This document shows, piece after piece, positions 1 through 64,000 of a DNA stretch of 64,000 nucleotides. This DNA is from Arhodomonas aquaeolei DSM 8974. Lineage in GTDB: Bacteria; Pseudomonadota; Gammaproteobacteria; Nitrococcales; Nitrococcaceae. The stretch covers positions 1 to 64,000 of the forward strand of contig NZ_KB894815.1 in assembly GCF_000374645.1 (NCBI RefSeq), read 5' to 3'. Positions within the stretch are counted from its first letter, which is position 1, and each line of letters begins with the position of its first letter. The notes beneath the pieces were generated by a model, which worked only from the letters and a program-made list of their open reading frames with translations, did not search any database and had not been told where the DNA came from. A program made the translations under genes and the position numbers.

Positions 1-229
1 CCACCACAAGCATCTCAAGAGCACCAACATGCTCGAGCGGCTCAACGAGGAGATCCGGCGACGCACGCGCGTGGTGCGCATCTTCCCCAACGCCGCCAGT
101 TGCCTGCGCCTGGTGCGCGCGCTCGCCGCCGAAACCCACGAGGGCTGGCTCGAGGACAACCGCTACCTGAACATGCAGCTACTCAAGGAGCACAAGAAGG
201 ACTTGCTCAGGCAAGCCAACGCCGCCTGA
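1..229 (+). CDS. IS256-family transposase, C-terminal fragment (cut by window edge)
   Basis: The reading frame is already open at the left edge and ends in TGA at 227-229, giving about 75 residues. The end of the protein carries the run STNMLERLNEEIRRRTRVV followed by FPN and a leucine-rich helix, which is the typical C-terminus of Mutator/IS256-type DDE transposases. Catalytic residues lie outside the window, so it cannot be said whether the element is intact. No IS256 terminal inverted repeat is obvious in the first 180 bases after the stop. The REP cluster that follows may mark the element's right flank. Confidence 0.85.
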   Translation, partial: HHKHLKSTNMLERLNEEIRRRTRVVRIFPNAASCLRLVRALAAETHEGWLEDNRYLNMQLLKEHKKDLLRQANAA

Positions 230-415
230 GACTCCCCAACCCGACCATGGCCGCTTTTGCACAACTTGACGCACAGAACCCTTGCGTATGGCGGCCCCAG
301 GGCGGCCATCCTGGCCTCGCCCCGCCTGCGCAGGTGCCGTCAGAACGCGCGCGCATCGGGGTTGCGAGGTCGGCCGCTCACGGTAGTCGACGTTGCCGGC
401 ACCGCAGGACGGGAT

Positions 416-442
416 GTTGGCTGCCAGGAGCAGCCAACCTAC
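416..442 (-). repeat. REP-type hairpin, GTAG-headed
   Basis: On the minus strand GTAG (439-442) is followed by the arm GTTGGCTG, a 7-base loop CTCCTGG and the perfect complementary arm CAGCCAAC. A GTAG tetranucleotide 5' of a GC-rich hairpin is the hallmark of REP sequences mobilised by TnpA-REP (RAYT) proteins. No RAYT gene is in the window. Confidence 0.7.
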
Positions 443-452
443 GGGAACTCGC

Positions 453-479
453 GTAGGTCGTGCGCCGCAGGCGTGCGAC
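453..479 (+). repeat. REP-type hairpin, GTAG-headed
   Basis: GTAG (453-456) precedes the arms GTCGTGCGCC (457-466) and GGCGTGCGAC (470-479) separated by GCA. Nine of the ten arm positions pair, one of the mismatched pairs being a G-T wobble type. It lies 10 bases from the oppositely oriented REP at 416-442, so the two form a head-to-head pair as in BIME arrangements. Confidence 0.65.
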
Positions 480-501
480 ATTCCGGCGCGGTCATGAAGA
501 T

Positions 502-611
502 GTCGCACACGGCACACGGCACACGGCACACGGCACACGGCACACGGCACACGGCACACGGCACACGGCACACGGCACACGGCACACGGCACACGGCCGT
601 GCACGACCTAC
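502..611 (-). repeat. REP-type hairpin expanded by an internal tandem array
   Basis: Read on the minus strand: GTAG (608-611), then the arm GTCGTGCACGGCC (595-607), then the heptamer array, then GCCGTGTGCGAC (502-513). The two outer arms match the two arms of the compact hairpin at 776-806, whose loop is only five bases. The array therefore sits where the short loop sits in the sister copy. Confidence 0.65.
511..594. repeat. Tandem array of GGCACAC, 12 perfect copies
   Basis: Twelve consecutive identical GGCACAC units run from 511 to 594, with a degenerate CGCACAC unit just before (504-510). All copies are identical, indicating recent expansion by slippage or active homogenisation. Because seven is not a multiple of three and the unit has no stop in any frame, it creates spurious six-frame ORFs. 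Confidence 0.97.
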
Positions 612-612
612 C

Positions 613-639
613 GGTCTGCCAGGAGCGGGGCCAACCCGC
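613..639 (-). repeat. Degenerate REP copy
   Basis: On the minus strand GCGG precedes GTTGGCCCCG and then CTCCTGGCAG. It shares GTTGG and the loop plus arm start CTCCTGGCAG with the REP at 416-442, but its outer arm (AGACC) no longer pairs. Most likely a decayed copy of the same family. Confidence 0.45.
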
Positions 640-668
640 GCGGCCTGTCACCGCCCGGGATCCCTGCC

Positions 669-695
669 GTAGGTCGGCTGCGCCCGGCAGCCGAC
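669..695 (+). repeat. REP-type hairpin, GTAG-headed
   Basis: GTAG (669-672) is followed by GTCGGCTG, a 7-base loop CGCCCGG and the perfect partner arm CAGCCGAC (688-695). Same layout as the copy at 416-442, opposite orientation. Confidence 0.7.
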
Positions 696-771
696 GATCA
701 CCGCCAGCAGCCCCGCATATCCGACGCTATCGCCGGCTGACGTGCGCTGCGACGGCGGCCGGCGGGCCCGC

Positions 772-806
772 GTGGGTCGTGCACGGCCGCAGAGGCCGTG
801 TGCGAC
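772..806 (+). repeat. REP-like hairpin just beyond the DUF4139 gene
   Basis: GTGG (772-775) precedes arms GTCGTGCACGGCC (776-788) and GGCCGTGTGCGAC (794-806) around the loop GCAGA, with two mismatches. It ends four bases past the stop of the minus-strand gene 811-2130 and could also act in transcript termination or 3' end protection, though no T-tract follows. Confidence 0.65.
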
Positions 807-810
807 AGCC

Positions 811-2130
811 CTACTGGCGGACGCGCACCCGGTAGGTGAGCGTCGTCTCGTCCCCGGCGGGGACGGACAGCCGCCAGCGGGCGGTGTCCGCGTCCTGCTC
901 CTTGCTGGCGGGGCTCGCCTCGAGCAGCTCCCAGTCGCCGGCCATGTGTTCGACGACCTCCACCGTGCGGTTGTCCCTCCCCGCGTTGCTGACGGTCACC
1001 CGCCAGGCGATCTCGTGGGTGTCGTCGCCGATGCGTCGGTAGGCCGTGCGCTCGCGCTCCGCGCTCAGGTCGAAGGCCGTGCCCAGGGAGAGCTCGAAGG
1101 CTTCCCCCGGCGGGATGTGGTCGATGCGGTCGCCGCCCTGGTAGAGCGGGGCGTCGCCGGTGGCGTCGATCACGCGCACGGTGCCCGCCGGCAGGGGCAC
1201 GTCGTTGCGGCCCCGGGGGGTGACCTCGGTGGTGACGGTCACCGGCGGCTCGTCGCCGCCCTGGCGCATGGCCTGGCCGCTCACCCGGTAACGGCGTTCC
1301 ACGTCGACGGGCACGGCGTTGAGCAGCGGCACGCGCAGCCGCTCGCCGTCGCCCAGGCTGTGGGTGCCCGGCAGGCGGTAGCGGTACCAGTCCCCGGCGG
1401 CCTGCGGCGCCGGCGCCGCTGCCGAGTCCGCGCTCATGGCCCGTGCTTCCAGCTTCATGGGCCGGGGGCCACCGTTGCCGGGGTCGTTCACCTGCCCGCC
1501 GATCAGGGTGACGGTGGCCCCGTCGAAGTCCGCGCCGCTGGTGTTCTGCAACGTTGCCGAGCCGGACAGACGCGCCCCGGCTGGCGCGAGCCGGAGGGTA
1601 TAGTCCGCCTGCCAGTTCAGGCCCTCGGTGAGGTAGTCGAGGGCGAGCGCTCCGGAGGCGCCGTCGGTCGGCATCACCGTGGCGGCAGTGGCCTGCGGCA
1701 GGGTGTCGGTGGGCAGCGCGACCCGCCAGGGCGAGGCGGCGTCGATCCACTCCAGCCGGCCGTCGACGGAGACCACCGGCGTGCCGTTCTCCACCGCCAG
1801 CAGCCGGCCACGGCGGCGCTGGCCGTCGTGCAGCAGCACCACCTCGCGGCCGCGCCAGCGTGCCAGCGTCGAGCCTGCCGGGGCCGGGCGGCGCACGGTC
1901 TGCACCGCGCCGTCGTCGTCCGTCACCGACAGGGTCTCGAAGCGCATGCCGTCGGGCAGGCCCTCCAGTGGCAGGGGCCCGCCGCCGGCGGGGAGGGCCA
2001 CGCTCGCGCTCACGAAGGCCGCGGCGTTCTGGTAGAGCACGAGGTGACGGGTGTCGGGGGTCGCCGCCATCGCGGCCGTGCCGCCGGCCAGCGCCAGCAC
2101 CGCGACCGCCGGGAACTGCTGCCATCGCAT
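811..2130 (-). CDS. DUF4139 domain-containing exported protein
   Basis: A 439-residue protein with a signal peptide (about residues 1-22, ending AAMAA) predicted to act in the envelope. After a linker containing small beta-rich segments, the C-terminal half (about 160-435) carries the DUF4139 signature, including LTEGLNWQADYTLRL and the run LQNTSGADFDGATVTLIGG, ending in a conserved beta-rich VRVRQ tail. DUF4139 proteins have no established biochemical role. It stands alone: the upstream lrgB gene starts about 780 bases away on the same strand and ends 61 bases before this start, so cotranscription with lrgA-lrgB is possible. Confidence 0.8.
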   Translation of the reverse strand: MRWQQFPAVAVLALAGGTAAMAATPDTRHLVLYQNAAAFVSASVALPAGGGPLPLEGLPDGMRFETLSVTDDDGAVQTVRRPAPAGSTLARWRGREVVLLHDGQRRRGRLLAVENGTPVVSVDGRLEWIDAASPWRVALPTDTLPQATAATVMPTDGASGALALDYLTEGLNWQADYTLRLAPAGARLSGSATLQNTSGADFDGATVTLIGGQVNDPGNGGPRPMKLEARAMSADSAAAPAPQAAGDWYRYRLPGTHSLGDGERLRVPLLNAVPVDVERRYRVSGQAMRQGGDEPPVTVTTEVTPRGRNDVPLPAGTVRVIDATGDAPLYQGGDRIDHIPPGEAFELSLGTAFDLSAERERTAYRRIGDDTHEIAWRVTVSNAGRDNRTVEVVEHMAGDWELLEASPASKEQDADTARWRLSVPAGDETTLTYRVRVRQ

Positions 2131-2191
2131 CAGTGATCTCTCCCTGTTCCGGGTTGCCAGTGTCTTGTTCGCCCGCCCCCACGGCGGGTGG

Positions 2192-2911
2192 TCACCCGCC
2201 GGTCAGCCAGAGTAACACCGGCACCAGAATGGCGGTAACGGCGCCGTTGAGTCCCATGGCCAGCCCGGAGAAGGCGCCTGCGGCCTCGCTGTGGGAGAAC
2301 GCCCGCGCCGTGCCGATGCCGTGGGCGGCGACCCCGACCGCGAAGCCCTTGGCCACCGGGTCGCGGAAGCCCACCAGCCGCAGCATGGGGATGCCGAGCA
2401 CCGCCCCGGTGATGCCCGTGAGGATGACCAGCACCGCCGTGAGCGAGGGCAGGCCGCCGATCTGCTCGGCGATGCCCATGGCGATGGGGGTGGTCACGGA
2501 TTTCGGCACCAGCGAGCGCAGGGTCTCGGTGTCTAGCCCCATCAGGTAGCCGATGCCCAGGGTGGAGACGATGGCCGTGAGCGAGCCGGCGAGCAGCGCC
2601 ACGCCGATGGGCAGCCACAGCCGCCGCAGCCGTTCCGCCTGGCCGTACAGCGGGATCGCCAGGGCCACGGTGGCCGGGCCGAGGAGGAAGTGCACGAACT
2701 GCGCGCCGTCGAAATAGGTCTGGTAGTCCGTGTCCGTGGCCAGCAGCACGGACACCAGCGCGGCGACGGCAAGCAGCACCGGGTTCGCCAGCGGCAGCTC
2801 GCGGGTCGCGCGGAACAGCCACTGCGCCAGGCCGTAGGCGCCCACGGTCACGGTCAGCCACAGCAGCGGCTGGCCGGCGAGGTAGACCCAGATCCGCGTG
2901 AGCGTGTCCAT
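2192..2911 (-). CDS. lrgB: LrgB/CidB-family inner-membrane protein
   Basis: A 239-residue very hydrophobic protein with about seven membrane segments. The segment VPKSVTTPIAMGIAEQIGGLP and the later AAHGIGTARA are diagnostic of the LrgB/CidB/YohK family. These proteins work with LrgA/CidA partners in holin-like control of murein hydrolase activity or export of small metabolites (family knowledge). The gene begins four bases after the stop of lrgA, so the two are surely one operon. Confidence 0.92.
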   Translation of the reverse strand: MDTLTRIWVYLAGQPLLWLTVTVGAYGLAQWLFRATRELPLANPVLLAVAALVSVLLATDTDYQTYFDGAQFVHFLLGPATVALAIPLYGQAERLRRLWLPIGVALLAGSLTAIVSTLGIGYLMGLDTETLRSLVPKSVTTPIAMGIAEQIGGLPSLTAVLVILTGITGAVLGIPMLRLVGFRDPVAKGFAVGVAAHGIGTARAFSHSEAAGAFSGLAMGLNGAVTAILVPVLLWLTGG

Positions 2912-2914
2912 CGC

Positions 2915-3268
2915 CTACTCCTCCTGCGGCGCCAGGCGACGCATCAGCCAGCTCAGGGTGGCTGCCGAGACCACCAGGGTGACCGCGGTGCTGGCGAGGA
3001 TGGTCACCGTGATCGCGAGCCATTCATCGGCGACGCGGCTCAGATGCGCGATGATCCCGACCCCGGCGGGGATGAACAGAAGTGACAGGTGGTCCAGCAG
3101 TCCCCGCGCGATCCGGCCCAGCGGCTCTGGCGGGCCGCCGCGCAGGCCCAGCGCGACGGCCAGCAGCACCATGCCCAGCACCGGGCCGGGCAGGGGCAGG
3201 CGAAGCGCGCGTACGGTGATCTCGCCGACGAGCTGGAAGGCGAGCAGGGTGAACAGGGACGGGATCAT
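2915..3268 (-). CDS. lrgA: CidA/LrgA-family holin-like protein
   Basis: A 117-residue membrane protein with four predicted helices and the LrgA/CidA core (FQLVGEITVRALRLPLPGPV followed by GMVLL, then FIPAGVGII). The start at 3268 is chosen because GGAGG lies six bases upstream. An open frame extends 18 codons further upstream to 3322 but lacks a ribosome binding site and would add a charged stretch. It is the first gene of the lrgA-lrgB operon and would act as the small holin-like partner. Confidence 0.9.
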   Translation of the reverse strand: MIPSLFTLLAFQLVGEITVRALRLPLPGPVLGMVLLAVALGLRGGPPEPLGRIARGLLDHLSLLFIPAGVGIIAHLSRVADEWLAITVTILASTAVTLVVSAATLSWLMRRLAPQEE

Positions 3269-3435
3269 GGTGGCCCTCCATGCCGCTGGGTGGGGGATGA
3301 GTCGATCCGGCCCTGTCAGCATAGGCGGCCCGGGCCCCGGCTCACCAGTGGCTTGCGCACGTCCGGGGCGTCGCCGCTATCCTTGCCGCTGTTACCGCCC
3401 AATGACGCACCGTCGACAACGCAGGGAGCGAGCGC

Positions 3436-3915
3436 ATGGCCTTCGAGCTGACATCCCCGGCATTCCAGCACAACGGCACCATCCCCGCCCGCTATACCGG
3501 CGACGGGGCCGAGCTGTCGCCGGCCCTCGAGTGGCAGGGGGTGCCGGAGGCCGCCCAGAGCCTGGCCCTGATCGTCGACGACCCGGACGCGCCGGACCCG
3601 GACCAGCCCCGGGAGCGCGAGGTGCACTGGCTGGTCTACAACCTGCCCGCCGAGGACGGCGGCCTGCCGGAGGGCGTGACCGCCGCAGCCCTGCCGGAAG
3701 GGGCGTCGGAGGGGCTCAACGGCGGGCACAGTGTCGGCTACATGGCGCCGCTGCCGGCGGTGGGGAAGCACCGCTATTTCTTCCGGCTGTATGCCCTGGC
3801 GGCCCCGCTCAGCGAGACCGGGGTGCCGTTCGACCGTGGCGCGCTGGAGCGGGCGATGTCCGGTCTCGTGCTCGCCCACACCGAGCTGGTGGGGCTTTAC
3901 CGCCGGCCGGAGTAG
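3436..3915 (+). CDS. YbhB/YbcL-type PEBP-family protein
   Basis: A 159-residue protein of the phosphatidylethanolamine-binding / Raf-kinase-inhibitor-like family. Motifs: DDPDAPDPD near residue 50 and the anion-binding loop GYMAPLPAVGKHRYFFRLYA near 105-122. No signal peptide, so it is cytosolic. Bacterial members have no firm physiological role. AGGGAG precedes the ATG. The next gene, on the opposite strand, ends 12 bases away, so the two are convergent. Confidence 0.9.
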   Translation: MAFELTSPAFQHNGTIPARYTGDGAELSPALEWQGVPEAAQSLALIVDDPDAPDPDQPREREVHWLVYNLPAEDGGLPEGVTAAALPEGASEGLNGGHSVGYMAPLPAVGKHRYFFRLYALAAPLSETGVPFDRGALERAMSGLVLAHTELVGLYRRPE

Positions 3916-3927
3916 TCGCCGCGGGGG

Positions 3928-5211
3928 TCAGCCTCCGCCGAGCAGGCGCGCGTACCAGTCGGCGACCAGGGTGTGGAGGCCGTCGAAGACCGGCGTGGCC
4001 GCGCCGAGCACGATGACCAGGGCGACCACTGCCAGCAACCCGGCGAGCCAGGCGGTGGTATGGCGCTGGCGCGGCGGCACCGTCCCGGTGGCGGTCCGCG
4101 TGGCCGCGGCGCCCGCCGAGCGCGGCTCCGGCGAGACGATATCCGTGAGTATCGGCTCCTGGCCCGGGGGCGTCGGGCCTTGGTCCGCCTTCGCGGTGCC
4201 CAGGGGTCGCAGGGTGTGGGGCTCCTCGTTCCAGGCGCCGAGCAGCGGCTCCGTCGACGCGCCATCCTCCACCGGGGCGTCGGTGTCGGTGATCCGGATA
4301 TCCTCACCGGGGCTCCCGGTGGGCTCGGTTCGGTCCGGTGTCGTTGTCGTGTCCGCCTCGGTGCCGGCAATGGCGTCGTAGGCGACGCGCCATTCCTCGT
4401 CGAGGGCCTCGTCCTCCATCTCGTCGAGCACGGCGCGCAGGTGCTCGGCGCGGATGGTGTGGCGGGAGTCGGCGAAGGCGTCCAGCAGCATGCGCCCGGC
4501 GAGCAGATTGATCCGCCGGGGCACGCCGCCGGTGGCGACGTGCAGCAGCCGGAAGACGGCCTCGGAGAAGCTCGGGTCGCCGTCCCAGCCCGCGCGCTCC
4601 AGGCGGTAGTGCACGTAGTCCCGGGTCTGCTGCTCGTCGAGGGGTTCGAGGCGGCAGCTCGCGATCAGGCGCTGGTGGAACTGCTCCATCTCCGGGCGGC
4701 GGATGAGCTCGCGCAGCGGGGGCTGGCCGAGCAGGAGGATCTGCAGCGCCGGTTCGCCGTTGACGGTGAGGTTGGTGAGCAGCCGCAGCTCCTCCAGTGC
4801 CTCCGCCTCCAGGTCCTGGGCCTCGTCCACCACGAGTAGCGCGCGACGGCCGCGGTGGGCGCGCGCTGTGAGGTCCTGCTGCAGCGTGGCGAGGATGGTG
4901 GCCTTGTCCCGGTGGGCCGGGGCGAGCCCGAAGCCGCTGGCGGTCAGGCGCAGCAGGTCCTCGGCGCCGAGCCGGGAGGTGACGATCTGGGCGATGTCCG
5001 TCTCCTCGGGTACGCTCGCCAGGAGATCGGCGACCAGGGTGGTCTTGCCACACCCGGGCGGCCCGGTGACCACCACGAACCCCTCGCCGCGCATCAGGCC
5101 GTACTCCAGGTACGCCCTGGCACGCTTGAAGCTCGGATGTGCGAAGACCATCTCCGCGCTGGGTGTCAGCCGGAAGGGGTCGTGCTCCAGTCCGAAGAAT
5201 CGGTGGTACAT
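3928..5211 (-). CDS. ExeA/GspA-like AAA ATPase with C-terminal membrane anchor
   Basis: A 427-residue protein. It opens with the family start MYHRFFGLEHDPFRLTPS, has Walker A GPPGCGKT at 50-57 and Walker B LLVVDEAQ around 125-132, and the ATPase domain runs to about 265. A low-complexity acidic/proline linker follows, then one transmembrane helix near 388-405 and a short tail. ExeA-type ATPases assist secretin assembly by binding peptidoglycan, but here no peptidoglycan-binding domain and no secretin gene are seen, so its partner is unknown. Single-gene unit; convergent with the PEBP gene. Confidence 0.85.
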   Translation of the reverse strand: MYHRFFGLEHDPFRLTPSAEMVFAHPSFKRARAYLEYGLMRGEGFVVVTGPPGCGKTTLVADLLASVPEETDIAQIVTSRLGAEDLLRLTASGFGLAPAHRDKATILATLQQDLTARAHRGRRALLVVDEAQDLEAEALEELRLLTNLTVNGEPALQILLLGQPPLRELIRRPEMEQFHQRLIASCRLEPLDEQQTRDYVHYRLERAGWDGDPSFSEAVFRLLHVATGGVPRRINLLAGRMLLDAFADSRHTIRAEHLRAVLDEMEDEALDEEWRVAYDAIAGTEADTTTTPDRTEPTGSPGEDIRITDTDAPVEDGASTEPLLGAWNEEPHTLRPLGTAKADQGPTPPGQEPILTDIVSPEPRSAGAAATRTATGTVPPRQRHTTAWLAGLLAVVALVIVLGAATPVFDGLHTLVADWYARLLGGG

Positions 5212-5299
5212 CGCCTCGGGCCCTTGTTGGTCTAAGCGAATCGCATGCGCGAGCAGTCTATCAGCCCGCGCGCGCCTCGGCGTATGCCCGGGCGCCCGC

Positions 5300-5797
5300 T
5301 CAGGCGGCGCGGTCCTCGCCGAGGAGGCAGTCGCGGGCCTCGTTGAGTCGCGCGGCGAGGTAGCCGGAGCCGCCGCGGTCCGGGTGGCAGTGCTGCATGA
5401 GCCGGCGGTGGGCGGCGAGCACGGTCTGACGGTCCGGCGGCTCGGTCTCGTTCTCCAGGCCGAGCACGGCCAGGGCCCGGTCGCGGGTCATGGGGCCGTC
5501 GTCGCCGCCGGACGGTGGCGGTGCCCCGGCGGGGGCCGTGCGCGAGCCCAGAAAGCGCAGCAGCGGGGCCAGGCGCATCGCGGTGGGGAGGAAGCGCTGG
5601 ATGGCGGCGGCGGTGGCGGCGATCGCCGCACCGATCCACGATAGCCGGCCGGTGGCGACCAGCAGCGCGATGACCACCAGCGCGCCGATCAGGATCAGGC
5701 GCGGCAGGTGCGGGCGGATCGACGCCCGTGCCGACGGCGAGACCCAGAGGATCACGGCGGCCACCACCACCGTGAGCACCAGCAGCTTGATCAGCAC
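5300..5797 (-). CDS. Membrane-anchored DnaJ-domain protein
   Basis: A 165-residue protein with two hydrophobic helices in the first 60 residues and a C-terminal J domain (about 105-160). The J domain has helix II AAHRRLMQHCHPDRGGSGY with the essential HPD. Such proteins recruit DnaK to the membrane. The GTG start at 5797 is preceded by AAGGAG at five bases spacing; an open frame upstream to 5920 is an overlap with the previous gene. The start overlaps the stop of the small Cys-rich gene by seven bases, implying translational coupling. Confidence 0.8.
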   Translation of the reverse strand: MLIKLLVLTVVVAAVILWVSPSARASIRPHLPRLILIGALVVIALLVATGRLSWIGAAIAATAAAIQRFLPTAMRLAPLLRFLGSRTAPAGAPPPSGGDDGPMTRDRALAVLGLENETEPPDRQTVLAAHRRLMQHCHPDRGGSGYLAARLNEARDCLLGEDRAA

Positions 5798-5988
5798 GGC
5801 GGCTCCTTGCCCGGAGGTAGCCCGTGGGCCTCGCGGATCGCCGCACAGCGCTCGCGCCAACGCTCCAGGCGGCGGTCGTAGATGTCGAACACGCAGGGGT
5901 CGCAGCCCGTGCCGCAGCACTCGTCGAGGTCGGGCTCGCGGGGTGGCGACGGCAAGCGCGGTTCGTGGTGGGACGCGGAGTCACTCAT
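5791..5988 (-). CDS. Small Cys-rich oxidoreductase-like domain protein
   Basis: A 65-residue protein with the segment ECCGTGCDPCVFDIYDRRL, the hallmark of the 'oxidoreductase-like, N-terminal' family (also found fused to eukaryotic mitochondrial proteins). Four cysteines in CCxxxCxxC spacing suggest metal or Fe-S binding; no activity is established. Start is uncertain: ATG 5988 lacks a clear Shine-Dalgarno, and ATG 6018 or 6048 are in frame upstream. It overlaps the DnaJ-like gene and follows tex by 73 bases. Confidence 0.7.
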   Translation of the reverse strand: MSDSASHHEPRLPSPPREPDLDECCGTGCDPCVFDIYDRRLERWRERCAAIREAHGLPPGKEPPC

Positions 5989-6061
5989 GGCAATCGCACA
6001 ACGCCTGACTGCCTCCATGATACCAGCGCCCCGCGTCCCGGTGGCCAACGCGCCGGGGAGA

Positions 6062-8401
<2,340 letters not shown>

Positions 8402-8405
8402 AGGG

Positions 8406-9536
8406 TCAGTCCCGGGTGGGGTTGTCGTCTCGTTGTTCCTCGCCGGCCTCGCCGTCCGCGCCGGCGATGCCGTGATAGAGGGTACTGTGCACGTAGCGGT
8501 CGTGGGCGTGGCGCAGGAGCACGGCGATCACCGCGGCCACCGGCAGGGCGAGCAGCACGCCGGCGAAGCCGAAGAGCTGGCCGCCGGCGAGCACCGCGAA
8601 GATGACCGCCACCGGGTGCAGGCCGATGCGGTCGCCGACCAGCAGCGGCGTGAGCACCATGCCCTCCAGCGTCTGGCCGATGCCGAACACCGCCCAGACC
8701 AGCAGCAGCGGTACGAGGATGTCGTTGAACTGGAAGACCGCGGCCACGCTCGCCGTGGTGATGCCCACGATGAAGCCGAGGTAGGGCACGATGTTCGCCA
8801 GCCCCGAGAGCATGCCGATGAGGATCGCGAGGTTCAGCCCCACCAGCCACAGCCCGGTGGTGTAGATCGCACCGAGCGCGAGCATCACCAGCAGCTGGCC
8901 GCGCAGGAAGGCGGCCACCACCTCGTTGCACTCGCCCCCGAGCCGGCCGACCACGCCCTGCACCGAGCGCGGCAGCAGCTCGCGGATCCGCTCCATGAGC
9001 ACGTCCCAGTCCCGCAGGAGGTAGAAGCCCACCACCGGGATCAGCGCCAGGTTGGTGATCAGCCCCACCAGCGCCAGTCCGGACTGGGTGGCGCGGGCGA
9101 TGACCGCCGCGGCCACGGAGCCGGTGGACTGCCAGTGCTGGGTGACGGCGTCGCGCAGGGTCTGCACGTCCAGCCGCGAGGCGGACACGCCCAGGTGTTC
9201 CTCCATCCATGGCACGGCGGTGCGCTGCACCCAGTCCACGATCGCCGGCAGGCGCTGGACGAGGTAGTCCACCTGGTGGGCGAGCAGTGGCAGCAGCATC
9301 AGTGCCACGCCGATCACCACGCCGAGGGTGGCGCCGAAGACGATCACCACCGAGAGCGTGCGTGACAGACCCCGGGCCTCCAGCCGGTCCGCGATGGGAT
9401 CGCTGATATAGGCCAGCACCGCGGCGACGAGGAAGGGCGTGAGCATCCCGCGGAGCAGGTAAATGAGCACGCCCCCGCCGATCACGGCCGCGAGCAGCGG
9501 CCACGCCTGACGGTCGCGCAGACCGGTGCCTTCCAT
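8406..9536 (-). CDS. AI-2E/PerM-family inner-membrane permease
   Basis: A 376-residue protein with about eight membrane helices. Family features include the early [19 protein letters not shown], a soluble helical insertion around 95-150, and the conserved late stretch [15 protein letters not shown] and [20 protein letters not shown]. The family includes putative autoinducer-2 exporters, Na+/H+ antiporters and PerM; substrate cannot be assigned here. First gene of a two-gene unit with tex. Confidence 0.9.
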
Positions 9537-9608
9537 GTGGGTGCATCCCTCCAGATTGATCCGCCCCGGGAGTCTAACCCAGTGGACGGCTATGGCGAGG
9601 GCACGGCT

Positions 9609-10847
9609 ATGGCAATGGACGTAATTACCGGAAACGGATCACAATCGGGGCTGTTTCGCGCTAGAGTAAGGGCTTTGCCGCAGATCCTCAGGGAGAGCCC
9701 GGTGCGAAATCCCAATCGCGTGCTGATCTGGATGAGCGTTTTCCTGCTCGGCGTTGCGGTGGCCTGCGCCCTCCTCGCCGGCCCGCTGCGCAGCGCGTTC
9801 ATGGCGAACGCCGTGTTCAACGGCCTGATCCTCGGTGTCCTCGCCATCGGCATCCTGATCAACTTCCGCCAGGTCCTGATTCTCGGCCCGGAGGTCTCCT
9901 GGATCGAGGCCTTCCGCCGCGCCGACCGCGAGAACCCGCCGGAACCGCCGCGCTCGGGGCTGCTCGGCTCCATGGCACGGATGCTCACCGGCCGCCACGG
10001 CGACCGCTTCAGCCTGTCCACGATGTCGATGCGCACGCTGCTGGACGCGATCCGCTCCCGGCTGGACGAGCAGCGCGACCTCTCGCGCTACATGATCGGG
10101 CTGCTGGTCTTCCTCGGGCTGCTCGGCACCTTCTGGGGCCTGCTCGACACTCTGCGCGCGGTGGGCGGGGTGATCTCCTCGCTGTCGATCGAGGGCCGTG
10201 ACGCCGCGGCGGTGTTCGCCGAGCTCAAGAACGGCCTCCAGCAGCCCCTCTCGGGCATGGGCACGGCGTTCAGCTCGTCGCTGTTCGGCCTCGCCAGCGC
10301 CCTGGTGCTCGGCTTCATCGACCTGCAGAGCGGCTACGCCCAGAACCGGTTCTACAACGATCTCGAGGAGTGGCTGTCCGGGCAGACCAAGCTCGGCAGC
10401 GGCGGGGCCGGCGGTGACGGCGAGGGTAACGTCCCCGCCTACATCCAGGCGCTGCTGGAGCAGACCGCGGACAGCCTGGACAAGCTCCAGCGCATCATGG
10501 CCCGGGGCGAGGAGGAGCGGCGCAACTCGGAGGGCCGGCTCACCGAGCTCACCCAGGAGATCGCCAACCTCGCCGAGCAGTCCCGCGGCGAGCAGCGCGG
10601 GCTGATGAATCTCACCCGGACCCAGGCGGAGCTGCAGGGGGTGCTGCAGAACCTGGCGGATGTCACCGGCAGCAACGAGGCCCACGAGCGCGAGGTCCGG
10701 GACAACCTGCGCCACATCGCCGGCAGCCTGGACCAGCTCCGCCAGGGCCTCGCCGGGGACCGCGAGCACGTGGTCAACGAGCTGCGCGAGGAGCTGCGGC
10801 TGCTCACGCGCACCCTCGCGCACTTCCGTGACGACCGCCAGGGTTAG
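9609..10847 (+). CDS. MotA/TolQ/ExbB-like proton-channel subunit with long coiled-coil tail
   Basis: A 412-residue protein with four membrane helices (about 38-60, 68-90, 158-182, 220-245) matching the MotA/TolQ/ExbB channel fold, followed by a cytoplasmic helical coiled coil from about 285 to the end. ATG 9609 is chosen because GCGAGG lies upstream; the open frame reaches back to 9537. The next gene starts five bases after the stop and encodes the matching MotB-like partner. No flagellar, Tol or Ton genes are near, so it is a stand-alone motor pair of unknown output. Confidence 0.85.
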   Translation: MAMDVITGNGSQSGLFRARVRALPQILRESPVRNPNRVLIWMSVFLLGVAVACALLAGPLRSAFMANAVFNGLILGVLAIGILINFRQVLILGPEVSWIEAFRRADRENPPEPPRSGLLGSMARMLTGRHGDRFSLSTMSMRTLLDAIRSRLDEQRDLSRYMIGLLVFLGLLGTFWGLLDTLRAVGGVISSLSIEGRDAAAVFAELKNGLQQPLSGMGTAFSSSLFGLASALVLGFIDLQSGYAQNRFYNDLEEWLSGQTKLGSGGAGGDGEGNVPAYIQALLEQTADSLDKLQRIMARGEEERRNSEGRLTELTQEIANLAEQSRGEQRGLMNLTRTQAELQGVLQNLADVTGSNEAHEREVRDNLRHIAGSLDQLRQGLAGDREHVVNELREELRLLTRTLAHFRDDRQG

Positions 10848-10852
10848 CGGCG

Positions 10853-12172
10853 ATGTTCGGGGGTAGCCGCCGGGGTCGCAACGCGGTCAACATCTGGCCC
10901 GGCTTCGTCGACGCGCTCGCCACGATCCTGCTGGCGTTCGTGTTCGTGCTCATGCTCTTCGTGGTGACGCAGTTCTACCTCAGCGACGCGCTCTCGGGTA
11001 AGAGCCGCGCGCTGCAGCGCCTGCAGGACGATGTCGAGCGCCTCGCCGAGGAGCTGTCGATGGAGCGGGGCAAGCGCGAGCACCTGCAGGAGCGCATGTC
11101 CAGCGTCTACAATGAACTGCACACCACGCTGTCCGAGCGCGATTCCCTCGCCGAGTCCCTCAAGCAGGCGCAGGGCGATAAAGAGCAGCTTAAAAGCGAG
11201 CTCGCGGAGAAGGATAAGGCCCTGGAGGTCAGCCGCGAGAAGCTCAAGGTGCGGCTCACCGAGCTGGCCTCGCTGCAGGCGGATATCGACACCCTGCGCA
11301 AGGTGCGCAAGCGCCTGGAGGAGGAGGTCGGGGCCCTCTCCGGCAAGCTCGGCGATACCGAGCAGAGCCTGACCCAGGCCCGCGACCGCAGCAAGGCGCT
11401 GTCCGCGGAGCTCGCGGACGCCAAGGAGCGCACCCATCTCGCCCAGAAGGCCATCGAGGAGCGCACCATGCGCATCCGCGACCTGGTCGCCGAGATCGAC
11501 GAGCGCGATCAGGCGCTGTCTGAGCAGAAGGGGCTTACCGCGGACGCGGAGACCCGTATCGAGCGCCTGCGCAACGAGCTGCGTGCGCTGCGCGACCAGA
11601 TCCAGCGCGTCGCCCGGGCGCTGTCCGTCTCCCAGGAGACCGTCAGCGAACAGCGCACCCGGATCGAGGACCTGGGCGAGCGGTTGAACCTGGCCCTGGC
11701 CGAGCGCGTCGAGAAGCTCTCGCGCTACCGCTCCGAGTTCTTCGGACGGCTGCGCGAGGTCCTCGGCGACATCCAGCAGATCCGGATCGTCGGCGACCGC
11801 TTCATGTTCCAGTCGGAGCTGTTCTTCGACAGCGGCTCGGCGCAGATCGGGGCGGACGGACAGGACAAGCTGCGCCAGCTCGCGGACGTGCTCAAGCAGG
11901 TGGCGCAGCGCATCCCCGGGGACATCCCCTGGGTGCTGCAGGTGGAGGGCCATACCGACCGCAGGCCCATCAACACCGAGCGCTTCCCCTCCAACTGGGA
12001 GCTGTCCACCGCGCGGGCGACCAACATCGTCCACTTCCTGATCGATCAGGGCATCCCCGCGGAGCGCCTCGCGGCGGCGGGTTACGGCGAGTACCAGCCG
12101 CTGACCGAGGGGGATTCGCCGGAGGCGATGGCGCGCAACCGGCGCATCGAGCTCAAGCTGACCCGGCGCTGA
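10853..12172 (+). CDS. MotB-like stator protein with long coiled coil and OmpA peptidoglycan-binding domain
   Basis: A 439-residue protein. One N-terminal membrane helix contains PGFVDALATILLAFVFVLM, with Asp20 placed like the proton-carrying Asp of MotB. A very long periplasmic coiled coil (about 45-280) follows, then an OmpA-like domain (about 310-437) with VEGHTDRRP and ARNRRIELKL. It would couple proton flow with the MotA-like protein to the cell wall. The coiled coil is unusually long for a flagellar MotB. Confidence 0.88.
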   Translation: MFGGSRRGRNAVNIWPGFVDALATILLAFVFVLMLFVVTQFYLSDALSGKSRALQRLQDDVERLAEELSMERGKREHLQERMSSVYNELHTTLSERDSLAESLKQAQGDKEQLKSELAEKDKALEVSREKLKVRLTELASLQADIDTLRKVRKRLEEEVGALSGKLGDTEQSLTQARDRSKALSAELADAKERTHLAQKAIEERTMRIRDLVAEIDERDQALSEQKGLTADAETRIERLRNELRALRDQIQRVARALSVSQETVSEQRTRIEDLGERLNLALAERVEKLSRYRSEFFGRLREVLGDIQQIRIVGDRFMFQSELFFDSGSAQIGADGQDKLRQLADVLKQVAQRIPGDIPWVLQVEGHTDRRPINTERFPSNWELSTARATNIVHFLIDQGIPAERLAAAGYGEYQPLTEGDSPEAMARNRRIELKLTRR

Positions 12173-12193
12173 GGGGGCGCCCGTCCCCCGCGC

Positions 12194-13111
12194 TCACCCC
12201 GCCCCGCCCACGTGCGGGTGCCGCCGGGCGAGGGCGAGCACGCCGGCGAGGCTGGCGTCCGCCGCTGCGACGGGGCGGACGCTGAGACCGAAGTGCCCGA
12301 GCGCGGCCTCGTAGCGTGGCCGCAGGTGTCCGTCCGCGACCAGCACCACCTCGTCGGGGGCGTAGAGCCCGCGCATGCCCAGGATCTCGTGACCGATGAG
12401 CAGTCCCGAGACGTAGTCGCGGATGCCGGTGGCGGCGAGCCCGCCGTAGAGCCAGCGGCTGCGGGCGGTAAAGAGCTGGTGCCCGAGGCCGCCGCGACGC
12501 CCGGATTCCGTGAGGCCCAGGCGGAAGGCGTCGTCGTCGGGGGTGTCGCTGTCCGCCGCGGGCGCGCCGACGATCGTGTGCCGGGTCACCGCCTCGAACA
12601 GCTCGCCGGTCATTACCGTTGCGAAGTGGCGGAGCGTGCCGTCGTCGACGCGGGCCCACTTGCTGTGGGTGCCCGGCAGGCAGAGCGTCGCGTCGCCGCG
12701 CGCCGCCAGCGCCAGCGCGCCGAGGATCTGGACCTCCTCGCCACGCATCACGTCCACGTGGCCGCCGTCGCCGTGCACGCGCACGCCGGGCACCAGCCAG
12801 GTGTTGTCGAGCCCGGGGGCGGCGGTCAGTCCATCGGCGAGGTCGCCGGCGGTGACCGGCAGCGCCGGCTGCGGGGCCTCGTGCCAGCCCTGGCGCGCGC
12901 CCACCATGCCGGCGAGGTAGACGGGTACGGCGCCGTCCTCGCGCCAGTCGCCGAGGCGTTCGCGGCAGTAGTCGGCGAAGGACCCGCCGGCGAGCTCGCG
13001 CATGCCCCGGCCCGCGGCGATCCGCTCGAGACACGCACCGCTGTCCGCGTCCACCAGGTAGGCGCGGAACGCGGTGGTGCCCCAGTCGACGACGATGATC
13101 CGCCCGCTCAT
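12194..13111 (-). CDS. dgoK: 2-dehydro-3-deoxygalactonokinase
   Basis: A 305-residue DgoK-family kinase: starts VVDWGTTAFRAYLVD (phosphate-binding loop), then RGMRELAGG, LAGMVGARQGWHEAP and LCLPGTHSKWARVDDG. It phosphorylates 2-keto-3-deoxygalactonate to the 6-phosphate for the adjacent aldolase. The ATG overlaps the stop of the aldolase gene in an ATGA, so the two are translationally coupled. Last gene of the IclR-aldolase-kinase unit, convergent with the MotB-like gene. Confidence 0.93.
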   Translation of the reverse strand: MSGRIIVVDWGTTAFRAYLVDADSGACLERIAAGRGMRELAGGSFADYCRERLGDWREDGAVPVYLAGMVGARQGWHEAPQPALPVTAGDLADGLTAAPGLDNTWLVPGVRVHGDGGHVDVMRGEEVQILGALALAARGDATLCLPGTHSKWARVDDGTLRHFATVMTGELFEAVTRHTIVGAPAADSDTPDDDAFRLGLTESGRRGGLGHQLFTARSRWLYGGLAATGIRDYVSGLLIGHEILGMRGLYAPDEVVLVADGHLRPRYEAALGHFGLSVRPVAAADASLAGVLALARRHPHVGGAG

Positions 13112-13749
13112 TGCCCCTCTCCCCTGACGCGCCGGTATTCGGTGACGATGTCCCGGGCGGCGGCACCCACCTCCACTGCCGGGCGCCCGGCGCGATAGAC
13201 GTCCCCGCCGATGCCGTAACCTGCCGCCCCGGCGGCATGGAAGTTGGCCAGGTTCTGCGCGTTGACCCCACCGACCACGAACACCGGCAGCGCCGGGGGC
13301 AGCACCGCACGCACGTCCCGGAGATAGCCCGGGCCCAGGCGCGCGGCGGGGAAGAGCTTGAGCGCCGAGGCGCCGTGGCGCGCGGCGAGCAGCGCCTCGG
13401 TGGGCGTCATGCAGCCGATCAGGCTGGTCAGCCCCTCGCGCGAGGCGGCGTCGATCACCGCCGGGTCGGTGTTCGGGGTGACCATTAGCGGCAGTGCCAT
13501 CGAGGCGAGGCGGGTGACCGAGCCGGTGTCGAGTACCGTCCCCGCGCCCACCAGGGTCTGAACCGGGCAGTGGGCGCGCAGCCGGCGCAGGCTCTCCCAT
13601 GGCTGCGGGGAGTTGAGGGTGACCTCGAGCATGCCGAAGCCGGCGTCGATCAGCGCGTCGGCGACCGACTCGCATTCGTCCGGCGTGATGCCGCGCAGGA
13701 TGGCCACCAGCGGGCGTTCGGCGAGTGCGTCCTGAAAGCGTGGATCCAT
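13108..13749 (-). CDS. dgoA: KDPG/KDPGal aldolase (2-dehydro-3-deoxy-6-phosphogalactonate aldolase)
   Basis: A 213-residue class I aldolase: VAILRGITPDE, EVTLNSPQPWES, VGAGTVLD, VTPNTDP, and the Schiff-base lysine in ALKLFPAARLGP. It splits the 6-phosphate product of DgoK to pyruvate and glyceraldehyde 3-phosphate. The DgoK neighbour favours the galactonate name, but activity on the gluconate epimer is also possible since kdgK is divergent nearby. ATG 13749 is chosen by homology of the MDPRFQDAL start; the frame is open further upstream. Confidence 0.9.
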   Translation of the reverse strand: MDPRFQDALAERPLVAILRGITPDECESVADALIDAGFGMLEVTLNSPQPWESLRRLRAHCPVQTLVGAGTVLDTGSVTRLASMALPLMVTPNTDPAVIDAASREGLTSLIGCMTPTEALLAARHGASALKLFPAARLGPGYLRDVRAVLPPALPVFVVGGVNAQNLANFHAAGAAGYGIGGDVYRAGRPAVEVGAAARDIVTEYRRVRGEGQ

Positions 13750-13784
13750 GACCGTCTCCTGAGGGGCCCCGGCCGTGCCCGTCG

Positions 13785-14606
13785 TTACCCGGGCCGCCCG
13801 GGCCGGTCTTCGTGGCCGGGTGGTGACATCAGCAGGCCGGCCGCCTCGCAGGCGGTACGTATCGGCCCGGCATAGCGGTGTGCCCAGTCGTCGCCGAGCC
13901 GGTAGCGGGGCACGCTCACGCTGACCGAGGCGAGCGGCTGTCCGTCCACGCCGTAGAGCGCCCGACCGAAGCACACGATGCCGGGCTCGTTCTCCTCGTC
14001 GTCGACGGCATAGCCCTGCGCCCGCACCGTTTCCAGCGCCGCCCGCAGCGCCGGCAGGCCGGTCACGGTGTTGGCGGTCATTGGCTCCAGGGCGAGCCGT
14101 CCGGCGTAGCGATCGAGGGCCTCCGGTGCCAGTGCGGCGAGGAAGGCCTTGCCCACGGCGGAGGCGTGCATGTGCACCTGATTGCCCACCATGGACGCCA
14201 TGCGCACCGAGGCCAGGGACTCGACCTTGTCCACGTAGACCATCACGTCGCCCCGGGGCACCGCCAGATGCACGGTCTCGCCGGTGGCGTCGCGGATCGC
14301 CACCAGTGCCTCGCGGGCGCCGCGCGGCAGATCGTTCTGGATACGGCTCTGGTAGCCGAGCCGGGCGAGCTCGGGGCCGAGGAGGTAGCCGCCGTGGAGC
14401 GGGTCGCGGACGACGAAACGCTCGCCCTCGAGGGCGCCGAGCAGGCGGTACAGCGTCGCCCGCGGAAGCGCGCTCGCCCGCTGGATGTCCTTCAGGCGTG
14501 CGGGTCCGGGTAGCGCCGCGATGGTCTGGAGCAGGCGTAGCCCCTTGACGAAGGTCGCCGCCCCCCGCGTCGCGGAAGCACTGTCCTGTTGTCCGGCTGC
14601 GGTCAT
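13785..14606 (-). CDS. IclR-family transcriptional regulator
   Basis: A 273-residue regulator. Winged HTH at about 15-75 (FVKGLRLLQTIAALPGPARL and ASALPRATLYRLLGALEG), effector-binding IclR domain at about 90-260. It lies 35 bases upstream of dgoA on the same strand and divergent from kdgK, so it most likely controls keto-deoxy-sugar acid use, with a KDG/KDGal type effector (inference). Confidence 0.9.
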   Translation of the reverse strand: MTAAGQQDSASATRGAATFVKGLRLLQTIAALPGPARLKDIQRASALPRATLYRLLGALEGERFVVRDPLHGGYLLGPELARLGYQSRIQNDLPRGAREALVAIRDATGETVHLAVPRGDVMVYVDKVESLASVRMASMVGNQVHMHASAVGKAFLAALAPEALDRYAGRLALEPMTANTVTGLPALRAALETVRAQGYAVDDEENEPGIVCFGRALYGVDGQPLASVSVSVPRYRLGDDWAHRYAGPIRTACEAAGLLMSPPGHEDRPGRPG

Positions 14607-14679
14607 CCGGTGTCGTTCCTGTTGCCGGTTTGACGGCCCGTCCTGATGCTGCCTATGGTCTTAATATCCGGGCTTTTTG

Positions 14680-14692
14680 TCCATATTATGGA
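14680..14692. promoter_or_regulatory. Palindrome TCCATATTATGGA, candidate IclR operator
   Basis: A perfect 13-base palindrome (TCCATA-T-TATGGA) in an AT-rich patch between the divergent IclR gene and kdgK, in otherwise GC-rich DNA. Its position, 74 bases upstream of the IclR start and 124 upstream of kdgK, suits control of both directions. Binding is inferred, not shown. Confidence 0.5.
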
Positions 14693-14816
14693 TACCCGGC
14701 GCCGGCGCTCTGGCCGGTCCGGGGGTGCAGCGGGGGGAGTGGTTCCAATGACCGTTGACGATCGGGTGAAGGGCCAGCGCCGGGCGGCGTCAGCCGTTGG
14801 CGGCGGCTGACGCGCC

Positions 14817-15737
14817 ATGGTGGACATCGTCTGTCTCGGAGAGCCGCTGCTGGAGCTCAGCGAGCGTCCCGGCGACGGCGGGACGTGGTTCCTCCAGGGT
14901 TACGGCGGCGATACCTCGAACTGCGCGATCGCCGCGGCGCGCCAGGAGGCCGCGGTCGGGTATCTCACCGCCCTCGGCGACGACGGCTTCGGGCGGGCGT
15001 TCCTCGATCTGTGGGCGGCGGAGGGCGTGGACGCCAGTGCGGTGGCCGTGGACCGGGATGCGCACACCGGCGTCTATTTCATCCGTTACCGCGACGGTGA
15101 GCACGTGTTCAGCTACCTCCGCCAGGGTTCGGCGGCCAGCCGGCTGGGCCCGGACGACCTGCCCCTCGACTACATCCGTGCCGCCAGGGTGCTGCACGTC
15201 TCGGGCATCAGCCAGGCCATCAGCTCCAAGGCCTGTGACGCCGTGTTCGCGGCCATGGCGGCGGCGCGCGAGGCCGGCGTGACGGTGAGCTACGACACCA
15301 ACCTGCGCCTCAAGCTCTGGCCGCTCGCCCGGGCCCGTGCGGTGATCCATGCCGCCATGCGCGAGGCGGACATCGCCCTGCCGGGCCTGGAGGACGCGCG
15401 CCGGCTTACCGGGCTGACGGACCCCGATGCGGTGGTGGACTTCTACGCGGGGCTCGGGCCCCGCGTCGTGGCCCTGAAAATGGGGCGCGAGGGGGTGCTG
15501 GTCGCCGCGGACGGCGAGCGCGTGCACTGCCCGGCGCATCCCGTGGCACAGGTGGACGCCGCCGGCGCCGGCGATGCCTTCGACGGGGCGTTCCTCGCCG
15601 GGATCGTGCGCGGGGCCCGGCCGGAGGCGGCGGCCCGGTACGCCAACGTCGCCGCGGCGCTGTCCACGCTGGGGCGGGGCGCGGTGGCGCCGATACCCCG
15701 CCGCGCCGCCGTGGAGGCGGCCCTGGACGGCGCCTGA
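14817..15737 (+). CDS. kdgK: 2-dehydro-3-deoxygluconokinase, PfkB family
   Basis: A 306-residue PfkB sugar kinase. It has the N-terminal GYGGDTSNCAIAAAR, the substrate-lid GDDGFGRAF, FSYLRQGSAASRL typical of KdgK, and the C-terminal anion hole AAGAGDAFDGAFLAG with the catalytic Asp. It makes 2-keto-3-deoxy-6-phosphogluconate. Divergent from the IclR gene and complementary to dgoA-dgoK, so both C4 epimers of the keto-deoxy acid can be handled. The ribosome binding site is weak. Confidence 0.9.
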   Translation: MVDIVCLGEPLLELSERPGDGGTWFLQGYGGDTSNCAIAAARQEAAVGYLTALGDDGFGRAFLDLWAAEGVDASAVAVDRDAHTGVYFIRYRDGEHVFSYLRQGSAASRLGPDDLPLDYIRAARVLHVSGISQAISSKACDAVFAAMAAAREAGVTVSYDTNLRLKLWPLARARAVIHAAMREADIALPGLEDARRLTGLTDPDAVVDFYAGLGPRVVALKMGREGVLVAADGERVHCPAHPVAQVDAAGAGDAFDGAFLAGIVRGARPEAAARYANVAAALSTLGRGAVAPIPRRAAVEAALDGA

Positions 15738-15747
15738 GGCCGGGGCG

Positions 15748-16251
15748 TCACGGCGTGGCCGCGGTGCCCACCCGGTCGAGAAACCGCGCGAACAGCGCGG
15801 CGATGTCGTCGATCACCTCCGAGAGGCCGTGGTCGCCGTCGAGCACGTGCAGCCGCCCCCGGCAGGCCCCGGTGTAGCGCACGCTGTGCGCCGGCGGGAT
15901 CAGCTCGTCGCGCCAGCCGTGCACCACCTCCACGTCGCCGGCGTGGGGCGTGACGTCTCCCTCGTAGCCTGGCAGGTAGAACGCCGGCGCCATCAGGAAC
16001 AGCCCCGCCGGCCGCAGCGCGGCGCTCGCCGCGGCGGCCACGTAGCCGCCCATGCTTGAGCCCACCAGCACCAGCGGACCCTCCGGCCGCGGCTGGGCGA
16101 GGAGATGGCGCACGCGCTCGTCCGGGTCCCGGGTGTGGCGGTAGTCGATGCTGGTTACCGTCGCACCCGCGGCCCGGGTGACCTCGGCCAGCCGGGTTAT
16201 CTTCAAGCCCCAGGGGCCGCTCTCCTGGCCGTGGTTGAACCAGACCTCCAT
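15748..16251 (-). CDS. Alpha/beta hydrolase (YqiA/YcfP-like small esterase)
   Basis: A 167-residue serine hydrolase: early FNHGQESGPWGLK, nucleophile elbow VGSSMGGYVAAAA (Ser near 71), acid region VVHGWRDELIP and the terminal catalytic His in LDGDHGLSE. Lacks a signal peptide, so it acts in the cytoplasm; substrate unknown. The start overlaps the stop of the DUF2237 gene by one base (TGATG), so the pair is coupled. An in-frame GTG lies immediately upstream. Confidence 0.8.
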   Translation of the reverse strand: MEVWFNHGQESGPWGLKITRLAEVTRAAGATVTSIDYRHTRDPDERVRHLLAQPRPEGPLVLVGSSMGGYVAAAASAALRPAGLFLMAPAFYLPGYEGDVTPHAGDVEVVHGWRDELIPPAHSVRYTGACRGRLHVLDGDHGLSEVIDDIAALFARFLDRVGTAATP

Positions 16252-16625
16252 CACGACAGGTCCAGCGCGTAGGGCTTGAGGGTCTCCAGCGCCACCACCT
16301 CCAGGGCGGCCTCGTCGCTGGCAAGCAGTCGCACCCGCGGCGCGCAACCGGCCTCGTGGGCCTCCAGCCAACGCGCCGCGCACAGGCACCACTGCTCGCC
16401 CGCGGACAGCCCCGGGAAGCCGAGCGCCGGCCGGGGCGTGGACAGGTCGTTGCCGCGGCCGGCGCTGAAGGAGAGGAACTCGTCGGTGAGGGTGGCGCAC
16501 ACCGCGTGGACGCCCGCGTCGTCGGCGCCGACGCGGCAGTAGCCGTCGCGGTAAAAGCCCGTGACGGGGTCGCTGCAGCAGGCCTCCAGTGAGGTGCCGA
16601 GCACGTTTCTACGGGTCTCCAGCAT
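16251..16625 (-). CDS. DUF2237 family protein
   Basis: A 124-residue protein matching DUF2237: NVLGTSLEACCSDPVTGFYR near the start, then VCATLTDEFLSFSAGRGNDL, STPRPALGFPGL, and GEQWCLCAARW. Function is unknown; the conserved cysteines suggest metal or redox roles. An AGAGG lies upstream of ATG 16625. It is co-translated with the downstream hydrolase. Confidence 0.9.
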   Translation of the reverse strand: MLETRRNVLGTSLEACCSDPVTGFYRDGYCRVGADDAGVHAVCATLTDEFLSFSAGRGNDLSTPRPALGFPGLSAGEQWCLCAARWLEAHEAGCAPRVRLLASDEAALEVVALETLKPYALDLS

Positions 16626-16894
16626 GGAACAGGAACCTCTTCGTCCTGGGTGTTGTCGGCCATTGTAGGACGCTGGAAGTGAAATGCGCACGGCGGCACG
16701 AGCCGTCGCCGGGGACGGGCACAGGGAGGTGCCCGGAGCCCGGTGGATATCTTTCCCTCCTGTAAAGTCGGCGCCATGCCGATTACCCTTGTTTCGGCCC
16801 GGTTCGCCGGGCCGCACTTTTTTCCCGGCAGCACCGCGGGTGTCCGCCTGTGGGAGATACATGACGCCTGGATGGCAAACGGGAGGATCGTCGC

Positions 16895-18001
16895 TTGCGC
16901 CTGCTCCATACCGCCGACTGGCAGATCGGCAAGGGCTTCGGCCGGATCGCCGGCGATGCCGGGGCGCTGCTGCGCGAGCAGCGCTACGCCGTGATCCGCC
17001 GTATCGCCGCGCTCGCCGGCGAGCATCGGGCGGAGGCCGTGCTCGTCGCCGGCGACGTCTTCGACAGCCAGACCCTGCCCGACGCCGCGCTGCGCCGGAC
17101 CATGGAGGCGATGGCCGAGTGGCCCGGCCCCTGGGTGCTGCTGCCCGGGAATCACGACGCCGCCCTCGCCGAGAGCGTGTGGACGCGCGTCGAGCGCCTC
17201 GGCTGCCGGCCGGCCAACGTCCACGCCGCCCTGACCCCCGAGCCGGTGGTCCTCGCCGGCGGCCGTCTCGCCGTGCTGCCTGCGCCGCTGCGGCGCCGCC
17301 ACGAGCCCGGTGACGTCACCGACTGGTTCGACACCGCGGCCACCCCGGCGGGAGCGGTGCGTGTCGGTCTCGCCCATGGCAGCCTGCGCAATCGCCTGCC
17401 CGAGGCCGCGGAGGCCCACAACCCCATCGCCGAGGACCGCGCCGTGACCGCCGGCCTGGACTATCTGGCCCTCGGCGACTGGCACGGGACCCTGGAGATC
17501 GCCGAGCGCACCTGGTACGCCGGCACCCCGGAGACGGACAACTTCCGCAGCCGCGACCCGGGGCACGTCCTGCGGGTGGAGCTCTCGAGCGGTGCGGCGC
17601 CGGCGGTCACGCCCCTGCCTACGAGCCACTACCACTGGCACGAGTGGCGGCAGGACCTCACCGGTGAGGGCGCCCTGCAGGCACTGGAGGACCGGCTCGC
17701 CGGCCTGTCCGCGCCGCTGGAGTGCCACGTCCTGCGTCTTGTGCTCGCCGGCGGTGTCGACCTCGCGACCCGCTCCGCGCTGGACGAGCTGTTGGGGCGC
17801 TGGCAGGCGCGGCTCGCGTACCTGGAATGGGACGACACCGCGCTGCGCCCGGAGGCCACCGACGCGGACCTTGCCGCCTTCGAGGGCAGCGGTTTCGTCG
17901 CCGACGCGCTGGCCGCGCTGCGAGAACGCCAGGCCAACGGCGAGGCGTACGCCGCGGAGGCGGTGCAGCGGCTCTACGCCGCCTACCACGAGCTGCGCTG
18001 A
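16895..18001 (+). CDS. SbcD/Mre11-like DNA repair exonuclease
   Basis: A 368-residue calcineurin-type phosphoesterase with all Mre11 motifs: LLHTADWQIGK, VAGDVFDSQTLPD, LPGNHD, LAHGSLRNRL and LALGDWHG. The TTG start at 16895 has GGGAGG eight bases upstream and matches the family's N-terminus exactly. It forms an operon with the SbcC-like ATPase 23 bases downstream; together they would process DNA ends. The set is closest in layout to YhaO-type subunits. Confidence 0.9.
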   Translation: MRLLHTADWQIGKGFGRIAGDAGALLREQRYAVIRRIAALAGEHRAEAVLVAGDVFDSQTLPDAALRRTMEAMAEWPGPWVLLPGNHDAALAESVWTRVERLGCRPANVHAALTPEPVVLAGGRLAVLPAPLRRRHEPGDVTDWFDTAATPAGAVRVGLAHGSLRNRLPEAAEAHNPIAEDRAVTAGLDYLALGDWHGTLEIAERTWYAGTPETDNFRSRDPGHVLRVELSSGAAPAVTPLPTSHYHWHEWRQDLTGEGALQALEDRLAGLSAPLECHVLRLVLAGGVDLATRSALDELLGRWQARLAYLEWDDTALRPEATDADLAAFEGSGFVADALAALRERQANGEAYAAEAVQRLYAAYHELR

Positions 18002-18024
18002 CCGCCACGTCAGGGAGGGACGCA

Positions 18025-20664
18025 GTGGAGATTCGGCACCTGCGCATCGAGAACTTCCGTCACCTGGTGGCACCGCTGGAGATCGGCCCGCTGGAGGGTG
18101 GTCTCAACGTCCTCGGCGGCGACAACGAGGCGGGCAAGTCCACCGTGCTCCAGGCCTTGCGCGTGGCGCTGTTCGACCGGCATGGCCTGAGCGGCCGGAC
18201 GGCCTCGGAGCTCCAGCCCTACGGTCATCGGGTGGGCCCGGAGGTGACCCTGACCTTCGCCAGCGGTGGTGACGAGTACCGCCTCTGGAAGCGCTTCTGC
18301 CAGGGTGCCGGCGCGTGCCTGGAGGGGCGAGGCGCCCGCTGGGAGGGAGACGCCGCGGAGGAGGCGCTGCAGTCGCTGCTCGGTTTCGAGCGCCCCGGCC
18401 GCGGCGCCACCGACGCTCGCCACCAGGGCGTCTGGGGCCTGCTCTGGGTGACCCAGGGCACTACCTTCCATGCCGTCGATCCCGCGGAGAGCGCGCGCCG
18501 GTCCCTCGGTGCGGTGCTGGAGGCGGAGGTCGGCGACGTCCTCGGCGGGGACAGCGGCCAGCGCCTGCTCCGCCATTTCGTCGCCGAGCGCGGCCGTTTC
18601 TGGACGTCCACCGGACGCCCGGGGAAGACCCTCAAGGACGCCGACGCCCGGGTCGAGGCCCTGTCCGCGGAGTTGGCCGCGGTGGACGGCGAGCTCGCCG
18701 AGTTCGACGAGGCCGTGACCCGGCTCGCCCGCGAGCGCGATGAGCTCGCCGCACTCGACGATCCGGACGCCGCCGGCGAGCGCCAGGGTCGCCTGGAAGC
18801 CGCCCGTGCCGCCCACCAGCGCGTGGAGGCCAGACGGGCCGAGCGCGAGCGCCTCGCCGGTGCTGTGCGCGTCGCCGAGGCCGAGCACCAGCGCCACGAG
18901 GCGGAGTGGCTGGAACGCCACAAGCATATCCGCGAGCTCACCGAGCTGGAGCAGGTCCTCACCGCCGCGGACACGACGCTGGCGGATGCGGGCGCCCGCG
19001 TGAGTCGGGCGGAGGCGGCCGAGGCCGAGGCCCGCGCCGCGCACGATGCGGCGGGCGATGCCGTGGCCGCCGCGCGCCGGGCCGAGGAGGCGGCCGCCAG
19101 GGCCCGCGAGCGCGTGGACGGCGAGCGCCAGCTACGCGCCGACCGTGACGCCCTGGCCCGGGCGGAGGAGGCACTGGAGGCTGCCCGGCAGGCACGGGCA
19201 TCGGTGGCGGACATCGCTATCCAGCGCGCTGACGTGGACGAGCTGCGTGGCATCGAGGGTCGCCTGGTCCGGGCGGAGGCGCGGCTGGAGGCCGGCGCCA
19301 CCCGGGTGGATGCCGAGGTCTCCGTGCCCGTGTCGGTCAGCGGCGCCGCGGAGCCCGTCGCGGAGGGCCAGTGGCGGCTGACCGGCGAGGGCGTGCTCGC
19401 CCTCGAAGGGGTCGGCACGGTACGGGTGAGCCCCGGCGGGGTGGACCTGGCGGCGGCGCGGGAGGCCCGGGATGAGGCCCGCGAGGCCCGGCGCGGCGTG
19501 ATATCGCGCCTCGGCGTGGACACCGCCGCGGGCGCGGAGGCGGCCCTCCAGCGGCGCGAGCGTGCCCGCGCCGACGCCGAGGCCAGCGAGAAGCTCGCCG
19601 CGGCCTATGCCCCGGACGGTGTCGTGGCCCTGCGCGAGCGCGTGCAGGCGACCGCCGCGCGTCTGCAGGCCCTGCCGGCAGCGGAGGAAACGGACGTGGA
19701 GGCCGCTGCCGCGGCGTTGCCGGCAAGGCGCGAGGCGCGGGAGGCCCGGGAGCGCGAGCATGAGGAAAGCGCCAAGCGGCTCGGCGAATGCCGCGACGCG
19801 CTCGCCCGTTGCCGCGAGGCCCGGGTGGCCGCACGTACCGAGCGTGATCAGCAGGTCCGGCGCCGGGAGCATCTCGCCGCCACCCTGGCGCAGGCCCGTG
19901 CGAGCCGCGACGACGACGCCCTCTATGCCGGGCTCGCTACCGCCCGTCAGGCGCTGGAGATCGCCCGCGACGACCTCGCCCGCGCGGATGCCGCCATCGC
20001 CGGCGAGGACCCGGAGACGGTGGCCCTGCAGCTCAAGACCGCCGAGGCGGCGGTCACCCGGGCGCGCGAGGAGCGCGAACGCACCGCCCGCGCCGTGCGT
20101 GACCTACAGGTGCGGTTGGAGGCGCTGGGGCAGCAGGGCCTGGGCGAGCGCCGGGTCGAGCTGGACACGGCCCTGGCCGAGGCCCGGCGGGAGCGGGACC
20201 GCCGGCACCGGGAGGCCGGGGCGGTGAAGATGGTCGCCGACGAGCTGGAGGCCGCGGCCAGCGCGGCCCGCCGGACCTTTCTCGGGCCGGTGATGGAGCG
20301 CCTGGGGCCGTACCTGCGCATGCTGATGCCGGATGCGGAGCTGGTGCTGGACGATACGCTGACCCTCACCGGTGTGCGCCGGGGAGGGCAGGAGGAGGCC
20401 TTCGGCGACCTGAGCCTCGGCACCCGCGAGCAACTCGCCATCCTCGTGCGCCTGGCCTTTGCCGACCTGGTCGCCGAGCGCGGTGAGCCGGTGCCGGTGA
20501 TCCTGGATGACGCCCTGGCCTTCGCCGACGAGCGCCGCTTCGAGGTCATGAAGCTGGCCCTCGCCCGGGCCGCGGAGCGCCACCAGGTGTTGGTGCTCAC
20601 CTGCCGGCCACGGGAATACGCCAGCCTGGGTGCCCCGTTGCACCGTCTGGAGCGGGCCCTGTAG
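18025..20664 (+). CDS. SbcC/YhaN-like SMC-type ATPase
   Basis: An 879-residue protein. N-terminal half-ATPase with Walker A GGDNEAGKST near residue 32, C-terminal half with signature DLSLGTREQLA and Walker B VPVILDDALAF. Between them are long coiled coils split by a small beta-rich module (about 425-475). No CxxC zinc-hook motif is seen at the coil apex, unlike classic SbcC/Rad50, but as in YhaN-type proteins. GTG 18025 has AGGGAGGGA upstream; open frame further upstream runs inside the SbcD-like gene and is not used. Confidence 0.88.
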   Translation: MEIRHLRIENFRHLVAPLEIGPLEGGLNVLGGDNEAGKSTVLQALRVALFDRHGLSGRTASELQPYGHRVGPEVTLTFASGGDEYRLWKRFCQGAGACLEGRGARWEGDAAEEALQSLLGFERPGRGATDARHQGVWGLLWVTQGTTFHAVDPAESARRSLGAVLEAEVGDVLGGDSGQRLLRHFVAERGRFWTSTGRPGKTLKDADARVEALSAELAAVDGELAEFDEAVTRLARERDELAALDDPDAAGERQGRLEAARAAHQRVEARRAERERLAGAVRVAEAEHQRHEAEWLERHKHIRELTELEQVLTAADTTLADAGARVSRAEAAEAEARAAHDAAGDAVAAARRAEEAAARARERVDGERQLRADRDALARAEEALEAARQARASVADIAIQRADVDELRGIEGRLVRAEARLEAGATRVDAEVSVPVSVSGAAEPVAEGQWRLTGEGVLALEGVGTVRVSPGGVDLAAAREARDEAREARRGVISRLGVDTAAGAEAALQRRERARADAEASEKLAAAYAPDGVVALRERVQATAARLQALPAAEETDVEAAAAALPARREAREAREREHEESAKRLGECRDALARCREARVAARTERDQQVRRREHLAATLAQARASRDDDALYAGLATARQALEIARDDLARADAAIAGEDPETVALQLKTAEAAVTRAREERERTARAVRDLQVRLEALGQQGLGERRVELDTALAEARRERDRRHREAGAVKMVADELEAAASAARRTFLGPVMERLGPYLRMLMPDAELVLDDTLTLTGVRRGGQEEAFGDLSLGTREQLAILVRLAFADLVAERGEPVPVILDDALAFADERRFEVMKLALARAAERHQVLVLTCRPREYASLGAPLHRLERAL

Positions 20665-20734
20665 GCGCCCGCGGTGTCACGGGCGTGTCACGATCGGTCA
20701 TTACGCTCAACGATCGGGTTGCAGCGGATACGCC

Positions 20735-22522
20735 ATGATCGAACGCGAAAGCCTGGATGCGATATTCGCGGCGCGGGCGCTCACCGCGCTGTTCCAGCCG
20801 ATCCTCACCTGCCCCTCGGGCGGGCTCTGGGGGCACGAGGCGCTCATTCGCGGACCGTCGTCCGGGCCGCTGCATTCGCCGCTCAAGCTCTTCGACGCGG
20901 CCGCGCGTGAGGGCCGACTGGTGGAGCTGGATCTGCTCTGCCGCGAGGTCGCCATCCAGGCCTTCGGTCGGGCGGGCTGTCCCGGGCGGCTGTTCCTCAA
21001 CGTCACCCCGGACGCCGTGGTCGCCAGCGATCACCCCACCGGTGAGACCCTGCGTTTCCTCGAACGTGCCGGCGTCGCCCCGGAGCGGGTGGTCATCGAG
21101 ATCACCGAGCAGTTCCCCATCCACGACTATGCCATCGTGCGCCACGCCGTGGATCACTACCGCTCGATGGGCTTCGCGGTCGCCCTGGACGACCTCGGTG
21201 CCGGCTATGCCGGGCTGCGTCACTGGTCGGAGCTGCGCCCGGACTACGTCAAGATCGACCGCCACTTCGCCAGCGGCGTCGAGTCCGATGCCGGCAAGCG
21301 CGAGGTGGTGCGTTCGGTGCTGGACATGGCTCGGCGCATGGGCACGCGGGTCATCGTCGAGGGGATCGAGACCGAGGCGGAGTACACGGCGCTGCGCGCG
21401 CTGGGTATGACCCACTCCCAGGGCTACCTCTTCGGCCGGCCGGCGGCGCGCCCACTCAGCGTGGACCAGCCCATGCCCGGTGAGGACGTCGGCGGCGTGC
21501 CCGGTGCCGCCGTCCAGCGGCCCACCGCGCGGGTGCTCGCGCGCGAGGTCGTCCCGGCGGCGCCCACGGCCAGCGTCGCCGAGGTCGCGGCGCGGTTCCG
21601 TGCGGAAGCGGACCTCCGCTGTGTGCCCCTGGTGGGGCGGGACGGCCGGGCCGTGGGCATCGTGCGCCGGGATACCCTACTCTCCAGGCTCGCGCACAAC
21701 TACGGCCATGCCCTGTTCGCCGGGCGCGCGGTCACGGCCTTCGTCGAGTCTTCCACGGTCACTGTCCCCGGCGACCTGCCCCTGGAGGCGTTGAGCCGGC
21801 GGGTGACCGAGGCCGACGACGCCGATGAGGCCATCCTCATCACCGATGCCGACGGGCGCTACCTGGGCGTGGGCAGCGTCTTCGACCTGCTGCGCCGGAT
21901 CACCGATCTCCAGATCCACAGCGCCCGCCACGCCAACCCGTTGACCGGACTGCCGGGAAACGTGCGCATCGAGCAGCATATCGACGCCCTGCTCGCCGCG
22001 GGTACGCCGTTCACCGTGGTTCACGCGGACCTCGATCACTTTAAGGCCTACAACGACTTCTACGGCTACCAACGCGGTGACGAGGCCATCCTGGCCACCG
22101 CCCGGATCCTGCAGGCGCGGCTCCACGCCGGGGACTTCGCCGGCCACGTCGGCGGCGACGACTTCGTGCTGCTGCTCAGGGGCAGCGACTGGGAGTACCG
22201 CTGCCAGGCGCTGCTCGAGGACTTCGCCGCCCACGTGCCGTCCCTCTACGATGCCCGGGAGCGCGAATGCGGCGGCATCGATACCCGTGACCGCCAGGGC
22301 AGCCCGCAACGCTTCCCCCTGCTCTCCATCTCCCTCGCCGCCGTTCCCGTGCTGGACCGGCGCTTCACCAGCCACTACCAGGTCGCTACGGTGCTCGCCG
22401 AGATCAAGCACTGCGCCAAGCGCGAGCCGGGCAACAGCCTGTTCGTGGACCGCCGGTGCCGGCCGGACGGCGAGTCGGCGTCCGTCGATGGGGCTGTGGA
22501 TGGCGCCGCCGCCGACGGCTAG
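20735..22522 (+). CDS. EAL - CBS pair - degenerate GGDEF hybrid cyclic-di-GMP protein
   Basis: A 595-residue cytosolic protein. EAL domain (about 5-245) with HEALIRG (EAL at 35-37), EITEQF, DDLGAGYAG, KID and EGIET, so phosphodiesterase residues look intact. Two CBS-like motifs follow (about 265-385), then a GGDEF domain (about 400-590) whose signature reads GGDDF at 473-477 and whose inhibitory RxxD site reads HAGD. The cyclase half is therefore probably inactive or a GTP/c-di-GMP sensor. No transmembrane part. The stop codon lies in the terminal CTAG of the MITE-like element. Confidence 0.88.
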   Translation: MIERESLDAIFAARALTALFQPILTCPSGGLWGHEALIRGPSSGPLHSPLKLFDAAAREGRLVELDLLCREVAIQAFGRAGCPGRLFLNVTPDAVVASDHPTGETLRFLERAGVAPERVVIEITEQFPIHDYAIVRHAVDHYRSMGFAVALDDLGAGYAGLRHWSELRPDYVKIDRHFASGVESDAGKREVVRSVLDMARRMGTRVIVEGIETEAEYTALRALGMTHSQGYLFGRPAARPLSVDQPMPGEDVGGVPGAAVQRPTARVLAREVVPAAPTASVAEVAARFRAEADLRCVPLVGRDGRAVGIVRRDTLLSRLAHNYGHALFAGRAVTAFVESSTVTVPGDLPLEALSRRVTEADDADEAILITDADGRYLGVGSVFDLLRRITDLQIHSARHANPLTGLPGNVRIEQHIDALLAAGTPFTVVHADLDHFKAYNDFYGYQRGDEAILATARILQARLHAGDFAGHVGGDDFVLLLRGSDWEYRCQALLEDFAAHVPSLYDARERECGGIDTRDRQGSPQRFPLLSISLAAVPVLDRRFTSHYQVATVLAEIKHCAKREPGNSLFVDRRCRPDGESASVDGAVDGAAADG

Positions 22523-22686
22523 TGGTCTGTCGGGTTTAGGTGGATTCGAGCGTGGGTGTGGGGCAGCGAGGCGATTTGGATGCTCATTCGAGGCGCATAG
22601 TGGGTCTTATGCAACGAGAAGAAGCATCCAGAAGGACCACTGTACCATTTCGCAGCCAATTCAGCCTAAATCCGAGAGGCTGCTAG
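22519..22686. mobile_element. MITE-like element between convergent genes
   Basis: About 168 bases bounded by CTAG on both sides. The left end reads CTAGTGGTCTGTCGGGTTTA and the right end, reverse-complemented, CTAGCAGCCTCTCGGATTTA, continuing AGG similarity, giving imperfect inverted ends of about 25 bases. An internal inverted pair (GGATGCT near 22578, AGCATCC near 22623) adds structure. It is AT-richer than its surroundings and has no transposase. CTAG is a common duplicated target of IS5-group elements, so a non-autonomous IS relic is likely. The stop codons of both flanking convergent genes fall within the two CTAG ends. Confidence 0.55.
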
Positions 22687-24314
22687 GCGGTGCGAAAGCG
22701 TTCGACGCGTTGGGCAAGCTCTGCCGCCTGGGTGCGTAGGGATTCGGCGACCTCGGCGTTGGCCTCGCTGCTGGAGGTGGTCTGCGTGGCGATCTCGCTG
22801 ACCGCCTCGAGCTGGCGGCGCAGCTCTGCGCCCACGCGGGTCTGCTCCTCGGAGGCGGTGGCGATGCGTTCGGTGTGCTCGCGGATGTGTCGGGCGCCGG
22901 TGGCGATGTCGCCGAAGGCCTCATTGGCCCGTCCGGTCTCTTCCCGGGCGGTCTGTGCGGAGGTCAGGCTGTGCGACATCGCCGCCCGCCCCTCGCCGGC
23001 GAGGCGCTGGAGCTCGGTGACGCTGGTCTGGATGTTTTCCGTGGACCGGCTGCTGCGCTGGGCGAGCGCCCGGACCTCCTCGGCGACCACCGCGAAGCCC
23101 TTGCCGGCGTTACCCGCCCCAGCGGCCTCGATGGCGGCGTTCAGCGCCAGGAGGTTGGTCTGGCGGGCGATGCCATCGATGACCTCGACCACCTCGCCGA
23201 TGGTCTCGCAGTGGCCGTTCAGCGCCTCCAGCTGTTCCGCGGTCTCGCCAAGGTCCCGCTCCGCGGCGCGCACCCGCTCTAGGCCCGCCTCCAGCCGGGC
23301 GCGGCCGTCGCGGATGCGCGCGTCGACGTCCGCGGTGGTGCCGTCGGCCTCGCTCGCCGCGGCGGCGACCTCCTCGACTGCGCCCGCGCTCTGGGTGGCC
23401 GCGGTTACGGCCTCTTCCAGGCGTTCGTCCTGCTGCCGGACCCCGTCCAGGGTCTCGGTGCTGCGCCGGTAGAGGGCGTCGGCGGCCGCGCCCAGGGCCC
23501 GGTCCGCGGTGCGAATGGCGTCTACCGACCCCGCGAACTCGGCGAAGCTGCGCTCCAGCGCGCGGCTCATGCGGCCGATCTCGTCGTTGCGTGGCCAGTT
23601 CACCCGGGCGGTGAGGTCGCCGCCGGCGACGGCGTCCGCGGCGGCGACCACACGGGCCAGCCCGCGGCGGATGTGGCCCGCAAGCAGGGCGGTGAGCAGC
23701 AGGCCGGTGAGTACCGCCACGGAGGCGACGCCGGTAATCCACAGCCGCGCCGCACGGGCGCCCTCGACGGCGCGGGTGCGGGCCCGTGCGGCCGCGGCGT
23801 CGACGCCGTCGATGTAGGCGTTGAGCGTCTCCTGGGCGCTTCCCAGTAGCGCATCCCCCTGGTTCTCGCTGAGCTTGATGGCCGGCTGTACCATTCCCTT
23901 GTTCGCCTTGTCCCGGAGCTGGCCATGGAGCTTGCGGTAACGCTCTATGGTCTCGCGAAAGCGCGCCAGGCGCTCGCTCTGCGCGGAGCCGGTGGTTGTG
24001 GCGTCGAGCCGGGCGATCAGTGTGTCCAGGGTCTCGAAGGCCTGCTTAGCCTCGGCGAAGTAGGTCTTGGCACCGCGGATGTCCAGCGAGGCCCTGGCCA
24101 GCAGCGCGCCCTTGTCCGCGCGTTCTATCGCGGTGATCGTGCCGCGGACCTGCTGGGCGTCGCGCACGCGGGCCAGCGCCCGGTCGGCGACGGCGGTGAC
24201 CGCGGCGTCCAGCCGGGAGATCTGCCAGAAGCCGGTGAGCGAGACTGCGGCGATCGCCCCGACGAGGACGGCCAGGGTGATCCAGAGTCTCGCGCGGATG
24301 GTGACGTCGCGCAT
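22683..24314 (-). CDS. Methyl-accepting chemotaxis protein
   Basis: A 543-residue chemoreceptor: membrane helix at about 10-30, a helical periplasmic sensor region (30-190, four-helix-bundle type, [15 protein letters not shown]), second membrane helix at about 190-212, HAMP (215-270), and the signalling domain with the conserved hairpin tip [40 protein letters not shown]. No C-terminal pentapeptide for CheR/CheB is present. No other chemotaxis genes are near, so it is an orphan receptor of unknown ligand. Confidence 0.93.
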
Positions 24315-24638
24315 AATAGCCGTACTGCCTGCTGGGAAAGGACACCGCTGCCGGTGCTCCGGACCGGCTCGCGCTCGCCAACCGTAGGCTTTGCGGATTG
24401 CATGCGCATGACAATCTGCCGGCTGAATCCGGGCCGCGGCAGCGGATACACGCCGATCCGTCTTTGGGGCGTAGTCCTCCGGCGCCGGTGACCGGGGCGC
24501 GCATCAGCGAATTTCATCCCAGCGCCTCCGCCAACCGCCGTCGACCTTGTGTAACCCCGCTGTCGTGGTGGTGTAGCACCCCGCCGCTAGCCTACGCCGA
24601 CGGGCCCGGTATCAGGGCGGCGACACAGCGGAGGCACG
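24315..24638. other. Intergenic region between divergent genes, no gene seen
   Basis: 324 bases between the chemoreceptor and the methyltransferase gene, which are divergent, so promoters for both are expected here. A GGAGG-like site precedes ATG 24639. I see no convincing sigma-70 boxes, repeat or RNA gene. Confidence 0.5.
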
Positions 24639-25247
24639 ATGACGCGGATGCACGTACACGCGCAGGGCGAGCGGCGGCTGTACCTGCGCAAGTACCTCCA
24701 GCAGGGCCGACGGGTGGCGTCGTTCGCGCCGTCAAGCCGTCACCTCGCCGCCGCGACCTGCCGGGGCGTGGACCCGGCGCGGCCGCAGCGGCTGCTCGAG
24801 CTCGGTGCCGGCACCGGGAGCATCACCCGTGCCGCTGCCGCACGGATGCATCCGGACAGCCGCCTCATCGCCGTGGAGCGCGACGCGGACTTCGCCGCGC
24901 TCGCCGCCTGGACCGTGCCCCGGGCGGAGGTGGTGGTCGCCGACGTCGCCGACCTCGACGCACTGCTGCGCGAGCGTGGCATCTCCCGGCTCGACGGCGT
25001 GCTCAGCGGGTTGCCCACGCCGAGCCTGCCGCCGGTGCTGCGCGAGCGGGTGTTCGCCGTTCTGGCCGAGCGGGGTGGTCCCTGGGTGAGCCAGATCACG
25101 GTGATGCCGTGGGTGTACTACGGTCTCTACCGTCGGTTCTTCCGCGCGGTGGCGTTCGAGCCGGTCTGGCGTAACCTGCCGCCGGGCGGGGTCTATCACT
25201 GCCGGGGGCCGCGTTGCGCGGCCCCCGCAGTCGTCACCCCCGGGTAA
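24639..25247 (+). CDS. SAM-dependent methyltransferase, phospholipid N-methyltransferase (PmtA)-like
   Basis: A 202-residue class I methyltransferase. SAM motif I LLELGAGTGSITRA at about 51-64, the acidic loop IAVERDADF, and the stretch LDGVLSGLPTPSLPP that replaces the NPPY-like motif in phospholipid methyltransferases. Start of the protein LYLRKYLQQGRRVASFAPSS also fits the PmtA family, which methylates phosphatidylethanolamine. Substrate remains inferred. The 3' end overlaps the end of the convergent cupin gene by 14 bases. Confidence 0.75.
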   Translation: MTRMHVHAQGERRLYLRKYLQQGRRVASFAPSSRHLAAATCRGVDPARPQRLLELGAGTGSITRAAAARMHPDSRLIAVERDADFAALAAWTVPRAEVVVADVADLDALLRERGISRLDGVLSGLPTPSLPPVLRERVFAVLAERGGPWVSQITVMPWVYYGLYRRFFRAVAFEPVWRNLPPGGVYHCRGPRCAAPAVVTPG

Positions 25248-25734
25248 GCCGGTGGATCAGCGCCGCGTGCTCCGGGTGGGCGGCGGCGAGGGTGTCGCGT
25301 TCGGCCAGGGTCATGTCCGCGAAGTCGAAGCCCGGGGATACCGCCTCGCTGATGAACCCGTAACCGTGTCCGCCGGCGAGCAGCTCGGAGGCCTTCCACA
25401 CCCCCCCGGGGACGGTGAGCTGCAGGCGCTGGCCGGCGCCCAGGTCGTGACCCATCTCCACCTGCTCCAGGCGTCCGTCCCGGTGGATGAGGTGATAGCG
25501 GACCGGATCGCCCATGTGGAAGTAGTGCACGATGTCCGAGCGGTTGCGGTGGAAGTGGCCGACCGGGGCGGCGGCGGTGAGCAGGTAGTGGATGGAGGTC
25601 ATGGCGTGGCGCTCGCCCCCCGGTGTGAGCACCCGCGGCTGGGCATCCGCCTGGTAGGTCCGCCGGTAGTAGCCGCCTTCCACGTGGGGCTCCAGGGACA
25701 GGGCGTGGATGATCTCCTCGGCGGTGGCGGCCAT
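25234..25734 (-). CDS. DUF985 / Cupin_5 family protein
   Basis: A 166-residue cupin: EPHVEGGYYRRTYQA, TSIHYLLTAAAPVGHFHRNR, WKASELLAGGHGYGFISEAV and SPGFDFADM are the landmarks of this family. Enzymatic role is not established (some relatives act on sugar-like ligands). CGGAGGAG three bases before ATG 25734 decides the start over an upstream in-frame ATG at 25767. Confidence 0.88.
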   Translation of the reverse strand: MAATAEEIIHALSLEPHVEGGYYRRTYQADAQPRVLTPGGERHAMTSIHYLLTAAAPVGHFHRNRSDIVHYFHMGDPVRYHLIHRDGRLEQVEMGHDLGAGQRLQLTVPGGVWKASELLAGGHGYGFISEAVSPGFDFADMTLAERDTLAAAHPEHAALIHRLTRG

Positions 25735-25799
25735 GGTCTCCTCCGTTCGCGTGTGCTGCCGCGCCATGATAGCGGACCCGGGTGTCCGCGCCCGAGCGT

Positions 25800-26168
25800 T
25801 CATTCGCGGCGCCGCGCCGCCAGTGTCCGGCGGAGCAGGTCGACGTTGCGGCGGTTGGCGCGGAAGCCGGCGTCGAAGACATCGCCCGCCAGCGGGATGC
25901 TGCCCACCGCGAAGTCCACGGCGATGTTGGCGAGCATGCGCGCCAGTGTCCGCCGTCTCACCCCGAGGCGGCGGGCCTCCAACACGGGGTAGAGCGCCAG
26001 CACGGCCATCACGCCGTCGCCGATCCCCGGCAGCAGCCCGACCAGGGCGTCCGCACCGATCCGCCACGATGTGCCCGGGACGGGCAGCGCCGCGTCCATG
26101 AACACGGCGAAGCGCTCGAGACGGCGTAGGGCGGCGGCCTCGTCCCGTGGCCGGGCGTCGATGCTCAC
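25800..26168 (-). CDS. DUF4112 membrane protein
   Basis: A 122-residue protein with the DUF4112 pattern: LDAALPVPG-like start (MDAALPVPGTSWRIGADALV), LLPGIGDGVMAVLALYPVLE, and DFAVGSIPLAGDVFDAGFRA followed by NRRNVDLL. Function unknown. The GTG start overlaps the stop of the upstream Pmp3-type gene (GTGA), so the two are coupled. Confidence 0.85.
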   Translation of the reverse strand: MSIDARPRDEAAALRRLERFAVFMDAALPVPGTSWRIGADALVGLLPGIGDGVMAVLALYPVLEARRLGVRRRTLARMLANIAVDFAVGSIPLAGDVFDAGFRANRRNVDLLRRTLAARRRE

Positions 26169-26323
26169 CGCCGCGCGATGATCCAGACCGCGTGCACGAT
26201 GCCGGGGATGTAGCCGAGGATCGTGAGCAGGATGTTGATCCAGAACTGTCCGCCCAGGCCGACCTGGAGGAACACGCCGAGGGGCGGCAGCAGGATCGCG
26301 AAGATAATTCGTATCAGGTCCAC
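26165..26323 (-). CDS. YqaE/Pmp3-family small membrane protein
   Basis: A 52-residue two-helix protein, exactly the usual family length: VDLIRIIFAILLPPLGVFL, then FWINILLTILGYIPGIVHAV. Pmp3/YqaE proteins are linked to membrane potential and salt or cold stress. The GTG start at 26323 has AGGAGGT five bases upstream. The in-frame ATG at 26371 would add 16 charged residues not found in the family and is rejected. Confidence 0.93.
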   Translation of the reverse strand: MDLIRIIFAILLPPLGVFLQVGLGGQFWINILLTILGYIPGIVHAVWIIARR

Positions 26324-26503
26324 AAGGCACCTCCTGCGAGGGTTGATAAGCGTCTTTCCGTGCCCCGTCATCCCGATTGACTAAATGAAGGCGGGATAAT
26401 CGCTCTGCAAGGGGGCATCGTGATTCCCCCGAGGGGCCCGGCGTTCGCCGTGGAACGCGGTTCCGGTCAGGCTGGACTACCGCCGTATCCGCGAGGGCGT
26501 GTC

Positions 26504-27139
26504 ATGATCCCACCGGGGGAGCTCCTGGTCTTCGCCGCCGCCGCGCTGGTGATGGTCCTCAGTCCGGGCCCGAACATGGTCTATCTGGTTTCCCGTTCGA
26601 TCTGTCAGGGGCGGACCGCGGGCGTGTTCTCGCTGCTGGGCGTGATTGCCGGTTTCCTCGTCCACGTGCTCGCCGCCGCGGGCAGGCTGACCGCGCTGTT
26701 CCTGGCCGTGCCCCTTGCCTATGAGCTCGTTCGCTGGCTGGGTGCGGCGTACCTGCTCTATCTCGCCTGGCGGATGGTGCGCCCCGGCCCCGGCTTACTG
26801 TTCGAGGCCCGGACGCTGCCGGAGGAAAGCCCCCGGCGGCTGTTGCTGACGGGCTTTCTGACCAATGCCCTCAACCCCAAGATCGCGGTGTTCTACCTCT
26901 CGGTGTTCCCCCAGTTCGTCTCGCCGGCGTACGGGTCGCTGTTCACCCAGGGCGTGCTCCTGGGGCTGGTGCAGATCGCCGTCAGCCTGCCGGTGAACCT
27001 GGCGATCGTGCTGTCCGCGTCGACGCTCGCCGCCAGGTTGCGGCGCCGGCCGCTATGGCTGTCCGTGCAGCGCTACGTCATGGGGTTCGTGCTGGGGGCG
27101 CTGGCGGTGCGGCTGGTGACCGGACGGCGGAGCGCCTGA
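26504..27139 (+). CDS. LysE/RhtB-family amino-acid exporter
   Basis: A 211-residue protein with about six membrane helices. Family marks: VLSPGPNMVYLVSRS at about 21-35, GAAYLLYLAWRM, and FLTNALNPKIAVFYLSVFPQF. It would export a neutral or hydrophobic amino acid or homoserine-lactone-like compound. ATG 26504 with GCGAGGG upstream fits the family start; an open frame to 26420 is not needed. Convergent with the LysR gene 24 bases away. Confidence 0.9.
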   Translation: MIPPGELLVFAAAALVMVLSPGPNMVYLVSRSICQGRTAGVFSLLGVIAGFLVHVLAAAGRLTALFLAVPLAYELVRWLGAAYLLYLAWRMVRPGPGLLFEARTLPEESPRRLLLTGFLTNALNPKIAVFYLSVFPQFVSPAYGSLFTQGVLLGLVQIAVSLPVNLAIVLSASTLAARLRRRPLWLSVQRYVMGFVLGALAVRLVTGRRSA

Positions 27140-27162
27140 GCCGTCGTCGTCCGTCCAGGCCC

Positions 27163-28032
27163 TCAGTCTTCCCGGGGGCAGTGCTCGGCGACGATACCGG
27201 CGAGGAACGCCATGACCGCGGCCACGGGCGGTGCGCGGAACAGGTCCGGGTAGGTGACGAGCCAGATGGGGGCCGACGGGTGCGGCTGCTGCTGGGGCAG
27301 CCGTACCAGGCGGTCGTCCGCGTCGCCGATGAAGCGGGGCAGCGATACCGCGCCGAGGCCGGCCGCTGCTGCCTCCTGCTGCGCGAGCAGATCGCTGGAG
27401 CGGAAGACGACCGGCCGGTTGCCGACGACCGAACGCAGCCACTGCTGCTGGGTGACGTGCTCGTAGGTGTCGTCGTAGCCGATGAAGGACCACTCTGCGC
27501 CGGGGCGTGCGGCGTAGCCCGGGGGGCCGTAGAGTCCGAATGCCATGCTGCCGGCCCGCCGGGCGAGCAGTTCGCCCTCTGTGGGCTCGACGAGCCGGAT
27601 CGCCAATTCGGCCTCGCCCCGGTCCAGCTGTGCGATCTCCGGGGTGACGGCCAGCGTCAGCGTGATCTCCGGATGGTCGCGGTGAAACGCCGGCAGGGAT
27701 GGTGCCACCAGCCGGGTCGCGACCGCCGGCGAGGCGCTGACGCGGACCTCCGTAGTCGCCGCGCCGGCGCGGGCGTCGAGGTAGTGTCCGAGCTGGACCA
27801 TGCCGCGTTCGGCGAGTGCGGCCCGGTCGAGCAGGGCCTCGCCCTCCCGTGTCAGACGCACGCTGCGCGGCAGGCGGTGGACAAGCTTGACGTCCAGTGC
27901 CGCCTCCAGCGCCGCTATGCGGCGGCTGACCGTCGCGTGGTCAACGCCCAGCGCCCTGGCAGCGCCCGAGAGCGAGCCGCCGTGTGCGAGGGCCAGGAAG
28001 TGCTGGAGATCCTGCCAGTCGAATTTGCGCAT
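27163..28032 (-). CDS. LysR-family transcriptional regulator
   Basis: A 289-residue regulator starting MRKFDWQDLQHFLALAHGGS, HTH with AARALGVDHATVSRRIAALE, then an effector-binding domain. The two N-terminal aromatic residues and early VDHATVSRRI are typical of the subgroup controlling exporters. Divergent from the EamA transporter gene with about 100 bases between, so that gene is its probable target. Confidence 0.9.
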   Translation of the reverse strand: MRKFDWQDLQHFLALAHGGSLSGAARALGVDHATVSRRIAALEAALDVKLVHRLPRSVRLTREGEALLDRAALAERGMVQLGHYLDARAGAATTEVRVSASPAVATRLVAPSLPAFHRDHPEITLTLAVTPEIAQLDRGEAELAIRLVEPTEGELLARRAGSMAFGLYGPPGYAARPGAEWSFIGYDDTYEHVTQQQWLRSVVGNRPVVFRSSDLLAQQEAAAAGLGAVSLPRFIGDADDRLVRLPQQQPHPSAPIWLVTYPDLFRAPPVAAVMAFLAGIVAEHCPRED

Positions 28033-28050
28033 ATCTGCACAATAATATGC
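28029..28050. promoter_or_regulatory. Candidate LysR operator in divergent promoter
   Basis: GCATAT (28029-28034) and ATATGC (28045-28050) form an inverted repeat with a 10-base gap in an AT-rich patch overlapping the regulator's start codon. This is in keeping with T-N11-A type LysR sites and with autoregulation. It is a prediction from symmetry alone. Confidence 0.45.
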
Positions 28051-28132
28051 AAATTTGGTGAATTTTTGCGCGTTACCCCCCCGTGCTTCAATCCCGTGAC
28101 CCTTATGGCAAGTGATCGGGAGGCCGTTACCC

Positions 28133-29029
28133 ATGGCCGAGACAAGCGGGGCCGTCCCGGCCCATCCCCGGCGGCTGATGGCGCTGGCACCCTGCGTGTT
28201 CGTCCTGCTCTGGTCTGCGGGTTTCCCCGTGGCCAAGGTCGCGCTGCACGCGTCGTCGCCGTTCGTGCTGCTGGAGCTGCGTTACCTCTGCGCCGCTGGG
28301 GCGATGGCGGTGCTGTTCGCAATCCTGCGCCCGGCGCTGCCCCGGGGGGCACAGCAGTGGCGCGACGTGGCGGTCGTGGGTGTGCTGGTGCAGGTGGTGT
28401 ACTTCGGGCTGACCTACCTGTCGCTGTATAGCGGGGCCTCCGCCACCGTGGTCGCCCTGATCGTCTCGCTCCAGCCGATACTGGTGGCGGTGTTCGCCCC
28501 GGTGGTGGTCGGCGAGCGTGTGCGTGCCGGACAGTGGTGCGGGCTGGTACTGGGCCTCGCCGGCGCGATGACGGTGATTCTCGCCGGTGGCGGCCGCACG
28601 AGCCTGACCCCTGCCGGTGTCGCACTGGCCGTGGGGGCGCTGGCGGGGATCGTCGCCGCCATGCTCTACGAGAGACGCTTCGGCGTGGGGCATCACCCCG
28701 TCAGCGTGAACCTGATCCAGTACGCCCTCGGTGCGGCGCTGTGTCTCCCCCTGGTCTTCCTCGGGGAAGGCCACCTGGAATGGACGGTGCCGTTCGCCGC
28801 CGCGCTCGGGTATCTCGTGATCGGGAACTCCCTCGTCGCGGTCACCCTGTTGCTCGCCATGACCCGGGCGGGACAGGTCGCCCGGGTGGCGTCACTGTTC
28901 TTCTTCGTGCCGCCGATGGCTGCCGTGATCGCCCGGGTCGTGCTGGGCGAGGCCGTGACGCCCGCCGGATGGCTGGGCATCGCCGTCGCCAGCGCAGGCG
29001 TGTCACTGGCGACCCGGCGGCGTGCCTGA
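28133..29029 (+). CDS. EamA/DMT-superfamily transporter
   Basis: A 298-residue inner-membrane protein with ten predicted helices in two EamA repeats (FVLLWSAGFPVAKVALHASS at the start; the second begins near 155 with GALAGIVAAMLYERRF). Such proteins export amino acids or other metabolites. ATG 28133 has CGGGAGG upstream; the GTG at 28112 is less likely. Divergent from the LysR regulator. Confidence 0.9.
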   Translation: MAETSGAVPAHPRRLMALAPCVFVLLWSAGFPVAKVALHASSPFVLLELRYLCAAGAMAVLFAILRPALPRGAQQWRDVAVVGVLVQVVYFGLTYLSLYSGASATVVALIVSLQPILVAVFAPVVVGERVRAGQWCGLVLGLAGAMTVILAGGGRTSLTPAGVALAVGALAGIVAAMLYERRFGVGHHPVSVNLIQYALGAALCLPLVFLGEGHLEWTVPFAAALGYLVIGNSLVAVTLLLAMTRAGQVARVASLFFFVPPMAAVIARVVLGEAVTPAGWLGIAVASAGVSLATRRRA

Positions 29030-29066
29030 GACGCCGTCCGGGTCCCGGTGACCGGTTTCGCGGACG

Positions 29067-30095
29067 CTAGCGGCTGGCGTTCTGGCGCTCGACCATCCAC
29101 TCCGGGTAGATGGGGTCCGGCCGGGTGACCTCGTCCAGCCGCCGGATCTGCTCGTCGCTGAGGGTGAGCTCGGCGGCCTCGAGGTTGTCCTCGAGCTGCT
29201 CCATGCGCTTGGCGCCGACGATCACGCTGCTTACCCCGGGCTGTGCCAGCAGCCAGGCGAGGGCGACGCGGGGGATGGTGCTGCCGGTCTCGCCGGCGAC
29301 GGCCTCCAGCGTGTCGATCGCATCCCAGACGCGTTCGCGGTCGATGGGCGGGAAGTCGAAGCCGCTGCGCCGCGCGTCCTCCGGGGCGGTGTTGTCCCGG
29401 CGGAACTTGCCGCTGAGCATGCCCCCGGCCAGGGGCGACCACGGCAGCACCCCGAGGCCCTGCTCCCGGCACAGCGGCAGCAGCTCGTGCTCCAGCTCGC
29501 GCCCGACCAGGGCGTAGTACGCCTGCAGGGAGACGAAGCGCTCCATGCCGTGGGCCTCCGCCAGGGTCAGCGCCCGGGCCAGGTGGCGGGCCGGCCAGTT
29601 GGAGCAGCCGGTGTAGAGCACCTTGCCCTGGCGGACCAGGTCGTCGAGGGCGCGCAGGACCTCCTCGACATCGGTGCGTACGTCCCAGCCGTGGACCTGG
29701 TAGAGGTCGATATGGTCGGTGCCAAGGCGCCGCAGGCTCGCCTCGCAGGCGGCCATGATGTGCTTGCGCGAGAGTCCGACGTTGTTCGGGTCGCCCCGGC
29801 CTTCGGCCGCGGCGGGGCTCATCGGGCCGCGGACCTTGGTGGCGATCACGGCCTGGTCGCGGTCGATGCCGACGTTGCGCAGCGACCGCCCGAGGATCTC
29901 CTCGGACTCGCCGAAGGAGTAGACGTCGGCGGTGTCGAACAGGTTGATGCCGGCCTCCCAGGCCCGGGCGACCATGCGGTCGGCGCCGTCCTGGCCGACC
30001 TCGGCGATGTTGATGAAGTTGGAGCCGAAGGTCATCGTCCCCAGGCTGAGCGGCGAGACCTTGAGGCCGGTGCGGCCGAGCTGGCGGTATTCCAT
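29067..30095 (-). CDS. Aldo/keto reductase
   Basis: A 342-residue NADPH-dependent oxidoreductase. MEYRQLGRTGLKVSPLSLGT, catalytic NLFDTADVYSFGESEE (Asp and Tyr), ATKVRGPMSP (Lys), DLYQVHGWD (His), and the nucleotide-binding tail LAQPGVSSVIVGAKRMEQLEDN. Resembles the YajO/IolS group. Single gene; physiological substrate unknown. Confidence 0.92.
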   Translation of the reverse strand: MEYRQLGRTGLKVSPLSLGTMTFGSNFINIAEVGQDGADRMVARAWEAGINLFDTADVYSFGESEEILGRSLRNVGIDRDQAVIATKVRGPMSPAAAEGRGDPNNVGLSRKHIMAACEASLRRLGTDHIDLYQVHGWDVRTDVEEVLRALDDLVRQGKVLYTGCSNWPARHLARALTLAEAHGMERFVSLQAYYALVGRELEHELLPLCREQGLGVLPWSPLAGGMLSGKFRRDNTAPEDARRSGFDFPPIDRERVWDAIDTLEAVAGETGSTIPRVALAWLLAQPGVSSVIVGAKRMEQLEDNLEAAELTLSDEQIRRLDEVTRPDPIYPEWMVERQNASR

Positions 30096-30228
30096 GCTGC
30101 CTCCGTTGGCGTGGGGCCCGGGCCCGTGGCGGTGGCACGGGCCGAGAGGGATTCACCGGAAAGGGATGGATGCCACCCGGCCGTGATTCAAGCGTGTCCG
30201 TGTCACGCCGGGTCGAGGTGGCCGCGCC

Positions 30229-30666
30229 TCACACGCCGATGTCCTCGTTCCAGAGCTCGGGGCGCTCGCGGATGAACGCGCTCATGAGCTCGATGCACGC
30301 CGTCTCCTGCAGGACCTCCACGGTGACACCCCGTGAGCGCAGCAGTGCCTCTTCGCCGGTGAAGGTCCGGTTCTCACCGATGATCACCCGGGGGATGCCG
30401 TAGAGCAGGATGGCGCCGGTGCACATGGGGCACGGCGACAGCGTGGTGTAGAGGGTGCTGGCGCGGTAGGCCGATGCGGGCAGGCGGCCGGCGTTCTCCA
30501 GTGCGTCCATCTCGGCGTGGCGGATCGCGCTGCCGTCCTGGACCCGGCGGTTGTGGCCGCGGCCGATGATGCGGCCGTCGCGCACGAGCACGGAGCCGAT
30601 GGGGATGCCGCCCTCGCGGTAGCCCTGACGGGCCTCGTCCAGTGCGGCCTGCATGAATGCGTCCAT
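30229..30666 (-). CDS. Cytosine-deaminase-like nucleoside deaminase
   Basis: A 145-residue CDA-fold zinc deaminase with HAEMDALENAG (zinc His and catalytic Glu) and PCPMCTGAILLYGIPRVIIG (zinc cysteines). IGSVLVRDGRIIGRGHNRRV at about 23-42 and the overall order resemble the yeast cytosine deaminase more than tRNA adenosine deaminases. AGGAGA six bases before ATG 30666 fixes the start. Confidence 0.83.
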   Translation of the reverse strand: MDAFMQAALDEARQGYREGGIPIGSVLVRDGRIIGRGHNRRVQDGSAIRHAEMDALENAGRLPASAYRASTLYTTLSPCPMCTGAILLYGIPRVIIGENRTFTGEEALLRSRGVTVEVLQETACIELMSAFIRERPELWNEDIGV

Positions 30667-30706
30667 GGTCTGTCTCCTGGTCGGCCGCCCCGGCGGCGGG
30701 CCGGTC

Positions 30707-31189
30707 TCACTCGGCGAACAGCCGGTCGTCCCACCATACCGGGGTCGGCAGGCCGTGGCCGATGCGTTCGAACTCCTCGTGGTCCGGGTTGATGACCACG
30801 TTGTGCTCCACCCGGGCGACGAACGAGGGCACCAGCAGGACCGCGGAGCGGCGCTCGGCGGCCCAGCGCGCACCGAACCCGGCGGACACGGAGGGCTCGG
30901 GGGTGTCCCAGCCAGGCAGCGCGTCCTTGGTGACCATCTCGTAGCTCAACCCGTGGGGCAGGGTGATCTCGATGAAGTGCTGGTTCGGGGGCATTAGCCC
31001 GCCGGCATGCACGAGCTTCTCCAGCATGGCGGTGGAGTAGTGCTCGCAGGCGTAGATCACGGGGGTGGTGGCGGTGTTCCAGCGCCCGGGGTAGCGCCGC
31101 GAGCCGGTGGCGTCGTAGATCGGGTAGTCGCCGTCCGGATCGCCGATGCGGTAGGCGCTCAGCGTCCGGTCTAGGCGCTGGACGCTCAC
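30707..31189 (-). CDS. RES-domain toxin
   Basis: A 160-residue RES domain protein. Key positions: YRIGDPDGDYPIYDATGSRRYPGRWN (the arginine, tyrosine and YPGRWN of the family), IYACEHYSTAMLEKLVHAG (with the active Glu). RES toxins degrade NAD+ (family knowledge). Its ATG overlaps the stop of the antitoxin gene (ATGA), the standard antitoxin-first order. Confidence 0.92.
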   Translation of the reverse strand: MSVQRLDRTLSAYRIGDPDGDYPIYDATGSRRYPGRWNTATTPVIYACEHYSTAMLEKLVHAGGLMPPNQHFIEITLPHGLSYEMVTKDALPGWDTPEPSVSAGFGARWAAERRSAVLLVPSFVARVEHNVVINPDHEEFERIGHGLPTPVWWDDRLFAE

Positions 31190-31623
31190 GCCGCGGAGCC
31201 GTACTTGAGCCGCCCGAGGATGTGCTCAACCGCCTCGGCGCCGACGCTGCTCTCCACGGCCAGTGCCAGCGGCGTCCGGCCCTCCAGCAGCGGGTGGGGC
31301 TGGTGGAGGAAGCGCCGGGCGTGGTCCTCGTCGCGGTAGACGTCCAGCGCCATGCGCCATACGCCCGCCGTGCGTGCGAGCTTTTCGCTCTCGTAGGCGC
31401 TCAGTGGACGTTTTTCCCGCCGGCGCCGCTTGAGGGTGGCGCGGGAGACGATCATCTCCGGGAACGCCTTGTCCCCAGGGGCGATCTCCTGCGCGAGACG
31501 GTCCAGCGCCGATACCGACAGCCCGTGAACGAGCTCCTCGGACAGGCTCAGGTGGGACAGGCCGGCGGGATCGGGCAGGCCGAGCAGTTCGCCCAGCTGC
31601 TGGACCTCGGTGTGGGCGGACAT
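31186..31623 (-). CDS. ParS/Xre-MbcA-type antitoxin
   Basis: A 145-residue antitoxin. An Xre-like HTH region (about 30-90, GLSVSALDRLAQEIAPGDKAF, then VSRATLKRRRREKRPLSAYES) is followed by the toxin-binding domain ending with WLxxP-like FLHQPHPLLEGRTPLALAVE. It neutralises the RES toxin and should repress its own promoter. GAGGT lies five bases before ATG 31623. Confidence 0.9.
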   Translation of the reverse strand: MSAHTEVQQLGELLGLPDPAGLSHLSLSEELVHGLSVSALDRLAQEIAPGDKAFPEMIVSRATLKRRRREKRPLSAYESEKLARTAGVWRMALDVYRDEDHARRFLHQPHPLLEGRTPLALAVESSVGAEAVEHILGRLKYGSAA

Positions 31624-31649
31624 GGCGTACCTCCGTTCATGTGATCCCG

Positions 31650-31679
31650 AATATAGGCTCACTTGGTACCTTTTCCAAG
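31650..31679 (-). promoter_or_regulatory. Promoter and inverted repeat of the parS-res operon
   Basis: On the minus strand TTGGAA (31673-31678) and TATATT (31650-31655) are 17 bases apart, a good sigma-70 pair, 27 bases before the antitoxin start. CTTGG and CCAAG (31662-31666, 31675-31679) form an inverted repeat over the -35 box, a plausible operator for ParS autoregulation. Confidence 0.6.
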
Positions 31680-31687
31680 GGGCGGGG

Positions 31688-32107
31688 TCACGACGACAGG
31701 GCATCGTCCCTGGTGAGCACCCAGCAGCGGGGCTGGCGGGTCAGCCCGATATGCTCGTAGTAGCTGTCGGCGCCGGGGGCCGCGATCAGGAACACCCGGC
31801 AGCGCGGACCAAGCCCGTCGCGGGTAAGCGCCAGGAGCCGGCGGCCGATGCCACGACCCTGCCAGGCACGGTCGACCGCGAGGTCCGAGAGGTAGCAGGC
31901 GTAATGGAAGTCGGTCACCGAGCGGGCGACGCCCACGAGTCGTCCGCCGGCCCAGGCGGAGACGGTGAGGTCGGCGTTGTCGAGCATGCCGGCAATGCAG
32001 TCCGGGTCGTCCACCGGCCGTCGTTCGCCCAGGGAGGAGGCGTTGAGCAGCGCGGTGAACTGGGCAGTGGTGACCGGGGTGTCGGTGCGGTATTCCACGT
32101 CGGGCAT
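31688..32107 (-). CDS. GNAT-family N-acetyltransferase
   Basis: A 139-residue acetyltransferase. Conserved core LSDLAVDRAWQGRGIGRRLL (acetyl-CoA pyrophosphate loop) around 75-94 and a late YYEHIGL. Substrate unknown. It lies just upstream of the toxin-antitoxin operon on the same strand and could be cotranscribed, though the operon has its own promoter. Confidence 0.87.
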   Translation of the reverse strand: MPDVEYRTDTPVTTAQFTALLNASSLGERRPVDDPDCIAGMLDNADLTVSAWAGGRLVGVARSVTDFHYACYLSDLAVDRAWQGRGIGRRLLALTRDGLGPRCRVFLIAAPGADSYYEHIGLTRQPRCWVLTRDDALSS

Positions 32108-32220
32108 CCGGGGTTCCTGCTGGTGTCCGCCGGCGGTGTGCCGGTCCGCCCCGAGTTTATGGCCGGTGATCCCCGGGCCGCCAGCAGGGCGGCGATGCCT
32201 CGGCACCGCCGCCCTCGCTC

Positions 32221-33270
32221 CTACTTGATGGCGATGGGGTTCACCGGTGCACCGGTGCCGCCCTCGACCTGCAGCGGTGCCGCGGCGAACATGAAGGTGT
32301 ACTGCCCGTCCTCGGCGCTGTCGTCGGCGAGTCCTTCCAGCCAGTAGATCTCGGAGAGGACGACGCCGAGGTCGCGGATCAGCGCCCCGTGGAGCGGGAT
32401 CACGACGGTGTCGCCGTCGATCTCCTGCACCACCTTCTCCACGCCCAGGTTGTCCGCGGCGATCATCGGGGTCTCCATGTCGGCGAACCACTGCACCATC
32501 TCGTGGCTATAGCACAGGCCCGGCTCCGACATGGCGTCCCACTCGCTGTTGGTCTTCTCGTCGAAATAGCGGGCCATGGAGCCGGTGCGCACGATGACGA
32601 TGTCCCGCTTGCCGATGGTGGTGCCCTGGGCCTCGGCCGTGGCCTTCAGGTCCGCCAGGGTGATGCACTCGCCGTTGTCCAGGCGGGTGTCGTCGCCGCC
32701 CATGTGGCGGCCGACGTCGAGCAGCACCGCCCGGCCCACCACGCCGCGTTTGCCGATAGCGGCGACGTCCGCGTGGCTGTGGCCGTCCACGGTGGTCTCG
32801 GCGGAGACACCGCCGTAGATCCGCTCGCCGTACCAGGCGTGGCCCAGGGCATCGACGTGGGTGGTGCCCTGCAGATACATGAAGGCGACGTCGTCGGAGA
32901 ACTTCACGCCGCCGGGCAGCGGGTCCTTCTTGCCCGCGGCGAAGGTGCTCTCGTCCTGGGACATGTAATGCATCATCGGGATGCGCCCGGGGAAGACCGG
33001 GCCGAAGTTGTGGCTCATCGGGATCTGCAGCGAGAAGATCTCGCCGCCGGAGACGGCGGCCGCGCCGTTCTTCACCTGCTCGGCGCCGAGGTAGTTGAGC
33101 GCACCGACCTGGTCGTCGTCGCCCCACTGGCCCCAGGATTTCGGGGCGTCCGCCTGCAGGCGCTCCATCGGGGTCTCGGCGAACGCGGGGGCCGTGGCCG
33201 CCAGGCCAAGCACTGCGGCGGCCGCGAGCGCCAGGGGACGCGCGGCGATGGTAATGCCGTGACTGGACAT
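32221..33270 (-). CDS. Exported cyclase-family hydrolase (kynurenine-formamidase-like)
   Basis: A 349-residue protein with a signal peptide (LALAAAAVLGLAATAPAFA, about residues 13-31). The cyclase/kynurenine formamidase metal site LQGTTHVDALGHAW (His-x-Asp-x3-His) is present, with later Glu/His residues. The family hydrolyses amides or lactone-like rings (N-formylkynurenine, isatin, others). Being secreted, it may cut an external substrate whose product is taken up by the Liv-type importer encoded beyond the divergent LysR gene. Start at 33270 gives a proper signal peptide. Confidence 0.85.
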   Translation of the reverse strand: MSSHGITIAARPLALAAAAVLGLAATAPAFAETPMERLQADAPKSWGQWGDDDQVGALNYLGAEQVKNGAAAVSGGEIFSLQIPMSHNFGPVFPGRIPMMHYMSQDESTFAAGKKDPLPGGVKFSDDVAFMYLQGTTHVDALGHAWYGERIYGGVSAETTVDGHSHADVAAIGKRGVVGRAVLLDVGRHMGGDDTRLDNGECITLADLKATAEAQGTTIGKRDIVIVRTGSMARYFDEKTNSEWDAMSEPGLCYSHEMVQWFADMETPMIAADNLGVEKVVQEIDGDTVVIPLHGALIRDLGVVLSEIYWLEGLADDSAEDGQYTFMFAAAPLQVEGGTGAPVNPIAIK

Positions 33271-33487
33271 GGTTTCTCTCCTGTAGAGTCGATAGTTGTT
33301 GTACTGCCCGCCGTTACGGCGGACGGGGTGCCGGTTCCGTCGGGGTATCCGCGGCACCTGTGCTGGAGCATAATTCAGGATTTCTATTGTGCTCGCTGAT
33401 ATTGATACAAAATTCCTATAGGCGGGATAGGTTATCGGCGTCGCCCGGGCGAGGGGCCGGGCAACACCGCTGTGAGGAGAGCATCCG
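33271..33487. promoter_or_regulatory. Divergent promoter region, cyclase / LysR
   Basis: 217 bases including an AT-rich block (about 33366-33425) in GC-rich DNA. AGGATTT near 33379 and AAATTCCT near 33410 form an imperfect inverted pair of the size expected for a LysR site. Likely controls both the cyclase gene and the regulator. Confidence 0.45.
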
Positions 33488-34435
33488 ATGGACCTGAGGC
33501 AGCTGCGCTATTTCGTGGCGATCGTGGAGAGCGGCTCCATCAAGCGGGCCGCGATGTCGCTGTATGTCGCCCAGCCGTCGCTCAGCCAGCACGTGCGCAA
33601 CCTGGAGGAGGAGCTGGGCGTGACCCTGCTCACCCGCTCCGCCCGCGGGGTCTCGCCGACGGAGGCGGGCGTGGAGCTGCTCGGCTACGCGCGCAGCATC
33701 CTCTCCCAGCTGGAGCAGGCGCGGGAGGCGCTGCGTGCGGGCAGCGTCGACCCCCACGGGAGCGTGCGCCTGGGGCTGCCCAACTCGGTGAGCCTGGTGC
33801 TCGGCGTGCCGCTGGTGGAGATGGCCCATCACGAGCTGCCCAATGTCTCCCTGCGGGTGGTCGAGAGCATGAGCGGCTATATCCTGGACTGGCTGCGCGC
33901 CGGCCAGCTCGACCTCGCCATGCTCTACGGCGTGCAGCGCTCCCCGGGTATTTCCGCCCGGCAGCTGCTCACCGAGGACCTCTACCTGGTCAGCCTCCCC
34001 GGGGCCGGCCGCGACGATGAGACGGTGGACATGCAGGAGCTCGAGCGCTTCGAGCTGATCCTGCCCGCCCGTCCCCACGGCCTGCGCGAGCTGGTGGAGA
34101 AGGCCGCCCGGGACAACGGCGTGCGGCTGTGGATCCGCACCGAGATCGACGCCCTCACCCAGATCAAGGCGCTGGTGCGCCGCGGGCTCGGACAGGCGGT
34201 GCTCTCGCACTCCGCGGTCTACGAGGAGCTCTCCCGCGGTGAGCTGGTGGCGCGGCGCATCGTCAATCCTGCTATCGATCGCACGGTCTACGTCGCCGAG
34301 CCCTCGGACCGCCCGATCTCCCATGCCGCCCGCGCGGTGGCGGAGCTGCTCACCCACTGCGCCCGCGGGCTGGTGGAGGACGGGCGCTGGCGCGGTGAGC
34401 TCTGCGATACCCAGGGGTATGCGGCAAAACGATAG
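33488..34435 (+). CDS. LysR-family transcriptional regulator of the catabolic island
   Basis: A 315-residue regulator: MDLRQLRYFVAIVESGSIKR, HTH with AQPSLSQHVRNLEEELGVTL, effector domain about 90-300. The N-terminus resembles the nitrogen-assimilation / aromatic-catabolism CysB/Cbl-NAC group. Flanked by the cyclase (divergent) and the ABC importer (downstream, same strand), so both are probable targets. Confidence 0.92.
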   Translation: MDLRQLRYFVAIVESGSIKRAAMSLYVAQPSLSQHVRNLEEELGVTLLTRSARGVSPTEAGVELLGYARSILSQLEQAREALRAGSVDPHGSVRLGLPNSVSLVLGVPLVEMAHHELPNVSLRVVESMSGYILDWLRAGQLDLAMLYGVQRSPGISARQLLTEDLYLVSLPGAGRDDETVDMQELERFELILPARPHGLRELVEKAARDNGVRLWIRTEIDALTQIKALVRRGLGQAVLSHSAVYEELSRGELVARRIVNPAIDRTVYVAEPSDRPISHAARAVAELLTHCARGLVEDGRWRGELCDTQGYAAKR

Positions 34436-34544
34436 CCGGGATCAAAAATATATAATTGAGATATTCCTCTCCTCGGCCATGCTTGTCCGGAGTCGCCGCC
34501 CCACGGGGAGCGACCAGAACGAACAACCTCGCTGGAGGAGAGAG
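34436..34544 (+). promoter_or_regulatory. Promoter region of the importer operon
   Basis: An AT-rich tract (about 34443-34470, with AAAAATATATAATTGAGATA) precedes a GGAGG ribosome binding site at 34534-34538. ATTCCT recurs here and in the LysR upstream region, which suggests a shared regulator. No clear -35/-10 pair was assigned. Confidence 0.4.
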
Positions 34545-35867
34545 ATGATGGGTACGAGCAATCCGCTGCGCCCGCTGGGGCGCGCATTCCTCGCCGGCGT
34601 CTGCGCGCTCGGCATCGGCACGGCCGGCGCCGCCGACAAGCCAGAGCAGATCGACATCGGCATTTCCGCGTTCCTCTCGGGCCCGGCCTCCGTGTTCGGT
34701 GAGCCCGCCCGTGCCGCCGCCGAGATCATGGCCGAGCGGATCAACGCCAACGGCGGGATCCACGGCGTGCCGGTCAATCTGAGCTTCATCGACGAGGGGG
34801 CGGGCAGTGCGCATCTGCTCTCCGAGTACCGTCGGCTGGTGCAGAGTGAGGACTATGACGTCATGTTCGCCTCGATCTCCAGCGGCAACTGCCTGAAGGT
34901 GGCGCCGCTCGCCGAGGACCTCGAAGTGATCAACCTGATGTGGGACTGCGGCACCCAGCGGGTGTTCGAGGAGGGCGACTACAACTACGTCTTCCGCACG
35001 CAGGCGAACGCGACCCCCGAGATGCTGGCCTCGGTGCTGTATCTGCTGAAGACCCACCCCGACTTCGAGACCATCGCCGTCGTCAACCAGGACTACGCCT
35101 GGGGCCGCGACTCCTGGAATATTTTCCGCACCGCCCTGCAGACCCTGAAGCCGGACGTCGAGGTGGTTGCCGAGTTCTTCCCCAAGTTCGGGACCCCGGA
35201 CTTCTCCACCGAGATCACGCGGCTGCTGGCGATGCGCCCGGACGTGGTGCTCTCCACCTCCTGGGGTGGCGATCTCGACAACTTCGTGCGCCAGGCCAAG
35301 CAGCGCGGGCTCGACGAGCGCTCGACGCTGGTGCTGCCCCTCGCCGAGAGCTCGCTGGAGCGCCTGGGTGAGGACATGCCCACCGGGGCGATCGTCGGTG
35401 CCCGTGGCGATCACTACTATGCCCATCCCGGCTATGCCGACGACGAGAAGTTCAACGAGTTCGTGAGCAGCTTCCGCGAGAAGACCGGCAACGTGCCGAT
35501 CTACTCCGCCTTCCACATGGTCCAGGCGTTCGACGCGCTTCAGGCCGCCTACGACCGCGCCATCGAGGCCAACGGCGGCGAGTGGCCGGACACCGAGGCC
35601 CTGGCCGATGCCTTCGAGGGTCTGAGCTTCCGCGGTGCGACCAGCGAGATCACCATCCGCCCGGCGGATCACCAGGGCCTGGAGGACCAGATGCTCGGCA
35701 CCGCCAAGCAGGTCGAGGGCAAGGACATCGCCGAGCTCTGCGACATCACGGTCTTCCCTGCCGAGGCGATCACGACCCCGGCCGGCGAGGATTCCACCGA
35801 GTGGCTCAAGGGCCTGTCGGCGGACCTCCTGGACACCGACGTCACCACCTATCCGGGCTGCCACTAA
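34545..35867 (+). CDS. Periplasmic substrate-binding protein, Leu/Ile/Val-type ABC importer
   Basis: A 440-residue binding protein with a signal peptide (about 1-29, CALGIGTAGAA). Family marks: IDIGISAFLSGPASVFGEPARAA, INANGGIHGVPVNL, and HPGYADDEKFNEFVSSFREK. It differs from true amino-acid binders and groups in style with those for aromatic or carboxylic compounds (inference). GGAGG lies six bases before ATG 34545; ATG 34548 directly follows. First gene of a five-gene transport operon. Confidence 0.9.
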   Translation: MMGTSNPLRPLGRAFLAGVCALGIGTAGAADKPEQIDIGISAFLSGPASVFGEPARAAAEIMAERINANGGIHGVPVNLSFIDEGAGSAHLLSEYRRLVQSEDYDVMFASISSGNCLKVAPLAEDLEVINLMWDCGTQRVFEEGDYNYVFRTQANATPEMLASVLYLLKTHPDFETIAVVNQDYAWGRDSWNIFRTALQTLKPDVEVVAEFFPKFGTPDFSTEITRLLAMRPDVVLSTSWGGDLDNFVRQAKQRGLDERSTLVLPLAESSLERLGEDMPTGAIVGARGDHYYAHPGYADDEKFNEFVSSFREKTGNVPIYSAFHMVQAFDALQAAYDRAIEANGGEWPDTEALADAFEGLSFRGATSEITIRPADHQGLEDQMLGTAKQVEGKDIAELCDITVFPAEAITTPAGEDSTEWLKGLSADLLDTDVTTYPGCH

Positions 35868-35938
35868 GCCCGGCGGATCGACGACGGCCTGATCGCGGGG
35901 CGCTCCGGCGCCCCGCGGCCTGAAGCGGGAGGGGAACC

Positions 35939-36844
35939 GTGGACCTCATCATCTTCACGCTCGCCGTGCTCGACGGCCTGGCGTATGCCTCGCAGGTCTT
36001 CATGGTGGCGGTCGGGATGACGCTGATCTTCGGCGTGATGCGCATCCTCAACATCGCCCACGGCGGCTTCTACGCCATCGGCGCGTACCTGTCGGCGGGC
36101 ATCGGCCTGGCGATCGCCTCCGCCGGGCTCAGCCCCTGGCTGCACCTGCCGGCGCTGGTCATCGGCGCGGCGATGGCCGGCGGCGTGCTCGGGCTGGTCA
36201 TCGAGCGCTTCGTGCTGCGCTACATCTACGTCAAGGAGGAGGTGCTGCAGCTGCTGGTCACCTTCGCCATCTTCATGATCCTCGAGGACGTCCAGCGCCT
36301 GGTCTTCGGCGTGCAGCCCTACGCGGCGAGCAGCCTGGTCGACGCGATGGGCACCATCAACGTGCTCGGCATCCCCTACAACGCCTACCAGGTGCTGCTG
36401 CTGCCCGGTGTGGCCGTGCTCACGCTGGTAGGGCTGCGGTGGTTCCTGCATCACACCCTGCTCGGCCACCTCATCACCGCCACCGCCGAGGACCGCGAGG
36501 CGGCGACGGCCATGGGGGTGAACGCCAACCGGGTGTTCCTGCTGACCTTCACCATCGGCACCGTGCTGGCCGCCCTGGGCGGCGCTTTCGCGGCGCCGAC
36601 CACGGCGGTGCAGCTCGGCATGGGCGCGGACATGATCGTGCTCTCCTTCGCGGTGGTGGTCACCGCGGGCCTGGGGCAGGTCGAGGGGGCCGCGGTCACC
36701 GCGGTGCTGATCGGCCTGGGGCGCTCGTTCGCGATCTACCTGATGCCCGAGCTCGACGTGCTGATGCCCTACTTCATCATGATGCTCGTGCTGCTGGTCC
36801 GTCCCAACGGGCTGTTCGGCACGGTCCAGACGAGGAAGATCTGA
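35939..36844 (+). CDS. livH: Branched-chain-type ABC permease, LivH-like
   Basis: A 301-residue inner-membrane protein with about eight helices and the LivH motif near the C-terminal third (ATAEDREAATAMGVNANRVF, the EAA-like loop contacting the ATPases). GTG start with GGGAGGGG upstream. Forms the channel with the LivM-like protein one base further on. Confidence 0.92.
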   Translation: MDLIIFTLAVLDGLAYASQVFMVAVGMTLIFGVMRILNIAHGGFYAIGAYLSAGIGLAIASAGLSPWLHLPALVIGAAMAGGVLGLVIERFVLRYIYVKEEVLQLLVTFAIFMILEDVQRLVFGVQPYAASSLVDAMGTINVLGIPYNAYQVLLLPGVAVLTLVGLRWFLHHTLLGHLITATAEDREAATAMGVNANRVFLLTFTIGTVLAALGGAFAAPTTAVQLGMGADMIVLSFAVVVTAGLGQVEGAAVTAVLIGLGRSFAIYLMPELDVLMPYFIMMLVLLVRPNGLFGTVQTRKI

Positions 36845-36845
36845 C

Positions 36846-37802
36846 ATGCGCGGCGGCCGGTTTCTGTTGCTCGGGGTGGTGGCGCTGATCGCGCTCATGC
36901 CCCTGTTCGCGCCCTGGAGCAAGACCTTCCTGGTGCTGGCGATCGCCAAAGGGCTCGCGGTGCTCGGCATCGTGGTGCTGCTGCGTGCCGGCCAGGTCTC
37001 CTTCGGGCACGCCCTGTTCTTCGCGGCCAGCGCCTACGTGGCGGCCTTCGCCGCGCGGCTGCTCGGTGGCGGCGAGCTGCTCACCCTGCTGGTGATCGGC
37101 GCCCTCGGCAGCGGCGTGCTGGGCCTGCTGGTCGGGCTGTTCGTGGTGCGCTACCGCTACATCTTCTTCGGCATGCTCAACCTGGCGTTCTCCATGGTTT
37201 TCTACGCCGTGCTGGAGAAGTTCTACCACTACACCGGCGGCAGCGACGGGCTGATCCTCTCGCGTCCGAGCGTGCTCGGCATCGGCCTGGAGCGGCTGCC
37301 CTTCGAGTACACGCTGTTCTACGTCGCCCTGGCGACGGCGGCTGTGCTCGGCTGGCTGGTGCACCGCTACCTCAACTCGGCACCGGGCCGGGCCCTGGCG
37401 GCGATCAAGACCAACGAGACCCGCCTGGAGTACCTGGGCATCTCGGCGCGGGGCACGCTGCTGGTGGCCTACGTGATCTCGGCGATGCTCGCCGGCGTGG
37501 GCGGCACCCTGGCGGCGGTCATGCAGGGCCTGGTGACGCCGGAGTATGCCTACTGGGTGCGCTCCGGGGAGTTCGTGTTCATCGCCATCCTCGGCGGGGC
37601 CGGCCACGTGCTGGGCGCGTTCGCCGGGGCGCTGGTCTACGAGGGCGTGCGCATGTACCTCGCCGTGCTCGCCGCGGACATGTGGCAGCTGCTGCTGGGC
37701 GTGGTCCTGCTGGTGATCGTGCTGTTCGCCTCCGAGGGGCTCGTCGGCCTGTGGCACCGGATATCCGGCCGGTTCGCGCCGGCGGGGAGGGAGGCATCAT
37801 GA
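36846..37802 (+). CDS. livM: Branched-chain-type ABC permease, LivM-like
   Basis: A 318-residue permease. The characteristic LNSAPGRALAAIKTNETRLE with YLGISARGTLLVAYVISA is the cytoplasmic loop that docks the ATPase subunits, followed by GVGGTLAAVMQGLVTPEYAY. Its stop overlaps the next ATG (ATGA). Confidence 0.92.
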   Translation: MRGGRFLLLGVVALIALMPLFAPWSKTFLVLAIAKGLAVLGIVVLLRAGQVSFGHALFFAASAYVAAFAARLLGGGELLTLLVIGALGSGVLGLLVGLFVVRYRYIFFGMLNLAFSMVFYAVLEKFYHYTGGSDGLILSRPSVLGIGLERLPFEYTLFYVALATAAVLGWLVHRYLNSAPGRALAAIKTNETRLEYLGISARGTLLVAYVISAMLAGVGGTLAAVMQGLVTPEYAYWVRSGEFVFIAILGGAGHVLGAFAGALVYEGVRMYLAVLAADMWQLLLGVVLLVIVLFASEGLVGLWHRISGRFAPAGREAS

Positions 37803-38542
37803 GCCAGGCACTCATCGAGGCCCGTGACCTGCACATCGAGTTCGGCGGGGTGAAGGCCGCCGACGGCGTGGACCTGTCGGTCCACGAGTCAGACCATCTC
37901 GCGATCATCGGCCCCAACGGGGCGGGCAAGACCACGTTCCTCAATATCTGCACCGGCTACCTGCGGCCCAAGTCCGGGACGGTGCGCTTCGACGGCACCG
38001 AGATCACCGGGCGCAGCCCGCGCTGGATCACCCGGCGCGGCATCGCCCGGGCGTTCCAGATCCCGCAGCTGTTCCTCGAGCACACGGTGATCGAGAACAT
38101 GCTCATCGGCGCCGCCGCCCGGGACCGGGTGCGCTCGCTGTGGCGGCCGCTGTCCGCGTCCACAGCCCGCGACGAGATGATGGAGCTGCTCGAGCTCATG
38201 GGCGTGGCGGACGTCGCCGCCCAGGTGGTCACCGCGCTGCCGGAGGGCCAGCGCAAGCTCATCGACATCGCCCTGGCGCTGGCGCTCAAGCCGCGGGTGC
38301 TGCTGATGGACGAGCCCACCAGCGGGGTGAGCTCCCAGGAGAAGTTCCAGGTGATGGACACCCTGCTGCGGGTGCTCGCCCACCAGCAGGTCACGGCGGT
38401 GTTCGTCGAGCACGACATGGAGATGGTGGAGCGCTACGCCGAGCGGGTGGCGGTCTGGGACGCCGGGCGCATCCGTATCGAGGGGACGCCCGCCGAGGTG
38501 CTCGCCGACGCCGGCGTGCAACGCGACGTGATTGGGTTGTAG
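37799..38542 (+). CDS. livG: ABC importer ATPase, LivG-like
   Basis: A 247-residue ATPase. Walker A GPNGAGKT near 40-47, Q-loop FQIPQL, Walker B VLLMDEPTSGVS, H-loop FVEHDME. The signature reads ALPEGQRK instead of LSGGQ, common in LivG-type subunits. Overlaps livM by four bases. Confidence 0.92.
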   Translation: MSQALIEARDLHIEFGGVKAADGVDLSVHESDHLAIIGPNGAGKTTFLNICTGYLRPKSGTVRFDGTEITGRSPRWITRRGIARAFQIPQLFLEHTVIENMLIGAAARDRVRSLWRPLSASTARDEMMELLELMGVADVAAQVVTALPEGQRKLIDIALALALKPRVLLMDEPTSGVSSQEKFQVMDTLLRVLAHQQVTAVFVEHDMEMVERYAERVAVWDAGRIRIEGTPAEVLADAGVQRDVIGL

Positions 38543-38544
38543 CC

Positions 38545-39249
38545 ATGCTGCGATTTGAAGGCATCAATGCGCGTATCCAGGGGGTGCCCGTCCTGCGCGA
38601 CGTGGACTTCACCCTCGAGCCCGGGGCGACCGTGGCGCTGATCGGGCGCAACGGCGCGGGCAAGACCACGACCCTGCGCACGGTCATGGGGTTCATCGCC
38701 CCGGACAGCGGCTCGCTGTATCTCGGCGATCGCTGCATCGACGACATCCCCGCCCACGCCCGGCCTGGTCTGGGGATCGGCTACGCCCCCGAGGACCGGC
38801 GGCTGTTCTCCGCGTTCAACGTGCGCGAGAACATCCTGCTGCCGGCCCGCGCCGCGCGGGTGGCACCGGAGGAGATCCGGCGCCGGCTGGACGGGGTCTA
38901 CGAGATCCTCCCGGAGCTCCGGGACATGGCCGAGCGCCCCGGCGGCACGGTCAGCGGCGGCCAGGGCAAGATGGTCGCCCTCGGCCGGGCGCTGATGATC
39001 GGCACCCGGGTCGTGCTCCTCGACGAGCCCTTCCAGGGCCTCGCCCCGGCACTGGCCAACCGTTACGCGGAGGCGCTGCGCACCCTGCGCGAGCGTGACC
39101 GAGACATCACCCTGGTGATCACCGAATCGAACCCGGCGCTGTTGCGGCAGTTCGCCGACCGGACACTCGTCATAGAGCGCGGCGAGGTGAGCGAGGGCAG
39201 CCTGGAGCGCAGCCACGCGGACGCCGCCACACAGGAGGAGATTTCATGA
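38545..39249 (+). CDS. livF: ABC importer ATPase, LivF-like
   Basis: A 234-residue ATPase. Walker A GRNGAGKTT, PEDRRLFSAFNVRENILLPA, signature TVSGGQGKMVALGRAL, Walker B VVLLDEPFQGLAP. The H-loop position carries ITES rather than an H-containing FVEH motif, so the switch histidine seems missing, as in asymmetric ABC pairs. Overlaps the aldehyde dehydrogenase gene by four bases. Confidence 0.88.
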   Translation: MLRFEGINARIQGVPVLRDVDFTLEPGATVALIGRNGAGKTTTLRTVMGFIAPDSGSLYLGDRCIDDIPAHARPGLGIGYAPEDRRLFSAFNVRENILLPARAARVAPEEIRRRLDGVYEILPELRDMAERPGGTVSGGQGKMVALGRALMIGTRVVLLDEPFQGLAPALANRYAEALRTLRERDRDITLVITESNPALLRQFADRTLVIERGEVSEGSLERSHADAATQEEIS

Positions 39250-40721
39250 CCCGCACGAAGCTCGACATCTCGCCGGACGGCGAAGCGGTCACGATCCTGA
39301 TCGACAACCAGTGGCGCGCCGCCGCCGGTGGTGGCGCGGTCGCCGTGCACGCGCCCTCGGACGACGGTGCGTTCGCGCAGATCGCCCGCGGCGGTGCCGC
39401 CGAGGTGGACGAGGCCGTCGCCGCCGCCCGTCACGCCTTCGAGGAGGGCGAGTGGGGCCGGCTCACCGCCATCGAGCGCGGCCGGCTGCTGATGCGCGTC
39501 GGCGAGCTGATCCAGGCCAACGCCGAGGAGCTCGCCCAGCTCGAGAGCCGGGACACCGGCAAGCCGCTGAGCCAGGGCCGCGCGGACATGGTCGCCGCGG
39601 CGCGCTACTTCGAGTACTACGGCTCGGCGGCGGACAAGGTCCACGGCGAGACCATCCCGTTCCTCGACGGCTACACGGTGATGGCCCTGCGCGAGCCCTT
39701 TGGCGTGACCGGTCACATCATTCCGTGGAACTACCCGGCGCAGATGTTCGGGCGCTCGCTCGCGCCCTCGCTGGCGATGGGCAACGCCACCGTGCTCAAG
39801 CCCGCCGAGGAGGCCTGCCTGCTGCCGCTGCGCATCGCCGACCTCGCCATCGAGGCGGGCTTCCCGCCGGGGGCCATCAACGTGGTCACCGGCCTCGGCG
39901 AGGAGGCCGGCGCGCCGCTGGCCTCCCACCCGGATATCGACTTCCTCGCCTTCACCGGCTCCCCGGAGGTGGGGACGCTGGTCCAGCAGGCGGCGGCGCG
40001 CAATCACGTCGGCTGCGTGCTGGAGCTCGGCGGCAAGTCGCCGCAGATCGTCTTCGACGACGCCGACTTCGACGCCGTGCTGCCGGTGGTGCAGAAGGCC
40101 ATCGTCCAGAACGCCGGCCAGACCTGCTCCGCCGGCAGCCGGGTGCTGGTGCAGGAGAGCGTTTTCGACGCCTTCATCGAGCGCCTGACCGCCGCCTTCG
40201 GCGAGCTGGTCACCGCCAGCCACGACGCGGACGCGAACTGTGGGCCGCTGGTCAGTCGCGCCCAGCAGCAGCGGGTGCAGCGCATGCTCGCCGACGCGGA
40301 GGCGGACGGCGTGCCGGTGATCGCCCGCGGGCGCATCGCCGAAGGCACGCCGGAGCAAGGTTACTACGTCGCGCCGACGCTGCTCGGGCCGGTGCCGCGG
40401 GAGCACACCATCGCCCGTGAGGAGGTGTTCGGGCCGGTGCTCTGCGCCATTCCCTTCCGCGACGAGGCGGACGCCGTCGCCCTGGCCAACGGCACCGACT
40501 ACGGCCTGGTCGCGGGCATCTGGACCCGCGACGGAGCCCGCCAGATGCGCATGGCGCGGCGGGTGCGCGCGGGGCAGGTCTTCGTCAACGGCTACGGCGC
40601 CGGCGGCGGCATCGAGTTGCCCTTCGGTGGCATGAAGAAGAGCGGCCACGGGCGCGAGAAGGGCTTCGAGGCGCTGCGCGAGTTCTCGGTGGTCAAGACC
40701 GTCGTGCTCAACCATGGCTGA
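39246..40721 (+). CDS. NAD(P)-dependent aldehyde dehydrogenase
   Basis: A 491-residue enzyme with all catalytic parts: GHIIPWNYPAQMFGRSLAPS, NVVTGLG, TGSPEVGTLVQQAA, LELGGKSPQIVFDDAD (Glu), NAGQTCSAGSRV (nucleophile Cys) and EEVFGPVL. Oxidises an aldehyde, substrate unknown; resembles betaine-aldehyde-type enzymes in general layout. ATGA overlap with livF ties it to uptake. Confidence 0.93.
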   Translation: MTRTKLDISPDGEAVTILIDNQWRAAAGGGAVAVHAPSDDGAFAQIARGGAAEVDEAVAAARHAFEEGEWGRLTAIERGRLLMRVGELIQANAEELAQLESRDTGKPLSQGRADMVAAARYFEYYGSAADKVHGETIPFLDGYTVMALREPFGVTGHIIPWNYPAQMFGRSLAPSLAMGNATVLKPAEEACLLPLRIADLAIEAGFPPGAINVVTGLGEEAGAPLASHPDIDFLAFTGSPEVGTLVQQAAARNHVGCVLELGGKSPQIVFDDADFDAVLPVVQKAIVQNAGQTCSAGSRVLVQESVFDAFIERLTAAFGELVTASHDADANCGPLVSRAQQQRVQRMLADAEADGVPVIARGRIAEGTPEQGYYVAPTLLGPVPREHTIAREEVFGPVLCAIPFRDEADAVALANGTDYGLVAGIWTRDGARQMRMARRVRAGQVFVNGYGAGGGIELPFGGMKKSGHGREKGFEALREFSVVKTVVLNHG

Positions 40722-40736
40722 TGCGACGGCAATCGG

Positions 40737-40850
40737 AGCGCGCGGGTGGGAGGGTCCCGCCGGGACCGTCTGCGGCCATGGATGGCCGCAGTCGAGCGTA
40801 CAGGGAGGTGTTCACAGCGTGTCCCGGCGGGATCCTCTCACCCCGCGCGG
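40737..40850 (+). repeat. Large stem-loop repeat, copy A
   Basis: Outer arms of about 26-30 bases (40739-40766 and 40821-40850, sharing TCCCGCCGGGAC) enclose a 62-base core (40763-40824) that contains an inner hairpin, CTGCGGCCAT / ATGGCCGCAG type, and the segment GAGCGTACAGGGAGGTGTTC. The same core recurs inverted at 41685-41746. Lies between the aldehyde dehydrogenase and SDR genes. Confidence 0.85.
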
Positions 40851-40899
40851 CCCAAACCCCGGTCACATATGAATGAAGGATAGCGAGGAGGAGAGTCCC

Positions 40900-41649
40900 A
40901 TGAGGATGAAGGACAGGATCGCGGTGGTCACGGGCGCGGCGTCGGGTTTCGGCGCGGAGATCGCCCGGGTGTTCGCCCGCGAGGGCGCGAAGGTGGTGGT
41001 CGCCGACCTCAACGAGGAGGGCGCGAAGGCCGTCGCCGCCGAGATCGGCGACAGCGCCATCGGCGTGCGCGCCGACGTCGCTAACCGCACCGACGTGAAG
41101 GCGATGATCGACACCGCCGTCGAGCGCTTCGGCGGCTTCGACACCATCGTCAACAACGCCGGCTTCACCCACGTGAACCAGCCGATGATGGACGTCACCG
41201 AGGAGGACTTCGACCGCTGCTACTCGGTCAACGTGAAGTCCATCTACCTGGCCGCCCTCGAGGCGGTGCCGCACTTGCGCAAGCGCGGCGGCGGCAACAT
41301 TATCAATATCGCCTCGACCGCCGGTGTCCGGCCGCGCCCTGGGCTGACTTGGTACAACGGCAGCAAGGGCGCGGCCATCGTCACCAGCAAGTCCATGGCC
41401 GTTGAGCTGGGCCCGGAGAACATCCGGGTCAACGCCATCTGCCCCGTGATCGGCGAGACCGGGATGCTCGAGCGCTTCATGGGCGTGCCGGACACCCCGG
41501 AGAACCGCAAGAAGTTCCTCGCCACCATCCCCCTCGGGCGCATGTCTCGCCCCGCCGATGTGGCCAACGCCGCGCTCTACCTCGCCAGCGACGAGGCCGA
41601 GTTCATCAGCGGCGTGGCACTGGAGGTGGATGGGGCGCGCTGCGTGTGA
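40900..41649 (+). CDS. Short-chain dehydrogenase/reductase
   Basis: A 249-residue SDR: cofactor loop TGAASGFGAEIARVF, VADLNEEG (Asp favours NAD), NNAGFTH, Ser-Tyr-Lys triad in NIASTAGVRPRPG and TWYNGSKGAA, and PVIGETGMLERF. Likely oxidises a hydroxyl group of the substrate ahead of the aldehyde dehydrogenase. GAGGAG precedes ATG 40900. The gene is bracketed by inverted copies of a 62-base repeat. Confidence 0.92.
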   Translation: MRMKDRIAVVTGAASGFGAEIARVFAREGAKVVVADLNEEGAKAVAAEIGDSAIGVRADVANRTDVKAMIDTAVERFGGFDTIVNNAGFTHVNQPMMDVTEEDFDRCYSVNVKSIYLAALEAVPHLRKRGGGNIINIASTAGVRPRPGLTWYNGSKGAAIVTSKSMAVELGPENIRVNAICPVIGETGMLERFMGVPDTPENRKKFLATIPLGRMSRPADVANAALYLASDEAEFISGVALEVDGARCV

Positions 41650-41663
41650 GCGCCGCGCGGTTC

Positions 41664-41770
41664 GGGGAGGGACGGTGCGGCGGCGGACACGCCGTGAATA
41701 CCTCCCTGTACGCTTGACTACGGCCATCCCCGGCCGCAGTCGGTCCGCCGCCGCACCGTCGTCCCTCCCC
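41664..41770 (-). repeat. Large stem-loop repeat, copy B (inverted relative to copy A)
   Basis: Outer arms GACGGTGCGGCGGCGGAC (41671-41688) and the perfect complement at 41743-41760, extended by GGGGAGG / CCTCCCC. The 62-base core at 41685-41746, read on the minus strand, matches copy A at about 55 of 62 positions, whereas the stems differ in sequence. Placed between the SDR and the SdhA-type gene. Confidence 0.85.
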
Positions 41771-41829
41771 GGTGGCCCGCCGTCCCCTGCCGGGACGATC
41801 CGTGACTGAAAAGGAGTGACAACACGCCC

Positions 41830-43620
41830 ATGTCCGCCGAGCCGACCATTGAGCACAACCACGACGTGGTGGTCGTTGGCGCCGGAGGCGCCGGCCTCCG
41901 GGCCACCCTGGGCATGGCCGCCCAGGGGCTAGACACTGCCTGCGTGACCAAGGTCTTCCCGACCCGCAGCCACACCGTGGCCGCCCAGGGCGGCATCGCC
42001 GCGGCGCTGGGCAACATGGATGAGGACGACTGGCGCTGGCACGCCTACGACACCATCAAAGGCTCCGACTGGCTGGGTGACCAGGACGCCATCGCCGCCA
42101 TGTGCGAGGCGGCGCCGGCGGCGATCACCGAGCTCGAGCACTTCGGGGTGCCGTTCTCGCGCACCGGCGACGGCCGGGTCTATCAGCGGCCCCTGGGCGG
42201 GCACAGCACCCGCTTCGGGGAGGGCCGCGCCAACCGCGCCTGCGCCGCCGCCGACCGCACCGGCCACGCCATCCTGCACACCCTCTACCAGCAGTCGCTC
42301 CGGCACCGGGCGGAGTTCCACATCGAGTTCTTCGCCATCGACCTGATCATGGACGGCGACGGTGCCTGCCGCGGCGTCGTCGCCCTGGAGCTCGCCACCG
42401 GCCGCGTCCACCGCTTCCGCGCGCGCATCACCGTGCTCGCCACCGGGGGCTACGGGCGTGCGTACTTCTCGTGCACCTCCGCGCACACCTGCACCGGCGA
42501 CGGCGCGGGCATGGCCCTGCGCGCCGGGCTGCCGCTGCAGGACATGGAGTTCGTGCAGTTCCACCCCACCGGTATCTACGGCTCCGGGTGTCTGATCACC
42601 GAGGGCGTGCGCGGCGAGGGCGGCTACCTCACCAACGCCGACGGCGACCGGTTCATGGAGCGCTACGCGCCCAACGCCAGGGACCTCGCCTCCCGCGATG
42701 TGGTCAGCCGTGCGATGACCGTGGAGATGCGCGAGGGCCGGGGGGTCGGCGAGCGCGGCGATCATATCCATCTCCACCTCGCCCACCTGGGCCCGGAGGT
42801 CATCAACGAACGCCTGCCGGGGATCGTTGAGACCGCGCGTATCTTCGCCGGGATTGATGTCACCCGCGAGCCGATCCCGGTGCTGCCCACGGTCCACTAC
42901 AACATGGGCGGCATCCCCACGAACCGTCACGGCGAGGTGGTCGCCCCCCGTGACGGCGACCCGGAGGCGGTGGTCCCCGGCCTCATGGCCATCGGCGAGG
43001 CCGCCTGCGTGTCCGTGCACGGCGCCAACCGCCTGGGCTCGAACTCGCTGCTCGACCTCATTGTCTTCGGCCGCGCCGCCGCGCTTCGCGCGGCCGAGGT
43101 GCTGCGCGGCGAGGGCCCGGACCGCGGCGCTTTGCCGGCGGCGGCATCGACGCCAGCGATCGAGCGCCTGGAGCGGTTGCGTACCGCCGACGGCGAGACG
43201 CCCACCGCTCGCCTGCGCGATGGCCTGCAGCGGGACATGCAGGACTACGCGGCGGTGTTCCGCACCGGCGAGACCCTGGAGGAGGGCTGCCGCCGGATCG
43301 ACGCCCTGCTGGCGGGCTTCGCCGATGTGTCGGTCACCGACCGCGGGCGCATCTGGAACACGGACCTGATCGAGACCCTGGAGCTGGAGAACCTGCTCGG
43401 CTGCGCCGCGGCCACCGTGCACGCCGCCCGCCACCGCACCGAGAGCCGCGGCGCCCACGCCCGCGAGGACTTCCCTGATCGGAATGACACCGAGTGGATG
43501 CGTCACAGCCTCGCCTGGCTGGACGCGAACGGCGCCGTGCGCCTGGGCGAGCGCCCCGTGCGGCTGCAGACCGGCACGCCGGAGTTCGCCAGCGTCGAGC
43601 CGGTGGCCCGGGTGTACTGA
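41830..43620 (+). CDS. Succinate-dehydrogenase/fumarate-reductase-type flavoprotein (orphan SdhA paralogue)
   Basis: A 596-residue full-length SdhA-type protein. FAD loop [18 protein letters not shown], covalent-FAD His in [17 protein letters not shown], active-site residues in [45 protein letters not shown] and [15 protein letters not shown]. All key dicarboxylate-binding His/Arg are present. No iron-sulfur (SdhB) or membrane subunit is in the island, so it must work alone or borrow the respiratory partners. AAGGAG is 13 bases from the ATG. Confidence 0.88.
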
Positions 43621-43632
43621 GGAGGCAAGGCA

Positions 43633-44220
43633 ATGGACACGCAGGCGAAACGTGAGGCCCGGGTGAACGAGACCCTGGCACGGGTGCGGGCGCTGCTGCC
43701 CGGCGAGGTGCGCGAGCGCGAGCCGCTGGGCCGGGCCCTGGAGGCCCTCATCGAGCTGGCCCGCGAGCCCGCCCTGTGGGGCGAGGCGGATTTCCCCGCG
43801 CCGTCGGTGGACGAGCGCCAGGCGCGCTACCTGCTGAGCGAGGACCCGGACCGCCGCTATGCCCTCTACCTGAACGTCATGCGCCCGGGCAAGCGCATCC
43901 CGCCCCACGACCACACCACCTGGGCGTGCGTGGCCGCGGTGGAGGGCGTGGAGCACAACACCCTCTACCGCCGTCTCGACGACGGCTCGGTCGAGGGCCG
44001 TGCCCGGCTGGCCGTGCGCGAGGAGGTCGAGCTCGCCCCGGGCAAGGGTGTGGCGCTGCTCGCCGACGACATCCACTCGGTCCGGATCCCGCCGGGCGGG
44101 GTCATCCGCCACCTCCATCTCTACGGCCGTGCGCTGGAGACGCTCACCGGGCGGACGCGCTTCGATCCGGAGGCCGGTACCTGCGCGCCCATGGACATCG
44201 GCGTGCAGACCCGGCGGTGA
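43633..44220 (+). CDS. Thiol dioxygenase, cysteine-dioxygenase (CDO type I) family
   Basis: A 195-residue cupin of the CDO family. Iron ligands by position: His92, His94 (PPHDHTTWACV) and His148 (DDIHSVRIPPGG). Relatives oxidise cysteine, 3-mercaptopropionate or mercaptosuccinate to the sulfinate. The exact substrate is not readable from sequence. It begins 12 bases after the SdhA-type gene and its stop overlaps the rhodanese start (TGATG). Confidence 0.85.
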   Translation: MDTQAKREARVNETLARVRALLPGEVREREPLGRALEALIELAREPALWGEADFPAPSVDERQARYLLSEDPDRRYALYLNVMRPGKRIPPHDHTTWACVAAVEGVEHNTLYRRLDDGSVEGRARLAVREEVELAPGKGVALLADDIHSVRIPPGGVIRHLHLYGRALETLTGRTRFDPEAGTCAPMDIGVQTRR

Positions 44221-45839
44221 TGCGCATGGACACCCTCAGCCCCCGCGAGCTCAAGGCCCGGCTCGACGCCCGCGAGACGCTGGCGTTGCTGGACGTCCGC
44301 GAGCCCGGCGAGTTCGGCCTGCGCCACCCCTTCTGGGCGGTGCCCCTGCCCTACGGCCGCTTCGAGCTCGACCTGCCCCGGCTCGTCCCCGACCCCGGTG
44401 TACCGCTGGTGATCGCCGACGAGGGCGGCACAACGGCCCGGCTCGCGGTGCGCCGGGCGCGGGCGCTCGGCTATCGGCGGGTGTTCGGGCTGGAGGGAGG
44501 GCTGCGCGCCTGGCGCCGCGCCGGCTACGGCGAGTTCGCCGGGGTCCACGTGCCGAGCAAGGCCTTCGGCGAGCTGGTGGAGATGCGCCGGCACACGCCA
44601 ATGATCGACGCCGGCGAGCTGGCCGCGCGTATCGAGGAGGGCGAACGCTTCCACCTCTTCGACGCGCGGCCGCCGGCGGAATACCGGCGCATGAGCATCC
44701 CCGGGGCGCGCTGCTGTCCCAACGTGGAGCTGCCCGTGCGCCTGGAATCGCTGGTCACGGACCCCGATACCCCCATCGTGATCAACTGCGCCGGGCGTAC
44801 CCGCGGCATCATCGGCGCCCAGACGCTGATCGAGCTCGGCGTGTCCAACCCGGTCTATGCCCTGCGCAACGGCACCATGGGCTGGGAGCTCGCCGGCCTG
44901 ACCCGCGCCCACGGGGCGGAGGACGTCGTCGCCACGGACGCGCCCGCCACGCCGTCGCCGGGGCTGCGCGCGCGCATCCGCGCGCTCGCCGCCGATGCCG
45001 GCGTGAGCGCCGTCACCGCCGGTGACGTCACCGCCTGGCGGGCCGCCGGCGAGCCCGTCTACTGCCTGGACGTGCGTCAGCCCGGCGACCCCGCCGCGCC
45101 GCCCCTGCCGGGCACCGTACGTGCCCCGGGCGTGGAGCTCATCCAGGCCACCGAGGCGTGGATCGCCGTGCCCACCGCCCGGGTCGTGCTGGCGGACGAC
45201 GACGGCGTGCGCGCGCCGTTGTGCGCCTACTGGCTGCGCCTGATGGGGCTGGACGCGCGGGTGCTGCCAGTGGCGGAGACGGCGTTGCTGCCGGACGCAC
45301 CGGCGCCGGCCGCGCTGCCGGCGCTCGCCCGCTGCGAGGCGGTGGCGGCGGTCGCCGAGGATGCGGGCGGCGACGGGCCGCCGGTCCTCGACCTGCGCGG
45401 CAGTGCCGCCCACCGCCACGGCCACCCGCCGGGGGCGCGCTGGCTGACCCGCTCCCGCCTCGGCGAGTTCATCCCCGTGCTGGCGCGGGAACGCAGCGGC
45501 GTGCGCCTGCTCGCCGACGACCCGGATCGTGCCGCCCTGGTGGCGGGCGACCTCGCTGATCACGGTATCGACGGCGTCGCGCTGATCGACGGCGGCCTGG
45601 ACGCCTGGGCCGCCGCCGGCGGGCCGGTGGTGGAGACGCCGGACGAGCCGCCGGACCGGGCCTGCATCGACCGGCTGTTCTTCGTCCACGACCGCCACGA
45701 CGGCAACCTCGATGCCGCGCGCCGCTACCTGGAGTGGGAGCAGGGCCTGGTGCCGCGCCTCGACGCCGCCGAGCGGCAGGCATTCGCGCGGCTGGACCCG
45801 GCGCGCGATCCGAGGACTCATGCAGGGGAGGATCGATGA
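44220..45839 (+). CDS. Four-module rhodanese-like sulfurtransferase
   Basis: A 539-residue protein with four rhodanese-like modules (about 5-105, 115-235, 265-365, 395-475) and a helical tail. Only the second has the catalytic loop (CAGRTRG, Cys190-Gly196). In modules 1, 3 and 4 the corresponding loops (ADEGGTT, ADDDGVR, ADDPDRA) lack Cys, so they are structural. A role in handling sulfane sulfur, sulfite or thiols beside the thiol dioxygenase is likely. Start ATG 44220 or 44226. Confidence 0.88.
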   Translation: MRMDTLSPRELKARLDARETLALLDVREPGEFGLRHPFWAVPLPYGRFELDLPRLVPDPGVPLVIADEGGTTARLAVRRARALGYRRVFGLEGGLRAWRRAGYGEFAGVHVPSKAFGELVEMRRHTPMIDAGELAARIEEGERFHLFDARPPAEYRRMSIPGARCCPNVELPVRLESLVTDPDTPIVINCAGRTRGIIGAQTLIELGVSNPVYALRNGTMGWELAGLTRAHGAEDVVATDAPATPSPGLRARIRALAADAGVSAVTAGDVTAWRAAGEPVYCLDVRQPGDPAAPPLPGTVRAPGVELIQATEAWIAVPTARVVLADDDGVRAPLCAYWLRLMGLDARVLPVAETALLPDAPAPAALPALARCEAVAAVAEDAGGDGPPVLDLRGSAAHRHGHPPGARWLTRSRLGEFIPVLARERSGVRLLADDPDRAALVAGDLADHGIDGVALIDGGLDAWAAAGGPVVETPDEPPDRACIDRLFFVHDRHDGNLDAARRYLEWEQGLVPRLDAAERQAFARLDPARDPRTHAGEDR

Positions 45840-46993
45840 ACGAGCCCGACACCATCCGCGAGATACGCGACGCCGTTGCCCGTCTGTGCAGCGACTTCCC
45901 GGGCAGCTACTGGCGCGAGCTCGACGCCACCCGGGGCTATCCCGACGCGTTCGTGCGGCGGCTCACCGAGGACGGCTTCCTCGGGGCGCTGATCCCGGAG
46001 GCATACGGCGGCGCCGGGCTCGGGCTCACGGCGGCGGGCGTGATCCTCGAGGAGATCGCGCGCTCCGGCGGTCATCCCGGGGCCTGTCATGCGCAGATGT
46101 ACACCATGGGCACGCTGCTGCGCCACGGCTCGCAGGCGCAGAAGTCGGCGTACCTGCCGGGCATCGCCTCCGGCGAGCTGCGCCTGCAGGCCTTCGGTGT
46201 GACCGAGCCCGGTGCCGGCACCGAGACCACCGCGATCCGGACGTTCGCCGAGCGCCGTGGCGATCGCTACGTGATCAACGGCCAGAAGGTGTGGATCAGC
46301 CGCGTCGAGCACTCCGACCTGATGCTGCTGCTCGCGCGCACCACGCCCCGGGACCAGGTCTCGCGCAAGACCGAGGGGCTGAGCGTCTTCCTCGTCGATC
46401 TGCGCGAGGCGGCGGGCAACGGCCTCACCGTCCAGCCCATCGAGACGATGATGAACCACCACACCACGGAGCTGTTCTTCGACGACCTCTCGGTGCCCGC
46501 CGACGCGCTGATCGGCGAGGAGGGGCGCGGTTTCCGCTACATCCTCGACGGCATGAACGCCGAGCGCATCCTGATCGCTTTCGAGTGCATCGGCGATGCG
46601 CGCTTCTTCATCGAGCACGCCAGCGCCTACGCCAGCGAACGCGAGGTCTTCGGGGCGCCCATCGGGCGCAACCAGGGCGTGCAGTTCCCCATCGCCCGGG
46701 CGTACGCGGACATGCGGGCCGCCGAGCTCATGGTCCACGAGGCCGCCGGGCGGTTCGACGCGGGCGAGTCCTGCGGCGCCGAGGCCAACATGGCCAAGCT
46801 GCTCGCCGCGGACTGCTCCTGGCGGGCCGGCGATACCTGCCTGCAGACCCACGGCGGCTTCGGTTTCGCGCGCGAGTTCGACATCGAGCGCAAGCTCCGC
46901 GAGACCCGGCTCTACCAGGTCGCGCCCGTCTCCACCAATCTCATCCTCGCGTATCTCTCGGAACACGTTCTGGGGATGCCGCGGTCGTTCTGA
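45836..46993 (+). CDS. Acyl-CoA dehydrogenase-family flavoprotein
   Basis: A 385-residue acyl-CoA dehydrogenase fold: FAVTEP-like QAFGVTEPGAGTETTAIRT, ISRVEHSDLMLLLA, NHHTTELFFDDLSVPADAL, AFGxPI region REVFGAPIGRNQGVQF, and QTHGGFGF. The usual catalytic Glu in the C-terminal YEGT loop is replaced by APVST (Pro364 at that position), but Glu243 in NAERIL sits where isovaleryl- and long-chain enzymes keep theirs. It may be a dehydrogenase on a dicarboxylyl-CoA, or a desulfinase-like relative. ATGA overlap with the rhodanese gene. Confidence 0.88.
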   Translation: MNEPDTIREIRDAVARLCSDFPGSYWRELDATRGYPDAFVRRLTEDGFLGALIPEAYGGAGLGLTAAGVILEEIARSGGHPGACHAQMYTMGTLLRHGSQAQKSAYLPGIASGELRLQAFGVTEPGAGTETTAIRTFAERRGDRYVINGQKVWISRVEHSDLMLLLARTTPRDQVSRKTEGLSVFLVDLREAAGNGLTVQPIETMMNHHTTELFFDDLSVPADALIGEEGRGFRYILDGMNAERILIAFECIGDARFFIEHASAYASEREVFGAPIGRNQGVQFPIARAYADMRAAELMVHEAAGRFDAGESCGAEANMAKLLAADCSWRAGDTCLQTHGGFGFAREFDIERKLRETRLYQVAPVSTNLILAYLSEHVLGMPRSF

Positions 46994-47003
46994 AGGAGTC
47001 ACC

Positions 47004-48137
47004 ATGGATACGCAGGCCCAGGACAAGCCGCTCGCTGGCTCGCTGGTCGTCTCGCTGGAGCAGGCGGTCGCCGCGCCGGTGTGCACCGCCCGGCTGGCCA
47101 ATGCCGGCGCCCGGGTGATCAAGATAGAGCGCCCCGAGGGCGACTTCGCCCGGGGCTACGACGAATACGTCAAGGGCGAGGCCACCTACTTCGTATGGGC
47201 CAACCACGGCAAGGAGTCGGTGTGCCTGGACCTGCGCGACGACGCCGACCGCGCCGTCTTCGAGGGCCTGCTGGAGCGCGCCGACGTGTTCGTGCAGAAC
47301 CTCTCGGTCGGCGCGATCGACCGCCTCGGCTACGGCTGGGAGGCGCTCAACGCCCGTTTCCCCCGGCTGATCGTCTGCGGCATCTCGGGCTACGGCGAGG
47401 ACAACGCCTACGCCAGCATGCGCGCCTACGACATGCTCATCCAGGCGGAGAGCGGGCTCTCCAGCATCAGCGGGCGCGGGCGCATCGGCGTGTCCATCGC
47501 CGACATCGTCACCGGCATCAACGCCTACGGCGCCATCCTGGAGGCGCTGATCCGCCGTGAGCGCACCGGCGAGGGCGAGCGCCTGGGGGCGTCGCTGTTC
47601 TCCAGCATGGCCGACCTCATGGCCGTGCCGCTGCTCCAGACCCGCTACGCCGGGGAGGCGCCGGCGTACATGGGCATGCGCCACCCCTCCATCGTGCCCT
47701 ACGGGGCGTTCCCCACCGCCGACGGCACGGAGGTGGTGATCTCGATCCAGAACGAGCGGGAATGGGAGCGGCTGTGCCGGGACGTGCTCGGGCGCCCGGA
47801 TCTGTTCGAGGAGCCTGCCTTCGCCAGCATCGCCCGGCGTACCGCCGAGCGCGAGCGGGTCGAGGCGGCCGTCGCCGAGGCCACGGCCGCCCTGTCGGAG
47901 GCGGCGCTGATCGAGCGCCTCGACCGGGCGCGGATCGCCTACGGCAAGCTCAACGAGCCCGCCGACGTGCTGGACCACCCGGCCCTGCGCCAGGCCCATG
48001 TGGCCCTGGCCGGCGGTGCCGACGCCGAGATCCCCGCGCCGCCGGTGCAGGCCCGGTGGTACGGTGACCACCTCGGCCGTTGTCCGTCGCTGGGCGAGAA
48101 CACCGAGGCGATACGCCGGGAGTTCGGCCATGAGTGA
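47004..48137 (+). CDS. Class III CoA-transferase (CaiB/BaiF family)
   Basis: A 377-residue CoA-transferase. SLEQAVAAPVCTARLANAGA with VIKIERPEGDFARGYD at the N-terminus, VFVQNLSVGAIDRLGYG, and the region with the catalytic Asp near GYGEDNAYASMRAYDMLIQA. Adds CoA to a carboxylic acid from a donor such as succinyl-CoA. It shares an 8-base overlap with the hydratase gene. Homologous in type to itaconate CoA-transferase (Ict) and to the transferase of 3-sulfinopropionate catabolism. Confidence 0.9.
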   Translation: MDTQAQDKPLAGSLVVSLEQAVAAPVCTARLANAGARVIKIERPEGDFARGYDEYVKGEATYFVWANHGKESVCLDLRDDADRAVFEGLLERADVFVQNLSVGAIDRLGYGWEALNARFPRLIVCGISGYGEDNAYASMRAYDMLIQAESGLSSISGRGRIGVSIADIVTGINAYGAILEALIRRERTGEGERLGASLFSSMADLMAVPLLQTRYAGEAPAYMGMRHPSIVPYGAFPTADGTEVVISIQNEREWERLCRDVLGRPDLFEEPAFASIARRTAERERVEAAVAEATAALSEAALIERLDRARIAYGKLNEPADVLDHPALRQAHVALAGGADAEIPAPPVQARWYGDHLGRCPSLGENTEAIRREFGHE

Positions 48138-48966
48138 AACCGACCCGCGGGCGTGGATCGGGCGGACCCGCGAGGGTGTCGATACCGTCGACGCCTGGCG
48201 CGTCGCCGCCTTCAATGCGGCCCTGGACCGGGAGGCGTCCCTGCCCGCGGACGGCACGCCGCTGCCGCCGTGCTGGCAGTGGCTGCTGTTCCCGCCGCTC
48301 TACCGCGCCTCCGCCTCCGGTGGCGACGGTCACGAGCGCCTCGGGGCCTTCCTGCCGGCGCTGCCGGCGGGCCACCGGCGGATGTGGGCGGGCAGCCGGA
48401 TGACCATCGAGCGGCCGCTGCAGGTGGGCGAGCGGGTGCACTGCCGCTCCACCGTGGCGGAGGTGGTGCCCAAGGCGGGCCGCAGCGGGCCGCTGGTGTT
48501 CGTCACCGTCAGCCACGAGATCGAGGGCGAGCGCGGCGGGCGCATCGACGAGGCCCAGGATATCGTCTACCGCGCCCCGGCACCGGGCGGCGGGGCGGAC
48601 ACCGCCGGGAGCGACGACATGCCCGAGCCCGCGTGGCGGGCGACCTGGCGCCCCGACCCGGTGCTGCTCTTTCGCTACTCGGCGCTCACGTACAACAGCC
48701 ACCGCATCCACTACGACCGGTCCTACTGCACCGGCGTCGAGGGCTATCCGGGGCTGGTCGTCCATGGCCCCCTGATGGCGACGCTCATGCTCGACCTGGC
48801 CGTGCAGCAGCGCGGGACGCCGGTGCGCCGGTTCGAGTACCGCTCCCGCGCGCCGGTGTTCGACGACATGGCCTTCACCACCGCCGGCGTGCCCGAGGAC
48901 GACGGCGCGCGCCTGTGGGTCACCCGGCCGGACGGGGCGCTGGCGCTGACCGGCCGGGTGGAATGA
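48130..48966 (+). CDS. MaoC-like double-hotdog acyl-CoA hydratase (mesaconyl/itaconyl-CoA hydratase type)
   Basis: A 278-residue HTD2/FAS1-type dehydratase. C-terminal hotdog motif FRYSALTYNSHRIHYDRSYC followed by EGYPGLVVHGPL is diagnostic; N-terminal hotdog at about 15-145 with RMWAGSRMTI. Such enzymes hydrate itaconyl- or mesaconyl-CoA to citramalyl- or methylmalyl-CoA. Between the CoA-transferase and the CitE-type lyase. Confidence 0.88.
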   Translation: MSETDPRAWIGRTREGVDTVDAWRVAAFNAALDREASLPADGTPLPPCWQWLLFPPLYRASASGGDGHERLGAFLPALPAGHRRMWAGSRMTIERPLQVGERVHCRSTVAEVVPKAGRSGPLVFVTVSHEIEGERGGRIDEAQDIVYRAPAPGGGADTAGSDDMPEPAWRATWRPDPVLLFRYSALTYNSHRIHYDRSYCTGVEGYPGLVVHGPLMATLMLDLAVQQRGTPVRRFEYRSRAPVFDDMAFTTAGVPEDDGARLWVTRPDGALALTGRVE

Positions 48967-49060
48967 CCGCGGAGACGGGGACAGGGCGGGCGTATCGCGG
49001 CCTCACCGCCCCCGTCGCGAGCCGGGCCGCCAGAGCGCCCGGCGGAAAGGGAGGAACGAG

Positions 49061-49927
49061 ATGACGCAATGGCCCGGCTGGCGGTCGCTCCTGTTCGTGC
49101 CCGCCGACAACGAGCGCCTGCTGGAGAAGGCGGGACGGCGTGGTGCCGACGCCTGCATCCTGGATCTGGAGGACGCCGTCGCCCCCGGGCGGCGGCCGGC
49201 GGCGCGGGCCGCCCTGCCCGAGGCGGTCGCCCGGCTGGCGGCCGACGGCGTCGCCGTGCTGGTGCGCGTCAACGCCGGCACCCGGGAGCAGGTCCACGAC
49301 CTGGAGGCCGCCGTCGGGCCGTCGCTGGCGGGCATCGTGCTGCCCAAGGTCGAGCACGCCCACGAGCCCGTGGTCACCGACGGCATCCTTACCGAGCTGG
49401 AGACGGAGCGGGGGTTCGAACCGGGCGGAGTGCCGGTGATCGGCATGATCGAGAGCGCGCGGGGGCTGCTGGCCGCGGGCGGGCTGGCCGCGGCCACGCC
49501 GCGTCTCGCGGCCCTGGCCCTGGGGCCTGAGGACCTGGCCCTGGACCTGGGCGGCACGCCCGGGGCGGCGCTGCTCACCGAGCCCGCCCGCCGCGTCGCC
49601 TGGGCGGCGCGGGCCGCGGGGATCGAGGCGATCGGCTTCCCCGGCTCCATCGCCAACTACACCGATACCGGGCGCCTGAGCGCCGAGCTGGAGACGGCAC
49701 AGGGGCTCGGTTTCTCGGGGGCGCTGTGCATCCATCCCGCCCAGATCGGGCCCGTCCACGCGGCGTTCGCGGTCAGCGAGGCGGACCTGGACTGGGCGCG
49801 GCGCGTGGTCGATGCCGCCCCGGCGGATGGCGCGGTGTTCTCCGTGGACGGCCGGATGGTGGACCGCCCCGTGCTCCTGCGCGCCCGGGCGCTGCTGGCC
49901 CGCGGTGAGCGCCAGCGGGGGCGATGA
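49061..49927 (+). CDS. CitE-type lyase (citramalyl/malyl-CoA lyase family, HpcH/HpaI)
   Basis: A 288-residue TIM-barrel lyase. SLLFVPADNERLLEKA, ADACILDLEDAVAPG (metal Asp/Glu), RVNAGTR, VLPKVEHA, IGMIESARGLLAA, GPEDLALDLG and CIHPAQIGPVHAAF. Splits a beta-hydroxyacyl-CoA to acetyl-CoA or propionyl-CoA and a keto acid such as pyruvate or glyoxylate. GGGAGG lies six bases before the ATG. Last gene of the island. Confidence 0.9.
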   Translation: MTQWPGWRSLLFVPADNERLLEKAGRRGADACILDLEDAVAPGRRPAARAALPEAVARLAADGVAVLVRVNAGTREQVHDLEAAVGPSLAGIVLPKVEHAHEPVVTDGILTELETERGFEPGGVPVIGMIESARGLLAAGGLAAATPRLAALALGPEDLALDLGGTPGAALLTEPARRVAWAARAAGIEAIGFPGSIANYTDTGRLSAELETAQGLGFSGALCIHPAQIGPVHAAFAVSEADLDWARRVVDAAPADGAVFSVDGRMVDRPVLLRARALLARGERQRGR

Positions 49928-49942
49928 CCGGCGTGCCCGCGC

Positions 49943-51271
49943 TCATGCCGGATGGGTGCCGTCCGGCAGGGTGACCACTGCCTCGACGCCGTCGGCACGG
50001 CCGGGGGCGGGGGAGTTCAGGGTCACCGAGGCCCCGGCGCCCTCGGCGATCGCCTCGACGATGGCCAGCCCGAGCCCGGTGCCGCCGGGCCGGGTCGTCC
50101 CCCGCCGGAAACGCGCCCGCAGTTGCCGGAGCGTGGTGGCGGGGATCACGGGCGAGTCGTTGATCACCCGCAGGCGCCGGGCGCCGTCCACCACCACCGC
50201 CACCCGGCTGTCCGCCGGGCTGTGGCGCAGGGCGTTCTCGATGAGGTTGCGCAGCAGGATGGCGAAGCCGTCGGGATCCAGCGCGCCGGCAAGCCGCACG
50301 CCGTCCGGTACCGTGAGTGTCACCCGATCGCCGCTGCCGGCGTGGCGACTGAACTCGTCGACCACCAGGGCGAGCACGTCGTCGAGGGGCTGGAGCGTGT
50401 CGGCGGCGAAGACCCCGGCCTCGGCGCGGGCGAGCTGCATGAGCTTCTCGGAGACCCGGGCGAGGTGACGCAGGCCGGCCTCGATGTGCCGCGCGCGCTC
50501 GCGCACGGCCGGGTCGCCGGTGTCGGCGAGCAGCCGCTGGGTATGGCCCAGGGCCCCGGCGATGGGCGTGCGCAGCTCGTGGGCGCTGTTCGCGGTGAAG
50601 CTGCGTTCCGCCGCCAGTGCGTCACGCAGCCGTGCCATCAGGCGGTTGACGGCATCCGCCAGCGGACGGATCTCCGCGGGCAGGCCGCTCGCGGTCAGTG
50701 GGGCCAGATCGCCGGGGGCGCGGCGTTCGATCTCGCCGCGCAGCGAGAGCACCGGCGCTGTGGTCCGGCGCACCAGCCACCACACGCCGAGCAGGCTCAG
50801 CGGCACCAGGAACGGCAGCGGCAGGAGCAGGCTCAGCGTCGTTTCCATCGCCGCCTCGCGGCGGTGGGCGAGGGGCTCGGCGACCTGGATGAGCAGACCG
50901 GTGTCGGCGTCGCGCTCGGTGAACACCCGGTGCGACGCGGTCGTGACGAAACCGGGCCGCAACGGTGCGGGGAAGCCGGTGTCGCGGGCATTGCGGGAGC
51001 TCAGCACCACCCGGCCGGCGGCGTCGCGGACGCGGTAGGTGAGCAGCCCCTCGCCGGCGCCGACCGTCGTCGGTTCCCTGCCGGCCGGCCCCGCGGCCCC
51101 GAGCGCGAGCAGCCGGTGTGCGGCCTGTGCCAGGGACTCGTCATAGGCCTCGTTGAGCTCGTGACGAACCAGCACCCACGACAGTGCCGTGGCTACCAGC
51201 CACAGTGTGAGCACACCGGCGGTGAGCATCCCCGCCAGACGCCGGCGCAGGCTGAAGGCCCTGCCGTTCAC
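49943..51271 (-). CDS. Sensor histidine kinase, QseC/PmrB-like
   Basis: A 442-residue kinase: membrane helix about 15-35, periplasmic sensor (35-145), second helix 146-168, HAMP (170-222), dimerisation domain with SFTANSAHELRTPIAGALGH (His231), and an ATPase domain (NLIENALRHSPAD, GTGLGLAIVEAI). GTG start overlaps the stop of the response regulator gene (GTGA). The sensed signal is unknown; see operator and targets. Confidence 0.92.
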   Translation of the reverse strand: MNGRAFSLRRRLAGMLTAGVLTLWLVATALSWVLVRHELNEAYDESLAQAAHRLLALGAAGPAGREPTTVGAGEGLLTYRVRDAAGRVVLSSRNARDTGFPAPLRPGFVTTASHRVFTERDADTGLLIQVAEPLAHRREAAMETTLSLLLPLPFLVPLSLLGVWWLVRRTTAPVLSLRGEIERRAPGDLAPLTASGLPAEIRPLADAVNRLMARLRDALAAERSFTANSAHELRTPIAGALGHTQRLLADTGDPAVRERARHIEAGLRHLARVSEKLMQLARAEAGVFAADTLQPLDDVLALVVDEFSRHAGSGDRVTLTVPDGVRLAGALDPDGFAILLRNLIENALRHSPADSRVAVVVDGARRLRVINDSPVIPATTLRQLRARFRRGTTRPGGTGLGLAIVEAIAEGAGASVTLNSPAPGRADGVEAVVTLPDGTHPA

Positions 51272-51927
51272 GAGCGCACCATCCGGTAGCCGAGGCCTCG
51301 CTCCGTGGCGATCAGGCCTGTGCCGAGCTTCTTGCGCAGCCGGCTGATGTAGACCTCGATGGTGTTGCTTTCCACCTCGGCACCGAAGGCGTAGAGCCGG
51401 TCTTCGAGCTGGCCCCGCGAGAGCACGCGCCCGCGGTTGTGCGCCAGCGCCTCCAGCAGGGCCCACTCGCGCTGGGTCAGGCGTACCGGCTCGCCATCGC
51501 GGTGGACGGTCCGCGCGGCCTCATCGATCACGACCCCCGCCACCTCGATCCGCGGTCCGGCGTCGCCGGCGCTGCGCCGGCCCACGGCGAGCACGCGGGC
51601 GGAGAGCTCGGCGAGATCGAAGGGTTTCACCAGATAGTCGTCCGCGCCGGCCCGCAGGCCGCGGATCCGGTCCGATATCTGGTCCCGGGCGGTGAGGATG
51701 ATCACCGCCAGCCGCTCGCCGCGCCCGCGCAGCTCGCCGAGCAGCGTGAGCCCGTCGCCGTCGGGCAGCATCAGGTCGAGCAGGCAGAGGTCGTAGGCCA
51801 CCGCCGCCAGGGCGGGCCGGGCCCGGCAGAGGTGATCCACCCGGTCGACGGCGTGCCCGTCGGCGGCGAGCTGATCGACGACGGCGGTGCCCAGGCTCGC
51901 GTCGTCCTCCACCAGCAGTATGCGCAT
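51268..51927 (-). CDS. OmpR/QseB-family response regulator
   Basis: A 219-residue regulator: receiver domain with phospho-acceptor Asp51 (LCLLDLMLPDGDG), VKPFDLAELSARVLA, and a winged HTH (LTQREWALLEALAHNRGRVL, SNTIEVYISRLRKKLG). Divergent from the PepSY protein gene, with a typical tandem operator between, so it likely controls PepSY and cytochrome b561 expression. AAGGGGA precedes ATG 51927. Confidence 0.93.
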   Translation of the reverse strand: MRILLVEDDASLGTAVVDQLAADGHAVDRVDHLCRARPALAAVAYDLCLLDLMLPDGDGLTLLGELRGRGERLAVIILTARDQISDRIRGLRAGADDYLVKPFDLAELSARVLAVGRRSAGDAGPRIEVAGVVIDEAARTVHRDGEPVRLTQREWALLEALAHNRGRVLSRGQLEDRLYAFGAEVESNTIEVYISRLRKKLGTGLIATERGLGYRMVRS

Positions 51928-51994
51928 GGCCGTCCCCTTCGGTGTCCGGGCGCCGATTGTAACCCGGACACCGGCTTCACGATTCGTCACCGTC

Positions 51995-52012
51995 TTTCAG
52001 GATCCTGTCAGG
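51995..52012. promoter_or_regulatory. Tandem half-site operator TTTCAGG-N4-TGTCAGG
   Basis: Two 7-base direct repeats, TTTCAGG (51995-52001) and TGTCAGG (52006-52012), with a 4-base spacer give the 11-base period of OmpR/QseB/PmrA-type sites. They are 68 bases upstream of the regulator start and about 50 upstream of the PepSY start. Confidence 0.6.
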
Positions 52013-52063
52013 TTGCGCCGGGATGATGGCCACCGTCATTCGGTGATTGAAGGAGCTTGAGTG

Positions 52064-52336
52064 ATGAAGCGCGGACTTGTGCTTTCGATGGTGATGCTCG
52101 GTGTCGCGGCGGCCGGTGCGGCGCAGGCGGCGGACGGCTGTGACGTGCCGAAGTCCGAGTGGCAGAGCCGGGATACCTTCCGACAGGCGCTGATGGACAA
52201 GGGCTGGGAAGTGAAGAGCATCCGCACTGAGGATGGCTGCTACGAGGCGTACGCGTACGACGAGAACGGTGACCGGGTGGAGGCCTATTTCAACCCGAAG
52301 ACGCTGGAGCCGGTGCGCGTCAAGGGAGAGGACTGA
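52064..52336 (+). CDS. Small exported PepSY-domain protein
   Basis: A 90-residue protein with a signal peptide (about 1-22, GAAQA-A) and one PepSY domain (TFRQALMDKGWEVKSIRTED, YEAYAYDENGDRVEAYF, and LEPVRV). PepSY proteins of this kind usually accompany cytochrome b561 and a two-component pair and may modulate a periplasmic process. GTG at 52061 is a possible alternative start; AAGGAG is eight bases upstream of ATG 52064. Confidence 0.85.
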   Translation: MKRGLVLSMVMLGVAAAGAAQAADGCDVPKSEWQSRDTFRQALMDKGWEVKSIRTEDGCYEAYAYDENGDRVEAYFNPKTLEPVRVKGED

Positions 52337-52340
52337 CGCG

Positions 52341-52883
52341 ATGGGCGAGCGCACGATCCGTGTGTGGGACCCGGCAGTCCGGGTCTTCCACTGGGGGATG
52401 GTCACGGCGGTGACCGTGGCCTGGCTCACCGGTGACGAGTGGGGGGAAATCCACGAGTGGGCCGGCTATATCGTGGCCGGGCTGATCGGCTTCCGGCTGC
52501 TCTGGGGGCTGGTCGGACCACGCTACGCCCGTTTCACCCAGTTCGTGCGCCCGCCCGCCACCGTGCTGCGCTATATCGTCGATATGGCATCCGGTCGTGA
52601 GCGTCGCCACCTCGGGCACAATCCGGCCGGGGCGGCGATGATCGTGGTGCTGCTGCTCGCGCTCGCGGGCACGGCGCTGACCGGCTGGATGTACACCCTG
52701 GACGCCTTCTGGGGGGTCGAGTGGGTCGAGGAGACTCACGCCTTCCTGGCGAATTCGCTGCTGGTGCTGATCGGTCTTCACGTCGCGGGCGTGGTCCTGG
52801 CCAGCGTTCGTCACGGTGAGAACCTGGCCCGCGCCATGGTTACCGGGCGCAAGCGGGAGCCGGCGGGAGAGGACGTCGGCTGA
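52341..52883 (+). CDS. Cytochrome b561-family membrane protein
   Basis: A 180-residue protein with four helices and haem-binding histidines (VFHWGMV near 15-20, IHEWAGY near 36-42, and ETHAFL / GLHVAGVVL near 130-145). It would pass electrons between the quinone pool and a periplasmic acceptor or superoxide. Four bases after the PepSY gene, so an operon. Confidence 0.9.
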   Translation: MGERTIRVWDPAVRVFHWGMVTAVTVAWLTGDEWGEIHEWAGYIVAGLIGFRLLWGLVGPRYARFTQFVRPPATVLRYIVDMASGRERRHLGHNPAGAAMIVVLLLALAGTALTGWMYTLDAFWGVEWVEETHAFLANSLLVLIGLHVAGVVLASVRHGENLARAMVTGRKREPAGEDVG

Positions 52884-53095
52884 GCAGTCCACGGCCGCCG
52901 CGGACGGGGGGAAATCGTTATCATTAAGCACAGGTGTCTGATTCACTAAACATCTCACCTGTCTCCGCTGCTTGGCATAATGCCGGGCATGCGAATTGAT
53001 TCACACACGTATCCTTCCCGGCTCGTCGCTCCCGGCGGGCACGGCCGGTGGGGGCTGCCTGCAGGTGCGCTCGCCGGCCCCGGGGTGGGCGGCGT

Positions 53096-55081
53096 GTGAC
53101 GACGGGCCGACCCGCTGAGGGAGAGATATCCGGCGAGCATGCGCTGCGGCGGCGGCTTGCAGCACTGGAGGGGTTCGTCGAGGCCGCCCCGGTGGGCCGT
53201 CTTCAGGTCACTGCGGAGGGTGCGGTCGCCGAGGCCAACCCCGCCGCAGTGCGATTGACGGGCGTCGACGAACCGGTTGGCCGGCATATCGTGGCACTGC
53301 TCGATCCCGGCGCCGTGTGCTCTTCCGCGTTCGAGGCGGTGCTCGCCGGCGGCGAGGGTGTGCTGCGACTGTGTCTGCCCGTGCCCGGCGGCGTGCCGGG
53401 CCGGTGGCTGGTCGTGACCGTCCGGGCGCTGGAAGACGGGGCCGATGTGATGCTGGAGGCCCTGGACGAGCGGCGCGAGGCGGTGCAGCGCAGCCGTGCC
53501 GAACGGACGTATTTCCGGCAGAGCTTCCACCTCAACATTGCCCCGAAGCTGCTCATCGAGGCGGCGACGGGGCGTATCGCGGACGCCAACGACTCGGCCC
53601 TCGCGTTCTATGGCTATACCCGCGGTGAGATCACCACGCTGCACGTCGGCGATCTGAACACGCTTGCCCCGGACATGCTGACGGGGGAGATCGACCGGGC
53701 CCGCCGGGAGCAGGAGCGCTTCTTCCGCTTCCGCCACCGTACCGCGAACGGTGAGCTGCGGGAGGTGGAAGTGTACTCGGGACCCGTGTTCATCGACGGC
53801 CGGGAGTACCTCCACTCCATCGTTCACGATGTCACCCGCGCGCATCGCTATCAGCAGTGGCTGGAGCGCTACCGGCGGATCTTCGAGTCGCTGCCGGTGG
53901 GCGTGTACAGCAGCCGCCCCGCTGACGGCGGGCGGGTCACCGATGCCAATCCCGCGATGGCCCGGATCCTCGGGGCGGCGACACCCGATGAGCTCATCGG
54001 CCGGTCCGCCGCCTCTTTCCACCCCGATTCCGCCCAGGCGCGTGCAGTGGCGGCCGAGCTGATGCGTGCGGGTGTGCTGCGTGCCCGCGAGCTGCCGCTG
54101 CGGACGCTGGACGGACGGGAGGTCTGGGTCGCAGTCACCGCGCGGGTCCGCGACAGCGCCGGCGAGCGCTGGATCGACGGGATCGTGGAGGACATCAGCG
54201 AACGGCGGGCGCTTGCCGCCGAGCAGCGGCTACTGGCCAAGGCCTTCCGCACCAGCCAGGCGCTGATGATCACCGACGCGAACGGCGTGATCGAGCGCGT
54301 GAATCCCGCGTTCACCACCCTCACCGGCTACCCGGCGTCGGAAGCGGTGGGGGCGACACCGGCGTTGCTGCGCTCCGGGCACCACGATGAGGCGTTCTTC
54401 GCGCGCATGTGGACGGCGGTGCGCGAGCACGGCCGGTGGGAGGGCGAGATCTGGAACCGGTGCCGCGACGGTGTCGTCCAGCCCCACTGGGAATCGATCG
54501 CCGCTGTCTACGACCATGCCCGGCGGGTCGAGCATTACGTCTGCGTGTTCCACGACATCAGCGAGCACAAGCGTCTGCTAACGGAGCTCGAGCACCTGGC
54601 CACCCACGACCGGCTTACCGGTGTCACCAACCGCGGCAGGCTCTACACGCTGCTGCAGGCCGCGGAGTCGGCGTTCACGCGTTACTCGACACCGTTCTCC
54701 GTGGTGCTTTTCGATATCGACTGGTTCAAGTCCGTGAACGACCGCTTCGGTCATCCGGTCGGCGACCGTACCCTGATCGAGCTCACCCACAGGGTCGCCG
54801 CGATCCTCCGCGAGGCGGACCAGTTCGGGCGCTGGGGCGGCGAGGAGTTCCTGGTGCTGGCCGCACACACGGATCTCCGCGGTGCGACGGTGCTTGCCGA
54901 GCGGATCCGCCGTGCCGTCGCCGACGCCCCGTTCCCCGGCGTCGGCCCCGTCTCGGTGAGTCTCGGGGTGGCGGAGATGCGTTTCGGCTGGACCCTGGCA
55001 ATGCTGACCGAGCGCGCCGATGCCGCCCTCTATGAGGCGAAGGCAACGGGACGCGACCGGGTCGTCGTGGCACCGGCCTGA
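53096..55081 (+). CDS. Multi-PAS diguanylate cyclase
   Basis: A 661-residue soluble protein. Four PAS regions: one at the N-terminus (EGFVEAAPVGRLQV), then LLIEAATGRIADANDSALAF, YRRIFESLPVGVYSSRPADG and LLAKAFRTSQALMITDANGV, followed by a GGDEF domain with intact GGEEF at 581-585 and inhibitory READ (RxxD) five residues earlier. Active, feedback-controlled c-di-GMP synthesis is expected. Start uncertain: GTG 53096 or GTG 53048; neither has a strong ribosome binding site. Confidence 0.88.
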   Translation: MTTGRPAEGEISGEHALRRRLAALEGFVEAAPVGRLQVTAEGAVAEANPAAVRLTGVDEPVGRHIVALLDPGAVCSSAFEAVLAGGEGVLRLCLPVPGGVPGRWLVVTVRALEDGADVMLEALDERREAVQRSRAERTYFRQSFHLNIAPKLLIEAATGRIADANDSALAFYGYTRGEITTLHVGDLNTLAPDMLTGEIDRARREQERFFRFRHRTANGELREVEVYSGPVFIDGREYLHSIVHDVTRAHRYQQWLERYRRIFESLPVGVYSSRPADGGRVTDANPAMARILGAATPDELIGRSAASFHPDSAQARAVAAELMRAGVLRARELPLRTLDGREVWVAVTARVRDSAGERWIDGIVEDISERRALAAEQRLLAKAFRTSQALMITDANGVIERVNPAFTTLTGYPASEAVGATPALLRSGHHDEAFFARMWTAVREHGRWEGEIWNRCRDGVVQPHWESIAAVYDHARRVEHYVCVFHDISEHKRLLTELEHLATHDRLTGVTNRGRLYTLLQAAESAFTRYSTPFSVVLFDIDWFKSVNDRFGHPVGDRTLIELTHRVAAILREADQFGRWGGEEFLVLAAHTDLRGATVLAERIRRAVADAPFPGVGPVSVSLGVAEMRFGWTLAMLTERADAALYEAKATGRDRVVVAPA

Positions 55082-55212
55082 GCCCGTCGACGCAGGCGCG
55101 TGCGTATTCCACGAGGCAGTCAGTCTGCGACGCACCTCCCAGCCGGCAGGCCGGGTAAGCGCGCTACCATGAGGGCCCTGTAGGCTGTATCGAAGGGAGG
55201 GCCCCAGGTGCG

Positions 55213-56526
55213 ATGAAGGCACTCCGTGGCCGTCGCCGGGTGACGGTCGTGCTGGCTGTCGCGGTGCTGCCCGCGCTGATGGCGGGAGCGGCCGCGGCAG
55301 ATGAGGCCCTGCGTGTCGAGCGGCGCGGCATCGAGGGGGATCCGGTCAGCGTAAGCGCAAGTGAGGCCTTCGCGGCCGACGAGCTGCATCTGCGCAGCGA
55401 CCGGCGTCTCTCCGCCTACGGCACGCTGCGGGGGGATTTCTCCGGCGCCCTGGCCGGAGACGACGGCCGTTACCGCAGTGGTAGCGTGCGCCGTGCCAGC
55501 CTCACCTGGGAGAACGACCAGGCCCCCGTGCCCTTCCGTGTCGAGGCGGGAGACCTCTCGGTGGACACCTCCGCGCGCACCTTCAACCGCTCCATCGATG
55601 GTGCGTCGGTGCTGTTCCGCCCGCGTACCACCGGGCCGAGCCAGTCGATGCGGCTGTTTTCCGGCAGCGGCGAAGGCGGCGGCTCACGCTACAGCGGCGG
55701 GCGCTGGCGTATCGAGGACACCATCGTCGGTGCCGTGTCGCTCTCGGCGATCCGCTACGACGGGCCGGCGGCGGAGGTGCCAGCGCTGGAAGGCATCAAC
55801 CAGGACGTCGGGAGCCTGAGCTGGCAGAGGAATCTCACCGTCGCCGGCCAGCGGCTTTCCATGGAGATGGAGTACGGGCGTTTCAGTGGTGACTACGACG
55901 CCGCCGGCGGGCACGGTCACGCCGACACCGCCCGGTTCCTGGCGTTGAGCGGTGAAGGCGGGATGTTGCCGTATGACTGGCGGCTGTCCTACGAGCGTTA
56001 CGGCGAGGATTACCGGCCCGCGGGAGCCGACATCCCGGCGGACCAGCGCATCACCGCGCTGCAGGGGGGCTGGCGCCTGGCCGGCGGGCTCGCCGCGCGG
56101 GCCCGGGTCCGTTACGTGCGCGAGGCGCTGGAGAGTGACAACCCGGTGGATGTCCGGCTGACCGGGCTGTCGCTGACCGGGTCGATGGGGCCCGGCGACT
56201 TCTCCACCGATGCCTTCGTGAGCCACCGCGAGGACGAGCTCGGCGAGATCGAGCGTGTGACCCGGGCCCTCAGCGCGAACTACGTCTGGCAGCTGATCCG
56301 CCACGCAACCCTGCGTGCCGGACTGGCCGGTGGCATGACCCGCAACCGGATTGAGCACTCGGTGACACGCCACCGCCGGGCGAGCATTGCACTGGACTGG
56401 CGCCTGTGGGGCGGGGCGTGGCGGGCGAGCCTGTCGTCGGTGTTCGCGGTCCGCTACGAGGACGGCGTGATCGACTATCGCGGTGTCCGGCCCACGCTGG
56501 GGCTGAGCTACGTGCCCGGGCCGTGA
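55213..56526 (+). CDS. Putative outer-membrane beta-barrel protein
   Basis: A 437-residue protein with a signal peptide (about 1-29, [11 protein letters not shown]). The rest alternates short amphipathic strands with Gly/Asp/Arg-rich turns and ends in an amphipathic strand ([15 protein letters not shown]), as in Gram-negative barrel proteins. I do not recognise the family. It is 132 bases downstream of the diguanylate cyclase gene, so a link to c-di-GMP output is possible but unproven. Confidence 0.6.
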
Positions 56527-56543
56527 CCGTGCGGACCCTAACG

Positions 56544-56568
56544 AAAAAGCCCGGTGCGCGGCCGGGCT
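56544..56568 (-). terminator. Rho-independent terminator of tRNA-Arg
   Basis: On the minus strand AGCCCGG / CCGGGCT arms (56548-56554, 56562-56568) with a 7-base loop are followed by a run of five T. Directly 12 bases past the 3' end of the tRNA gene. Confidence 0.85.
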
Positions 56569-56579
56569 CATCGCGAATC

Positions 56580-56656
<77 letters not shown>

Positions 56657-56847
56657 GTTTAGAAGGCACAGAGTATCGCGTCGCCGGGGTGATGTCCAAG
56701 CATCGGTACGGGCTGTGGCCGGCGAGTTTTCGCCACTGGCCATTCTCGATATACTCTGCCCTCGTTTCCGTTCGGGGTCCCTGCCCCTTACTCCGCTAGC
56801 AGGCCCGGCGTGGCCGGTGTCTGGCACTGACTCTTTGGGGGGACGCG

Positions 56848-57342
56848 GTGAGTCGCCAGGAAGACAGAAAGTTCATTCGCAATTTCATCGTCGTCATCGG
56901 CGGCCTCGTGGTGACGGCGGTGGTGCTGGCCATCATTGCGGCAACGCTTTACGACGGCAATACCGAGGAACGCCGGCAGTTCACGGCCGAGCGGGCGGCG
57001 CAGAACCTCCAGCCGGTCGGCCAGGTCCGTCTCACCGGCGAGGCCATGCCGGAGATCGCATCCTCCGGTGGCCAGGAGGAGGCGAGCAGCGGGCCGCGTT
57101 CCGGCGAGGAAGTGGTGAATCAGGTCTGTGCGGCCTGTCACCAGAGCGGGACTCTGGGTGCGCCGAAGATCGGTGACAAGGCGGCCTGGTCGCCGCGCGT
57201 GGAAAAGGGCATGAAGACCTTGCTGACCCACGCCTCCAACGGCTTCAACAACATGCCGCCCCAGAAGGGGTCTGCCTCCGAGGAGGAGATCCGCAAGGCC
57301 ATTCAGTGGATGGTCGATCAGGCCGGCCTGACCGTCCAGTAG
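56848..57342 (+). CDS. Membrane-anchored cytochrome c5-type protein
   Basis: A 164-residue protein with one N-terminal helix (about 12-32) and a single haem domain: CAACH at 94-98 and the distal Met near 136 (NNMPP). C5-type features include WSPRVEKGMKTLL and MPPQKG. A periplasm-facing electron carrier. GTG start with GGGGGGA upstream. Confidence 0.92.
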   Translation: MSRQEDRKFIRNFIVVIGGLVVTAVVLAIIAATLYDGNTEERRQFTAERAAQNLQPVGQVRLTGEAMPEIASSGGQEEASSGPRSGEEVVNQVCAACHQSGTLGAPKIGDKAAWSPRVEKGMKTLLTHASNGFNNMPPQKGSASEEEIRKAIQWMVDQAGLTVQ

Positions 57343-57691
57343 CCGCGTTTCCGGGGGTTCTGAGGCGCTTTCGCCCCCACCACGTGCATGTCCGCCGCCC
57401 GCCGGGGCGGTGGATGTGGCACGGCGCCGACGACCGCCTCACGCTTATGATTATCAATGGCCCCTAAAGCCTCGCCCGGGCAGATCCGGGCGTCATGGGC
57501 ATCGGGTTGCTGACCGGGGCGGGCCGGGGCCACCGTGTCGTTGACGCTGGTGGCCTCGGCCCGTCCGATCTCCTCTTGTGGATGCCTTGGTTGAGTACGA
57601 GCGGCTCCAGGTATCCGCCTGATAAGGCGGTCGCGTCCTGCAGTCGCTCTATCGGCGGGATTTCCTTTGAGGGAACGTGTCCCTACGCGGT
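57343..57691. other. Intergenic region, no gene seen
   Basis: 349 bases between two genes transcribed towards it. Open frames here (for example 57318-57695, minus) have no recognisable protein or ribosome binding site. No clear repeat or RNA found. Confidence 0.5.
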
Positions 57692-58159
57692 TCATCCATG
57701 GTCAGGTATGACGCCGCCATCCCTTGCCGCCAGTCCTGCGTATGCGTAACCCAGAACGCCGCCGTAAACCCAGTGCAACACGAGCGTGGCGACGGGGGCA
57801 CCGATGCCGATACCCAGGCCAAACAGGCCGGCCCCCGCCATCGGCATGATCAGCACCATCATTAAGAGCCAAGCGGCCGTGCCGAAGACCAGGCCTCGTA
57901 CCACGCTGCTACCGGGAAGGCGGTCATGGACCAGTGCGAATAGCCCGCCCCAGACCACCGTGCCGATGAGGAGATGAATGACCCAGCCAACCAGTGGGTG
58001 AGGTGTGGTCCCGATGATTTGATGGCTCATGGCCGTAAGCATCTTGATGGCGTTCATGGCGGGCATCATGCCCATGGCGGCCTTCAGGACCATCAGCACA
58101 GAGAGTGCGATGGTTGCGAGAAGACCCGCACCGAGTCCGCGTCCGATGTCAGTTTTCAT
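57692..58159 (-). CDS. Small multi-spanning membrane protein (DUF6789-like)
   Basis: A 155-residue protein with four to five membrane helices, Met- and Gly-rich (VLKAAMGMMPAMNAIKMLTA, VLIMPMAGAGLFGLGIG). The layout matches a family of unknown proteins often found near copper or respiratory genes. GGAGG five bases before ATG 58159. Follows the cupredoxin gene on the same strand. Confidence 0.65.
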   Translation of the reverse strand: MKTDIGRGLGAGLLATIALSVLMVLKAAMGMMPAMNAIKMLTAMSHQIIGTTPHPLVGWVIHLLIGTVVWGGLFALVHDRLPGSSVVRGLVFGTAAWLLMMVLIMPMAGAGLFGLGIGIGAPVATLVLHWVYGGVLGYAYAGLAARDGGVIPDHG

Positions 58160-58299
58160 TGATTCCTCCACACGTAATGTTGCTTGGGCGCCATTCGCCA
58201 ATGGCGTGTTACGGTCTGTTTGCGCCGGACCGTTGCTTGTCCGGTCGATCCCTTCTCGCGGCGGATACGGCGGCGCACTGGCGCCGCCGTTCCCGGCGG

Positions 58300-58713
58300 T
58301 TAGCCGCCTACTTCCACCCCGCCGGTCATGCCAGCCTGCTTGTGGCCGGGCACCGTGCACCAGAATGGATAGGTCGCCGCCTTTTTGGCGGTAAATTCAA
58401 TGGTATCCGTCGCACCGCCTTGAATGGTTTCGGTTTTCAGCCCGAGTTTGGGAATGGTGAGGTTGTGGCTCAAAGCCCCCGCGTTCTTGAACACGAGGGT
58501 GACGTGCTGGCCCTTCTCCACGTGGATTCTGCTCGGCGAGTACTGGAATTCCTTGCCAACCACGGTGATGTGGCCGCTCTCGGGCACATCCATCACCGTG
58601 CCCTTATGACCGTCCCCATGGGCGGTGGCCACGTTGGTCCCGAGGAAAAGGACACCCATCACAAGTGCGACCCGCGATGTGGTGACCGGTAGCCGTGTCT
58701 GCCTGGCGTGCAT
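58300..58713 (-). CDS. Exported cupredoxin (plastocyanin/azurin-like copper protein)
   Basis: A 137-residue secreted protein with signal peptide (about 1-31, TNVATA). Type I copper ligands are in place: His83 (ALSHNL), and Cys119, His124, Met129 in FWCTVPGHKQAGM. Acts as a periplasmic electron carrier or copper-binding protein. Between the lipoprotein and membrane-protein genes on the same strand. Confidence 0.88.
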   Translation of the reverse strand: MHARQTRLPVTTSRVALVMGVLFLGTNVATAHGDGHKGTVMDVPESGHITVVGKEFQYSPSRIHVEKGQHVTLVFKNAGALSHNLTIPKLGLKTETIQGGATDTIEFTAKKAATYPFWCTVPGHKQAGMTGGVEVGG

Positions 58714-58758
58714 GAGACCTCCGCTCGATTGTTCGTTGAGGGCGACGAAAGCGGCCGC

Positions 58759-59826
58759 CTAGAGCGGCTGAACCGCGCCGACGTTGTCCTGCTCGAACAT
58801 GATGTGCATGAACGGCTGCGTCTTGCCGTTGGGCAACTTGAAGGCGGTCTTCAGCGGCTGGAATACCGGGCCCTTGCCGTGTACGACCTTGAGCGGCAGC
58901 ACGATAAGGTGCGTGTGTGTCGCCTGGCCTTTGATCAGTCGTTGATCCGGCGCCAACGGCATCTCGTTGTTGAGCGGCAGGTGGTAGTTGCGATCGCGCA
59001 CGACTTCCGTGGTCATCATGTGCATCACCACGTTTTTATCGGCGAGCTTGTCGTCGATGTAGACGTCGCCCATACCCCAGAACGCTGCATGCGTCTTGAC
59101 CTTCGGCATTAGCGGCGATCCGGTGCCGGTCAGGCCGTGGTGATAGGACTCGATCATCACCCCACCCTGTGTCCGGTAGCCGGGGAAGGGCGGTTTGAGG
59201 ACCTTCTTCAGTACCACGCGGTAGTTGTGGCCCTGGGGATCCGAGAACTCCGCGGTCATGCTCGCGGTATCGGGTGTGCTGGGCGGTGTGCCGGGCGGAT
59301 CCTGGGCAACGCGGTCCTTGTAGTGCGCCGTGAAGCTGCCCTGGACGATGCGCCCATCGTCACCGAACGGCGTTGGTGCGTCGATCCACCAGCTCCCGTC
59401 ACTGTGCCGGTTGCGCGCCTTCAGGGGCGCGGCGACTAGGATCGGGAGCTTTTTCAGGGTCTCCGGAACCGCGGGTGGCATTTGGCCTGCGGCGACGGCC
59501 TGCTTGGCGGCCTTGAGCTTGGGTGCCAGGGTCATCTTGGGGGCGTTCGGCGTCCCGAAGACATCGGGGCTTAGCTGCCGTGGCCCGGGCATTACCCAGT
59601 AGACGACCTTGCCGCGGGGCTGTTCGACCCGGCGCTCCCGTGGGAGCGCGACGTCGCTAAGCTGTGGCTGGGCACCATTGTCGTAGATGTCTTTCCCGTG
59701 CGTGGCGGCGTTGCCATCTGCCATGGCTTCACCCCCGAGGGACTGACAGCCAGCTAGGCCGAGTCCCATTGCGACCAGCAGCGCGGTTACCCGTGTGTGC
59801 CGACCTCTGCTCACGGAATCGTTCAT
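58759..59826 (-). CDS. Lipoprotein of unknown function
   Basis: A 355-residue protein with a lipobox LAGC (Cys27). The mature part is soluble; MPGPRQLSPDVFGTPNAPKM and FWGMGDVYIDDKLADKN are distinctive but I recognise no domain. GGGAGGA eight bases before ATG 59826. In front of the cupredoxin and downstream of the sigma/anti-sigma pair, so part of one regulon is plausible. Confidence 0.7.
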   Translation of the reverse strand: MNDSVSRGRHTRVTALLVAMGLGLAGCQSLGGEAMADGNAATHGKDIYDNGAQPQLSDVALPRERRVEQPRGKVVYWVMPGPRQLSPDVFGTPNAPKMTLAPKLKAAKQAVAAGQMPPAVPETLKKLPILVAAPLKARNRHSDGSWWIDAPTPFGDDGRIVQGSFTAHYKDRVAQDPPGTPPSTPDTASMTAEFSDPQGHNYRVVLKKVLKPPFPGYRTQGGVMIESYHHGLTGTGSPLMPKVKTHAAFWGMGDVYIDDKLADKNVVMHMMTTEVVRDRNYHLPLNNEMPLAPDQRLIKGQATHTHLIVLPLKVVHGKGPVFQPLKTAFKLPNGKTQPFMHIMFEQDNVGAVQPL

Positions 59827-59949
59827 GGTTCCATTCCTCCCTGGTGCCCACCGGGGCCGCGACACAGCGGGATGAATGAGATGCCCGATGGGTTAAGGGA
59901 TTAGTCGCGCCGGGGACGGGAATCTTACATACTGGTGGTGCAGATCATG

Positions 59950-59972
59950 CGGGCCCCAACGGTTGGGGCCCG
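59950..59972. terminator. Hairpin between anti-sigma and lipoprotein genes
   Basis: Arms CGGGCCCCAAC and GTTGGGGCCCG with a single unpaired base give an 11-base stem. No T-run follows, so intrinsic termination is uncertain, but it separates the ECF pair from the lipoprotein gene. Confidence 0.45.
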
Positions 59973-60056
59973 TTGTGACAGCCAGAGCGTGGGGCATCGA
60001 TGGCGGAGCCAGGCGTGGCCGCCACTGTCTGAAGGCAGGGGCTTGGGGCGGGTGGC

Positions 60057-60299
60057 TCACTCGCGTCGGCGCAGTTCACGACGAATTCGCTCGCGACGTT
60101 CGCCGGGCATCTCGCGGGTGGATGCTCCTTTTGCCACCGTGCGTATGCTCGAACGCAGCCATTGAAGCTGGCGCGCATAGCGCTGGCAGGCGGAACAGAG
60201 TCGGAGGTGTATCCGCACGCGCCAGCTTCGTGGCGTCGATGCGTCCATCTCCCTGGAAAGCCGCCGGCTTACCTCGCGGCAGCTGGGTAATCCCATCAT
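60057..60299 (-). CDS. Zinc-binding anti-sigma factor (zf-HC2 type)
   Basis: An 80-residue soluble protein with Cys7 and the HLRLCSAC motif (His-x3-Cys-x2-Cys) of ZAS-type anti-sigma factors, and no membrane helix, so release would be by a redox or metal change. The ATG overlaps the sigma factor stop (ATGA). A longer frame to 60338 is not used. Confidence 0.83.
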   Translation of the reverse strand: MMGLPSCREVSRRLSREMDASTPRSWRVRIHLRLCSACQRYARQLQWLRSSIRTVAKGASTREMPGERRERIRRELRRRE

Positions 60300-60883
60300 C
60301 GCTTTGCTGGCCCCCCGAACCAATGCCGCTCCAGGCACCGGCGCAGGCCCAGGCGTGCCCGGTGCAGGAGCACATACACGTGATTGACGGACACGCCAAG
60401 GGCTTCGCTGGCGTCCTTGACTCTGACGTTGTCGACTTCCCGAAGGACGAAAGAACCCCGCTGTGCGTGAGACAAGCCCGCGAGGCAGTCGTCGAGTACG
60501 TCCATGAACGCTTCCGCCTCGTTGGTGGACAGGGGGTCGTCGCCCCAGGGACCCGGTATGAAACGCCAGTTCCCCCTGGAGTCGAAGTCATCCCCGTCGT
60601 CGCCATTGTCTCCCGGTGGCGCGACGTTCCGCGCCGGATCCCGCGACATCTTGCGCAGGAAGTCAACGACCTTTCTGCGCAGGATGCCGGTGAGCCAAGT
60701 GCGCTCACTGGCGTCGCCACGGTAGTCCGCCGCCCCGTGCCACGCGGCCAGCAGTGTCTCCTGCACGAGGTCTTCCGCCACGTCGGGATCGCCAGTGCGG
60801 CGCAGCGCAAAGCGGTACAGCGCGTCACCATGCGCGTCGAGCCAGTGCTCGGGGTCCAGGGTGTTGTCAGGCCCTACGTCCAT
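60296..60883 (-). CDS. ECF-type RNA polymerase sigma factor
   Basis: A 195-residue sigma factor: region 2 (LYRFALRRTGDPDVAEDLVQ with ETLLAAWHG) and region 4 (LSHAQRGSFVLREVDNVRVK, SVNHVYVLLHRARLGLRRCL). With the zinc anti-sigma partner it likely responds to oxidative or metal stress and may control the downstream lipoprotein, cupredoxin and membrane-protein genes (inference). Confidence 0.9.
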   Translation of the reverse strand: MDVGPDNTLDPEHWLDAHGDALYRFALRRTGDPDVAEDLVQETLLAAWHGAADYRGDASERTWLTGILRRKVVDFLRKMSRDPARNVAPPGDNGDDGDDFDSRGNWRFIPGPWGDDPLSTNEAEAFMDVLDDCLAGLSHAQRGSFVLREVDNVRVKDASEALGVSVNHVYVLLHRARLGLRRCLERHWFGGPAKR

Positions 60884-61415
60884 CCGTGCCCCTCAGACGC
60901 GTCACTAATGGGTCCCAGATTAACAGGAATACACCACCGCCAGAACAAAGGTGCCAACGTCCCCGGTGGAGTCACGCGTCGGTATGACGGCAGGCAAGGC
61001 GCGACGCCCACGCCCTGGCTGACAGGGGCATGCACGGCGCTCGACCGGTAGGACGGCTGCGGTACGGCCTTGTTGATTGGCGGTTGCATGGTGGATTGCC
61101 GAGCCAGGGCGAGTCGCTGGTGCCAGTGGTATCGGGACTCGGCCCCGCAAGGGTGTATCGGGGTTCCTCGAGCCGGCTTTCTCGGGCACATAGGCCGCCC
61201 GGTGTTGTCTGGGCACCCCTTCCGGGCCTTTTGGTGAACGTGGTGTGTGCGGGTTGGCGAGATCCCGGCATGGCGTATCTGCGGCCTGCTCCCGCGCGCG
61301 ATCCGTCGTCAGGCGGGCGGAAGAGAGGCATAAGTATCAATCCCGATAGTCCGTATTAGTACGAAATGCCAGTCTGTAATCGCAATCCACGGAACAGCAC
61401 ACAAAGGTGACTGCC
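60884..61415. other. Intergenic region, no gene seen
   Basis: 532 bases between the sigma factor (leftward) and the GGRL-repeat gene (rightward); should hold both promoters. An AT-rich patch at about 61330-61375 is the likely promoter of the rightward gene. Overlapping frames on the minus strand look spurious. Confidence 0.5.
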
Positions 61416-62012
61416 ATGATTAACCGGACTTACAACGCAGCGGCGACCATCGTTCTCGGGCTCAGCCTGGTCGGCACGGCCTCGGCGGCCTCACTGACCG
61501 CGGGCGGACGTCTCTCGCCCCAGGACCTGGTGGGCATCGGTACCCAGCCGACCGCAGCGGCGGCGGCGCACTTCGGTGGCGGGGGTGACGTCGGTCAGGA
61601 TTTCCGGGCCCTCGGCGGGCGGCTCTCCGAGCAGGATGTCGCCGGCATCGCCAGCACCGGTTCCGCTCGGTTCGCCGCGCATTTCTCCTCGAGTGATATG
61701 GCGGTTCCGGACCGTACCCTCGGTGGACGCTTGACGGAATACGACCTGGGTGAGCGCGGGGTGACCACCCGACTCGCCCGTGCCGGTGTCGGCGTTCACG
61801 ACCAGGTCTCGAGGCGCGTCGCGGATCACCGTCTCCTCGGTGGTCGCCTGTCTCCCGCCGACCTGGTGATCGGGGCCTCCAGTGATTCCGCCGGCGTTGC
61901 CGCGCACTGGCATGGGCAACAGGGCACGGACGCAACGTCGGCGCGCATCCTCGGTGGCCGGATTACGGTACACGATCTCCGGGGGCCCGTCGCGAAACCT
62001 GCCGGGGCCTGA
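61416..62012 (+). CDS. Exported protein of five GGRL-x-x-DL repeats, unrecognised family
   Basis: A 198-residue protein with a signal peptide (about 1-25, VGTASAA). Five repeats start with GGRLSPQDL (30), GGRLSEQDV (67), GGRLTEYDL (103), GGRLSPADL (142) and GGRITVHDL (180), spaced 36-39 residues; an AAHF/AAHW motif follows in repeats 1, 2 and 4 (near 51, 88, 163). No cysteines. I do not recognise the family and cannot propose an activity. AAGGTGA five bases before ATG 61416 decides the start over GTG 61407. Confidence 0.75.
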   Translation: MINRTYNAAATIVLGLSLVGTASAASLTAGGRLSPQDLVGIGTQPTAAAAAHFGGGGDVGQDFRALGGRLSEQDVAGIASTGSARFAAHFSSSDMAVPDRTLGGRLTEYDLGERGVTTRLARAGVGVHDQVSRRVADHRLLGGRLSPADLVIGASSDSAGVAAHWHGQQGTDATSARILGGRITVHDLRGPVAKPAGA

Positions 62013-62053
62013 CAGGTAACATGAGCATGACCGCTTCTGATCGGCCATGCCAT

Positions 62054-62087
62054 GCGGTGCGGGTCCGCTGGGCCGGGCCCGCACCGC
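62054..62087. terminator. Bidirectional hairpin between convergent genes
   Basis: Arms GCGGTGCGGGTCC (62054-62066) and GGGCCCGCACCGC (62075-62087), 12 of 13 pairing, with an 8-base loop, between the GGRL-repeat gene and the convergent phosphoesterase. No T-run, so it is a candidate terminator. Confidence 0.55.
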
Positions 62088-62131
62088 GACCTACCATGGG
62101 CGTCGACGCGGCCTGAGCAGGTATCGAGCGC

Positions 62132-63058
62132 TTAACCTGGATCGGCCGTGTACACGTCGCCGAGATCGAACCGAGGGCCGTGGAGGATCCGCTGTTCGTA
62201 GGACTGTCGCGCCGGTGACTCCCGGGCCCAGACTTCCCTGAATCGCTGAATCCAGGTGTCGTGGTCATAAGGAAGGGCGACTGCGGCCACGTGCATGCCG
62301 TTCACGACGGTGCCGAAAACGGCGTCGTTCGCTGGCCGCGTAGCGATACGAACCGCCAAACCGTATCGGGTGTCCGCGAAGTTGGGCATGCCTGCCGAAC
62401 CATTGTTGATGACGCAGCGCGGCCGCCCGTCCACGACTATCTCGCGTATACAGGGCAGACAGGTGTGCGAGCACACGAAGACATCCGCGTCTGCGCGCCG
62501 GAACCAGTCCGCAAGCACACGAGCTTCGGGGTCGCCCATGGCGGAGGAATCGGCCGCGAGTCCCCAGCCGGCCAGTGAGTCAGGATCCCCGTGGAGGACC
62601 ACTGCGCGGACCCCCCCGACGCGGTAGGCCCGAAAGTAGGGCAGTTGTGAGAGCGCGCGCTGATGCCCGCGCGTCGCCGCCCCCTGCAGCCTCGCCATGA
62701 TCGCGTTGGAACGGGCGACGGTGTCGTCGTCCACCGAATCGGGGTATCCGCACCCGCAGCCCGCGCCGCTGGGCCGTGCCAGCTCGGCCTCGACGTTGCC
62801 GGAGGTGGCGGTGTGCGCGAGGACCCGGCGCTGAATGGTCTCGAAGAGCCCCGGTTCGGTGTCGAACCAGTGGAAATCTCCGTTGAAGACCAACCTAGAA
62901 TCATCCCGTTCCGCCCGCCGTTCGGCTGCTGTCAGGGCCTCGGGGTTACCGTATAGCCCGCCGGCGACTAGCAGGGCCCGGGCCGTGCCGTCATCGCGGC
63001 GACGCAGCGCGTCTGCCCCGTAGCGGTAGGCGAGCGGACAGCTCCGGCCGGGCCTCAT
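62132..63058 (-). CDS. Metallophosphoesterase-like protein
   Basis: A 308-residue protein of calcineurin-like fold: VFNGDFHWFDTEP, VLHGDPDSLAGWGL, CSHTCLPCIREI and a late NNGSAGMPNF. The first LLVAGGLYGNPEAL is a variant of the usual D-x-H-G motif. Substrate unknown. Its ATG overlaps the stop of the sodium symporter gene (ATGA), so the two act together or are at least co-expressed. Confidence 0.75.
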   Translation of the reverse strand: MRPGRSCPLAYRYGADALRRRDDGTARALLVAGGLYGNPEALTAAERRAERDDSRLVFNGDFHWFDTEPGLFETIQRRVLAHTATSGNVEAELARPSGAGCGCGYPDSVDDDTVARSNAIMARLQGAATRGHQRALSQLPYFRAYRVGGVRAVVLHGDPDSLAGWGLAADSSAMGDPEARVLADWFRRADADVFVCSHTCLPCIREIVVDGRPRCVINNGSAGMPNFADTRYGLAVRIATRPANDAVFGTVVNGMHVAAVALPYDHDTWIQRFREVWARESPARQSYEQRILHGPRFDLGDVYTADPG

Positions 63059-64000
63059 GCCGTGCCCCTGGCCCTGGGGAGGGGCAGCCAGAACAGCGCG
63101 GTGCACAACGCGAGCCCCCAGGCATTGGCACCCAGCAGCGCGGCATAGGGGCCGTCGCCGATATGCAGCCCGTCGGGTACGGCCCCGAACGCCTGAACAA
63201 TGCCGATGCCGATTCCCGTCCAGAAGCTGAGATGGAAATTCAGCGCGGCCCGTCGCGCGCCATGGAAGATGAACACCGGTGCGAGCCCGATCACCATCGT
63301 GCCGCTGATGGTCGTGGCCCGGAGGATGTCCGTCCCGGCGAGCATGGGCAGGTTCCCGAGTACCGCGAATACGGTCATGGCGATCGCGCCGGTTCGTAGC
63401 CGATCGGCATGGAGGTTACCGGCAAGGCGCGGCATGTCGCGGGCGACACTACGAGCCAGCGAGCTGAAGGTGGAGTCCAGTGTGGAACCTGCGGAGCTCA
63501 TCATTACCACGCTCATCAAAAAGAAGGCGCCGAGGCCCATGGAGCGCGCCACCGCCGCCGGTGCGTTGCCCATGACGTCGATACCAGAGAGCATCGCGTG
63601 GGCACCGATGAGGCCAAATCCGGCGATGGCCACGAAACCGAGTATCCCCGCGACGAGGAAGGCCCTGAGCATGGTTCGCTCCCGTGCCAGGAACCCCCGG
63701 TCGGTCAGGACGGGATCGTGGAACGGATAGCTGAAGACCTGCAGGCCGGCCACCAGGAGGAGATCCAGACCGGCATCGAGCCGCCAGTCTCCGCTCGCTA
63801 GCAGCGTCCCGACGCCATGCGCGGGCAGCACCGACGCGGAGAGCAACACGACCAGGGCTACGAACACCACGGCCTGCACGCCGTCGGTAACGATGGACCC
63901 ACGCAGGCCGCCCTTGATGCTATATGCCAGCGTGATCGCGGTGAAGGCCACCGAGGCGGTGATATAGCCGGTGGTGCCCGGTGCGCCGAAGTAACCGCCC
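63055..64000 (-). CDS. Sodium:solute symporter (SSF) family protein, cut by window edge
   Basis: About 315 residues, open to the right edge and missing its N-terminus. Sodium-symporter marks are GGYFGAPGTTGYITASVAFT, LAYSIKGGLRGSIVTDGVQA and SSAGSTLDSTFSSLARSVAR (the ASALST-like Na+-site helix). Substrate cannot be read. The GTG at 63951 is internal, not the true start. Confidence 0.88.
   Translation of the reverse strand, partial: GGYFGAPGTTGYITASVAFTAITLAYSIKGGLRGSIVTDGVQAVVFVALVVLLSASVLPAHGVGTLLASGDWRLDAGLDLLLVAGLQVFSYPFHDPVLTDRGFLARERTMLRAFLVAGILGFVAIAGFGLIGAHAMLSGIDVMGNAPAAVARSMGLGAFFLMSVVMMSSAGSTLDSTFSSLARSVARDMPRLAGNLHADRLRTGAIAMTVFAVLGNLPMLAGTDILRATTISGTMVIGLAPVFIFHGARRAALNFHLSFWTGIGIGIVQAFGAVPDGLHIGDGPYAALLGANAWGLALCTALFWLPLPRARGTA

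Follow-up and report, generated by a model that had tools for sequence, protein, structure and literature searches.

Four adjacent genes at positions 43633-48137 of the window (the whole 64,000-nucleotide stretch of Arhodomonas aquaeolei DSM 8974 contig NZ_KB894815.1 that was analysed) encode, all on the + strand, a thiol dioxygenase, a rhodanese, an acyl-CoA dehydrogenase (ACAD) homologue, and a family III CoA-transferase. The 3-mercaptopropionate pathway (Mdo, Act or SucCD, and the desulfinase AcdA; PMC5373536, PMC6370202) likewise combines a thiol dioxygenase with CoA activation and a protein of the ACAD fold. Does the ACAD homologue of A. aquaeolei remove a sulfinate group, as the initial annotation proposed from this likeness, or do the genes act on a different thiol by a different route?

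Operon layout and the dioxygenase-rhodanese pair

The adjacency described in the initial annotation holds, and the four genes are part of a tight operon (41830-49927) in the order SdhA paralogue, thiol dioxygenase, rhodanese, ACAD, CaiB CoA-transferase, MaoC hydratase, and CitE lyase. The junction sequences place the SdhA stop 12 bp before the dioxygenase start; dioxygenase and rhodanese overlap by 1 bp, provided that the first rhodanese ATG is the start, and rhodanese and ACAD by 4 bp. A 10-bp gap separates ACAD from CaiB, CaiB and MaoC overlap by 8 bp, and 94 bp lie between MaoC and CitE. It is this spacing that identifies the genes as an operon, and a chance pattern of open reading frames is ruled out because all frames are open, full-length, and of the expected families. 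A scan of promoters and terminators gave no signal clearly above chance.

The dioxygenase (43633-44220, +; 195 aa) reaches the cut-off of no Pfam model. Its closest solved relative is a mercaptosuccinate dioxygenase (MSDO; PDB 8vni, E 4e-67, 59% identity), as compared with E 2.7e-8 or worse for solved cysteine dioxygenase (CDO) and 3-mercaptopropionate dioxygenase (3MDO) entries. The protein is thus predicted to be of the MSDO type, and assignment as a plain cysteine or 3-mercaptopropionate dioxygenase was rejected. The CDO-like thiol dioxygenase of the initial annotation is in this respect confirmed and narrowed, since its nearest solved relative acts on a dicarboxylate. Arg65, His92, His94, His148, Arg159, His160, His162, and Tyr164 are invariant in all 83 aligned rows, the window row included; these include the three histidines that bind iron in this family and its His-His-Tyr stretch. 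Asp93 and Leu163 were considered as a signature of a C5 substrate and dropped because loci lacking the downstream C5 genes share one or both, and the 83-row alignment yielded no other residue signature of this kind. Vertical inheritance from close relatives was also rejected: of 144 relatives, a set that includes the genome itself, six have a match, and identity does not exceed 39% in the five others.

The rhodanese (44220-45839, +) matches Pfam Rhodanese in three stretches and probably has four repeats, the fourth having been read by eye, as was a CAGRTR loop that is likely the single active-site Cys loop. Its homologues adjoin MSDO in 79 of 80 related loci, which supports a link between rhodanese and dioxygenase, two proteins that the initial annotation had grouped. 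The pair resembles the mercaptosuccinate degradation system of Variovorax paradoxus B4 and Advenella mimigardefordensis DPN7 (PMC5373536), which has a dioxygenase of the same family and an adjoining multi-repeat rhodanese. There, MSDO converts mercaptosuccinate to sulfinosuccinate, which by itself yields succinate and sulfite; msdo is located with genes for a rhodanese and a cystathionine beta-lyase, and the published pathway requires no activation by CoA and no desulfinase (PMC5373536). In contrast to typical MSDO loci, of which 65 of the 80 have, no more than 8 kb away, a cystathionine beta-lyase gene of the same orientation, no gene for this enzyme or another C-S lyase was found in the operon, and the dioxygenase instead shares its operon with genes of a C5 CoA-ester route and of an SdhA paralogue. 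The lyase is the customary neighbour of MSDO, and catalysis does not require it. The two best MetC-like matches elsewhere in the genome share only 35% and 37% identity with the MetC that adjoins MSDO in Comamonas.

The operon opens with a lone SdhA-type flavoprotein (41830..43620, +; TIGR01816 above cut-off) that is 76% identical to a second copy in the same genome. Since the open reading frames on either side of the second copy look like SdhC and SdhB on visual inspection, this copy would be the housekeeping SdhA and the window gene its paralogue. The catalytic motifs are unchanged in the window protein. At a guess, it may act as a reserve flavoprotein of succinate dehydrogenase that is less sensitive to the dicarboxylates of the operon.

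Further upstream, all on the + strand, lies a LysR-family regulator (33488..34435; Pfam HTH_1 and LysR_substrate) that, judging only by its position, would control the operon. It is followed by the substrate-binding protein of an ABC transporter (34545..35867; Peripla_BP_6, start codon picked by eye), whose nearest solved chains are weakly similar (best E 4e-16); the comparison gave no usable hint of the operon's substrate. Genes named by eye from their translations as LivH (35939-36844), LivM (36846-37802), LivG (37799-38542), and LivF (38545-39249) appear to make up the remainder of a branched-chain-type importer. An importer annotated as of this type is also found downstream of MSDO and rhodanese on an Aminobacter plasmid. 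An aldehyde dehydrogenase gene (39246..40721; Pfam Aldedh) overlaps livF by 4 bp, and none of the best 25 of its 45 matched NCBIfam models was over cut-off. An SDR oxidoreductase gene (40900..41649), flanked by inverted repeats and with TsaC (8sy8) as the best solved relative of its product, is perhaps outside the core operon. Neither these two enzymes nor SdhA take part in the six catabolic steps proposed below.

The ACAD homologue and the probable C5 genes downstream

Two observations could favour desulfination by the ACAD homologue (45836-46993, +; Pfam ACAD domains): the three protein types of the Advenella pathway are adjacent, and the 3-sulfinopropionyl-CoA desulfinase model NF042439 is the second-best NCBIfam match of the protein. 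However, the score of 207.9 bits is far below the curated cut-off of 600 bits, two further ACADs encoded elsewhere in this genome reach 279 and 243 bits, and the model also finds sub-threshold ACAD matches in 7 of 14 control genomes. The desulfinase described by Schuermann in 2015 reportedly has Arg84 and lacks a catalytic base at positions 246 (Gln) and 366 (Gly). In alignment, three proteins that exceed the NF042439 cut-off, and are thus true members of the desulfinase family, have Arg, Gln, and Gly in these columns (numbering off by 1-2), as opposed to no Arg at the first and Glu and Pro at the second and third in the window ACAD. In the latter, Pro occupies the position of the JK-loop catalytic Glu, and a Glu is present in the alternative helix position. 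A starred branch of the tree parts the window ACAD group from the true desulfinases, and three genomes carry a true desulfinase and an ACAD like methylsuccinyl-C4-CoA dehydrogenase (Mcd) as separate genes. Based on score, site residues, and separate clades, the desulfinase assignment was rejected, and the protein lies outside that family. By the initial annotation's own terms, a plain cysteine dioxygenase beside a standard dehydrogenase would refute its proposal; by sequence, this description fits the flavoprotein, a non-desulfinase, and does not fit the dioxygenase.

The window ACAD shares 68% identity with its counterpart in the itaconate/methylsuccinate cluster of Cupriavidus necator SHC 2-3, which comprises ACAD, CaiB, PrpD, CitE, and MaoC. 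The cluster ACAD of C. necator and P. aeruginosa has been shown to be a (RS)-methylsuccinyl-C4-CoA dehydrogenase (PMC12290011). Both the window and the Cupriavidus proteins fall within one 58-row supergroup (96/97), the former in a 22-row clade (96/97) with mixed gene neighbours that is sister to the 32-row clade (100/98) holding the latter; because of this sister position, their substrates could differ. NAER and ETRLYQVAP motifs are common to the window ACAD, the Cupriavidus protein, and those of four further loci (L012, L022, L180, and L114). Directly downstream of the window ACAD are neighbours of the Ict, Ich, and Ccl types (CaiB, MaoC, and CitE, respectively), and its nearest relatives, at 80-81% identity in three genomes (G163, G279, and G378), stand in the same ACAD-CaiB-MaoC-CitE order. 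The protein is thus probably a member of the Mcd supergroup.

The remaining enzymes would fit the rest of a methylsuccinate route to acetyl-CoA and pyruvate. The family III CoA-transferase (47004-48137, +; Pfam CoA_transf_3) is 43% identical to the one beside the Cupriavidus ACAD and likely activates methylsuccinate or itaconate. The MaoC-type protein (48130-48966, +), a putative itaconyl-/mesaconyl-C4-CoA hydratase, found as its only solved relatives the itaconyl-CoA hydratase entries 8huc and 8khg (E 1e-56). The best solved relatives of the CitE-type lyase (49061-49927, +), 8khl and 9nzb, are named acyl-CoA lyase beta chain and presumably represent P. aeruginosa Ccl. The lyase is 37-42% identical to three cluster homologues in alignment and is probably a citramalyl-CoA lyase; it scores 142 bits against NF038242 (RipC_Ccl), under the cut-off of 375, and this model may have been built on the other, Yersinia-type, variant. 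With the best matches of hydratase and lyase being an itaconyl-CoA hydratase and a Pseudomonas Ccl-type lyase, the earlier suggestion of a skeleton larger than propionate gains a definite size, C5 by homology.

The operon thus resembles the Ict, Ich, Ccl, Mcd, and Msi cluster of P. aeruginosa and C. necator (PMC12290011) in its CoA-transferase, MaoC, and CitE, and in an ACAD that is related and shares the active-site motifs. Unlike that cluster, it has no visible MmgE/PrpD methylsuccinate isomerase, carries MSDO and rhodanese upstream, and has an ACAD of the sister clade. Three-gene versions of the cluster exist, but these lack Mcd as well (PMC12290011).

Linkage of the two modules in other genomes

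The MSDO-rhodanese pair and the C5 module (ACAD, CaiB, MaoC, and CitE) occur together in 2 of the 80 MSDO loci, those of Acidovorax MR-S7 (L012) and Comamonas terrae (L022); both are Comamonadaceae, and the linkage may represent one event. In the other 78, the full C5 module is absent from the flanks covered, which extended up to 10 kb and were shorter on one side in 17 of the 80. Within 8 kb of MSDO, ACAD matches were found twice, in Acidovorax and as a 43-44% match in one further locus (L018), with that of C. terrae just beyond this distance. A Marinobacter plasmid also carries both modules, flanked on each side by a copy of a single IS3 transposase; its MSDO is split across two frames and may be dead. 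MmgE/PrpD is present in all three of these linked loci. Conversely, the C5 module lacks a neighbouring MSDO in G163, G279, and G378.

Among 349 genomes of Burkholderiales (the order of genome G427), an Mcd-like ACAD is present in 8 of 8 that bear MSDO, against 98 in the full set of 349 (p 3e-5 by Fisher's test, uncorrected for kinship and for genome size or versatility). In six of these eight genomes the two genes are on different contigs; in the remaining two, the distance between them is 87 or 348 kb. In plasmid records of Cupriavidus EM10 and C. campinensis, MSDO and ACAD are about 1 Mb apart. Overall, 31 plasmid records have an MSDO-like match (two of these were examined in detail) and 143 an ACAD match.

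Possible pathways and their implications

The leading reading, though given somewhat less than even chances, is that the operon degrades a C5 alpha-mercapto-dicarboxylate through oxidation, loss of sulfite to methylsuccinate, and conversion to mesaconyl- and citramalyl-CoA. Candidate substrates are 2-mercapto-2-methylsuccinate and 2-mercapto-3-methylsuccinate, the formal H2S adducts of mesaconate or citraconate. The MSDO-type dioxygenase would oxidise the thiol to an alpha-sulfinate, which would decompose non-enzymatically to methylsuccinate and sulfite, as reported for sulfinosuccinate in the Variovorax/Advenella system (PMC5373536), with the rhodanese assisting in sulfite disposal. No desulfinase would be needed, since the sulfinate product of MSDO reportedly releases sulfite spontaneously. 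CaiB would then form methylsuccinyl-C4-CoA, the ACAD would oxidise this to mesaconyl-C4-CoA, the MaoC enzyme would hydrate the latter to citramalyl-CoA, and the CitE enzyme would cleave citramalyl-CoA to acetyl-CoA and pyruvate. The presence of dehydrogenase, hydratase, and lyase makes sense because methylsuccinate is the expected product of a C5 MSDO substrate. For A. aquaeolei, we infer each of these reactions, the nature of the thiol, and the serial action of the two modules. In favour of this reading are the MSDO identity with its invariant site residues, the similarity to the Cupriavidus ACAD, the gene order around the nearest ACAD relatives, the linked loci, and the co-occurrence in Burkholderiales. 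Against it stand the published MSDO substrate, which is mercaptosuccinate, the failure to find a C5 residue signature, the rarity of linked loci, the wide separation of the two genes in Burkholderiales and on the Cupriavidus plasmids, the broken Marinobacter MSDO, the missing isomerase, the sister-clade position of the ACAD, the sub-threshold CitE score, and the lack of a place for ALDH, SDR, and SdhA in the scheme. Unlike the 3-mercaptopropionate pathway, this route would have a dioxygenase of the MSDO rather than MDO type, an ACAD that is no desulfinase, and an additional hydratase and lyase.

Almost as likely, and itself short of an even chance, is parallel use of two substrates, in which MSDO would convert mercaptosuccinate (C4) to sulfite and to succinate, to be used by the SdhA paralogue and in the TCA cycle, and CaiB, ACAD, MaoC, and CitE would process methylsuccinate or itaconate (C5). 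Each module is known on its own (PMC5373536, PMC12290011), each also occurs without the other in the genomes described above, and SdhA lies immediately upstream of MSDO, a position that would suit the release of succinate. However, the interleaved SdhA-MSDO-rhodanese-ACAD order, with its short gap and overlaps, and the linkage of the modules in other lineages exceed what two unrelated substrates need, and methylsuccinate is exactly what a C5 substrate of MSDO would give. Defence against itaconate is an unlikely explanation; here the thiol would be the itaconate adduct 2-(mercaptomethyl)succinate, with H2S or cysteine alkylated by itaconate as its source, and the operon would detoxify itaconate and its thiol adducts. 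Ich- and Ccl-type enzymes are indeed in the operon, and itaconate alkylates cysteine. The same reactivity is stated for its octyl ester in an abstract. However, the sulfinate of such an adduct would be on a CH2 group, as in 3-sulfinopropionate, and would require a CoA desulfinase that is absent here; because this sulfinate is not expected to decompose, the itaconate-H2S adduct is disfavoured as a substrate. The operon's lack of a C-S lyase, with the weak MetC-like matches elsewhere in the genome, also argues against this explanation. Desulfination of a sulfinyl-acyl-CoA by the ACAD, fed by CaiB, is very improbable given its score, residues, and clade.

Returning to the serial degradation of a C5 thiol, it is conceivable, though doubtful, that it constitutes a previously undescribed aerobic C5 MSDO pathway, in which methyl-mercaptosuccinate would pass via methylsuccinate to mesaconyl-C4-CoA and the duplicated SdhA would keep the TCA cycle running despite inhibitory dicarboxylates. 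Among the matches listed for the open-licence literature (titles, abstract openings, and term counts), no paper links the mercaptosuccinate/2-succinocysteine route with the methylsuccinate/itaconate route. The only listed paper containing both mercaptosuccinate and methylsuccinate concerns calcium phosphate crystals.

That a locus encodes all three kinds of protein known from the desulfinase pathway is not a sufficient sign of desulfination. Interest in polythioester production has motivated work on mercaptosuccinate breakdown (PMC5373536), and methylsuccinate pathways are widespread, with the natural sources of methylsuccinate unclear until recently (PMC12290011). The proposed pathway names substrates that can be synthesised and tested. 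If it is correct, a thiol acid would be a source of methylsuccinate, and organosulfur turnover would thereby be connected with branched dicarboxylate metabolism.

Gene organization of the operon

Seven closely spaced genes occupy positions 41830-49927 on the forward strand of the window, which comes from a 3.96 Mb genome in 48 contigs. They encode, in order, an SdhA-type flavoprotein, a thiol dioxygenase, a rhodanese, an acyl-CoA dehydrogenase homologue (ACAD), a family III CoA-transferase (CaiB), a MaoC-type hydratase, and a CitE-type lyase, with successive junctions of a 12-bp gap, a 1-bp overlap, a 4-bp overlap, a 10-bp gap, an 8-bp overlap, and a 94-bp gap. The initial annotation was correct in describing the dioxygenase, rhodanese, ACAD, and CoA-transferase as neighbours.

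Upstream and on the same strand are genes for a LysR regulator, a branched-chain-type ABC importer with its binding protein, an aldehyde dehydrogenase (overlapping livF), and an SDR protein, the last separated from its neighbours by about 180 bp on either side. Inverted repeats of 62 nt (40763-40824 and 41685-41746; 89% complementary and 860 nt apart) lie on both sides of the SDR gene, each adjoining another palindromic arm pair. Their 22-base core, allowing up to three mismatches, occurs only at these two sites within the window, and the repeats resemble a small mobile element or a REP-like one. Upstream of the LysR gene, and transcribed divergently from it, lies a putative cyclase gene (PF04199; 32221-33270, reverse strand). 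Convergent with the operon, at 49943-51990 on the reverse strand, are genes for a sensor kinase (named by eye) and a response regulator, followed on the forward strand by genes for a small, apparently exported protein and a cytochrome b561-like protein (both named by eye).

A dioxygenase of the mercaptosuccinate type

The dioxygenase reached no Pfam or NCBIfam model. Its closest solved relative is the mercaptosuccinate dioxygenase (MSDO) 8vni (E 4e-67, 59% identity), with cysteine and 3-mercaptopropionate dioxygenases far behind (E 2.7e-8 and worse). Since it shares no more than 59% identity with any other aligned row and branches deeply in a rapidly built tree whose branches are long, its exact position is unsure. 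A scan of genome contigs yielded 190 relatives, and the analysis kept the best 80; judging by their titles, these are mostly betaproteobacterial, and in 17 of the 80 a flank is shorter than 9.9 kb. Among these best 80, a rhodanese homologue is present in 79, and a cystathionine beta-lyase homologue lies within 8 kb on the same strand in 65. Such loci correspond to the msdo cluster of Variovorax and Advenella, in which sulfinosuccinate is reported to break down spontaneously to succinate and sulfite (PMC5373536). The adjacent beta-lyase would fit a natural role for MSDO in which mercaptosuccinate is released from S-(2-succino)cysteine, a product of fumarate damage; the text of a paper on this compound (PMC9706529) contains none of the terms mercaptosuccin-, thiomalate, cystathionine, dioxygenase, or beta-lyase. 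On plasmid pSR7 of Aminobacter sp. SR38, metC-MSDO-rhodanese is followed by a branched-chain-type ABC importer, a DUF1989 protein, an AstE/AspA-type deacylase, a nitrilase-related hydrolase, and a molybdopterin oxidoreductase, a set that perhaps serves to break down an N-acylated succinocysteine. A different plasmid of this strain carries a 72% ACAD relative.

The ACAD and its putative C5 dicarboxylate module

It had been proposed that the ACAD is a sulfinyl-acyl-CoA desulfinase, as in 3-mercaptopropionate breakdown by Advenella; its score of 208 bits on the 3-sulfinopropionyl-CoA desulfinase model, against a curated cut-off of 600, speaks against this, as do its residues and tree placement. 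Two other ACADs of the same genome score higher (279 and 243 bits), and below-cut-off ACAD matches occur in 7 of 14 control genomes. The cut-off is exceeded in 3 of 369 genomes of the class, all of which also carry a separate ACAD resembling methylsuccinyl-C4-CoA dehydrogenase (Mcd). Aligned with these three desulfinases, the window ACAD has a non-Arg residue at Arg84, Glu for Gln246, and Pro for Gly366, positions reportedly singled out as significant by Schuermann et al. 2015. In a 76-row tree, the desulfinases fall outside a 60-row group containing the window ACAD (100/99). Judged by its sequence, the ACAD is not a desulfinase. The usual catalytic Glu is absent also from working dehydrogenases, e.g. 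isovaleryl-CoA dehydrogenase (PMC11659651).

Relatives at approximately 60-70% identity often have MaoC, CitE, CaiB, or MmgE/PrpD genes nearby, if not always the full set. For instance, the window ACAD is 68% identical to that of a Cupriavidus necator SHC 2-3 cluster, which we infer from its matching gene content to be E6A55_22580-22600 of the published strain. With the ACADs of its three nearest relatives (80-81% identity) it forms one clade (100/95); their loci share the window's gene order, ACAD-CaiB-MaoC-CitE, and have no MSDO within the 20-kb stretch. This clade sits inside a 22-row group with mixed gene neighbours, the sister of a 32-row clade with the Cupriavidus ACAD. The hydratase matches a solved itaconyl-CoA hydratase, and the best solved match of the lyase is the acyl-CoA lyase 8khl, although it falls under the RipC/Ccl cut-off (142 vs 375 bits).

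Linkage of the two modules and possible pathways

In the window, the MSDO and ACAD modules share one operon. Within the fetched flanks (up to 10 kb) of the best 80 of 190 MSDO loci, the ACAD module is near MSDO in Acidovorax MR-S7 (all four genes) and Comamonas terrae (ACAD, CaiB, and CitE; the locus stops before any MaoC), perhaps reflecting one event; the others have weak single matches at most, including a 43-44% ACAD with a 31% CaiB in one locus (L018). A Marinobacter sp. M3C plasmid (NZ_CP092285.1, 74828-99396) provides a third case, with MSDO, rhodanese, a putative membrane protein that matches nothing in Pfam, and a lyase, then CaiB, MmgE/PrpD, ACAD, and MaoC on the opposite strand, and also TRAP transporter genes. 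Two copies of an identical IS3 transposase bracket this set, possibly making the MSDO, rhodanese, full methylsuccinate-type cluster, and transporter a composite transposon. This MSDO copy may be dead, because its match is split over two frames.

Among 349 genomes from the order that includes Cupriavidus, an Mcd-like ACAD (E <= 1e-140) occurs in 98 and MSDO (E <= 1e-50) in 8, all 8 of which also have the ACAD (Fisher p 3e-5, ignoring kinship and genome size); the two genes are on different contigs in six of these and 87 and 348 kb apart in two. In a set of 30 MSDO genomes picked from these 80 loci, an ACAD at E <= 1e-140 occurs in 26; one more genome carries an ACAD of about 45% identity, and three lack one. 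In the class (369 genomes), MSDO (E <= 1e-30) occurs in three, including the window genome, all with the ACAD. Without the window genome, p is 0.004 (ignoring kinship and genome size), but the remaining two come from one genus and are just 44-45% identical. These counts and distances therefore indicate a clear association at the genome level and rare physical linkage outside the window.

A dehydrogenase, a hydratase, and a lyase, the set present here, are what methylsuccinate needs. In a serial pathway, the thiol of a methyl-branched alpha-mercaptosuccinate would be oxidized to a sulfinate by an MSDO-type reaction, and the sulfinate would yield methylsuccinate and sulfite, methylsuccinate being expected because the sulfinate would adjoin a carboxylate, as in sulfinosuccinate. 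With methylsuccinate as the product, the serial pathway would thus proceed without a desulfinase: methylsuccinate would be converted to methylsuccinyl-CoA, then to mesaconyl-C4-CoA and citramalyl-CoA, and finally to acetyl-CoA and pyruvate. Almost as likely, the operon processes mercaptosuccinate and methylsuccinate separately, side by side.

The SdhA paralogue (41830-43620) is 76% identical to a second copy located between SdhC- and SdhB-like ORFs (both named by eye), and retains motifs that we take to be catalytic. It reads PLGGHST vs PFGGMTT in the other copy, a site near what is presumably the substrate-pocket lining. No SdhA match was found in the flanks (up to 10 kb) of any of the best 80 of 190 MSDO loci. 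We guess that the paralogue is a succinate dehydrogenase subunit that is either a spare or tolerant of inhibitors.

The MSDO half and the methylsuccinate half are each already known; neither their presence in one operon nor a C5 thiol-acid pathway was found among the matches listed from the open-licence literature.
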